Source of the DNA: a virus
Reading direction: 5' to 3' (one strand)
DNA: 28,763 bases
IMG/VR virus record: IMGVR_UViG_3300008469_000014
Span: 1 to 28,763 of that record
Part shown: one piece after another, positions 1 to 28,763 of the stretch
Layout of the letters: each line of letters begins with the position of its first letter
How positions within the stretch are numbered: position 1 is the first letter of the stretch
The notes under the pieces: model-generated
Told to the model about the DNA's origin: nothing
The model's database searches: none
What the model saw: the letters and a program-made list of their open reading frames with translations, nothing else
Translations under genes and position numbers: made by a program

Positions 1-125
1 TCTGTCATGTTTTTATTTACTTTAGAAGCAACATCATTCATGCCATTAAGACTTTTATCTGATTTTTTGAGATTTTCGTCTAAGCCATTTGATATATTTA
101 AAAATAGGTCTACTGAGCTAGCCAT
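1..125 (-). CDS. Partial gene of unknown function, N-terminus only (first 41 codons)
   Basis: A minus-strand reading frame starts with ATG at 125 and runs off the left edge. A good ribosome binding site (GGAG, 5 nt before the ATG) supports the start. The visible N-terminus begins MASSVDLFLNISNGLDENLK and looks polar and helical, as in a coiled-coil or assembly protein, but there is too little to name a family. It lies downstream of the large hub-like gene on the same strand. A copy of the AAAGATAAT motif at 155-165 lies 30 nt upstream, so it may have its own late-type promoter. Confidence 0.6.
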   Translation of the reverse strand, partial: MASSVDLFLNISNGLDENLKKSDKSLNGMNDVASKVNKNMT

Positions 126-154
126 GTGTTCTCCAAAAGTATTATAATCATAGT

Positions 155-165
155 ATTATCTTTTC
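155..165 (-). promoter_or_regulatory. Candidate late-type promoter motif (GAAAAGATAAT)
   Basis: Minus-strand GAAAAGATAAT, one of about ten related sites in the window with consensus near TGTAAAGRTAAT. It is 30 nt upstream of the ATG at 125. A TATAAT lies between the motif and the gene, so the actual start of transcription is uncertain. Confidence 0.35.
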
Positions 166-182
166 AATTTAAAATCAATATG

Positions 183-2171
183 TTAATTTTCAATACCAGT
201 AGTAGGATATCTTTGAACATCTAAAGTTGTTCTAAATCCTGAAGCATCTAATTTATGAGAAATTTTCTTAATTAAATAATATCCAGATAAATAACTTAAT
301 TCAAGTGATTTATTACTACTTGTATTATATTCATTATAATTTCTATATACATTTAATCTTATATAGTATTGATAAGGTTGTAATTCATTATCAAATAAAT
401 AAAATGGATCACCAAGTATCTCTACACTACCAAAAAATATTCCTGCGTTCATGTTTTGAATTACTTTAGATGCAAGTAAATTAGCACTAGAATCGCCATT
501 ATTTTCTTTTACGGTATTAGTAAGTGTAAAATTATTACTTTCTAATAACTTTTTATAAACTTCAGATACATCAGATGGAATTGAACCTTCAACATCATCT
601 GATTTTGATGATGGTGCTGACATCAATACTTTCATTTCCTCATCTTTGATAATTACAGATTGATTTAATTGAATAAAATCTAAACTATTTTTGACATTAA
701 ATCCTGTTACTATTGTTTTAGGAGATTGCATATAATCATACGATCTAACAAAAGCTTGCCCTGTATTATCTAATCGCCTATAGAAAAATCTAATAATTAC
801 AAATGTTTCAGTATTTGCTTTATCCTTTAAATCATAAGTCTGTTCATTTATAGAAAATGTATAAGGTATAGGTTCAAATATAGTTGAATCTACATTTGTA
901 TTTTTATTATTAATAATTGATTTAATTTTTTCTGCATCTGTAATATATTTATTCGTATTTTTATTTCTAAGTATTGGAGGAACTTTACTAACAAAATCTC
1001 TAAGCAATTCTTTTATTGACATAAAATCATTAATTATTTTTCCAGTATTATTCCCATTTTCATCTACTTCGAATTTAGGTTCTCCTCCTAACGATACACT
1101 AATATTTAACCATTTAGAACTTTCCTCTAATTCTTTTCTATCTTTTTCAGATAAACTATCAGGATATGTATCTGATCCATTTTTTACTTCTACAGACCAT
1201 TGAACTGGTAAATCACTTGGTTTCCCGTATTTAATAAAACCATCGCCAGCAGCTTTTGATACAGTATCTGGCAATACTGGTTTTGCTTTTGTTTGTTCTC
1301 CACCAGTTGCTACAGCATCAACAACTTGAACTCTTCCATTTGTTGCATAATATATTTGTGTTGCAATATCTTTAAATAATTTTTGAGGAGTTCCTTTCAT
1401 TAGAGCAAAACGTTTTATAATTTTAGTCTTTTCAAAAAAAGAATTAGAAACTGATATTCCTTTTACATTAACAATTAAACCCTTTTCTGTTAAATTAAAA
1501 GTTGCATCCATCATCATAAAATATAACCAAGGACTTTTTAAATATAAACTATCTTTTTTTAATTTGCTTGTTCTGTCTTTCCATTCAGGAGATGATTTTG
1601 ATACTGGGCTAAAAACATTTTGACCATTATTAGGATCTGAATATCCAAATCTAACTCTAAAGTTTATATTCGATGCAGGATTTGGCATAAATTCTAATAT
1701 AGATTTTGGTGTTGCATCATTTAATTTTTTCATAGCTAATTCATTACCAACTTTAGTGGCTATAACAGATTTAATTATTATATTTTCTAATCTTGATAAA
1801 TCTTTATCATATAAAGATAATTCACAATTTATAACACCTCCATCATCTTCAAGAACAATACTTTCAAAATAATTATCAAATTTTAATGAACTGCTATCTC
1901 CTTGCTTAATAGGAGGAATATATGTATCATTATTTGCTCCTCTAAAAGAAACAGTAGTCCATTCATTATCAACTGCTGGCTCTTGTTCCAATAAATTTGT
2001 TTCAGCTTTTAACAAATTTGTTCTAAATTGAATTTCAACCCAAGGAGTCATAGGAATAATTCCCCTAGACTTTGGATTAGGATTAGACACATCAAGCTTA
2101 AAGATATCTTCTGCCCTTACTATAGTTTTTTTATTTGAACTACTTGTAGTTAAATTTGTTGTTTTTGCCAT
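183..2171 (-). CDS. Large virion protein, probably baseplate hub (gp27/gpD-like)
   Basis: A 662-residue soluble protein with no signal peptide or membrane segment. The ATG at 2171 has an AGAGG ribosome binding site. The N-terminal third contains short beta-rich stretches (LEDDGGVINCELSLYDKDLS, then a FRVRFGYSD segment near residue 170) and a LIVNVKGISVSNSFFEKTK stretch near 235. This pattern of secretion-ring-like barrels resembles tail hub proteins of the gp27/VgrG-N/gpD type, which join the tube to the baseplate. Its length and position among minus-strand virion-type genes fit. The call is by fold-like pattern rather than a diagnostic motif; another baseplate or tail protein of similar size is possible. 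Confidence 0.45.
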   Translation of the reverse strand: MAKTTNLTTSSSNKKTIVRAEDIFKLDVSNPNPKSRGIIPMTPWVEIQFRTNLLKAETNLLEQEPAVDNEWTTVSFRGANNDTYIPPIKQGDSSSLKFDNYFESIVLEDDGGVINCELSLYDKDLSRLENIIIKSVIATKVGNELAMKKLNDATPKSILEFMPNPASNINFRVRFGYSDPNNGQNVFSPVSKSSPEWKDRTSKLKKDSLYLKSPWLYFMMMDATFNLTEKGLIVNVKGISVSNSFFEKTKIIKRFALMKGTPQKLFKDIATQIYYATNGRVQVVDAVATGGEQTKAKPVLPDTVSKAAGDGFIKYGKPSDLPVQWSVEVKNGSDTYPDSLSEKDRKELEESSKWLNISVSLGGEPKFEVDENGNNTGKIINDFMSIKELLRDFVSKVPPILRNKNTNKYITDAEKIKSIINNKNTNVDSTIFEPIPYTFSINEQTYDLKDKANTETFVIIRFFYRRLDNTGQAFVRSYDYMQSPKTIVTGFNVKNSLDFIQLNQSVIIKDEEMKVLMSAPSSKSDDVEGSIPSDVSEVYKKLLESNNFTLTNTVKENNGDSSANLLASKVIQNMNAGIFFGSVEILGDPFYLFDNELQPYQYYIRLNVYRNYNEYNTSSNKSLELSYLSGYYLIKKISHKLDASGFRTTLDVQRYPTTGIEN

Positions 2172-2185
2172 TATATTCCTCTACT

Positions 2186-2196
2186 ATTATCTTTCC
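2186..2196 (-). promoter_or_regulatory. Candidate late-type promoter motif (GGAAAGATAAT)
   Basis: Minus-strand GGAAAGATAAT, 14 nt before the ATG of the hub-like gene at 2171. It is back-to-back with a plus-strand copy at 2200-2211, three bases apart. Confidence 0.4.
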
Positions 2197-2199
2197 TTT

Positions 2200-2211
2200 G
2201 AAAAGGTAAAT
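2200..2211 (+). promoter_or_regulatory. Candidate late-type promoter motif (GAAAAGGTAAAT)
   Basis: Plus-strand GAAAAGGTAAAT, 24 nt before the ATG at 2236, the same spacing as at several other copies in the window. It is the divergent partner of the minus-strand copy at 2186-2196. Confidence 0.35.
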
Positions 2212-2235
2212 ATATACTTTATGTAAGGAATAGAT

Positions 2236-2394
2236 ATGAAATTTAATGAGATAAAGAAATTAGTCGGTAATGTTTCAACAAAAAAAATAAAAGAAATAAT
2301 AAAAAAAATTTCTCCATTAGAATTTAAAAAAGAGATAAATAAAAATGGAACAATTATTGATATTATTAAAAAAAAATTAGGGAGAAGGAGTTAA
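2236..2394 (+). CDS. Small basic protein of unknown function (52 aa)
   Basis: An open frame of 52 codons plus TAA, starting at ATG 2236 with an AAGGA ribosome binding site 6 nt upstream (2225-2229). The product begins MKFNEIKKLVGNVSTKKIKE and ends KKLGRRS. It is lysine-rich, helical and free of cysteines. It stands alone on the plus strand and its 3' end overlaps the 3' end of the convergent gene 2377-2994 by 18 nt. A late-type motif lies just upstream. It could be a small DNA- or RNA-binding protein, but no family is recognised. Confidence 0.5.
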   Translation: MKFNEIKKLVGNVSTKKIKEIIKKISPLEFKKEINKNGTIIDIIKKKLGRRS

Positions 2395-2994
2395 TCCAGT
2401 AGAACTTGTATTGTTAGCTCTTAAACTAGATATTGGTTTAGAGTTTAAAGTTTGATTAATTCTATCAGCTAATTCTGTTCGTGAATAAGCTACTTTAACT
2501 TTTGTAAATCTTAATTCTTTTGGTTCTAATTGTTGATTAAGAAATTGTATATAAGGATCATTATATGGATATACTAATTTATTTAAACTAGTAAATCCAG
2601 CTGAAACCATTTTTGGAGCTGAAATCATAGAAGTATGATATCTTCTATAACAATCACGAACAATACTAGGTCTATTTAATTTTAAAAGTCTATAAAATAA
2701 ATGAGGTTTTAATATTTGATTTGATTTTTTAAGTAAATATATTGTTCTTGCTAACCACTGTTTATCTGCAACTGACATATAATTTAAATTTAATCCATCA
2801 GTATAAAAACCTTTTTTATAAACAAATTGTCTAAATCCAGAATATAAAGTAAAAATTAATGGAGCAGGATCTTTTTTAAAATTAGAATAACTCATTTTAT
2901 AAATGCAACCAAAAATTAAAGCTCTTCCTTGTGTAGCTGTCATAGCAAAACGTCTATTTCGTAATTTATCAATAATCCAACTTATAATTGACAT
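2377..2994 (-). CDS. Conserved phage protein of unknown function (205 aa)
   Basis: A 205-residue basic, aromatic-rich protein. The central part (residues about 30-140) has stretches such as APLIFTLYSGFR, DKQWLARTIYLLKK, LFYRLLKLNRPSIVRDCYRRY and MVSAGFTSLN. I recall this pattern from uncharacterised conserved proteins of other large myophages, but I cannot name a function. The C-terminal 25 residues are Ser/Thr/Pro-rich and probably disordered. The start is translationally coupled to the 58-residue gene upstream (TAATG overlap at 2994-2996). It forms a small operon with the genes at 2994-3170 and 3176-3430. Confidence 0.65.
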   Translation of the reverse strand: MSIISWIIDKLRNRRFAMTATQGRALIFGCIYKMSYSNFKKDPAPLIFTLYSGFRQFVYKKGFYTDGLNLNYMSVADKQWLARTIYLLKKSNQILKPHLFYRLLKLNRPSIVRDCYRRYHTSMISAPKMVSAGFTSLNKLVYPYNDPYIQFLNQQLEPKELRFTKVKVAYSRTELADRINQTLNSKPISSLRANNTSSTGLTPSP

Positions 2995-3170
2995 TATTTG
3001 CCCTTTATTTCTTCTTTTAATTCTACAATATAAGTTCCATTTGAACTAATAGAAGTTATAAATCCTTTCCATTGTTTTTTAGTATTAAGATTAATAACTT
3101 CACATGATCTATCATCTTCTTTTTCTAAAAAATCCCAATTTGTTTTGCCCATAATTATTTTTATTGGCAT
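2994..3170 (-). CDS. Small acidic/basic mixed protein of unknown function (58 aa)
   Basis: A 58-codon frame starting with ATG at 3170, with an AGAGG-type ribosome binding site that overlaps the end of the preceding gene. It ends in TAA sharing its last A with the ATG at 2994. The product reads MPIKIIMGKTNWDFLEKEDD at its N-terminus, followed by a short beta pattern (VINLNTKKQWKGFITSISS, then NGTYIVELKEE), which suggests a small beta-barrel. Tight packing (5 nt after one gene, 1-nt overlap with the next) is strong evidence that it is translated. No family is recognised. Confidence 0.6.
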   Translation of the reverse strand: MPIKIIMGKTNWDFLEKEDDRSCEVINLNTKKQWKGFITSISSNGTYIVELKEEIKGK

Positions 3171-3175
3171 TACTT

Positions 3176-3430
3176 TTAACCTCTTTTAGCCATACTTCTT
3201 TTTCTTTTAGCATTTATTTGAGGCATTTTTCCTTTGTTTTTACGAGCAGTTCTTTTACCAGCTAATTTTCTTTTCCTTCGTTCATCTACGCTCATCCTAA
3301 CTTCTTTATGAACACCATCATGATTTAAAACTCTATATCCTTCACGATTAGTTGTATATCTAATCTTCCATTTTCCTTTTCTTATTACACGTTCTCTTTT
3401 AATCATTTCTGTAATTTCTTTTAATTTCAT
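3176..3430 (-). CDS. Small, highly basic protein of unknown function (84 aa)
   Basis: An 84-residue protein with a strongly basic C-terminal half (RRKRKLAGKRTARKNKGK and KRKRSMAKRG stretches). The N-terminal half has a predicted beta hairpin (KGKWKIRYTTNREGYRVLNH). The composition suggests nucleic-acid binding. It is the first gene of a three-gene minus-strand operon, with a clear GAGG ribosome binding site and a TGTAAAGATAAAT motif 14 nt upstream. The function is inferred from charge only. Confidence 0.6.
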   Translation of the reverse strand: MKLKEITEMIKRERVIRKGKWKIRYTTNREGYRVLNHDGVHKEVRMSVDERRKRKLAGKRTARKNKGKMPQINAKRKRSMAKRG

Positions 3431-3444
3431 ATTTATTTCCTCAA

Positions 3445-3457
3445 ATTTATCTTTACA
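3445..3457 (-). promoter_or_regulatory. Candidate late-type promoter motif (TGTAAAGATAAAT)
   Basis: A full match to the recurring motif on the minus strand, 14 nt before the ATG at 3430. Confidence 0.45.
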
Positions 3458-3483
3458 GAAGATGTCAAGTCTTGAATGAAACT

Positions 3484-3495
3484 TGTAAAGATAAT
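3484..3495 (+). promoter_or_regulatory. Candidate late-type promoter motif (TGTAAAGATAAT)
   Basis: A full match to the recurring motif on the plus strand, 26 nt before the ATG at 3522. No sigma-70 type promoter is seen for this gene. Confidence 0.5.
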
Positions 3496-3521
3496 ATTAA
3501 TACACAGCTTAGGAGAATAAT

Positions 3522-4019
3522 ATGTTGTTAGAGCAACTCTTAGAAGAGATTAAATATGGAAAAGATTTTATTGAATCTAAAAATACGATTAAAGATATAA
3601 ATAGTTTTATTGATGAGGACTATAATATTTTTCTTGCAGGACAAAGAACTACTGCTCTTTTAGAAGCATGCGATAATACAAATCCTCTTATAAAGAAATT
3701 AAGTAGAGCTTCAAGAAATTATATTGAATTTGAAAATAAATTACTTGAAGGAAAAGTAGTATCACCTGTTTATGCAAAAATGAAAATGGATTCAATAGTT
3801 GAAGATGTTAATTATGTTACTATGGAACTTGATAAAAATATTAAACTATTAAGAGAATCAAATAAAGAAGCAATCGCTAAAATTATTGCATCTCTTGATT
3901 ATGGGTTAACTATGTTAGGCGAATCTACTTCAACTGGTAAAAAATCTTTTAGAGAAGCTAAAAAAATACTTCAAGTTTTTATCAATAAAGAAGCTAATCT
4001 TATTAAAGAAACTGTTTAA
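3522..4019 (+). CDS. Helical protein of unknown function (165 aa)
   Basis: A 165-residue, almost entirely alpha-helical soluble protein starting MLLEQLLEEIKYGKDFIESK. The ATG at 3522 follows a TAGGAGA ribosome binding site. There are no catalytic motifs, membrane segments or cysteine clusters. It is a single-gene plus-strand unit with its own late-type motif upstream and a strong bidirectional terminator downstream (4034-4069), so it is probably made as a monocistronic late message. A virion or head-core role would fit the expression class but is not shown by the sequence. Confidence 0.6.
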   Translation: MLLEQLLEEIKYGKDFIESKNTIKDINSFIDEDYNIFLAGQRTTALLEACDNTNPLIKKLSRASRNYIEFENKLLEGKVVSPVYAKMKMDSIVEDVNYVTMELDKNIKLLRESNKEAIAKIIASLDYGLTMLGESTSTGKKSFREAKKILQVFINKEANLIKETV

Positions 4020-4033
4020 TATTCTCTTTTAAT

Positions 4034-4069
4034 AAAAAAAAGACACTCTTTAAAGAGTGTCTTTTTTTT
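4034..4069. terminator. Bidirectional intrinsic terminator
   Basis: A perfect 20-bp palindrome, GACACTCTTTAAAGAGTGTC (4042-4061), flanked by an A-run and a T-run, between convergent genes ending at 4019 and 4068. It works on paper in both directions. Its outer stem GACACTC/GAGTGTC is shared with the terminator at 21105-21122. Confidence 0.9.
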
Positions 4070-5921
4070 ATGCTGTTATTTTATCCATCATTTTAGATCT
4101 TAATGATTTAATCTTTTGTCTATATACTTTTTTCTTTAATGGATCTTTAGTATTTTTTTCTTTTTCTACTAATTTAGCTAATTCAATTTCATCTTTAGAT
4201 TTTTTTCTTTTAGAAGAACTTGTATCATTAATAATTTTCATTTCTGCATCTGTAAGCTTAACACCTGGATAGTCTGGATGCGTATTTTCATTTAACATAC
4301 CAGAATTTTTTCTAATATTATTAATCAATGATTCATTTTTATTTTTAAGTAATTTATTCATTTCTTCTTCTACCTTTTTAACCATCTTAGCTTTAAATGC
4401 GTTCATTATAACTAATTTCTTTTTACCATATTCTTTTTGTTGTTCTTTAAGTTCTTCATACCTTTTATAGTCAGCAGCCATTCCAGGAATTTTTTTAAGA
4501 AATTCTTCTTTTTTCTTTTTAGAACCAACTCCCTTTTTTTTACTAAGAACTGATTTTAATCTCATAGCCATAGGTGTTAAAGTTTTAAGTTCTGTCCTCA
4601 TTTTTTTTGGCATTAATCCAAATAATCCCATAGCTGGAGCATTAGTAATTCCAGCATGACCACCCATTTCTTGTGATACAATATCAAAAGCCCATTCATT
4701 CCATTTAGTTCCATGCTCTTTTTTAAGTTCCGCAAGAGCTTCTTTCATAATTTTTACAAGATTAATATTTTCTCTTATTATTTTAGGAGCTTCTGGACTT
4801 ATTGACATTTGAAAAAATCCCATTCCTTCCCAGCTTCTAATCATAGAATAAAATTTTTTATCATCAGTGTTAGGATTTGGAATAACAAAACCTAAATAGC
4901 GACCAGGTTGTTTAGCACCTTTAAGCTCTGACATTACAACATATTTTCCTGCTGATTTAAAATATTTATCTCTATCAGCAAAATCATTAATATTTTTTTC
5001 TTTTAATTTATCTGGTTCCATTATATATTTTGTTTTTTTGCCTTTCTGTATGTCTTTTGCTAATTCTGGAAATCCCATTTTAATTAATTCATTTCTTGAT
5101 TCATCAGCAACTTTTTGACTTGGATCTTTTTTTCTATTTAAAGCTCCTTGCCCTTTTGTTACAAGATTAACAGCTTTGGCTAATTTTTTAGCATATCTAT
5201 ACATAGAGATTAAAGAGTCTCCGCCATTTTTTATAAATAATTCAGTAGCTTTTGGATTTTTTTTACTTCTTGCAAATTGTCCTAAATAAGTAAATAAATC
5301 ACTAATCATAGAAAGTCGTTTATTATCTGATTTTTCTATTCCCATAGATTTCATCAAACTTTGTCTAAATGTAGCACTATCAGTATCAGAAAAAGCTAAT
5401 ACAGCTTTTGTATCAACTCCTTTAGAAACTGTTTTTGTTGCTAAATGTTCTGTATCTGATCTAAAATCAGTAGCTCCAGTTTTACCTCCACCTCTAGTTT
5501 CAACTTTTTCTGTTTCATGGTGATCTGAATGAAAATTAATAGCACCATTTTTAATCATTGATTTTACTTTATCTCCAAATTTATCAAATCTATCAAAATC
5601 AACAACTAATATCATTTGATTAGGGCTTTTTTGTAATGCTTTTTCTATATGTTCAGGTTTAGAGCTATCTGTTACATCTACTGTAGTTATTCTTGAATCT
5701 ATAATTTTTCTAATTTCTTTATCAGATTTTCCTGGATATTTTTTTTTGAAAGTTTTAAACATTTGATTCTGTATTTGTTTTCTTGCCATTTTAGCAGATC
5801 CCAAACCATCAGCATCATCATGATGTAAAATTTTAAAAGACTGAGTTCCTGGAGGTATTCTTATACCTGATTCTGTTAGCAACTCAATTTTTGTATCTTC
5901 TAAAATATTTTTAAAGTTCAT
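4068..5921 (-). CDS. DHH-family phosphoesterase (NrnA/RecJ-like)
   Basis: A 617-residue protein with the hallmarks of DHH phosphoesterases, Mn-dependent enzymes that cleave phosphodiester bonds in short RNA, ssDNA or dinucleotides. Seen motifs are HHDDADGLGSA (residues 33-43), VVDFD near 107, SDHHE at 132-136 (the DHH signature), and GGHAG near 420, matching the DHHA1 substrate-binding loop. The C-terminal 150 residues are lysine-rich and partly coiled coil, and carry an NSG...VKLTDAE segment resembling the N-terminus of the gene upstream. The start chosen is ATG 5921: GAAGAGG sits at the right distance, and ATGs further upstream lie in a GAT repeat coding the neighbour's acidic tail. The N-terminus (MNFKNILE...LLTE-SG) also resembles a prohead-cleaved targeting peptide. 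A head-packaged nuclease is possible but inferred. Confidence 0.75.
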   Translation of the reverse strand: MNFKNILEDTKIELLTESGIRIPPGTQSFKILHHDDADGLGSAKMARKQIQNQMFKTFKKKYPGKSDKEIRKIIDSRITTVDVTDSSKPEHIEKALQKSPNQMILVVDFDRFDKFGDKVKSMIKNGAINFHSDHHETEKVETRGGGKTGATDFRSDTEHLATKTVSKGVDTKAVLAFSDTDSATFRQSLMKSMGIEKSDNKRLSMISDLFTYLGQFARSKKNPKATELFIKNGGDSLISMYRYAKKLAKAVNLVTKGQGALNRKKDPSQKVADESRNELIKMGFPELAKDIQKGKKTKYIMEPDKLKEKNINDFADRDKYFKSAGKYVVMSELKGAKQPGRYLGFVIPNPNTDDKKFYSMIRSWEGMGFFQMSISPEAPKIIRENINLVKIMKEALAELKKEHGTKWNEWAFDIVSQEMGGHAGITNAPAMGLFGLMPKKMRTELKTLTPMAMRLKSVLSKKKGVGSKKKKEEFLKKIPGMAADYKRYEELKEQQKEYGKKKLVIMNAFKAKMVKKVEEEMNKLLKNKNESLINNIRKNSGMLNENTHPDYPGVKLTDAEMKIINDTSSSKRKKSKDEIELAKLVEKEKNTKDPLKKKVYRQKIKSLRSKMMDKITA

Positions 5922-6288
5922 CATCATCCTCTTCATCATCATCATCATGCTCTGCTTTTTCTTCTTCATCTGTTTCAGACATTTCTTCTTTAAATGTTTT
6001 TGTTATTTCATTTTTAACTATTTCTAATTTACTTAAAGCTATTTTATATAATCTTGGCATATCTACAATTTTATCTCTTTCTTCTTTTTCTGAATTTGAC
6101 ATCTGATCTCCACCATAATATCTTGGATATCTTTCAGCATCAGTTTGAATAAATTGTAGTTCCCTTAAAAGGCCACCAAATGCTCCAATTAATCTAGATT
6201 CAGCATTCATTGTCTTAATTTGACTTATTTCTGCTTCATTTAATTTTACACCTGAATTTCTTTTCATTTCATTTAATAAGTTTGACAT
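5911..6288 (-). CDS. Small protein with acidic tail, unknown function (125 aa)
   Basis: A 125-residue helical protein whose last 25 residues are nearly all Asp/Glu (AEHDDDDEEDDDEL). The N-terminus MSNLLNEMKRNSGVKLNEAE resembles a segment near the C-terminus of the following DHH gene. AGGAG lies 6 nt before ATG 6288, which starts 1 nt after the upstream gene's TAA. Its 3' end overlaps the DHH gene by 11 nt, so the two are translationally coupled and probably act together. An acidic tail on a partner of a basic-tailed nuclease could mean an inhibitor, chaperone or DNA mimic; this is inference only. Confidence 0.65.
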   Translation of the reverse strand: MSNLLNEMKRNSGVKLNEAEISQIKTMNAESRLIGAFGGLLRELQFIQTDAERYPRYYGGDQMSNSEKEERDKIVDMPRLYKIALSKLEIVKNEITKTFKEEMSETDEEEKAEHDDDDEEDDDEL

Positions 6289-6289
6289 A

Positions 6290-6610
6290 TTATTCTCCTA
6301 AAATGTTATTTTTGTTTCTATCATCATCTTTAATTTCATCATTAGATTTTATACGAATTTGAATTAAAGGTAGTTTCCCATATTCTTCAACTTTAAAAAA
6401 TTTACCTGTTTTTCTTATATCTGCTGTTGCTTCTTTTCCATACCAATCTTTAAATCTTGAAAAATTATCTACTGAAGCTTCAAGCACATATTTTTTTTTA
6501 CCTTTTAATAGACTAACAATAATAACATTTCCAGATTTAGAATACCCTTTTAAAAATTCTACTGATTTTCCTGTTTTTGTTTTATTTTTAATTAGTTCAT
6601 TTAAAGTCAT
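6290..6610 (-). CDS. Small basic protein of unknown function (106 aa)
   Basis: A 106-residue protein starting MTLNELIKNKTKTGKSVEFL at ATG 6610. A longer in-phase frame reaches 6775 but crosses the palindromic control region, so the short start is preferred. The sequence is mixed alpha/beta with a beta-rich core (GNVIIVSLLKGKKKYVLEAS, then KLPLIQIRIKS). It is first in the minus-strand operon with the acidic protein and the DHH phosphoesterase. The promoter motif AGTAAAGATAAT ends just 3 nt before the ATG, and the ribosome binding site is weak, so translation may be leaderless or start from a longer transcript. Confidence 0.5.
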   Translation of the reverse strand: MTLNELIKNKTKTGKSVEFLKGYSKSGNVIIVSLLKGKKKYVLEASVDNFSRFKDWYGKEATADIRKTGKFFKVEEYGKLPLIQIRIKSNDEIKDDDRNKNNILGE

Positions 6611-6613
6611 ATA

Positions 6614-6625
6614 ATTATCTTTACT
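6614..6625 (-). promoter_or_regulatory. Candidate late-type promoter motif (AGTAAAGATAAT)
   Basis: A minus-strand copy of the recurring motif. Only 3 bases separate it from ATG 6610, closer than at the other sites, so its role here is less certain. Confidence 0.3.
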
Positions 6626-6784
6626 GATTATATTATTAACTATTATGTTAATGGAGCAAAATTTTGCTCGTGAAGATGGAGCAAAATTTTGCTCGTTAAT
6701 AATATACAATAGCGTAGATTTAAATCTACTACAGTAGTTTTTTAAAAAATAAGTTTTTTTGGTAAGATATGTCATATATAATAA

Positions 6785-6792
6785 TATAAATA
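6785..6792 (+). promoter_or_regulatory. TATAAATA, possible T4-type late promoter core
   Basis: TATAAATA matches the T4 late promoter core and lies 19 nt before the ATG of the gp26-like gene. In so AT-rich a region a chance match is quite possible. No TTGACA-type promoter is present here. Confidence 0.3.
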
Positions 6793-6811
6793 AAAGGAGA
6801 GATATATATAA

Positions 6812-7699
6812 ATGCCAACAAAAAAAGAGTTAGAAGATACAGCGAGAGCTATTAATAATAAAGCTCCAGCTGCACCAAAAATTGATATGAGTAAAATATC
6901 AAACGTTCCTTCTTCAGTAATGAAATCAAGAAGATCAGGGAAATTTAATTTTACAGAAGCAGAGATGGTAGCTCTTCCTTCAAGAGGGAAATTATATAAG
7001 AATATAACAAACGATGTTGATATTCTTAATGGACAAATACAAATGTATCCAATGACAGTAAAAGATGAAGAAATCCTTTCTACCAGTAGATTTTTAAAAT
7101 CAGGAGCTGCCACAAGAATGGTAATTGATAATTGCATTGCTTCTGATATTGAAGCAAAAGATATACTTTTATATGATAGTAATTATTTATTATTTTTTCT
7201 AAGAAGCATTTCATATGGTAATGAGTATAAATTTAAATTAAAATGTAATAATCCATCTTGTGGTATGGAATTTGATCATACTGTAAAAATAGATGAATTA
7301 AAGTTTAATGAATTACCAGATGATATTAAAGAACCTTTTGTAGTAGAACTACCAAAATCAAAATATAAAGTTGTATTTGTATTACCAAGATTAGCACATT
7401 CTGAAGAAATTTATAATAGAAACTTAAAAAGAAAAAAATCTACTTCTTCAACAGATCAAAGAATGGTTGATAATTTAATAGTGACAACAATAAAAATTAT
7501 ATCTCCAGAAGGTGATGAAGTTCCTATGGGAGACTGGGAAGAATTTTATGAATCATTAATTGGAATGGATAGAGCAGAATTAAGTGAAAAAGCAAATTTT
7601 TCAACAGGAGTTGATACTCTTGAAGGAGTTGTTTGTCCTTATTGTGAAAGTGATTATTCTGGCACAATCCCAATAGGCGTTGATTTTTTTCGGTTTTAA
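6812..7699 (+). CDS. T4_baseplate-family protein (gp26-like)
   Basis: A 295-residue protein matching the pattern of the T4 gp26/T4_baseplate family, which helps form or assemble the central baseplate hub. Features are the conserved LPSRGKLYKN segment (near residue 55), YPMTVKDEEILS, a VIDNCIASDIEAKDILLYD stretch and LRSISYGNEY. These are followed by a zinc-finger-like pair, CNNPSCG (near 148) and CPYC (near 278). The ATG at 6812 has an AAAAGGAGAG ribosome binding site. The frame stops at TAA 7697-7699, two codons after a run of seven T, while the +1 frame continues to 7871 without a usable ATG. The full product may therefore include the downstream 60 residues by frameshifting. Confidence 0.7.
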   Translation: MPTKKELEDTARAINNKAPAAPKIDMSKISNVPSSVMKSRRSGKFNFTEAEMVALPSRGKLYKNITNDVDILNGQIQMYPMTVKDEEILSTSRFLKSGAATRMVIDNCIASDIEAKDILLYDSNYLLFFLRSISYGNEYKFKLKCNNPSCGMEFDHTVKIDELKFNELPDDIKEPFVVELPKSKYKVVFVLPRLAHSEEIYNRNLKRKKSTSSTDQRMVDNLIVTTIKIISPEGDEVPMGDWEEFYESLIGMDRAELSEKANFSTGVDTLEGVVCPYCESDYSGTIPIGVDFFRF

Positions 7700-7871
7700 T
7701 GAGGAAAATCTGACTAGAATACAGGAAAGTTTTTTTTACCTCATAAAATGGGGGTTCTCTTATTCTGACCTGAAAGATATTCCTGTTTTTGAATATAATA
7801 AATATGTATCTTTATTAAATAATTATTATAAAGAAAAAAAAGAAGCAGCAGATAAAGCAAAAGGATATTAA
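7680..7871 (+). CDS. Downstream frame, probable +1 frameshift extension of the gp26-like gene
   Basis: An open frame of about 60 codons overlaps the end of the gp26-like gene in the +1 frame and contains no ATG. The only possible starts are TTG 7680 or CTG near 7710, both without a good ribosome binding site. The peptide (FNEENLTRIQESFFYLIKWG, later EYNKYVSLLNNYYKEKKEA) is a compact aromatic helical domain of the kind found in small tail or baseplate assembly chaperones. The overlap reads GAT TTT TTT CGG TTT TAA in the upstream frame. A one-base slip at TTT-C joins the frames directly. If not frameshifted, it is a small gene with a weak TTG start. Confidence 0.55.
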   Translation: MIFFGFNEENLTRIQESFFYLIKWGFSYSDLKDIPVFEYNKYVSLLNNYYKEKKEAADKAKGY

Positions 7872-7945
7872 ATATTTATTAGTCAAAAACGAACCCAGAA
7901 AATACAAGTATTAATGTTATTAAAAAAGTTAAATCAAATTATTGC

Positions 7946-7974
7946 TTGACAAAAAAAGAATAATTTGGTATAAT
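7946..7974 (+). promoter_or_regulatory. Strong sigma-70 promoter for the ssb-uvsX-groES-uvsW operon
   Basis: TTGACA (7946-7951), 17-bp spacer, TATAAT (7969-7974): a perfect consensus. The spacer, AAAAAAGAATAATTTGG, is shared with six other promoters in the window. Transcription should begin near 7981, leaving a leader of about 85 nt before ATG 8066. Confidence 0.9.
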
Positions 7975-7980
7975 AAATCA

Positions 7981-8065
7981 AGTTCCGTATGGAATTTATA
8001 ATAAATTAGCCCAAGAGTCCGAGAGCCCAATACGGCAAACGACAAAAGGCAAAAGGAAGAAAAGC
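7981..8065 (+). promoter_or_regulatory. Structured ssb leader, candidate autoregulatory operator
   Basis: The leader can fold several ways. UUCC (7983-7986) and GGAA (7991-7994) close a GUAU loop, and that loop can pair with AUAC (8030-8033), which would be a pseudoknot. Alternatively CCGUAU (7985-7990) pairs with AUACGG (8030-8035) around an inner AAUUUA-UAA-UAAAUU hairpin. From 8036 to the ATG the RNA is A-rich and unstructured, with an AAAAGGAAG ribosome binding site. T4 gene 32 mRNA has the same plan, a 5' pseudoknot followed by an unstructured ribosome-binding region to which gp32 binds to repress itself. The parallel is inferred. Confidence 0.5.
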
Positions 8066-8917
8066 ATGAATCAAGCAGAAACTGCTGCTATGTTAGCAGC
8101 AATGGAATCAGATCAAAAAAAAGGAAGTAGTAATTTTTGGAGCCCACAACCAGATGAGAATGTAATTCGTTTTTTACCTCCTGTAAAAGCTAATGGAGAA
8201 GTATTACCTTATTTTCATCACAAAGTTCATTGGATAGATGGAACTCCATATGAATGTATTGCACAAACATTTACCGATAAAAATGGTAACGTTCATGAAG
8301 CTGAAGATTGTCCAGCATGTAAAATGTCTAAAAAGTTTTATAGAATTGGGGAAAGAGATTCTGAAGAACGAGAGATTGCATATGATTTATCTGCAAAAGA
8401 TAGATATATATTTAGAATAGCAGATAGAGCAAAAACTGATAATCCAACAGAGCCAGAATTTTATGAAGTAGGCCCAACAATATTTAAGAAATTTTTTGGT
8501 ATTATGAAAAGTGGAAGATATGGAAATATTGTTCATCCACTTGAAGGAAGAGATTTTATAATTGATAAACAAGGAACTGGTAGAAGAACAAATTATGATA
8601 ATAGTTCTCCAGATCCAAATATTACTCCTATTTTCGAAGATAAAGAAGACCTTAAAAAAATTCTTACATCTATTAAAGAAATGAATTATAATGATTTAAT
8701 TGAATTTCCATCAGCTAAAGCAATTAAAGAAGCAGTTAATGAATATCTTAATCCTGATGAAACTTCTATTGAACATTCAAGAGAAGTTAAAGATGAAGCA
8801 GAAACTACTTCAAAATCTGTAGAAAAAATTGAGAGAGAGGCTAAAGCAATAAAGTCTCCTAAGAAGGAAGATGCAGATACTGATGCAATTGATGATATTC
8901 TTGAAGAATTTGTATAA
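8066..8917 (+). CDS. Single-stranded DNA-binding protein, gp32-like
   Basis: A 283-residue homologue-like match to T4 gp32, which coats ssDNA at the replication fork and during recombination. The core segment (SNFWSPQPDENVIRFLPPVK, residues 22-41) is typical of the family. Candidate zinc ligands are H51/H52/H55, C64, C82 and C85 (EDCPAC), matching the His-Cys-Cys-Cys plan of gp32. The C-terminus is acidic and ends DDILEEFV, the tail that binds partner proteins in SSBs. It leads the recombination operon under a strong promoter and a structured leader. An intrinsic terminator directly follows, so ssb should be made in excess of uvsX. Confidence 0.85.
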   Translation: MNQAETAAMLAAMESDQKKGSSNFWSPQPDENVIRFLPPVKANGEVLPYFHHKVHWIDGTPYECIAQTFTDKNGNVHEAEDCPACKMSKKFYRIGERDSEEREIAYDLSAKDRYIFRIADRAKTDNPTEPEFYEVGPTIFKKFFGIMKSGRYGNIVHPLEGRDFIIDKQGTGRRTNYDNSSPDPNITPIFEDKEDLKKILTSIKEMNYNDLIEFPSAKAIKEAVNEYLNPDETSIEHSREVKDEAETTSKSVEKIEREAKAIKSPKKEDADTDAIDDILEEFV

Positions 8918-8922
8918 ATCTA

Positions 8923-8947
8923 AAAAAGTGGGTTTAGCCCACTTTTT
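8923..8947 (+). terminator. Intrinsic terminator between ssb and uvsX
   Basis: GTGGG (8928-8932), loop TTTAG, CCCAC (8938-8942), flanked by six A and five T. There is no promoter between it and uvsX, so it is probably leaky and sets the ssb to uvsX ratio. Confidence 0.75.
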
Positions 8948-8962
8948 ATTTTAAGAGGAAAA

Positions 8963-10255
8963 ATGGCAAAAGTAAAAACAAAGAAAGAAGAAAAAGATAC
9001 TAATAACATCTTTAGTGATTTAGATAATTTAATTAATACTCAATTTAAAGATGTTATAGATTTATCTAAGGTTGATGGTAAAGTAAAAACTTGGTATGAT
9101 TCTGGGATTTATTCTCTTAATTATGCTATGTCGAGAAATCTACGCAGAGGTATTCCAGGAGGTAGAGTAACTTCATTTTCTGGCTTACAAGGTTCTGGAA
9201 AATCATTATTATCAGCAACAATAATGAGAGATCCACAATTAGATATGATAATATTATTAGAAACTGAAGGTGGAGGAAACGCAAAAGAATTAATTGAGTT
9301 TGCTGGTGTTGATATTAATAAGGTAAGAATACTTAAAGCGCATACTTTTGGTAATTATAAAATTAATAAAAAAAATAATAAAGTAGAAGAAGTAGCAGAT
9401 AATAAATTTCCTGTTAAAATAGATACTCCTGATTATCATTATGTCGAAGGAGCAACCCGTCTTTTAAAAAAGATGGTAAATGCTTTGCAGTTTAATGTAA
9501 AATTAAAAGAAGCTAAGATTTTAATTATTTTAGATTCTCTTGGAAATTTACAAACAGTTCGAGAGTTCGGTGGAACTCCAGATATGGGAATGAAAGGTCA
9601 AAAAGTAGGTCAATTTTTTAGAACATTTGATACAGCTTTTGAAAAATCAAATATTGCCTTTATATTTACAAATAAGTTATATACAAATATGGGAAATATA
9701 TACGATCCATATAAAGAAACTGGTGGAGTTAATGCTGAATATAATCCTTCTGTTTCTGTAAGGTTTACAGTATTATCAGCTAATGAAGAAGTATCAGATA
9801 AAGATATGACGGCTGAAAAAGAGAGAAGAAAAACTTCTCTTGGAAGTTCTATAAAATCAATAAGAGGAAAAATTACTAAATCAAGATTTGGAACTGAAAA
9901 TAGAAATTGTTGGTTTGTATTAGATGCCGCTGTTGGCCCTGTTAAACATTCTGGCCTATTTACATTACTTAAAGATTTTGGTATTATTAAAAAGAACGGT
10001 TCAAGATATTCTATTGAAGGATGGAATAATGGTGATTCTTTTTATAAGAAAGATTTTATTCCTTTGCTCGTTGATGGTGATGAAGAAAAGTCAATTGATT
10101 TATTTCAATCTTTATTAGATGCTAAAGAAATTGAAATGAAAGAGGCTAAAAAGCATATACAAATAAATGATGTTACAGAATTAAATGATGAAGAAGACAA
10201 TGAATATGAAACAGTTGATATGATTAGTGCGATGGAAAAAGATATAGAAGGATAG
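8963..10255 (+). CDS. uvsX: RecA/UvsX-type recombinase
   Basis: A 430-residue RecA-superfamily ATPase. It has Walker A GLQGSGKS at residues 74-81, Walker B ILIILDS with the aspartate near 191, and the RecA-like lead-in RGIPGGRVTSFSG. The C-terminal region is acidic. In T4, UvsX forms filaments on ssDNA and drives strand exchange and recombination-dependent replication together with gp32, UvsY and UvsW. Here the order ssb-uvsX-groES-uvsW places it with two of those partners. The ATG has an AGAGG ribosome binding site right after the ssb terminator. The length is somewhat above T4 UvsX because of extra N- and C-terminal segments. Confidence 0.85.
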   Translation: MAKVKTKKEEKDTNNIFSDLDNLINTQFKDVIDLSKVDGKVKTWYDSGIYSLNYAMSRNLRRGIPGGRVTSFSGLQGSGKSLLSATIMRDPQLDMIILLETEGGGNAKELIEFAGVDINKVRILKAHTFGNYKINKKNNKVEEVADNKFPVKIDTPDYHYVEGATRLLKKMVNALQFNVKLKEAKILIILDSLGNLQTVREFGGTPDMGMKGQKVGQFFRTFDTAFEKSNIAFIFTNKLYTNMGNIYDPYKETGGVNAEYNPSVSVRFTVLSANEEVSDKDMTAEKERRKTSLGSSIKSIRGKITKSRFGTENRNCWFVLDAAVGPVKHSGLFTLLKDFGIIKKNGSRYSIEGWNNGDSFYKKDFIPLLVDGDEEKSIDLFQSLLDAKEIEMKEAKKHIQINDVTELNDEEDNEYETVDMISAMEKDIEG

Positions 10256-10263
10256 GAGAAGAT

Positions 10264-10578
10264 ATGGCAGAAAAAATGTTAAAAGCTTTAGGAGATAGAA
10301 TTATAATTAGATTTCAAGAAACAAAGCAAAGGAAAAGAGTTACTCCATCTGGAATCGAATTAATTGATGGAAAGAAAAGAGAAAAAATTTATGAAGCAAT
10401 AGTTGAAACTATTGGTAATAAAGTTGATTTAGAAACTTGTGGATTTAAAGTAGGAGATTCAATTATTTTTAATGATTATAATATTAAACAATTTGATGTT
10501 GAAAATTTTGAAAATCCTATGGAACCAATAAGAAAAGGAATTATTGGAGTAAATGATGTTTGGGGTATTTACGAGTAA
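10264..10578 (+). CDS. GroES-like co-chaperonin (gp31 type)
   Basis: A 104-residue protein with the Cpn10 pattern: LGDRIIIRFQE at residues 9-19, TPSGIEL after the mobile loop region, VGDSIIFNDYN near 72, and GIIGVNDVWGIYE at the end. GroES-type proteins cap the host GroEL. T4 gp31 replaces host GroES to fold the large capsid protein. The mobile loop (QRKRVTPSGIELIDG) keeps the hydrophobic GIEL contact expected to bind GroEL. It lies 8 nt after uvsX with AGGAG, in the same operon, and the next gene starts at the base after its stop codon. Confidence 0.85.
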   Translation: MAEKMLKALGDRIIIRFQETKQRKRVTPSGIELIDGKKREKIYEAIVETIGNKVDLETCGFKVGDSIIFNDYNIKQFDVENFENPMEPIRKGIIGVNDVWGIYE

Positions 10579-11934
10579 GTGAAAATCCTTGTAACTGATT
10601 CTTATATTGCGATTGGAGATATTTTTAAAGAAGAAATTAGTAGTATAAAAAAACGATTTACTTATAAAGATATGAGTAAGGCAATGACTAAAGGCGGTTT
10701 TAACAAAAGAAAAGTTAAAACCGTTTGCTTTGCTAAACAAAAAGGACAAGCTCTTCTTTTAAAGTCTGGGTTCCTTCAAGAATTAATTTTATTTATAAAA
10801 TCAAATGGTTTTTATGTTTCAGAATTTCAAGATAAAAGAACTAAATTAATAAATAAAAAATATACTGACGAACAATTAAGAAAATATTTTAATCCTAATT
10901 TTGATTATGTAGAACATCAAGTTAGAGCACTTAAAGCTTTGTTAAAAACAAATATAGGAATTATTAAAGCTCCAACATCTGCTGGAAAAACTGAAATTAT
11001 TATTGCTTTAATGAAAATAACAAATCTTCCTACGTTAATATTAGTAGATAGTGTTTCATTGGCAATTCAAACAGCAAAAAGAATTAATGATGCTGGAGTT
11101 GTTTGTGGAATTTGTCATGGTAAAGGAAAAATTGAAGAATATAATACTATATCTACAATAGGTTCATATAAAAAATTAAGTAGTTTAACAAGTTATAAAA
11201 TGGTAATCGTCGACGAATGTCATATATCTGCGGCAAATAGATTTCAAGAATTTTTTAATATAACATCATATCCATATAGGTTTGGATTTTCTGCAACTCC
11301 TGATGGTAATGATAAATATAAGTTTGCACTTATTAGACAAAATCTTGGAGATACAATTTTTGAGATACAAGTTAAAGAGTTAATTGATAATAAAGTTATG
11401 GTTGCTCCAAAGATAAAATTCATAAATACTAAATGTCCTCCTACTCCATCTTGGGATGTTACATATGAAAAATGTATAGTAAAGAATACAGATAGAAATG
11501 ATAAAGTAGTTAAATTAGCATTAGAGCAAAAAGTTCCTACTCTTATTTTATATAAAATAATAGAGCATGGAAAAATTCTTGGAGAAAAAATACCAAATTC
11601 TATAGTTTTAAGTGGAACTGATAGTAATAAGGTGCGAGAAGAAGCAATAGAAAAATTCAAGTCTGGAGAAATTAAATATTTAATTGCAAGTAATATATTT
11701 AAGCAAGGAATATCTATAAATAATATAGAAACTTTAATAAATGCTTCAGGTGGTAAATCAAAAATAGAAGTATTGCAAAAAATTGGTAGAGCACTTAGAA
11801 ATCATGAAGGTAAAGATTATGCTTTAGTTTATGACTTTATGGATAATGGGAATAGATTTACAGAGAAGCATTCTCTACAGAGAGAACATTTATATAAGAA
11901 AGTTGGTTTTGAAGACATAGAGTTTATTCTGTAA
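10579..11934 (+). CDS. uvsW: SF2 helicase, UvsW-like
   Basis: A 451-residue superfamily 2 helicase. Motif I APTSAGKT is near residues 131-138, motif II VDECH near 210, motif III FSATP near 235, and motif VI QKIGRALR near 400. The N-terminal 100 residues form the small ssDNA-binding region typical of UvsW. T4 UvsW remodels branched DNA and R-loops and shifts replication from origins to recombination. The start is GTG 10579, directly after the stop of the groES-like gene, so it is translationally coupled. The ribosome binding site is weak and no nearby in-frame ATG is better. The final codons overlap the next late-type motif (TGTAAAGGTAAT). Confidence 0.8.
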   Translation: MKILVTDSYIAIGDIFKEEISSIKKRFTYKDMSKAMTKGGFNKRKVKTVCFAKQKGQALLLKSGFLQELILFIKSNGFYVSEFQDKRTKLINKKYTDEQLRKYFNPNFDYVEHQVRALKALLKTNIGIIKAPTSAGKTEIIIALMKITNLPTLILVDSVSLAIQTAKRINDAGVVCGICHGKGKIEEYNTISTIGSYKKLSSLTSYKMVIVDECHISAANRFQEFFNITSYPYRFGFSATPDGNDKYKFALIRQNLGDTIFEIQVKELIDNKVMVAPKIKFINTKCPPTPSWDVTYEKCIVKNTDRNDKVVKLALEQKVPTLILYKIIEHGKILGEKIPNSIVLSGTDSNKVREEAIEKFKSGEIKYLIASNIFKQGISINNIETLINASGGKSKIEVLQKIGRALRNHEGKDYALVYDFMDNGNRFTEKHSLQREHLYKKVGFEDIEFIL

Positions 11935-11941
11935 AGGTAAT
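11930..11941 (+). promoter_or_regulatory. Candidate late-type promoter motif (TGTAAAGGTAAT)
   Basis: A plus-strand copy of the recurring motif, overlapping the stop codon of uvsW and 25 nt before the ATG at 11967. It separates the recombination operon from two genes of different character. Confidence 0.45.
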
Positions 11942-11966
11942 TATAACCAAAAAATAAGGAAATACT

Positions 11967-13928
11967 ATGGCTAGTCTTGAAGATATAATTTTTAATGAAT
12001 TGGAAACAAAAGAAATAAAAGATGTAATAATTGCTGAGGGATTTTTACCAATGAATCCTATTTTAGCTTATTATACTCTTAAAAGAAATTCTTTAAAAAA
12101 TCTTAGAAAAGTTGCAGATTCTACAGTTGGAAAAGTTAAAAAAGCAGCTAAAAATACAAAAGTAAAAGCCGCAATTAATAAAGAGAAAATACGTTCTGAA
12201 ATAGGGCATGAAGGCAGTAAAGATAGTGATTCTACAGTATATAAATTAAATAAAAAGCAAAAAGAAGTTTTATCTGAAATATATGAAAAGTATGGTAATT
12301 CTTTAATAAAAGATATAATGAAGTTTAGAACAGAAGTTTTAGCTCCTTATCAAATAATAAAAAGAACAGTTAAAAATAGCAAATCTTTAACAGCTAAAGA
12401 AACTTTTGGAATGACAAAAGAACAATTTAAATCAGCTCTTGAATCTGGAAGAAGAAAAATTGAAGCAAGAGGAAGTAGATGGGAAAATCTTGATGCGCTT
12501 AAAGAGAAAATAGAAAAAAGAAATAAAGAGATAGAAGATTTAAAAAAGGTTAAAGAAGGAATAAAAACAAATAAATCTATACCTCCTACTATAAGAGAAA
12601 GAATTTTAAAAAATTATGATTTGGGTAAAAAAGAATTTGAAAACTATTCTTTATCTGATTTAAAAAAGGCATATCACAAAATAAGAGATAATGTAGAAGA
12701 AATTGGTGTTGTAGATGCTAATGATGATATGGATGCATTAGAAAAAGCAAGCGAAATTAATAGATTAGTAAAACAAAATATTCAATATAGAAGAGGAACA
12801 ATTGCTAAGCAAGCAGCAGCTCAAAGATTAGAAATAAAAAGAGCTGAAACTGATAATGAAATAGGTGAGTCTTATATCTATGAAAAAAAACTAAATGATT
12901 TTACTAAAAATAAAAATTTTAGATTAAGCAACGGCGGGTTTAATGCAGCTTTAGGTTTATATTTTTTAAGACAAAATGTTATTGATCAGTTAAAGCCAGA
13001 AAAGCCAGATAGTATTTATAGAGATACTTATATAAGTATTGTTGACCAATTAATTGATAGAGCTAATCAAAGAAAACAACAATATTATGCTAATATTTCT
13101 AAAAATAAAAGTAATGTAGAGTTTAATGATAGAGAAAGAAAAATATGGGAATTAAGACCATCTGTTGGAGCTCCTACTAATAATATAAAAGATTATATAC
13201 AAAAAATAAAAGAAGAAGATTTTTTTAATCCAAAATATTTTAAAAAATCTGATAAATTAGTTAAAGCTGAAAAGAGTATAGAAGCAGGTATTAAAAGATT
13301 TGAAAGGTCTTTAAAGAAAAAAATTACCCCTGAAGATTTTAAAAAATTAAAGAAATATAGATTAATAAATAATCTAATTACAGTTGGAGAATTAAAATCA
13401 CCTGATAAATTATTTAAATCTCCAGAAGAACTAAAAACTGCTGAAGGAGAAAAGAAGAATAAAGAATTCTTATCAGATGCAGAGTTTGAAAGAAAAATAA
13501 AAGAAATAGCTACAGCAGAATACGATTCAATTTCTGATTTAAATGATGCTAAGAAAGAAGCTAGAGAACTATTTAATACTAAAAAAGAACAAGGTGATGA
13601 TGAAATAGTAGATAAGATGAGCGGTATTTTAACTCAAATTGAAAATAGAAAATCTATTAAAGCAAAGAAAATTATTGGTAATAAAATAGAGATGTCAGGT
13701 AATGATTTAGTTGATGCTGGAATGATTGAAAAAATGATTAAGAGAATGCTTAATAAAGATTATGAAGGTAATGATGATCAGTTTAAGAAAGATAATATTA
13801 GACTTAATAATATTGTTAATAAATATAAAGAACAAGGTGGAAGCGAAGCTGAAAGAAACTTAAAAGAAATTGATTTCTTATTTAAGAAACTAAAAGTAAA
13901 AAATCAAACATTGGAATATAAAGAATAA
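11967..13928 (+). CDS. Large lysine-rich coiled-coil protein, unknown function (653 aa)
   Basis: A 653-residue protein, very rich in Lys, Glu and Ile, with long predicted helices over most of its length and no enzymatic motif. The N-terminus (MASLEDIIFNELETKEIKD) leads to IIAE-GF at residues 21-26, which fits the (L/I)xE-(A/G/S) cleavage rule of T4 prohead protease gp21, so a mature form starting near residue 25 is possible. A late-type motif lies 25 nt upstream, and AAGGA precedes the ATG. It is followed 13 nt later by another unknown gene in the same operon. A head-internal or structural role is inferred from composition, the possible cleavage site and the promoter class. Confidence 0.6.
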   Translation: MASLEDIIFNELETKEIKDVIIAEGFLPMNPILAYYTLKRNSLKNLRKVADSTVGKVKKAAKNTKVKAAINKEKIRSEIGHEGSKDSDSTVYKLNKKQKEVLSEIYEKYGNSLIKDIMKFRTEVLAPYQIIKRTVKNSKSLTAKETFGMTKEQFKSALESGRRKIEARGSRWENLDALKEKIEKRNKEIEDLKKVKEGIKTNKSIPPTIRERILKNYDLGKKEFENYSLSDLKKAYHKIRDNVEEIGVVDANDDMDALEKASEINRLVKQNIQYRRGTIAKQAAAQRLEIKRAETDNEIGESYIYEKKLNDFTKNKNFRLSNGGFNAALGLYFLRQNVIDQLKPEKPDSIYRDTYISIVDQLIDRANQRKQQYYANISKNKSNVEFNDRERKIWELRPSVGAPTNNIKDYIQKIKEEDFFNPKYFKKSDKLVKAEKSIEAGIKRFERSLKKKITPEDFKKLKKYRLINNLITVGELKSPDKLFKSPEELKTAEGEKKNKEFLSDAEFERKIKEIATAEYDSISDLNDAKKEARELFNTKKEQGDDEIVDKMSGILTQIENRKSIKAKKIIGNKIEMSGNDLVDAGMIEKMIKRMLNKDYEGNDDQFKKDNIRLNNIVNKYKEQGGSEAERNLKEIDFLFKKLKVKNQTLEYKE

Positions 13929-13941
13929 TAAGGAGTATTTA

Positions 13942-14709
13942 ATGCCATTTATTAATGGGTTTTGGATAGAGCCAGAAGTTAAAACAAAAACAAAACAAAA
14001 AATTGCTCCTTCTCAGGTTAATTTAACATTTACTCTTGGAAGGCCTGTTGGAGATACTTATAGAATTATATTTATGGTTAATTTAAGAAATAATATATTA
14101 TCTCCAGAAAAATCATTATTAAATTCTAATGTTGATATGGCGACATTAAAAAAATCTATAATTCAAAAAATAGATCCTTATGATAGAAATTATATGAAAC
14201 TAACTAAATTCTCTACAGTTAAAGCAACTTTTGAATTTGATTCTAAAAAATGGTTAAATGATGCATTAAAGAATGTTGCTCCTAATAATAGGTTATCTAA
14301 GTTTGAACAAAGATTTAAATTTAAAATTCAAATACCAAAAATGATACAATTTTCTATAACAAGAGTAAATTTTGATAAGTATATAGTAAGAAGATTTAAA
14401 GAATATATGAAGACGCATAATAAATCAAGAACTTGGTTTACAAAATTTCTTCCTAGGGAGATTGCTGGTAAGATAAGATTGTCTATATCAACTATGTTTG
14501 ATTATGAATATGATTGGCAGACCAATACTATGGTTGCTAAACTTAAACCCGTATATGTTATGGGATTAATATTTGCTGTTGGCGCAGCTACCAGTAAAAA
14601 CGTAAGAAGAAATTATGTTAAAATTGATTTTGAAAAATCAGTTAAAAGAAAAAGAAAAAGTTTTGATAGAAAAAAATGGCAAAGCTTTATTAAAAAGAAA
14701 TTTATTTAA
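13942..14709 (+). CDS. Basic protein of unknown function (255 aa)
   Basis: A 255-residue, strongly basic protein starting MPFINGFWIEPEVKTKTKQK. Beta-rich segments (SQVNLTFTLGRPVGDTYRII, STVKATFEFD, KFKIQIPKMIQFSITRVNF) alternate with basic helices, and one hydrophobic stretch (VYVMGLIFAVGAAT, near residue 207) may be a short membrane or buried segment. The C-terminus is KRKRKSFDRKKWQSFIKKKF. AAGGAG precedes the ATG, and it is co-transcribed with the large coiled-coil gene upstream. No family is recognised. The hsp20 promoter begins 3 nt after its stop codon. Confidence 0.6.
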   Translation: MPFINGFWIEPEVKTKTKQKIAPSQVNLTFTLGRPVGDTYRIIFMVNLRNNILSPEKSLLNSNVDMATLKKSIIQKIDPYDRNYMKLTKFSTVKATFEFDSKKWLNDALKNVAPNNRLSKFEQRFKFKIQIPKMIQFSITRVNFDKYIVRRFKEYMKTHNKSRTWFTKFLPREIAGKIRLSISTMFDYEYDWQTNTMVAKLKPVYVMGLIFAVGAATSKNVRRNYVKIDFEKSVKRKRKSFDRKKWQSFIKKKFI

Positions 14710-14712
14710 AGC

Positions 14713-14741
14713 TTGACAAAAAAAGAATAATTTTGTATAAT
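14713..14741 (+). promoter_or_regulatory. Strong sigma-70 promoter for hsp20
   Basis: TTGACA (14713-14718), 17-bp spacer, TATAAT (14736-14741), a member of the seven-copy promoter family. In this copy the -10 region is the left arm of a 15-bp perfect inverted repeat (14727-14741 and 14745-14759), not seen in the other copies. Confidence 0.9.
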
Positions 14742-14759
14742 GTAATTATACAAAATTAT
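14727..14759. repeat. 15-bp perfect inverted repeat spanning the hsp20 -10 element and start site
   Basis: ATAATTTTGTATAAT (14727-14741), spacer GTA, ATTATACAAAATTAT (14745-14759). It covers the -10 hexamer and the expected start of transcription, where a bound dimer would block RNA polymerase. It also creates a mirrored TATAAT on the minus strand, but no -35 box accompanies it. Confidence 0.8.
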
Positions 14760-14766
14760 AAAAAAC

Positions 14767-14811
14767 GTTCGCCTCGTATGAGGGAACAAAATAAAATGCT
14801 CCAATGGAGGT
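14767..14811 (+). promoter_or_regulatory. hsp20 leader with two hairpins, one hiding the ribosome binding site
   Basis: Hairpin 1 (14767-14787) has an 8-bp stem, GUUC/GAAC plus CCUC/GAGG with one bulged G, and a GUAU loop. Hairpin 2 (14799-14809), CUCC-AAU-GGAG, pairs directly with the GGAGG Shine-Dalgarno (14806-14810) of hsp20. A short stem hiding the ribosome binding site of a small heat-shock gene is the usual design of RNA thermometers. That it responds to temperature is inferred. Confidence 0.5.
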
Positions 14812-14816
14812 TTGTT

Positions 14817-15263
14817 ATGAATTATAATAACAACATGAATGAATTAATGACAATTTTTGATAAATTGTTCGTTAATTTCGAAGATGTCTTTGAGGCACCA
14901 ACAGTTCAGAGAGGAGGTGAAATTTATCATGCTCCTAATTTTCCGCCAGTCAATGTTTATATTGATGAAAAAACTAAAGACCTAACTTTTGATTTTGCAA
15001 TCGCGGGTTATAAAAAAGAGGATATTTCAATTGAATTTGATGGTGATAAAATGATATTAACCATTAAAGAAAAATCTTCTACAAGAAAAGGATTAAAACT
15101 TTTAAAGAAAGGAATAAAAACTACAGAAGTTCGTTCCCATTTTACAGTTCCTGTTTCTAAATATGAAACAGATAAGGCGGAAGCAGAAATAAATGATGGT
15201 ATTCTTGCAATAACTATACCAGCTAGAGATGAAATAAAACCAAGATTATTAACAATTAAATAA
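14817..15263 (+). CDS. Small heat-shock protein, Hsp20/alpha-crystallin family
   Basis: A 148-residue small heat-shock protein, an ATP-independent holdase for unfolding proteins. The alpha-crystallin domain starts at PPVNVYIDEKTKDLTFDFAI and includes AGYKKEDISIEFDGDKMILT, the RSHFTVPVS strand and the AEINDGILAITIPA hallmark. A short C-terminal extension with LLTIK follows. The start is ATG 14817, with GGAGG 6 nt upstream; a longer in-frame extension back to 14733 would read through the promoter and is rejected. Hsp20 genes are known in T4-related cyanophages. It is a single-gene unit with its own strong promoter and terminator (15296-15318). Confidence 0.9.
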   Translation: MNYNNNMNELMTIFDKLFVNFEDVFEAPTVQRGGEIYHAPNFPPVNVYIDEKTKDLTFDFAIAGYKKEDISIEFDGDKMILTIKEKSSTRKGLKLLKKGIKTTEVRSHFTVPVSKYETDKAEAEINDGILAITIPARDEIKPRLLTIK

Positions 15264-15295
15264 GTTTTATTTTTTACCCCCCTTGATAAAACTTT

Positions 15296-15326
15296 GGAGA
15301 CATTTTTTAAATGTCTCCTTTTTTTT
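15296..15326 (+). terminator. Intrinsic terminator of hsp20
   Basis: GGAGACATTT, loop TTT, AAATGTCTCC (15296-15318), followed by eight T. A 10-bp perfect stem. Confidence 0.9.
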
Positions 15327-15330
15327 ATTA

Positions 15331-15367
15331 TAAAAAAAATCCCTTCAGGACAGCCTGAAGGGATTTT
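15331..15367 (-). terminator. Intrinsic terminator of the tail tube gene
   Basis: ATCCCTTCAGG (15339-15349), loop ACAG, CCTGAAGGGAT (15354-15364), extended by A/T pairs, with a T-run on the minus strand. It lies 18 nt after the tail tube stop codon and is the most GC-rich and strongest terminator in the window. Confidence 0.9.
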
Positions 15368-15384
15368 AAGTTAAAAGAATAATC

Positions 15385-15924
15385 TTAAAACTTGGGTGTT
15401 GTGTCTTCGTCATTACCTTTTAATGCATAATCATATTTAAATGTAACATTACATTCAGATATAGTATCATCTTCATAAGACAAAGCATCGCCCCAGCCAA
15501 CTGATGTTGGCCAAATATAATAAATATTCCAAAGTCTTACAATTCCACCAGCAGGATCTAATTGAGCCATAGTAGCTGATGTACTATATTGAGATTTGAA
15601 ATACATTTGTCCAGTAATAGGATTATAAATGCTTTGAGACCAATCATAAAGAATTTGACCAGATGAAGATGCTCCTGCAATATAATCATAAAAAGTTGCT
15701 GTAAGATCGGTCCATGTTGGTTTTCCAGCAGTATAAAATCTTTCATTTAATCTATGTGATTCAATTGGATTATAAGTAATTTGTGGAATTGTAGCTGTGT
15801 GAGCAGCAAAAGCTAATTCAGCAGCATTTCCTCCACCAGGTATTGCTGTAAATTGCATAACGAACCTGTTTTTTTTCAAAGACTCTAAACTAGAGCTTCT
15901 ACTTGTTGTTAATGATATAGCCAT
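15385..15924 (-). CDS. Tail tube protein (gp19-like)
   Basis: A 179-residue protein with the size and pattern of T4 gp19, whose hexameric rings form the inner tube of contractile tails. Typical segments are RFVMQFTAIPGG near residue 20, ATIPQITYNPIESHR near 45, FYTAGKPTWTDLTATFYDY near 65, then YDWSQSIYNPITGQMYF and the C-terminal YEDDTISECNVTFKYDYA. AGGAG lies before ATG 15924. A strong terminator and its own promoter motif (15948-15958) make it monocistronic, as expected for a protein needed in many copies. Codons include more GC-rich choices than the neighbours, as is common in highly expressed virion genes. Confidence 0.85.
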   Translation of the reverse strand: MAISLTTSRSSSLESLKKNRFVMQFTAIPGGGNAAELAFAAHTATIPQITYNPIESHRLNERFYTAGKPTWTDLTATFYDYIAGASSSGQILYDWSQSIYNPITGQMYFKSQYSTSATMAQLDPAGGIVRLWNIYYIWPTSVGWGDALSYEDDTISECNVTFKYDYALKGNDEDTTPKF

Positions 15925-15947
15925 AATTTTCTCCTATAAGTTATTAT

Positions 15948-15960
15948 ATTTATCTTAACT
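15948..15960 (-). promoter_or_regulatory. Candidate late-type promoter motif (AGTTAAGATAAAT)
   Basis: A minus-strand motif one base different from TGTAAAGATAAAT in its core, 23 nt before the tail tube ATG. As this gene must be strongly expressed late, this is the most informative copy for assigning the motif to late transcription. Confidence 0.5.
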
Positions 15961-15974
15961 CGTAAATTAGATTA

Positions 15975-15985
15975 TGTAAGATAAT
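15975..15985 (+). promoter_or_regulatory. Candidate late-type promoter motif (TGTAAGATAAT)
   Basis: A plus-strand copy lacking one A, 28 nt before the HNH gene at 16014. It faces away from the tail tube copy, 14 bases apart. Confidence 0.4.
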
Positions 15986-16013
15986 GTTATCAAAGAATAT
16001 TATTTGAGGGCTT

Positions 16014-16565
16014 ATGAACAGAAAAGAATACAGTAAAAAATATAGAGATTTAAATAAAGAAGAAATAAAAGAATATAAAAGAAAATGGTATCAAGAAAAT
16101 AAAGAAAGAATAAAAATGAAGTCAAAAAAATACTATATGGAGCACAAAGAAGAAATTCTTAAAAAAAGAAAATTATATATTCTTGAAAAATTTGGAACAG
16201 ATATGAATTATCAAATAAAGAAAAATGTTTTACATTATATTAAACAAGGATTAGAAACTGGTTATTGGACTAATGAAATAGAAAATCTATTAGGATATTC
16301 AGTAGAAGATTTAATAAATCATTTAAATTCATTTAAACATGATAAAGATTGGCATATTCATCATATTATTCCAGTTAGAGTTTATAATTTCTATAATAAA
16401 GATGATATAAAAAAATGTTGGAGTTTAGCTAATATTATTCCTTTAAAAAATGAAGAAATGAATAATGATATAGATTGGGATTTGATAGAAGAAAAAAAAT
16501 TAGAATATTTATTGCCTGATACTTTAATGATTAATGATTTAATTGGGAGACATCATGAAATTTAA
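16014..16565 (+). CDS. HNH endonuclease (free-standing homing type)
   Basis: A 183-residue HNH nuclease. The N-terminal 60 residues are repeats of a short charged helix (KYRDLNKEEIKEYKRKW, YQENKERIKMKSKKY, YMEHKEEILKKRK), a DNA-contact module common in phage HNH enzymes. The nuclease core is WHIHHIIPVRVYNF, then CWSLANIIPLKNEEMN, with the HH pair near residue 118 and the Asn in LANIIPL. The ATG has GAGGG upstream. Enzymes of this kind cut a related genome and spread by repair. It sits at the junction of virion and replication genes. The next gene starts inside its last codons, which suggests stable integration. Confidence 0.85.
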   Translation: MNRKEYSKKYRDLNKEEIKEYKRKWYQENKERIKMKSKKYYMEHKEEILKKRKLYILEKFGTDMNYQIKKNVLHYIKQGLETGYWTNEIENLLGYSVEDLINHLNSFKHDKDWHIHHIIPVRVYNFYNKDDIKKCWSLANIIPLKNEEMNNDIDWDLIEEKKLEYLLPDTLMINDLIGRHHEI

Positions 16566-16815
16566 TACTATGGTTAAAAAATTTGTATATTTTTTAGAGA
16601 ATAAAGGTGAATATAATCAAAAATATGCAGATATGATTCTTAAAGAAGCTACTGCTTGGGACAAAGTTCGTTTATTAAAAGAATTAGAACGTCAGGTTCG
16701 TATATTTGTTGAATATGATGAAATGCCTAATAAAGTTAATTTTAACTATTTACCTTTTTGTGAAAAGTTTATGACGAATTTTCCACCAACATATTCCTTG
16801 ACAAAAAAAGAATAA
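16555..16815 (+). CDS. Small protein of unknown function (86 aa) ending inside a promoter
   Basis: An 86-residue protein starting MKFNTMVKKFVYFLENKGEY at ATG 16555, with GGGAG 6 nt upstream, overlapping the end of the HNH gene by 11 nt. It is helical and mixed-charge, with no recognised motif. Its last codons are read from the promoter of the next operon: TTG ACA AAA AAA GAA TAA gives LTKKE-stop, so the promoter sequence supplies the C-terminus and stop codon. Its original C-terminus may have been replaced when the promoter arrived. Confidence 0.6.
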   Translation: MKFNTMVKKFVYFLENKGEYNQKYADMILKEATAWDKVRLLKELERQVRIFVEYDEMPNKVNFNYLPFCEKFMTNFPPTYSLTKKE

Positions 16816-16826
16816 TTTGATATAAT
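16798..16826 (+). promoter_or_regulatory. Strong sigma-70 promoter for the sbcD/sbcC operon
   Basis: TTGACA (16798-16803), 17-bp spacer, TATAAT (16821-16826), a member of the seven-copy family. It overlaps the 3' end of the upstream gene, whose TAA stop (16813-16815) lies in the spacer. The leader to ATG 16843 is only about 10 nt and carries AGGAG. Confidence 0.9.
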
Positions 16827-16842
16827 TCTAATAGGAGTTAAA

Positions 16843-17079
16843 ATGAAGATTAATATTGAAAATAAAAATGCTAGTAAAGTTCCAGACGTTGGAGAAGTAT
16901 GGAAGAATTCATATAATGAAGATTATTATATGAGAATGAATGACGAACAAGGAAAAATAATATTAGGAGATCCAGAACAAGATGTAATTTACTCTATAGA
17001 TTTAAAAAGTGGCAGAATATTATTTACTCCAAAAAATTCAAAGTTTATTATTTTAGATGTGGAACTAGTAAATGTCTAA
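16843..17079 (+). CDS. Small beta-rich protein of unknown function (78 aa)
   Basis: A 78-residue acidic protein with an alternating beta pattern (VGEVWKNSYNEDYYMRM, GKIILGD, VIYSIDLKSGRILFTP, KFIILDVELVNV) suggesting a small barrel. It is the first gene of the operon with sbcD and sbcC, with an AGGAG ribosome binding site, and it overlaps sbcD by 8 nt, so the two are translationally coupled. No family is recognised. A regulator or accessory subunit of the nuclease is possible from position alone. Confidence 0.6.
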   Translation: MKINIENKNASKVPDVGEVWKNSYNEDYYMRMNDEQGKIILGDPEQDVIYSIDLKSGRILFTPKNSKFIILDVELVNV

Positions 17080-18052
17080 AGTTCTTTTGACCTCGGATTG
17101 GCATATAGAGTCAGGAATATATACTGATATTGGAATAGATTATATTTCTTATTTACAAGATTTTTGCAAGAAAGAAGGAATAACAGATATAATCATTGCA
17201 GGAGATATTTTTGAAAAATCTGCTAAAATACATAATGATGCATTTATCCCATTATTTTTTAAATTTAAAGAGCTTAAAGATAATGGTTTAAATATTATAA
17301 TAATTCTTGGCAATCATGATATTTATAATGTAGAAAATAGTAGTCTTGTAGAAACATTTTCTGTATTTGGGAAAGTTGTAAAATCATTTGAACAAATTCA
17401 ATTAGGAGGAAGAACAATTGACTTACTTCCATATACTAAAAATGTAGATGATATACCAGAATCAGGTAATATATTAATTACTCATTTAAGTATTGCAGAT
17501 TTTCAATTTGATAATAAGTATCATGTAAATGAAAAAGCAGGTTTTTCTCGTAAGTTATTTAAAGATTATAATAAAGTATTTTCTGGACATTTTCATAGAC
17601 CACAGAATAAAGGAAATATTGTTTATATGGGCTCGCCCTATCAAATGAATTTTGGTGAAATCGGACAAAAGAAAGGATTTATTACTTTAGATTTAGATAA
17701 TTATGAATGGAAAAGGCATTATTATACTCAAGCTCCAACTTACAAAAAAATAAATGGTGAAGATTTTAATAAAGAAGATGTAAATAATTCTTTTGTTCAA
17801 GTAGTTATAAAAGAAAAATTAGATAATTATGTTAAGCTTAAACATATTTTATATGAAAAAGGCGCATTAGAAATAACTCCTTACTTTGTAGATAATACAG
17901 AAGAATTAAATATAAATGACAAAGCATCTATTGATATGAATTCCTCTATAAAAGATATGGTTAAGGATTTTATATTAAATGATATAAATTCAGAAGGAAT
18001 AGATAATACTAAATTATTGAATATATTTGAAAAAGTTGTTCAGGCTATGTAA
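17072..18052 (+). CDS. SbcD/gp47-type nuclease subunit
   Basis: A 326-residue metallophosphoesterase, the Mre11-like nuclease half of the SbcCD (T4 gp46/47) complex that processes DNA ends for recombination-dependent replication. The metal-binding motifs are all present: SDWHIE (residues 8-13), AGDIFEKS near 45, GNHDIY near 83, a THLS histidine near 135, and SGHFHRP near 170 with MGSPYQMNFGE after it. The start overlaps the small gene upstream, and its TAA overlaps the ATG of the next gene (TAATG). The sbcC-like gene is 455 nt downstream in the same operon. Confidence 0.9.
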   Translation: MSKVLLTSDWHIESGIYTDIGIDYISYLQDFCKKEGITDIIIAGDIFEKSAKIHNDAFIPLFFKFKELKDNGLNIIIILGNHDIYNVENSSLVETFSVFGKVVKSFEQIQLGGRTIDLLPYTKNVDDIPESGNILITHLSIADFQFDNKYHVNEKAGFSRKLFKDYNKVFSGHFHRPQNKGNIVYMGSPYQMNFGEIGQKKGFITLDLDNYEWKRHYYTQAPTYKKINGEDFNKEDVNNSFVQVVIKEKLDNYVKLKHILYEKGALEITPYFVDNTEELNINDKASIDMNSSIKDMVKDFILNDINSEGIDNTKLLNIFEKVVQAM

Positions 18053-18369
18053 TGGAGAAACTTGAAACATTGGCAAGAATATTTAATAATTATTTAAGCA
18101 ATATAGATGTTAAGTATTTTGAAATTGATAGGGGGATACTTTATAAAGTTTATAGATTATATAATCCTCCTCATAAGAAAAGTATTCTTAGTAATTTTTT
18201 AGGGGAATTTCAACATGCAGTTTTAATTTCAGGCTTTCAAGAAAATACTTTTAATAAAGAAATACAATCAATGGAAACTGAATTAAAATTAAATAGCTAT
18301 AAAAATAGATTAACAATAACAATAGATAAACCAAAAGGAGCTGAATTCATTGAAAACGACAAAAGGTAG
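18052..18369 (+). CDS. Small protein of unknown function between gp47 and gp46 (105 aa)
   Basis: A 105-residue protein that starts in a TAATG overlap with sbcD, so it is translated with it. It has a helical N-terminus (LETLARIFNNYLSNIDVKYF) and a mixed remainder with IDRGILYKVYRLYNPPHK and a basic end. No motif is recognised. Small open frames are also found between genes 47 and 46 in T4, but I cannot show homology. Confidence 0.65.
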   Translation: MEKLETLARIFNNYLSNIDVKYFEIDRGILYKVYRLYNPPHKKSILSNFLGEFQHAVLISGFQENTFNKEIQSMETELKLNSYKNRLTITIDKPKGAEFIENDKR

Positions 18370-18508
18370 ATTAAATACATTTCCATTTATATATAAATAT
18401 TTTCTTAAAGAGACAATAATGATAACTTTAAAAAAAGAGAAAGTATCTATATTTACTGATGGAACTATAAAAAGAACAAAAAGCTACTCAAAAAATAGAG
18501 ATAAATAA
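18350..18508 (+). CDS. Small basic protein, TTG start (52 aa)
   Basis: An open frame of 52 codons from TTG 18350 to TAA 18508. A strong AAAAGGAG (18333-18340) lies 9 nt before the TTG, and the stop shares its final A with the ATG of gene 46 (TAATG). The reading frame overlaps the end of the previous gene by 20 nt. The product, starting (M)KTTKGRLNTFPFIYKYFLKE, is basic with no known motif. An internal ATG at 18419 would give only 29 residues and has a poorer ribosome binding site. The good ribosome binding site and coupled overlaps are the evidence for translation. Confidence 0.5.
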   Translation: MKTTKGRLNTFPFIYKYFLKETIMITLKKEKVSIFTDGTIKRTKSYSKNRDK

Positions 18509-20685
18509 TGAAATTACAATATGTTAAATTAAAAAACTTTAAAAGTTATCCTGATGCTGAAACAAAATTTGATTTAAGTTTTGATGGAATTAAATTAGTT
18601 GTTGGAGCTAATGGAGATGGTAAATCTACATTTTTTGATGCTATCATTTGGTGTATTTATGGCAAAAATCAAGATGATGCAGATGGAATAGTAAATAGAA
18701 AAACAAAGAAAAATTGCAAAGTTGAAGTTGGTTTTAAAATTGGTGGAAAAAATTATTCTATAATTAGATATAGAAAGCATGAGACTAATGGAAATAAATT
18801 GTTATTCTTTAAAGGAACCAAAAATATATCTCAAAGAACTGCTGGAGCTACTCAAGAATTAATTGATAATGTAATTGAAATTCAATATAATACTATGATA
18901 TCTTCGGTTATTCTTTCATCAGAACTTTATAAATCCTTTTTAAGGTCATCACGTGCTGATAGATTGAAAATATTTGAATCTATTCTTTCATTAAAAGAAA
19001 TAACAATTTTTTATAATAAACTTAAAAAATTAAAAGTTCCAATAGATGAAAAAGTTTTATTAGAAGAAAGAGAAAAAGAAAAAATTGAAGTTTCAATTGC
19101 TTCTCTTAGCGATAATATTGATGAGTATAAAGAAGGAGTAAAGAAAACTCTTTTAAAATTAAAAACTGATAAAGAAAAATTACAAGATGAAGTATTTAAA
19201 TTAACAGGAAAAATTGCTGATTATGATAAAATTGATGTTGATAAAGAATTACTTAATAATGAAACATATGATTTAATTATAAAACAAAATATAGAAATTC
19301 AAAATGAAATAGATAAAAGTAAAGAAAAAATTTTAAATATTAATAATTTAATAAATAATTATGAAGCTAATAAATTAAAAATAAAAAAATGGGAAGAAGT
19401 AGATGTAAATGCTGAGATTGTTTTATTGGATAAATATGAAGAAGATATTGCTCATAATGAAAAAATTCAAAATGGAATAAGCAAATTAAGTTCTGGTTTA
19501 AAAGATAATAAATTTTTAAGTAATAGTATAGATGAAAAAGAAAATGAAAAGAGAAATTTGTTATCTGAAATAGATAAAATAAAAAGTAATATGAACATAT
19601 GTCCTGTCTGCAAACAAAAAGTAGATGAAGAATTAACTAAGTCATTATTAGATAAAAATAATAAAGAAGTTATTTCTATTCAAAATGAAATAGATAAAAG
19701 AGCAAAAGAGCTTGCTTCTAATGAAAAGAATAATGAAGAAATAAATTTAGCAATAAATAAATTAAAAGGAATGTTAGTAGATGATTTACATAAACCTGTT
19801 TATACTAGAGAATATTTAATTAATTTAGAAAAGAAAATTAGAGAAGCAAAAACTGAAAATCTTTTATTTAAAAAAGATATAGAAGCTGCTGATAAATCTA
19901 ATAAAGAAATAAAAAATTTAATTAGAGAGAAAGAGCTTAAAATAAAAGAAAATAAAGAGAATATTAATGAGCCTGAACATCATACTATTTTCTTAAAAGA
20001 TTTAAAAGAAAAGCTTGTTTTACTTAAAGAAGAAGCAGAAGAAAAAAGACTTGAAATTGAAAAAATTGATGTTAAAGCAAAATCTTCATATGATAAAGGA
20101 TATATAGATAATACTTTAGAAACTATTAAAAAATTAAAATCAAAATTAAAAATAGTCAAGAAGAAACTAAAAGATGCTAAAATTGAAAGAAATCATTATG
20201 ATATATTACTTACAGTATTTTCAAATAAAGATTCAGGATTTAAAAAGTTTTTTATAAATAAAATGGTAAGTATTTTTAATGATAGAGTTAATTTTTATAT
20301 GCCATTCTTTTTTGATGAAATTATTAAAGTCACTTTTGACAAGGATTTAAATGAAACAATAAAGGTAGATAATGAGGTTGTAAATTTTGCGTCATTTAGT
20401 TCTGGTCAAAAAACAAGATTTGATATTGCTATTTCTTTTTCATTATTTATGATGGTTAAAACATTTTTTTCTACTGTTATAAATCTTTTAGTATTTGATG
20501 AAATTTTAGATGGAAATTTAGATGAGAAAGGTTTTAATTCTGTTTATGAAATAGTGGAAAATTTAGGTGAACATAATACAGTATTTGTTGTATCACATCA
20601 AGAATTTTATAAAGAAAAGTTTAATCATCATATTCAAATAAAGAGAAATAGTAAAGGATTTAGTTATATCAAAAAGGAAGTATAA
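18508..20685 (+). CDS. SbcC/gp46-type ATPase subunit (Rad50-like)
   Basis: A 725-residue SMC/Rad50-type ATPase, partner of the gp47-like nuclease. Walker A GANGDGKST is at residues 33-41. A long coiled coil (about 180-600) is interrupted by a zinc hook CPVC at Cys365-Cys368, where two molecules dimerise. The C-terminal lobe has the signature FSSGQKTRFDIAIS, Walker B LLVFDEILDG and the H-loop VSHQEF. The coiled coil is longer than in T4 gp46 (about 560 aa). Co-transcribed and coupled with the genes upstream. In T4 the complex resects double-strand ends so that UvsX can load. Confidence 0.9.
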   Translation: MKLQYVKLKNFKSYPDAETKFDLSFDGIKLVVGANGDGKSTFFDAIIWCIYGKNQDDADGIVNRKTKKNCKVEVGFKIGGKNYSIIRYRKHETNGNKLLFFKGTKNISQRTAGATQELIDNVIEIQYNTMISSVILSSELYKSFLRSSRADRLKIFESILSLKEITIFYNKLKKLKVPIDEKVLLEEREKEKIEVSIASLSDNIDEYKEGVKKTLLKLKTDKEKLQDEVFKLTGKIADYDKIDVDKELLNNETYDLIIKQNIEIQNEIDKSKEKILNINNLINNYEANKLKIKKWEEVDVNAEIVLLDKYEEDIAHNEKIQNGISKLSSGLKDNKFLSNSIDEKENEKRNLLSEIDKIKSNMNICPVCKQKVDEELTKSLLDKNNKEVISIQNEIDKRAKELASNEKNNEEINLAINKLKGMLVDDLHKPVYTREYLINLEKKIREAKTENLLFKKDIEAADKSNKEIKNLIREKELKIKENKENINEPEHHTIFLKDLKEKLVLLKEEAEEKRLEIEKIDVKAKSSYDKGYIDNTLETIKKLKSKLKIVKKKLKDAKIERNHYDILLTVFSNKDSGFKKFFINKMVSIFNDRVNFYMPFFFDEIIKVTFDKDLNETIKVDNEVVNFASFSSGQKTRFDIAISFSLFMMVKTFFSTVINLLVFDEILDGNLDEKGFNSVYEIVENLGEHNTVFVVSHQEFYKEKFNHHIQIKRNSKGFSYIKKEV

Positions 20686-20687
20686 TT

Positions 20688-21095
20688 ATGAATGATAAAG
20701 AAGCAGAAGAAACTTTAGAACAAATAGCAGATAGAATTTTAAATAAATATAATTTCATAGAAATGATAAGCAATACTTATGGAGTAGCTGTGATGGAAGA
20801 TACTTCTATGGTTAGAATACTTAAAAATTTTGAAGTCGTTTCAGAAAATTGGAAACTTTATCAAAAATCATTAGCTCTTGAAGACAAAGAAAGTATTAAA
20901 AAAATATTAACAGTAAATACTGATGGAGGAATTATAGATACTGGAGATGTATTGATAAATATAAAAGATATAAAACTTATGTATCCAACTTATAGGATAA
21001 TGAATAATAGTGATGAAGAATTAGCTGAAGAACTGAAGAAAGAAAAAAATATAGAAGATTTTTTTAATGGTGGTTTTGAACAATATGATGAATGA
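20688..21095 (+). CDS. Acidic protein of unknown function (135 aa)
   Basis: A 135-residue acidic protein, starting 2 nt after sbcC with an AAGGAAG ribosome binding site. The N-terminus is helical (EAEETLEQIADRILNKYN) and is followed by a short beta region with GGIIDTGDVLINIKDIKL. The C-terminus is acidic (EELAEELKKEKNIEDFFNGG). It is the last gene of the sbcD/sbcC operon, ending just before a terminator (21105-21122). No family is recognised. Confidence 0.65.
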   Translation: MNDKEAEETLEQIADRILNKYNFIEMISNTYGVAVMEDTSMVRILKNFEVVSENWKLYQKSLALEDKESIKKILTVNTDGGIIDTGDVLINIKDIKLMYPTYRIMNNSDEELAEELKKEKNIEDFFNGGFEQYDE

Positions 21096-21096
21096 T

Positions 21097-21127
21097 AAAA
21101 AAAAGACACTCAATTGAGTGTCTTTTT
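21097..21127. terminator. Bidirectional intrinsic terminator
   Basis: A perfect 18-bp palindrome, GACACTCAATTGAGTGTC (21105-21122), with flanking A-run and T-run between convergent genes. It has the same outer stem as the terminator at 4042-4061. Confidence 0.9.
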
Positions 21128-21129
21128 AT

Positions 21130-22665
21130 TTAGCTTACCTTTTTCAAAGTATTATTTAATTTTTCTTTAACTTTATCTTTTGCTTTTTGAATAGCATTTT
21201 GATTTTTAGGTGTCATAATATTTTCAGGTGGCTTAGCTTTTTGTTTAACTGTTGCTTGTTTAAGGGCTTCTTCTTTTTTTCTTTTAGCATTAAAGTTATT
21301 AGATTTTTTTGCTGCTTCAACTTCTTTTTTTATTTTCTCTGCGTTTTTTATTAAACGAATTTGATAACTTCTTTTATCAAATGCTCTTGTATAATCAGCA
21401 TATTTATCTGGAGTATATGTTTTTATTAATTTTTCTTCTGTTGCTCTTTGAATTTTATCTACAACTTTTTTAGCTGTGTTTTTTACTGCTGTTCCGGCTC
21501 TTGATAACTGTTGTCCTTTATCGCTTTCTTTAAATTTTTTAGCAGCATCTTTTATTTTCCCAATAGTTTCTTTAGCTCTTAAACCAGTTCTTTCTAAAGC
21601 ATTTGCATCTCCTTTTACATCAATATTAAGAGTATACTTTTTTGTAAGAACTCCAAGTTCATTGAATTTCATTTTAGCTTTAGATGTTAAACTTCTTTTT
21701 TTAATAGGATCTGATGTTTTTTCCCAAGCATTTTTAAGTTTTTCTATTTCATAATTTATTTTATTAGCTTTAGCAGTATAGTTATTAAGCATGCTGGTTC
21801 TTTTATTTGCCCTTGCTCCACCATTATCTATACTCTTTTTTATAGAAGCTTCTGCTTCTTTTTGAGCTTCTTCACTTTGTTTAATATAATAATAAGGATT
21901 ATTAGGTTTATCAGCATTAACACCTGCTGCTGTTTTACCACCTAAAGAAAGTAAACGATTTGAAACTGCTATTTTGTTTTTTATTTCTGCTGGGGATGCT
22001 GCTTGTGTTTCGTCTGGCTTTTCGTTAGTATCATTTTCAGCAGGCTCTTCGGCCTTTGCAGGCTTTTCAGTTTTTGTAGGAGTTTCATTTTTTGCAGGAG
22101 TTTCAGCCTTTGCAGGAGTTTCAGTTTTTGCAGGTTCATCAGTTTTTGCAGGATTTTCATCTTTTGCAGGCTCTTCAGTTTTTGCAGGAGTTTCAGTTTT
22201 TGCAGGAGCTTCAGTTTTTGCAGGCTCTTCAGTTTTTGCAGGAGCTTCAGCTTTTAATTTAGAAACTTGTTTAACTGCTAATTTTTTTAATGTAGGTTTA
22301 AAAGGGGATTTTGTAAAGTTTTTTTCTCCTTCTTCTGGAACTATATTATATTTTTTTAAAACATTAGTTTCTGGATTAGATCTTTTACCAGTTGTTAAAA
22401 TATCTAATGCTAAAACTATATCTTTAAAACCAGGATTTTTATCAATATCAGCTTGAGTTAAAGATTTATCTTTTGTTTTACCATAGATTTCTTCTACATA
22501 ATCTTTATTAGCCTTTTTTAAAGTTTCTAAAGCTTCTTTTCTTACTAAAGGATCTTTTCTGTATTTTTTTGGGTCTTTAGATTTTTTTATAGATGAAGCT
22601 AAAGTTTCTACTTCAAGGGCTTCTTTTAATTCTTTATCTTTAATATAATCTTTAAAGGATTTCAT
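21130..22665 (-). CDS. Putative internal head protein with PAKTE hexapeptide repeats (511 aa)
   Basis: A 511-residue highly charged, helical protein. The N-terminus MKSFKDYIKDKELKEA resembles the capsid targeting sequence of T4 internal proteins (such as MKTYQEFIAE-A in IPIII). L13-K14-E15/A16 fits the T4 prohead protease rule (L/I)xE/(A/G/S). Residues 142-213 are twelve hexapeptides of the type PAKTEx, likely a flexible linker. The remainder is lysine-rich and helical (VDKIQRATEEKLIK and similar), with no catalytic motif. GGAG precedes ATG 22665. It is a monocistronic unit with a late-type motif 24 nt upstream and a strong terminator. If packaged, it would be injected with the DNA. The head assignment is inferred. 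Confidence 0.6.
   Translation of the reverse strand: MKSFKDYIKDKELKEALEVETLASSIKKSKDPKKYRKDPLVRKEALETLKKANKDYVEEIYGKTKDKSLTQADIDKNPGFKDIVLALDILTTGKRSNPETNVLKKYNIVPEEGEKNFTKSPFKPTLKKLAVKQVSKLKAEAPAKTEEPAKTEAPAKTETPAKTEEPAKDENPAKTDEPAKTETPAKAETPAKNETPTKTEKPAKAEEPAENDTNEKPDETQAASPAEIKNKIAVSNRLLSLGGKTAAGVNADKPNNPYYYIKQSEEAQKEAEASIKKSIDNGGARANKRTSMLNNYTAKANKINYEIEKLKNAWEKTSDPIKKRSLTSKAKMKFNELGVLTKKYTLNIDVKGDANALERTGLRAKETIGKIKDAAKKFKESDKGQQLSRAGTAVKNTAKKVVDKIQRATEEKLIKTYTPDKYADYTRAFDKRSYQIRLIKNAEKIKKEVEAAKKSNNFNAKRKKEEALKQATVKQKAKPPENIMTPKNQNAIQKAKDKVKEKLNNTLKKVS
22027..22242 (-). repeat. 18-bp tandem coding repeat (about 12 units, PAKTEx)
   Basis: Twelve imperfect 18-bp units encode PAKTEE, PAKTEA, PAKTET, PAKDEN, PAKTDE, PAKAET, PAKNET, PTKTEK and similar hexapeptides. 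The units differ by single substitutions and are in frame, so the number of copies can change by slippage or recombination without breaking the gene. Confidence 0.9.
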
Positions 22666-22689
22666 TTAATTCTCCGTTGCTGCTTGTTT

Positions 22690-22703
22690 ATTTTACCTTT
22701 ACA
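22690..22703 (-). promoter_or_regulatory. Candidate late-type promoter motif (TGTAAAGGTAAAAT)
   Basis: A minus-strand copy of the recurring motif with one extra A, 24 nt before the ATG of the putative head protein. It is divergent from the polymerase promoter at 22738-22766. Confidence 0.45.
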
Positions 22704-22737
22704 AAATTAAGATGGTAATAAATCTTTTATTTAATTC

Positions 22738-22766
22738 TTGACAAAAAAAGAATAATTTGTTATAAT
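22738..22766 (+). promoter_or_regulatory. Strong sigma-70 promoter for dnaE-N
   Basis: TTGACA (22738-22743), 17-bp spacer, TATAAT (22761-22766), a member of the seven-copy family. The ATG at 22783 is only 16 nt after the -10 box, so the leader is about 10 nt and starts at the AAGGAG ribosome binding site. Confidence 0.9.
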
Positions 22767-22782
22767 TATTTAAGGAGTAAAA

Positions 22783-24072
22783 ATGAGCTATTCTCAATTG
22801 CATCTTCATACACATATCGGTTCTCAGCTTGATGGAGTTGGAACACCAGAACAATATGCTAAATTAGCAAAAGAAATGGGGCATCCAGCATTAGCTATTA
22901 CTGACCATGGAAAAATGAATGGGCATTATGAACATTATTTAGCATGTAAAAAATATGGAATAAAACCTATATTTGGAGTAGAGGCTTATGTTGAATTTGA
23001 GCTTGAACGATATGAAGAAATAAAAGGTAAACAAAAGCGTCAAAGAAATAAGAACATGCATTTAATTCTTTTAGCTAAAAATGAAATAGGTTATAAAAAT
23101 TTATTAAAATTAAATTATCAATCTAATGCTGATGAAAAGCATTTTTATTATAAAAATCATATTTTACTTAATGATTTATTTAAGAATAAAGAAGGTATAA
23201 TCGTAGGCACTGCCTGTATGGGCTCTCCATTTGCAAAATTATATAGAGAAGAAGGCCCTGAAAAATCTGAAAAATTATTTAAGATTTTTGTTGATAAATT
23301 CGGTGATGATTTTTATACAGAAATACAAATGAATGAAATTACTCACAAAATAGATAATTTTGAAAAAGGACAAATTTCTGTAAATGAATGGATGATGAAA
23401 TTAGCTAATAAATACAATGTTCCTATCATATTAACAGGAGATGTTCATTATGCTAAACCAGGATTAGATAAAATTCAAACACTTGCAATTGCAATTAGTC
23501 GTGGAGTCACATTAGATGAATTAGATTGGGAATTAGAAGGAAAAAGTTTGTTTTATATGGATATTCCTGATTTTAAGGAATTTAATAAGAAATGGGGATA
23601 TGAATATACAGATGAGCAGATTGAAGAATGGTGCGATAACTCTCAAATAATTGCTGATAAATGCAATTATGAATTTAAAGAAAGAAATAGATTAATACTT
23701 CCATCACTTACAGATAATGATGATGCTTTATTAGTTAAAGAAAGTAAAAAAGGATTAGTTAAGAAACTTAATGTTGAAAGTTGGGATGAAGTTCCTATTA
23801 AATATAAAAAAAGATTAGCAAAAGAAATAGAAATATTATTAAGAAAAGGTTTTGCTTCTTATATTATGATATTATGGGATGTATTTAATTTTGCTAAAAA
23901 AGAAGAAATAATGAGAGGGCCTGCTAGAGGGAGCGGTGGTGGCTCTTTAACTCTTTATTCTTTAGATATAACTACATTAGATCCTATTAAATATGGATTA
24001 ATTTTCGAGCGTTTCTTAAGTAATGAAAGAAGTGCTGATGTAGTATATGATTATTTCAATGAAGCAGTATAA
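22783..24072 (+). CDS. DNA polymerase III alpha, N-terminal piece: PHP domain and start of palm
   Basis: A 429-residue protein matching the first third of bacterial DnaE. The PHP metal-binding domain is well preserved: HLHTH (residues 7-11), ITDHG with D41 and H42, GVEAYV with E67, and TGDVHY near residue 220. Such intact PHP sites have proofreading nuclease activity in some DnaE enzymes. The polymerase part ends with GPARGSGGGSLTLYSL and LIFERFLSNER, which in DnaE directly precedes the first catalytic motif PDxDxDF. Here it is followed by a short divergent tail, SADVVYDYFNEAV, then stop. The catalytic aspartates lie in the separate gene at 25638. The start at ATG 22783 has AAGGAG. It needs its partners to polymerise. 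Confidence 0.9.
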   Translation: MSYSQLHLHTHIGSQLDGVGTPEQYAKLAKEMGHPALAITDHGKMNGHYEHYLACKKYGIKPIFGVEAYVEFELERYEEIKGKQKRQRNKNMHLILLAKNEIGYKNLLKLNYQSNADEKHFYYKNHILLNDLFKNKEGIIVGTACMGSPFAKLYREEGPEKSEKLFKIFVDKFGDDFYTEIQMNEITHKIDNFEKGQISVNEWMMKLANKYNVPIILTGDVHYAKPGLDKIQTLAIAISRGVTLDELDWELEGKSLFYMDIPDFKEFNKKWGYEYTDEQIEEWCDNSQIIADKCNYEFKERNRLILPSLTDNDDALLVKESKKGLVKKLNVESWDEVPIKYKKRLAKEIEILLRKGFASYIMILWDVFNFAKKEEIMRGPARGSGGGSLTLYSLDITTLDPIKYGLIFERFLSNERSADVVYDYFNEAV

Positions 24073-24082
24073 AGGAGATAAA

Positions 24083-24244
24083 ATGGAAAAAGAATTAGAA
24101 GTTAAATGTAAAGTGTGTGGAGAAACTTTTAGAACAAGATTTGATATAAAAGAATTAGATGATAAAATTCCAATGGCTTTTTGTCCAAATTGTCAAAAGA
24201 TGGTAGAAGTTCTTTCAAGAGAGTTTGCACAATATTCTACTTGA
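24083..24244 (+). CDS. Small zinc-ribbon protein (53 aa)
   Basis: A 53-residue protein with CKVC and CPNC pairs about 24 residues apart, a compact zinc ribbon. It begins at ATG 24083 with AAAGGAG, 10 nt after dnaE-N. An upstream in-frame ATG at 24047 overlaps dnaE-N and has no better ribosome binding site. Its TGA stop is part of the -35 box of the next promoter (CTTGACA). It is the first gene lying between pieces of the polymerase. Small zinc ribbons often bind nucleic acids or proteins, but no specific role can be assigned. Confidence 0.7.
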   Translation: MEKELEVKCKVCGETFRTRFDIKELDDKIPMAFCPNCQKMVEVLSREFAQYST

Positions 24245-24269
24245 CATAAAAAGAATAATTTGTTATAAT
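24241..24269 (+). promoter_or_regulatory. Strong sigma-70 promoter for the Pif1-like helicase
   Basis: TTGACA (24241-24246), 17-bp spacer, TATAAT (24264-24269). Only 5 nt separate the -10 from ATG 24275, so transcription should begin at or next to the start codon and the mRNA should be leaderless. The TGA of the preceding gene lies within TTGACA. Confidence 0.9.
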
Positions 24270-24274
24270 TAATT

Positions 24275-25594
24275 ATGGATAAAACAACAATGGATAAAAC
24301 AACAAAAGATGATCTTAAAATAATTATTGATAAATTTATGAAAGACTTTGATAGCTTAGGCTATGAAGTAAACAAAGAATTAAAAAAAGCAATATTACTA
24401 GCAGAATTTTCAGAAAAGAATATAATAGTATCTGGAAGCGCAGGAACTGGCAAATCAACGTTTATAGATTTATTTAAAGCTAATACTAAAAAAAATGTTG
24501 TAGTTCTTGCTCCAACTGGAGTGGCTGCTGTTAATGTTGGTGGTGTTACAATTCATTCCTTCTTTCGATTAGCTTTTGGTATAATTAATAAATATGCTAT
24601 AATCTATTCAAATCGAGAAATAGTAAATAATATAGATGTAATTGTTATAGATGAAATTTCTATGGTTAGAGTAGATTTAATGGATGCAATTGATTATCAA
24701 TTAAGAGCATTAACAGGAAACTCAAATAAACCTTTTGGTGGTATAAAAATTGTCGCAGTTGGCGACTTATTTCAATTACCACCTATTGTTCAAAGAGGTA
24801 GCCCTGATGAAAGATATATAAGAGATACTTTTTATTCTCCTTGGTTCTTTAGTGCTCCTGAGATTGGAGATTTCACAGTTGTAGAATTAAATAAAATATA
24901 TAGGCAGCATGATGAAAAATTTACAAGTGTTCTTAATAAAATAAGAATAGGGAAACAAAGTTGGGATGACTTAAAATATATTAATTCAAGAGTAGTAAAA
25001 GAAGAAGAACTTGGAGATGGATATATTTATTTATCCACAATTAATAAAACTGCTGACAAAATAAATAAAGAAAAACTTGCTGAAATAAATGAACCTTCAA
25101 AACATTACTATTCATCTATTACTGGAGATTTTCCATTTAATTCATATCCAGCACCTGCTGATTTAGAATTAAAAATTGGAGCTCAGGTTATGATATTAAG
25201 AAATGGTCCTAATTGGTATAATGGACAAATTGGGACTATTGTAAAATTAACAGATTATTCAATTTCAGTAATGCTTGACAATATAGTATATGAAGTATCT
25301 AAAGAAAAATGGATTAATGGGGATTATGAATTAAAGAATGGAAAAGTTCAAATAGTTGAAAAAGGAACATTTTTTCAATATCCATTAAAACTTGCATATG
25401 CAATAACAATTCATAAATCGCAAAGCAAAACATATGATAAAGTTTATATAGATTTAGGAAATGGTGCATTTAGTGCTGGTCAAACATATGTTGCATTATC
25501 AAGATGTAAAACTCTTGAAGGTATTGGATTAAAATATAAAATTGAAAAAAGAGATATAATAGTAGATAAAGTTCTACAAGAAAATTTTACTTGA
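24275..25594 (+). CDS. SF1B helicase, Pif1/Dda-like
   Basis: A 439-residue 5'-to-3' DNA helicase. Motif I VSGSAGTGKST is near residues 53-61, followed by APTGVAAVNVGGVTIHSFF (motif Ia), motif II VIDEIS near 130, motif III AVGDLFQLPP near 160, and C-terminal motifs TIHKSQSKT and YVALSRCKTLEG. The QLPP and HKSQ patterns place it in the Pif1/RecD2/Dda group. T4 Dda, a helicase that helps start replication and remove bound proteins, has the same length. No Shine-Dalgarno is present. The first 15 bases (ATGGATAAAACAACA) are duplicated, so a second in-frame ATG lies at 24290. The TGA stop is part of the next promoter. It separates dnaE-N from dnaE-M. Confidence 0.9.
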   Translation: MDKTTMDKTTKDDLKIIIDKFMKDFDSLGYEVNKELKKAILLAEFSEKNIIVSGSAGTGKSTFIDLFKANTKKNVVVLAPTGVAAVNVGGVTIHSFFRLAFGIINKYAIIYSNREIVNNIDVIVIDEISMVRVDLMDAIDYQLRALTGNSNKPFGGIKIVAVGDLFQLPPIVQRGSPDERYIRDTFYSPWFFSAPEIGDFTVVELNKIYRQHDEKFTSVLNKIRIGKQSWDDLKYINSRVVKEEELGDGYIYLSTINKTADKINKEKLAEINEPSKHYYSSITGDFPFNSYPAPADLELKIGAQVMILRNGPNWYNGQIGTIVKLTDYSISVMLDNIVYEVSKEKWINGDYELKNGKVQIVEKGTFFQYPLKLAYAITIHKSQSKTYDKVYIDLGNGAFSAGQTYVALSRCKTLEGIGLKYKIEKRDIIVDKVLQENFT

Positions 25595-25619
25595 CAAAAA
25601 AAGAATAATATTGTATAAT
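25591..25619 (+). promoter_or_regulatory. Strong sigma-70 promoter for dnaE-M
   Basis: TTGACA (25591-25596), 17-bp spacer, TATAAT (25614-25619). The helicase stop codon TGA (25592-25594) lies in the -35 box. ATG 25638 follows after a short leader with AAAGAG. Confidence 0.9.
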
Positions 25620-25637
25620 ATATAAAGAGATATAAAA

Positions 25638-26525
25638 ATGGAAGAAAAAATAACATATAAAATGCTTAAAGAATTATGTGATAAAAAAATAATGGAGTTA
25701 TATCCAAATAACACAGAACTTCATAAAGCATATAAAAAAGAAATTAAAGCTGCTGAAAGATTTTATAAAGCAGGTAGAAATCTTTATGATGAATTATGTT
25801 ATAGTGGTAAAAAAATAGATACAAGATATGCAATTCCGTATATATTAGAATTAACAAAAGAGTTTACAGGTGAGCCTCCAGTTTATATTCAAGTAAGAGG
25901 AGGGGATTCAGGTGCTATAGATGTAGATAGTGATTTTGCCCCTGCTGGAAGAGAAAAAATATATAATTATTTAAAAGAAAAATATGGAGATGAAAGAGTT
26001 TTGCATGTTGGAACTTTTTCAACTCTTGGGCCTGCATCAGCAGCAAAAGATGTTTTACGTGCTAATGGAATTGATTTTGGTAAATCAAATAAATTTACAA
26101 AAGCTTTAGAAAAGATGGAAACTTGGGAAGAAAACCTTCAAAGAATAAAAGGAGAAGATCCTGATAATTGGAAATTTTATTTAAAAAATAAAGAAATCCT
26201 TGATGATGTTCCACATTTAATTGGAAAAATTAGACAAAGTGGAAAACATGCTGGAGGATTTGTAGTTAGTGATAAAGAGATTTATAATTATATTCCTGTA
26301 GATAGAGCTAATGGGGAAGTTGTAACAGCATATCCAGAAAGCGGAGGAAATTCTGTTTTAGATACAATAGGAATAATTAAATATGATATTCTTGGTATAT
26401 CTATTCTTGATGTTATGACTGAAGCAATTGAAATGATTGATGAAGATATATATGAAATAGAAGAAGATGGTATTAAAAAAATGGTTCCAGAATCTTATAT
26501 TGACAAAGAAATAAAGGAGATATAA
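25638..26525 (+). CDS. DNA polymerase III alpha, middle piece: catalytic palm
   Basis: A 295-residue protein covering the catalytic palm of DnaE. It contains IDVDSDF (D95, D97, D99), corresponding to the PDFDVDF motif with catalytic D401 and D403 of E. coli DnaE, then GDERVLHVGTFSTLGPASAA, SGKHAGGFVV at 201-210, and IIKYDILG with D250, corresponding to D555. All three catalytic aspartates are therefore on this one polypeptide. The first 90 residues (MEEKITYKMLKELCDKKIME onward) have no counterpart at this place in ordinary DnaE, where PDFDVDF directly follows FERFLNPER. They may be an assembly domain. It is followed immediately by the gene at 26526. Confidence 0.85.
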   Translation: MEEKITYKMLKELCDKKIMELYPNNTELHKAYKKEIKAAERFYKAGRNLYDELCYSGKKIDTRYAIPYILELTKEFTGEPPVYIQVRGGDSGAIDVDSDFAPAGREKIYNYLKEKYGDERVLHVGTFSTLGPASAAKDVLRANGIDFGKSNKFTKALEKMETWEENLQRIKGEDPDNWKFYLKNKEILDDVPHLIGKIRQSGKHAGGFVVSDKEIYNYIPVDRANGEVVTAYPESGGNSVLDTIGIIKYDILGISILDVMTEAIEMIDEDIYEIEEDGIKKMVPESYIDKEIKEI

Positions 26526-26744
26526 ATGGCAATAAAAAATAAAGAAGTAATGCAATTAATAAATGTAAAAACTAAAGAAATGGAAAAACATCTTAATATA
26601 ATAGAAGAGGAAGTTCAAAAAGGAGATGAAAAATTCAATAGAGCAGTTGTAGCTATTGCTGTAGGAAAAGTAATGAAGTTACATCAAGATATAGCATATT
26701 TTTTAGGTGTTTTTGATGATAACCCAAAATATGAAGGAAACTAA
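26526..26744 (+). CDS. Small helical protein of unknown function (72 aa)
   Basis: A 72-residue helical protein starting MAIKNKEVMQLINVKTKEME. Its ATG directly follows the dnaE-M stop codon, with AAGGAG (26515-26520) lying inside the end of dnaE-M, so the two are translationally coupled. There is no motif. It is the first of three small genes between dnaE-M and dnaE-C. It may be an assembly or regulatory partner of the polymerase, but this is position-based inference only. Confidence 0.6.
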   Translation: MAIKNKEVMQLINVKTKEMEKHLNIIEEEVQKGDEKFNRAVVAIAVGKVMKLHQDIAYFLGVFDDNPKYEGN

Positions 26745-26799
26745 TGAAAGACTTATCTTTATAGATAGTATTTATAAAAATAATAAAAAGGCTAAAAAT

Positions 26800-26895
26800 A
26801 TGAGAAAAATAATAATAAGCTTATCAGAAGACGAAAGTGATTTTAATAGTAAATTTGTTAAGCATCTTATAAGATATGAATTAGGTAAAAAATAA
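26800..26895 (+). CDS. Very small protein of unknown function (31 aa), uncertain start
   Basis: A 31-codon frame from ATG 26800 (MRKIIISLSEDESDFNSKFV), with AAAAGG 8 nt upstream, ending in TAA directly before the ATG of the sigma-like gene. The frame is open further upstream to GTG 26707, with ATGs at 26716 and 26731 that overlap or follow the preceding gene, so the protein may be longer (up to 62 residues). Close packing with the next gene supports translation, but the start is unsure. Confidence 0.4.
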   Translation: MRKIIISLSEDESDFNSKFVKHLIRYELGKK

Positions 26896-27282
26896 ATGTT
26901 AGATATAAATAAAGAAATATTAAACGAAAAATATAATGCTGGGGATATGGATTATTTTTTTAATGATGCAAGAAAGATAACTGATTTTATTTTAACGAAA
27001 AATTATCAAGTATATGATAATGAAAAACGTTCTGACATGACGCAAGAATGTCTTGAAAATTTATGGAAAAAAGTTATTCAAGGAAAAGTTGATGGTTCTA
27101 AAAATTTAATGAGTTTCATATGGGCTAATTCTAATTTTAGAATAAAAGAAATATTCAGGAAAGAAAATAACAGAAATAGAATAGCTCCATTTATTTCATA
27201 TGATAATGAAGAACTTGAATTTTTAAAAGGGATTGATAGCAGTAAATATGCTCAAGCTGAAATAGATAAAATTTTTGCTTGA
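26896..27282 (+). CDS. Sigma-70 region 2-like protein, candidate late sigma factor (gp55-like)
   Basis: A 128-residue protein with a pattern resembling sigma region 2 as in T4 gp55. The segment from about residue 45, KRSDMTQECLENLWKKVIQG, followed by KNLMSFIWANSNFRIKEIF and a basic RKENNRNR stretch, mirrors the 'tqe-lenlwk...y...i...f...rk' layout of gp55 and small sigma factors, where this part contacts RNA polymerase and the -10 DNA. T4 gp55 directs late transcription. The ATG follows the previous stop directly. The ribosome binding site is weak. The TGA stop is in the -35 box of the next promoter, giving a C-terminus ...DKIFA that may have lost a former clamp-binding tail. The similarity is faint and I recognise it by pattern only. 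Confidence 0.45.
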   Translation: MLDINKEILNEKYNAGDMDYFFNDARKITDFILTKNYQVYDNEKRSDMTQECLENLWKKVIQGKVDGSKNLMSFIWANSNFRIKEIFRKENNRNRIAPFISYDNEELEFLKGIDSSKYAQAEIDKIFA

Positions 27283-27307
27283 CACAAAAAGAATAATTTG
27301 TTATAAT
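27279..27307 (+). promoter_or_regulatory. Strong sigma-70 promoter for dnaE-C
   Basis: TTGACA (27279-27284), 17-bp spacer, TATAAT (27302-27307), with ATG 27313 only 5 nt after the -10. The stretch from the -35 to the ATG differs at one base from the helicase promoter at 24241. The upstream gene's TGA is in the -35 box. The transcript should be leaderless. Confidence 0.9.
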
Positions 27308-27312
27308 TAATT

Positions 27313-28763
27313 ATGAAAATAATAAGAAAAGTAACAAAGCACGAACTAAAAAATCATTTATATAATTTAAATATAAATGATTCAAATTTATATAAAGAAG
27401 CTAATAATCCACATATGTTAGGAATATTTCAGTTAAATGGAGCATTAGCACATGAAATAATTAAAAAAATAAAGCCTAAAAACTTTGAAGAGATAAATGC
27501 TGTATCTGCATTTGCTAGGCCAGGAACATCAAGTTTCGTAGAGCAATATGTTGAAAATAGAGAAAAAGGTAAATCTCCTTATCCAGATCAAGTTAAAGAT
27601 TTATTAAAAGAAACCCAATCAATAGTTTTATATCAAGAACAAGCTATGTCTATTTTTAATAAAATAGGTGGATTTACATTAGAAGAAACTGATGCAATTC
27701 GTGGTTTGATGAAAAAACTTGGAAAGGCAGATAAGAAGAAAGCAGATTTAGATAAATGGGATAAAGTAATTGAAAAATTTATTGCTGGCGCTCAAGAAAA
27801 TGGTATTTCTCCAAGAGATGCAAAGCTTGTTGCTGCTGATATGCTTAAAATGAGCAGCTATTCATTTAATAAATCACATTCTACAGCATATGCTTATATT
27901 GCAGCACAAACATTATATTTATCATATTACTTTAGGAAATATTTTTATGCATCAGTTCTTCATTATGAAGTTGGAAGAGATAAATATCTTCTTGAAAGAT
28001 TGAAATCTGTAAAAGCGCAAGGATTTAATATATTACCTCCAGATGTAAATAAATCTAAAGTTAGTTTATCTCCAGTTAAAGAGAGTGAAAAAGCAATAAT
28101 ATTTGGATTATTTGATGTTAAAGGAATTGGAGAAAAACCAGCAACTACTATAGTGTCTTTACAACCATTTAAAAGTTTTATGGATTTTATATTAAAAACT
28201 CAAGGAATGAGAATTTCAGCAATTGTTATTAAAGCATTAATAAGTATTGGTGCTTTTGATGAAATTTATAAATATGATAGAAAGAGATTACTTAATACCT
28301 TTAATATTTATTGGAAAAATAAAAAGACAATAAAAGTTCCAGAAAAATTAAAAGCAATTTGGGCAGAAGCAGAAAAAGAAACTGCAAAAACTACTCCTGA
28401 AATAACATATGATGAGCTAAGAGAATTTGAAAGAAAGTATTTAGGATTTAACTTTTTTGTTAATCCATTTACAGATAAATTTTTAGAAGCTGTTGATTTA
28501 ATGGAGAAAAAAGGAATTATATATTCTTCTTTTGATAAAGTTAAAAGAAGCTCTGCTAAAGTTCCAATAATAATAAATAAAATAAAAACTCTTAATGATA
28601 AAAATAAAAAAGAGATGGCATTTCTTGATATTGAAGATAAAGCAGGAGATGAAATTAGTGTGCCTATATTTCAAAGTTTTTGGAAAATATTAAAGAATAG
28701 ATTTGTTGAAGGTAAAATTCATATGATAAATTTATATCTTGATGATGACCAAATTATGTTTGG
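27313..28763 (+). CDS. DNA polymerase III alpha, C-terminal piece (fingers and beyond), partial
   Basis: The frame starts at ATG 27313 and is open to the right edge (483 codons visible). It matches DnaE after the third catalytic aspartate: NPHMLGIFQLNG (DnaE GVFQLES), INAVSAFARPG (DnaE IALVALFRPG), SIVLYQEQAMSI (DnaE GIILYQEQVMQI), SSYSFNKSHSTAYAYIAAQT (DnaE [20 protein letters not shown]), NILPPDVN, and IFGLFDVKGIGEKPAT (the helix-hairpin-helix approach). A tail region with LGFNFFVNPF follows. These are the finger domain, primer contacts and the start of the C-terminal domains. There is no Shine-Dalgarno and a leaderless start is expected. The C-terminus, where clamp binding is expected, lies outside the window. 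Confidence 0.9.
   Translation, partial: MKIIRKVTKHELKNHLYNLNINDSNLYKEANNPHMLGIFQLNGALAHEIIKKIKPKNFEEINAVSAFARPGTSSFVEQYVENREKGKSPYPDQVKDLLKETQSIVLYQEQAMSIFNKIGGFTLEETDAIRGLMKKLGKADKKKADLDKWDKVIEKFIAGAQENGISPRDAKLVAADMLKMSSYSFNKSHSTAYAYIAAQTLYLSYYFRKYFYASVLHYEVGRDKYLLERLKSVKAQGFNILPPDVNKSKVSLSPVKESEKAIIFGLFDVKGIGEKPATTIVSLQPFKSFMDFILKTQGMRISAIVIKALISIGAFDEIYKYDRKRLLNTFNIYWKNKKTIKVPEKLKAIWAEAEKETAKTTPEITYDELREFERKYLGFNFFVNPFTDKFLEAVDLMEKKGIIYSSFDKVKRSSAKVPIIINKIKTLNDKNKKEMAFLDIEDKAGDEISVPIFQSFWKILKNRFVEGKIHMINLYLDDDQIMF

What the first reader, a model, noticed from the sequence alone, without database searches (positions are those of the whole stretch)
7676..7711. Probable +1 ribosomal frameshift at UUU_CGG in a baseplate gene
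Seen: the gp26-like frame reads GAT TTT TTT CGG TTT TAA. The +1 frame continues 60 codons, has no ATG and no ribosome binding site, and codes a plausible helical domain. CGG looks rare in this AT-rich genome, and slipping from UUU to UUC keeps tRNA-Phe paired. Known: influenza PA-X uses +1 slipping at UUU_CGU, and tail assembly genes often use frameshifts (mostly -1). Inference: the true product is a fusion.
Basis: partly seen in the sequence, partly recalled or inferred. Interest (0 to 1): 0.72.

Follow-up and report, generated by a model that had tools for sequence, protein, structure and literature searches.

The report
Frameshifted tail-assembly chaperone gene in T4-like phages
A phage tail-assembly gene ends in a conserved spot where some ribosomes appear to slip one base forward and add a 59-residue tail, so one gene yields a short and a long protein; the same trick, in one direction or the other, recurs across distant relatives of phage T4, while T4 itself keeps the two proteins as separate duplicated genes.

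Summary
Observation correct, interpretation supported. The gp26-like gene (6812-7699, PF12322) ends GAT TTT TTT CGG TTT TAA; the +1 frame runs to 7871. All nine other loci of the clade keep TTY-TTT-(CGN or TGC) and the extension, several with no possible start codon, and the extension is under purifying selection. CGG occurs once in 8,177 window codons, exactly here. Particular relatives make UUU_UAA slippage, -2 shifting, sequencing error and transcriptional slippage unlikely.

Wider result: nearly every untruncated gp26-like gene examined (168 of 180 loci in one survey, 81 of 82 in a second, mostly cyanophage-type) has a gp51-like extension in an overlapping shifted frame at the same Phe-Phe position, by +1 (UUU_CGN, UUU/CUU_UGG) or -1 (U UUU UUC). 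T4 gp26 and gp51 are paralogues that differ by this extension; phages without the shift have two family copies, the others one. I read gp26 and gp26-51 as the T4-superfamily equivalent of lambda G/GT tail-assembly chaperones. The shift rests on comparative evidence only and the chaperone role is inferred. I found no description of it in the open papers searched.

The parts
6812..7699 (+). gp26-like gene, 0-frame product of 295 aa ending ...IPIGVDFFRF (short, G-like form)
   Evidence: PF12322 E 2.8e-16; phrog_150 E 5.1e-19; relatives end at the same residue
7688..7690 (+). UUU, P-site codon where tRNA-Phe is proposed to slip to UUC (7689-7691)
   Evidence: TTT in all 10 loci of the clade and in all 22 UUU_CGN loci, while the preceding Phe codon varies TTT/TTC
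7691..7693 (+). CGG, A-site codon; the only CGG in 8,177 window codons
   Evidence: CGN in 9 of 10 loci of the clade, TGC in L004
7692..7871 (+). +1-frame extension (gp51-like T domain), GFNEENLTRIQESFFYLIKWGFSYSDLKDIPVFEYNKYVSLLNNYYKEKKEAADKAKGY then stop
   Evidence: no start codon before it in several relatives; dN/dS 0.08-0.28 in pairs with a finite value; fused protein extends the phrog_150 match from profile position 233 to 277
7697..7699 (+). 0-frame TAA stop, one codon past the CGG, conserved as TAA or TAG in relatives

Best explanation
The gene makes two proteins. Most ribosomes read to the TAA and release the 295-aa gp26-like protein. A minority stall with UUU in the P site and the rare codon CGG in the A site; peptidyl-tRNA-Phe slips one base forward onto UUC and translation continues GGU UUU AAU..., giving a fusion of 352 aa with a gp51-like helical extension. 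This is the +1 form of a dual-product arrangement that runs through the gp26/gp51 family (the -1 form, U UUU UUC, in cyanophages and several jumbo phages). I infer that the pair acts like lambda gpG/gpGT: the short form coats the tape-measure protein and the scarce long form adds a domain that recruits tail tube or hub parts. T4 obtains the same pair by gene duplication (gene 26 short, gene 51 long). Shown by sequence: conserved site, coding extension, shared anatomy, copy-number contrast. Inferred: that the shift occurs, its efficiency, and the chaperone role.
For: Site and +1 extension conserved in all 10 loci of the clade; no ATG/GTG/TTG before the extension in L002, L004, L005, L006, L010. 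Purifying selection in the +1 frame. CGG unique in the window. L028 (TTC TAG) and L029 (CTA TAG) rule out UUU_UAA as the shared slip site; L002 (TTC TTT CGG) argues against -2 slipping and against homopolymer error. Survey: 168 of 180 distinct loci have the T domain in a shifted frame (114 +1, 54 -1), none in frame; in a second set of 82 (cyanophage-type contigs plus six isolates) 81 score best in the -1 frame, 79 with the heptamer. T4 gp26 and gp51 both match PF12322 (8.8e-64, 3.9e-52). Two PF12322 copies in T4, AM101 and phiAS4; one in each of 15 other isolates where the profile detects the family. Gene order tail tube, gp26, tape measure in LIS04 and immuto.
Against: No protein-level evidence. 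No conserved stimulatory RNA structure (z -0.4 in the window) and no shared Shine-Dalgarno-like element in UUU_CGN loci (5 of 22). Fold search finds no significant match to a solved tail chaperone (HK97 2ob9 only at E 8.2). In this window the gene is not next to a tape-measure gene. The link of the T domain to T4 gp51 is weak directly (hhalign 78%) and firmer only through cyanophage intermediates.
Confidence: 0.86

Rival explanations
1. The extension is a separate gene started internally (TTG at 7680 or a non-standard codon) and never fused to gp26.
For: A TTG exists at 7680. Stop-start overlaps (TAATG) are seen in two distant relatives, L015 and Cygsa01.
Against: L002, L004, L005, L006 and L010 have no ATG/GTG/TTG before the extension. 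The window's own TAATG lies in the -1 frame and gives only MRKI. The slip codons are kept.
Confidence: 0.06
2. Sequencing error or a true one-base insertion in the T7 run; the gene is really one continuous frame.
For: The window has seven T in a row.
Against: Independent assemblies carry the same frame relation, including ones with no long run (TTTCTTTCGG in L002, TTCTTTTGC in L004), and no surveyed relative has the fusion in one frame.
Confidence: 0.01
3. Transcriptional slippage on the T run, rather than ribosomal frameshifting, makes the fused message.
For: Runs of 6-7 T at most UUU_CGN sites.
Against: Five of 22 UUU_CGN loci and 21 of 82 U/CUU_UNN loci have runs of only 3-4.
Confidence: 0.03
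4. The slip is at UUU_UAA (stop-stimulated, like prfB) or is a -1 or -2 shift, not +1 at UUU_CGG.
For: UUU UAA follows directly after CGG; the window also happens to contain U UUU UUU.
Against: L028 and L029 have no slippery codon before the stop; the -1 frame in the window stops after a few codons; L003 has no heptamer; in L002 a -2 slip would mispair.
Confidence: 0.04

Closest known systems
Lambda gpG/gpGT tail-assembly chaperones and counterparts (Levin 1993; Xu, Hendrix and Duda 2004, as cited in PMC5009743 and PMC2147016)
   Same: [quoted passage not shown] short and long products; the gene lies just before the tape measure in some relatives (LIS04, immuto)
   Different: No detectable sequence or significant fold similarity to known G proteins; zinc-ribbon-like cysteines; +1 here rather than lambda's -1; not beside a tape-measure gene in this window
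T4 gp26 and gp51, hub assembly chaperones (PMC3004832)
   Same: Same Pfam family; gp51 is a gp26-like domain plus a C-terminal extension matching the T domain
   Different: T4 has two divergent genes and no frameshift at gene 26
[quoted passage not shown]
   Same: Paralogue duplication replaces the G/GT frameshift, as I propose for T4
   Different: Different phage lineage; relation to the gp26 family not tested
Influenza A PA-X, UUU_CGU +1 shift
   Same: Same codon pair class, UUU in P site and CGN in A site, +1
   Different: Unrelated gene in a eukaryotic virus
Bacterial and phage +1 shifts: prfB CUU_UGA, Listeria phage PSA and SPP1 (site details from general knowledge)
   Same: +1 shift in bacteria; SPP1 and PSA extend structural proteins
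   Different: Those depend on a stop codon in the A site; here a rare sense codon

Membership tests
T4 gp26/gp51 family (PF12322, phrog_150) | Profile match over most of the domain | tested here: met
   PF12322 E 2.8e-16, profile 13-218 of 219; phrog_150
T4 gp26/gp51 family (PF12322, phrog_150) | Long form carries the gp51-type C-terminal extension | tested here: met
   Fused protein covers phrog_150 19-277 of 282 against 18-233 unfused; hhalign 78% directly, 90% and 96% through cyanophage intermediates
Lambda-type G/GT tail-assembly chaperone | Overlapping ORFs with a programmed shift near the end of the first | tested here: met
   (by conservation; no direct demonstration)
[quoted passage not shown]
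   Met in LIS04 and immuto, with a long tail gene in the same place in SP-15; not so in the window, where an SSB-like gene follows
Lambda-type G/GT tail-assembly chaperone | Sequence or fold similarity to a known G protein | tested here: not met
   No significant hit in PDB by sequence or fold; 2ob9 at E 8.2. It works like one; I do not file it as homologous.
Lambda-type G/GT tail-assembly chaperone | Products absent from the virion, long form scarce, binds tape measure | not testable with these tools
   Needs proteomics and binding assays; T4 gp51 is reported absent from the particle (PMC3004832)
UUU_CGN +1 frameshift | UUU in P site, CGN in A site, coding +1 frame | tested here: met
   22 distinct loci; window CGG unique
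UUU_CGN +1 frameshift | Measured +1 product | not testable with these tools
   Reporter or mass spectrometry needed

The most novel reading that the evidence does not exclude
gp26 and gp26-51 are the tail-assembly (tape-measure) chaperone pair of the whole T4 superfamily, made ancestrally by a -1 frameshift at a fixed Phe-Phe position, switched to +1 (UUU_CGN, UUU/CUU_UGG) in one large clade, and replaced by gene duplication in T4-type phages. This would explain the essential T4 protein gp51, and would make UUU_CGN a natural +1 site class in bacteria.
Probability: 0.65. Interest if true: 0.82.

Novelty: new variant of a known kind. Interest (0 to 1): 0.74.

Why it matters
[quoted passage not shown] If gp26 and gp51 are the duplicated version of a frameshifted pair, T4 tail assembly joins the general G/GT scheme and the idea can be tested with existing amber mutants. 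It would also correct annotation in many phage genomes, where the extension is missed or called a short separate gene ('baseplate hub assembly catalyst' in cyanophages). And it offers a natural series in which one frameshift position changes direction and slip sequence, useful for studying how +1 sites arise.

Tried and rejected
Single-sequence structure prediction of the fused protein gave a useless model (pLDDT 34). Solved-structure searches by sequence and fold found nothing significant; the HK97 chaperone at rank 31, E 8.2, is not evidence. Downstream RNA structure: not conserved. Shine-Dalgarno-like stimulators: not shared in UUU_CGN loci; 37 of 82 U/CUU_UNN loci have a G-rich tetramer, mostly near -12, which may only reflect conserved Pro-Ile-Gly codons. 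tblastn of the extension alone against phages found nothing. Literature: all 10 counted searches used; no paper found on a gp26/gp51 frameshift, but only open PMC papers are held. A long shifted-frame extension alone is a poor criterion.

Full report
Observation. The 0-frame codons are GAT 7682-7684, TTT 7685-7687, TTT 7688-7690, CGG 7691-7693, TTT 7694-7696, TAA 7697-7699; the +1 frame stops at 7869-7871. The gene belongs to PF12322, T4 base plate protein (E 2.8e-16), and phrog_150, baseplate hub. CGG is used once in 8,177 codons of 27 window ORFs (GC 26%), here. By itself a long shifted-frame extension is not remarkable: 4 of 27 window genes have one of 55 or more codons without an ATG.

Close relatives. 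Nine other distinct loci share the clade (L002-L007, L010, L028, L029). Each ends ...TTY TTT (CGG, CGC, CGT or TGC), then one codon and a stop, and each continues 55 codons or more in +1. L002, L004, L005, L006 and L010 have no ATG, GTG or TTG in the +1 frame before the extension. In the +1 frame, substitutions concentrate at third positions (0.40, 0.28, 0.53 differences per site by codon position), and dN/dS lies between 0.08 and 0.28 in the 10 of 21 pairs where dS could be estimated. The P-site codon is always TTT although the Phe codon before it varies. L028 (CGG TTC TAG) and L029 (CGG CTA TAG) show that UUU_UAA is not the shared slip site. L002 (TTC TTT CGG) and L004 (TTC TTT TGC) lack the long T run, which speaks against sequencing error, transcriptional slippage and a -2 shift.

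Wide survey. I took gp26-like loci from four further profile scans and from isolates and asked with a profile of the extension in which frame it lies. Of 180 distinct loci, 168 scored at least 10 bits, all in a shifted frame: 114 in +1 and 54 in -1. Of the 12 weaker ones, 5 are truncated contigs and 7 are divergent and unresolved. The seed profile was built from shifted-frame extensions, but in-frame ORFs were scored too and none won. The -1 loci carry U UUU UUC or U UUU UUU almost throughout. The +1 loci fall into UUU_CGN (22 distinct) and UUU/CUU_UNN, mostly UGG (82), plus 8 others. A second set of 82 loci (cyanophage-type contigs plus six isolates) gave 81 best in the -1 frame, 79 of them with the heptamer; the odd one, IME-SM1, is unresolved. 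A quick tree of gp26 puts the +1 loci in one group of 85 rows (SH-aLRT 94) with two exceptions; two changes of direction suffice. Rooting and deep branches are unsure, so 'ancestral -1' is an inference.

T4. In T4 genes 26 and 51 are separate and divergent. Both proteins match PF12322 strongly, so they are paralogues, and gp51 has an extra C-terminal segment. Adding the +1 extension to the window protein lengthens its phrog_150 match from 233 to 277 of 282, the part of the profile that gp51 also fills. Profile comparison links the extension to cyanophage extensions (90%) and those to gp51 C-termini (96%); the direct link is weaker (78%). T4, AM101 and phiAS4 each have two PF12322 copies; 15 other isolates have one, as does the 201-kb relative of the window; immuto, Mel-JY01 and SCTP-2 were below the profile's reach. 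One of the 15, Cygsa01, looks like stop-start coupling, and S-SCSM1 is irregular.

Function. In LIS04 and immuto the gene lies between the tail tube and tape-measure genes, and in SP-15 between the tube and a long tail gene, the place of lambda G/GT. [quoted passage not shown] The authors of Acinetobacter phage AM101 already label gp26, gp51 and gp28 'tape measure protein assembly chaperone', so the role is not a new idea; the frameshift and the duplication-for-frameshift contrast appear to be. A paralogue pair replacing a G/GT frameshift has been proposed for phage 0305phi8-36 (PMC2147016). The unfused gp26 model is confident (pLDDT 86.7) and matches other predicted phage hub proteins, but no solved structure.

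Limits. Everything here is comparative sequence evidence. No stimulator other than the rare codon is apparent. The 201-kb relative encodes tRNA-Phe(GAA) and tRNA-Arg(UCU) but no CGN-reading tRNA that ARAGORN found, which fits a hungry A site but is not a test. Paper searches covered only the open collection.

Noticed in passing
window 22783-24072, 25638-26525, 27313-28761: DNA polymerase III alpha is spread over three ORFs: the NTPase-domain match is split between the first two, finger domain in the third, with a Pif1-like helicase (24275-25594) and small ORFs between. Not examined for inteins or trans-splicing.
   Followed up: partly
L219:12523-12807 and L219/L220 (201-kb relative G001): Phage-encoded tmRNA and about 20 tRNAs, including Phe-GAA, Arg-UCU and one with a CUA (amber) anticodon.
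   Followed up: no
L212:2800-2982 (Cygsa01) and L015 around 2910: Extension frame begins with ATG overlapping the gp26 stop (TAATG), suggesting stop-start coupling in place of a clear slip site.
   Followed up: partly
L210:3180-3374 (Synechococcus phage S-SCSM1): Keeps the U UUU UUC heptamer but the -1 frame meets a stop; the extension lies in +1 with its own ATG. Indel, error or decay.
   Followed up: partly
L209:3232-3369, L210:3210-3374: Cyanophage 'baseplate hub assembly catalyst' (gp51) is annotated as a separate gene of about 45-54 aa; in S-RIM8 it is probably the tail end of a -1 frameshift product.
   Followed up: yes
window 10264-10578 and 14733-15263: Cpn10-like co-chaperonin and an HSP20-like protein encoded in the window.
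   Followed up: no

Follow-up and report, generated by a model that had tools for sequence, protein, structure and literature searches.

Split polymerases are already known. Cyanobacterial DnaE is encoded by two genes, the products of which are joined by a split intein. In T4-like jumbo phages of group 2.2, a two-part PolIII alpha has been described, cut between its NTP-binding part and its Mg- and template-binding part, for which reconstitution was proposed; in that account the enzyme is minimal, its two genes lie far apart and a family B polymerase is encoded beside it (Iyer et al. 2021, PMC7824862). Essential T4-related enzymes that reassemble from pieces have also been described for gene 43 (family B), split in the Aeromonas phages 25 and 44RR, as well as for the split NrdA of phage Aeh1, and the split polymerase 43A/43B was reported to co-purify and to be active (PMC2988022). 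These are other enzymes, each in two pieces, with a homing endonuclease or an untranslated spacer at the break according to the same source.

The locus analysed here represents a new form of these split polymerases, a three-part, PHP-containing DnaE, of which no report was found in our literature search. The window is the whole virus contig IMGVR_UViG_3300008469_000014 (28,763 nt), a fragment of its genome, in which one copy of DnaE is spread over three genes, A, B and C (open reading frame list and Pfam). A single polypeptide chain, usual for DnaE without being strictly defining, is not found; there are three frames with other genes between them. Compared by description, group 2.2 and the window clade share the C family, T4-like phages and a similarly described cut, but in the window clade the enzyme consists of three parts that share a neighbourhood, it includes PHP and C-terminal domains, and no other polymerase was found in 14 records. 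The window pieces also lack the intein domains of the cyanobacterial case.

Further likenesses were found among sequence records. DnaE of Bacillus phage G (JN638751) occupies three annotated ORFs (gp329, gp331 and gp339), with one interruption ahead of the DxD strand and another ahead of VKFD. It differs from the window in that the exon reading frame continues into gp331 with no start codon at the join (DIDIDFCIKNRGRV-MKYIM) and in that gp329 and gp331 are separated by an annotated homing endonuclease (gp330), which makes introns likely there; no Rfam intron was found in this stretch of phage G. By eye, gp329 appears to hold an intein. In Rossellomorea phage phiT1 (PV767480, gp20/gp18), the cut in DnaE follows the D555-like motif and falls in the B/C region, where a small ORF separates the two genes, but this DnaE consists of two parts with A and B in one chain and without an extra lobe. 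The locus L043 (IMG/VR 3300010885_055964) is cut at the A/B point, and its second protein opens with an extra lobe of about 109 aa; unlike the window it has two parts (A and BC), and its record contains another DnaE-like frame at a different place. The initial annotation had regarded the cut points as unlike the known cases, a view that is not supported, given the published two-part PolIII alpha (PMC7824862), the phiT1 cut in the B/C region and the intron-like interruption of phage G at both spots.

Domain content and gene layout

All features of the locus lie on the plus strand. Piece A (22783..24072, 429 aa) comprises the PHP domain (PF02811, 1.7e-34) and the first part of the palm (PF07733, positions 3-99 of 260) with the RGS motif (R382-S384). 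Piece B (25638..26525, 295 aa) contains the catalytic strand and the remainder of the domain that A begins (PF07733, positions 103-260), and piece C (27313..28763) carries the finger domain (PF17657, 2.9e-31), HHH_6 (PF14579, 2.8e-17) and the C-terminal part. Mapped on E. coli DnaE, A covers residues 4-413, B reaches to 599 and C spans 569-1066. ORFs, Pfam and this mapping agree that the three frames are consecutive parts of DnaE, as the initial annotation had proposed. The equivalents of R362, G363 and S364 are located on A, and those of D401, D403, K553 and D555 are all on B (D95, D97, K248 and D250 in our own count; codons for D95 to D97 in IDVDSDF at 25920..25928), so that the earlier placing of the whole catalytic triad (D401, D403, D555) on the middle piece was correct. 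The metal-binding signature of PHP domains as given in PMC12926913 (HHDHEH[C/H]DH) was complete, with 9/9 residues, in 10/10 clade A pieces examined, and HHDHEHCDH is intact.

The ends of the pieces are less simple than first described. B had been thought to be cut just before the catalytic strand, but it actually opens 94 residues earlier with an extra conserved segment, an N-terminal lobe (residues 1-94, 25638..25919) predicted to be helical to about residue 76 and a candidate for a decayed copy of the palm-N segment. The C-terminal tail of A (RSADVVYDYFNEAV) resembles, by eye, a decayed catalytic strand. C starts 36 residues ahead of GIFQLNG and its frame (27313-28761, 483 aa) is open at the record end; since the record is the whole contig, C of the window is short of about the last 22 residues compared with L003.

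A and C are 3.2 kb apart, and the order of the intervening genes is variable, which counts against the three-subunit reading given below. Between A and B lie a small CxxC/CxxC protein, a probable zinc ribbon (24047..24244), the start of which overlaps the end of A, and a PIF1/Dda-like helicase (24275..25594; PF05970, 6.8e-29; phrog_325 Dda-like). Between B and C there are ORFs of 72 aa (26526..26744), 62 aa (26707..26895; unmatched in 12 loci searched) and 128 aa (26896..27282; weak below-cut-off sigma-factor matches in relatives). The helicase and the three small ORFs thus correspond to the intervening genes first listed, but the zinc ribbon obtained weak matches below the cut-off only. No endonuclease match was found by Pfam among the window ORFs between the pieces. 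HNH-like ORFs, recognized by eye and without Pfam match, lie ahead of B in L003 and L005.

Perfect sigma-70-type sites (TTGACA-17-TATAAT, 12/12 consensus) occur 7 times in the window versus 0.03 expected. One stands directly upstream of each of A (22738..22766), B (25591..25619) and C (27279..27307), in agreement with the promoter initially assigned to every piece, and a fourth precedes the helicase (24241..24269). The ATG of C follows its promoter closely, beginning 6 nt after the final base of the -10 box. As a further point against the three-subunit reading, no perfect promoter was present within 80 nt at B/C of L011, A/B/C of L012, A/B of L013 or A/B of L005.

Conservation of the cuts and selection on the pieces

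The window and 12 other contigs from 8 metagenome ids form a clade that is well supported in trees (100/99 and 100/100), and all members found are metagenomic. These are uncultured T4-like phages. The Gp23 capsid family was seen in 3/13 clade records, and UvsX, SSB and a helicase in the window. A search of genome contigs returned an ordinary Clostridia DnaE as its sole match. A search of phage genomes for the same split points, suggested earlier, showed that the cuts recur across this deep clade: among clade contigs showing both pieces (the window counted), A is separate from B in 9/11 and B from C in 11/11. Separate A and B often have other genes and promoters in between. That an assembly artefact or a sequencing error interrupts an intact gene, as might be suspected of a single metagenomic contig, is ruled out by the independent contigs (nine, counting the window, with separate A and B), and its probability is negligible.

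In L015 and L017, A and B constitute one 715-aa frame in which both the tail of A and the lobe of B are retained. The predicted structure of this fusion matched PolIII alpha with Z 39.1 and rmsd 3.1 Å over 550 residues. Both contigs are nested within the split clade in the tree, and it appears that the gene was split where the clade arose and that A and B were later re-fused in one branch. Fusion of C to B was seen in no case in the clade.

Selection on the pieces is purifying. The dN/dS of A was 0.09-0.12, that of the B core 0.14-0.15 and that of the compared part of C 0.16, similar to the 0.14-0.18 of the helicase control. These values are rough, since dS is near or above 1, and each comparison used 2 to 4 close relatives, or a single one in the case of C. 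The lobe of B evolves faster than A, the B core and C (0.38-0.61), which might speak for pieces that no longer cooperate, through another role for one or more of them or through gene decay. Decay of the gene was rejected on the low dN/dS values of A, the B core and C, and the loss of cooperation as a whole is very improbable, given that no catalytic-residue change was seen in the clade members checked, that their PHP residues are also kept, that the pieces have dedicated promoters and that conservation reaches down to about 42-50% identity.

The pieces could also be exons or exteins, joined by a trans-splicing intron or a split intein into one ordinary DnaE chain. Relatives give this some ground: short Rfam scans placed a group I intron directly before the B catalytic codons in L003 and L005, split inteins occur in L006 B and L003 C, and phage G is interrupted ahead of DIDIDF and ahead of VKFD. 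For introns, inteins and breaks alike, the active-site codons of DnaE stand out as a hot spot. A search of 22600-28763 in the window detected no intron family up to an E of 1, although introns outside Rfam are invisible to it (both group I introns, in L003 and in L005, escaped a long gathering Rfam scan that covered seven loci), and none of A, B and C showed an intein domain up to an E of 0.001, a search in which the inteins of relatives do score. Furthermore, the A and B frames of L012 share 4 nt, the B frame of L075 opens 8 nt past the A stop, and the A tail and B lobe are conserved as protein and both retained in the natural fusion of L015. By these negatives together with the overlapping, adjoining or fused A and B of L012, L075 and L015, trans-splicing in the window is rejected, and the splicing explanation in general is highly unlikely.

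A probable replicase of three subunits

The same cuts in a deep clade, the selection, the own promoters and the natural A-B fusion make assembly into one enzyme the best reading. A, B and C are thus probably separately made subunits that join non-covalently into one C-family replicative polymerase with a PHP nuclease domain. Each piece would be transcribed and translated separately. The GS motif that binds the triphosphate would come from A together with the PHP domain, metal binding would depend on the three aspartates of B, and C would contribute the fingers as well as the C-terminal part that handles the template. With GS motif, aspartates and fingers on different chains, the active site would be present in the complex only. 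The active, co-purifying 43A/43B polymerase of the Aeromonas phages (PMC2988022) counts as support for such an assembly. The assembly is least firm for C: since C is never fused to B in the clade, domain logic and co-conservation are the grounds for counting it as a member. The proposal of three assembled subunits made in the initial annotation therefore gains from the selected pieces, own promoters, conserved cuts and A-B fusion, but for C physical contact with A and B is presumed. The complex would have polymerase and proofreading activity and may well be the main replicase of the phage.

An accessory or repair role, with replication carried out by another polymerase or by that of the host, deserves consideration, as the split PolIII alpha of T4-like jumbo phages is described beside a family B enzyme (PMC7824862) and a family B enzyme would be expected in T4-like phages such as these. 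No family B (PF00136) or PolA (PF00476) match was obtained in any of 14 records, one of which is 201 kb long, although these (13 clade contigs including the window, and that of L043) are mostly fragments well under 100 kb and none is known to be complete. Another polymerase in the genome, which had been named as evidence against the assembly, was thus not found in the 14 records, the window genome being a fragment. The main domains, including PHP, are all retained, unlike in the published minimal version, and the window pieces are accordingly not of the minimal-core type, to which the lack of PF00136 in 14 possibly incomplete records may be added. We consider an accessory role unlikely.

If the three-subunit reading is true, this would be a replicative polymerase of the bacterial family that naturally consists of three subunits, with nucleotide-binding motif, catalytic metals and fingers on three chains, in an arrangement stable over deep divergence and with no back-up enzyme found so far. 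It would offer a ready system for studying how an essential active site survives cutting and for rebuilding a polymerase from parts.

The lobe of piece B and a possible path to the split

The helical lobe of B may have arisen as a second copy, since decayed, of the palm segment before it. On this basis an "overlap" route to the A/B cut can be put forward tentatively, with slightly less than even probability. A tandem duplication within the gene would first have copied the palm segment that lies immediately ahead of the catalytic strand; the first copy would have retained the GS motif and lost the aspartates, leading to the tail of A (RSPDxVVDYF), and the second would have lost the GS motif and retained the aspartates, leading to B. 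Fission between these complementarily decayed copies would then have given two halves, each able to fold and together making up one active site, and the B/C cut would be a separate event. Proposed living stages are the canonical L021, the tandem-duplicated intact frames, the three-part window clade and the re-fused L015. Should the duplicated-segment reading hold, it would provide a gentle path to splitting an essential gene, with the intermediate stages still living.

The proposed intact stage consists of 22 IMG/VR DnaE frames with a 109-116-aa insertion where the B lobe sits. That the lobe is unique to the split clade was rejected, since these 22 are among 27 DnaE frames above 1,000 aa, the 27 being those caught by a motif pattern that misses some loci and the 22 including near-copies (19 distinct). 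The nearest intact outgroup, L021, is without the insertion, a point against the duplication reading.

Evidence on the origin of the lobe is mixed, with several results against duplication. By hmmsearch, the split-clade lobe was at background against the palm segment (best lobe E 0.75), as was the reverse search, in which the best palm row (0.24) ranked behind two background rows; direct BLAST of the lobe gave no matches. Against palms of its own clade the lobe was not significant (41/150 permutations as high), and against canonical palms it reached only E 0.005 over 30 columns, with 0/150 permutations as high, or 1/150 with own-clade palms added. The link between lobe and insertion was not significant with 8 lobes and significant with 10 (E 4e-4, 0/150). 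In the permutation sets S, I+L043 and S-against-I, 2/200 were at or above the real score, with null scores near 134-139; one such extreme case in a re-run of the S set against the palm profile, over 17 columns, was taken as a program glitch. A single origin of all lobes was neither rejected (p-AU 0.129) nor shown. Among the 16 PolIII/PolC rows obtained by structure comparison, 9 take in the lobe and 7 align the core only.

Three DnaE genes and their arrangement in the clade

Our analysis confirmed that, in this virus contig of 28,763 nt, one PHP-containing DnaE is distributed over three separate genes. Piece A (22783-24072) carries the PHP domain together with the first part of PF07733 (positions 3-99; family length 260). 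The remainder of this family, positions 103-260, falls on piece B (25638-26525), and piece C (27313 to the record end) comprises the finger domain and HHH_6. In PHROGs, the DNA polymerase family phrog_405 (1190 positions) was matched by A at 42-440, by B at 444-621 and by C at 614-1054. Mapping onto E. coli DnaE placed the RGS motif on A and D401, D403, K553 and D555 on B; the initial annotation was thus right in assigning the entire catalytic triad (D401, D403 and D555 equivalents) to the middle piece, to which we add that A holds the triphosphate-binding motif and C the fingers. Most likely, the three chains would assemble into one replicase, with A supplying the PHP domain and the GS motif, B the metals and C the fingers. 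Because all signature residues of the PHP domain (9/9) are present in A, this domain probably performs proofreading. We infer that C would be in contact with A and B and that the three-part enzyme would be active as a polymerase.

IMG/VR scans revealed 12 further contigs of the clade, 13 in total with the window. Both A and B are visible in 11 of the 13, being separate in nine (the window, L003, L005, L006, L011, L012, L013, L071 and L075) and fused in L015 and L017, which encode the same protein (identity 100%). B and C are separate in 11/11 contigs, L005 including just the first ~50 residues of C; L004 and L007 end too early for the arrangement to be scored. The spacing of A and B varies: their frames share 4 nt in L012 and adjoin in L075, and at the other extreme, in the window, a probable zinc ribbon and a helicase intervene. 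A phage collection of 50,697 records (E 1e-5) gave no match to the window's A, B or C at 60% identity and none covering 80% of B.

Directly before A, the window encodes on the minus strand a 511-aa protein with many PAKTE-like repeats (21130-22665), and relatives have other lysine- and glutamate-rich proteins at this place. Between B and C lies a conserved 128-aa ORF (26896-27282), found in 8/10 other clade contigs searched; L075 gave no match and L004 stops before its place. The copies in L011 and L012 showed weak sigma-factor matches, below cut-off, and the window copy none; the ORF may encode a small phage sigma factor.

Phage type, probable replicase role and promoters

The window matches a UvsX-like recombinase, a single-strand-binding protein, a replicative-type helicase, an SbcC/SbcD-like pair, a tail tube protein, Hsp20 and GroES. 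Gp23 (PF07068), the capsid family of T4, was detected in 3/13 clade records (G001, of 201 kb, G002 and G003), which together with this gene content makes the clade T4-like; it was also present in the record of L043, a locus outside the clade with DnaE in two parts. Gp23 was not found in the other 10 clade records, including the window, all of which are partial or of unknown completeness. Searches of 14 records, namely the 13 clade records (one of 201 kb) and that of L043, turned up no polymerase of family A or B, and PF07733 matches were restricted to the split locus in the nine clade records checked; the split DnaE is therefore probably the main replicase of these phages.

Exact TTGACA-N17-TATAAT occurs seven times in the window versus 0.03 expected, always inside a common, near-identical 29-nt promoter element (TTGACAAAAAAAGAATAATTTGTTATAAT type; 7946, 14713, 16798, 22738, 24241, 25591 and 27279), and four of the seven elements lie directly upstream of A, helicase, B and C. 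A slightly looser pattern, scanned within 80 nt of genes in the relatives, was found upstream of all four genes in L003; on the contig shared by L006 and L010 it precedes A, helicase and B (L006) as well as C (L010), in L004 A and helicase, and in L005 C as well as an HNH-like ORF. Within this distance it was not found for A and B in L005 and L013, for B and C in L011, and for A, B and C in L012. The helicase start codon lies 6 nt past the end of the -10 box in the window, L003 and L004 (8 nt in L006), and that of C 6 nt past it in the window, L003 and L005 (7 nt in L010). This distance of only 6 nt suggests that the helicase and C messages may be leaderless.

Mobile elements and other split polymerases

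The polymerase gene set is a hot spot for mobile elements. Group I introns (RF00028) interrupt piece B immediately upstream of the codons for the catalytic IDID in L003 (10252-10437, 65.1 bits) and L005 (14188-14374, 60.5 bits). Inteins across the clade hit all three pieces. Those of L012 A, L010 C and L015 C are contiguous (the latter two score under the Pfam intein cut-off, though L010 C passes that of NCBIfam), and those of L006 B and L003 C are split into halves that flank an HNH ORF.

Split DnaE is already known, and the three-part form differs. Iyer et al. 2021 (PMC7824862) describe a minimal PolIII alpha that, in T4-like jumbo phages of group 2.2, consists of two proteins, one NTP-binding and one Mg/template-binding; split gp43A/43B and split NrdA are described as functional (PMC2988022), and in gut jumbo phages many genes are reported to contain introns, with DNA polymerase genes often split by intervening endonucleases (PMC12363816). 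By titles and abstract starts among the matches listed, no three-part DnaE was found in the open literature. What is notable here is the three parts, the deep conservation, the natural re-fusion and a possible duplicated-segment origin. The initial interpretation largely held, although the break points are not as unusual as it had claimed, since similar ones exist in Bacillus phage G, at the same spots and apparently by introns, and, at one of these spots, in Rossellomorea phage phiT1. In phage G (239245-250008), DnaE extends across gp329, gp331 and gp339, listed as separate CDS in the feature table, with interruptions exactly before DIDIDF and before VKFD. In phiT1 (2989-6271 of locus L061), the break that divides DnaE into two genes falls after the D555-like motif, and a 49-aa ORF separates them. 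The record of L043 contains, besides its split DnaE, another DnaE-like frame, 588 aa long (1919-2560, minus strand).

History, lobe of B and predicted structures

Nei-Gojobori dN/dS values are rough at a dS of 0.8-2.1: A gave 0.09-0.12 in four pairs, the B core 0.14-0.15 in two and the compared part of C 0.16 in one. The lobe of B, i.e. its N-terminal residues 1-94, gave 0.38-0.61 in three pairs, and the helicase, as control, 0.14-0.18 in three. In trees of the A segment, all split members form one clade (support 100/99 with 48 rows, 100/100 with 31 rows), and fused L015 is nested within it beside L012 (100/95 in the 48-row tree, only 85/59 in the 31-row tree). Because of this nesting, fission at the clade base with later re-fusion of A and B appears to be the shorter history. 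The fused chain retains the C-terminal tail of A, a ~8-residue link and the entire lobe, which argues that A and B function side by side.

The lobe is found in every B piece. A motif pattern retrieved 27 DnaE frames >1,000 aa, of which 22 (L023, L029, L033-L037, L039-L042, L044-L046, L048, L049, L053-L055, L057, L059 and L060) carry a 109-116-aa insertion where the lobe lies, against a 7-11-aa spacer in the remaining five. These insertions resemble the canonical version of the palm segment that precedes them: profile comparison with this segment gave E 3e-7 for the insertions and E 9e-9 for pooled lobes and insertions (0/200 column permutations as high in each case). The split-clade lobe matched the insertion with 10 members (E 4e-4, 77 columns, 0/150 permutations as high), not significantly with eight, and on its own had no convincing link to the palm segment. 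In several members the tail of A reads RSPD-L/M-V/I-x-DYF, by eye near the PDxDxDF strand without its aspartate pair. Together, the profile links and this tail suggest tandem duplication, complementary loss and then fission between the copies, a tentative reading to which we give slightly less than even weight. A single origin of all lobes was neither rejected nor shown (p-AU 0.129).

The model of the L015 A-B chain (mean pLDDT 85.4, pTM 0.79) aligned with E. coli PolIII alpha over 550 residues (Z 39.1, rmsd 3.1 A; model 1-694 to chain 2-593), which indicates that A and B would yield an ordinary PHP and palm. Window B modelled alone (pLDDT 78.2, pTM 0.45) had PolIII alpha as its best match (Foldseek E 4e-9); residues 1-80 are predicted as five helices (pLDDT 81-96 per 10-residue block), with residues 84-92 under 50. 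Residues 1-84 aligned with PolC stretch 823-913, located before the catalytic aspartates (Z 6.5, rmsd 3.6 A, 77 residues), a helical match that at such Z may, as the comparison tool warns, reflect common arrangement. Lobe and core together aligned with E. coli 284-552 at Z 8.0 and an rmsd of 15.3 A, which may be read as two bodies. Among 16 PolIII/PolC rows matching the window B model, seven covered the core alone and nine included the lobe.
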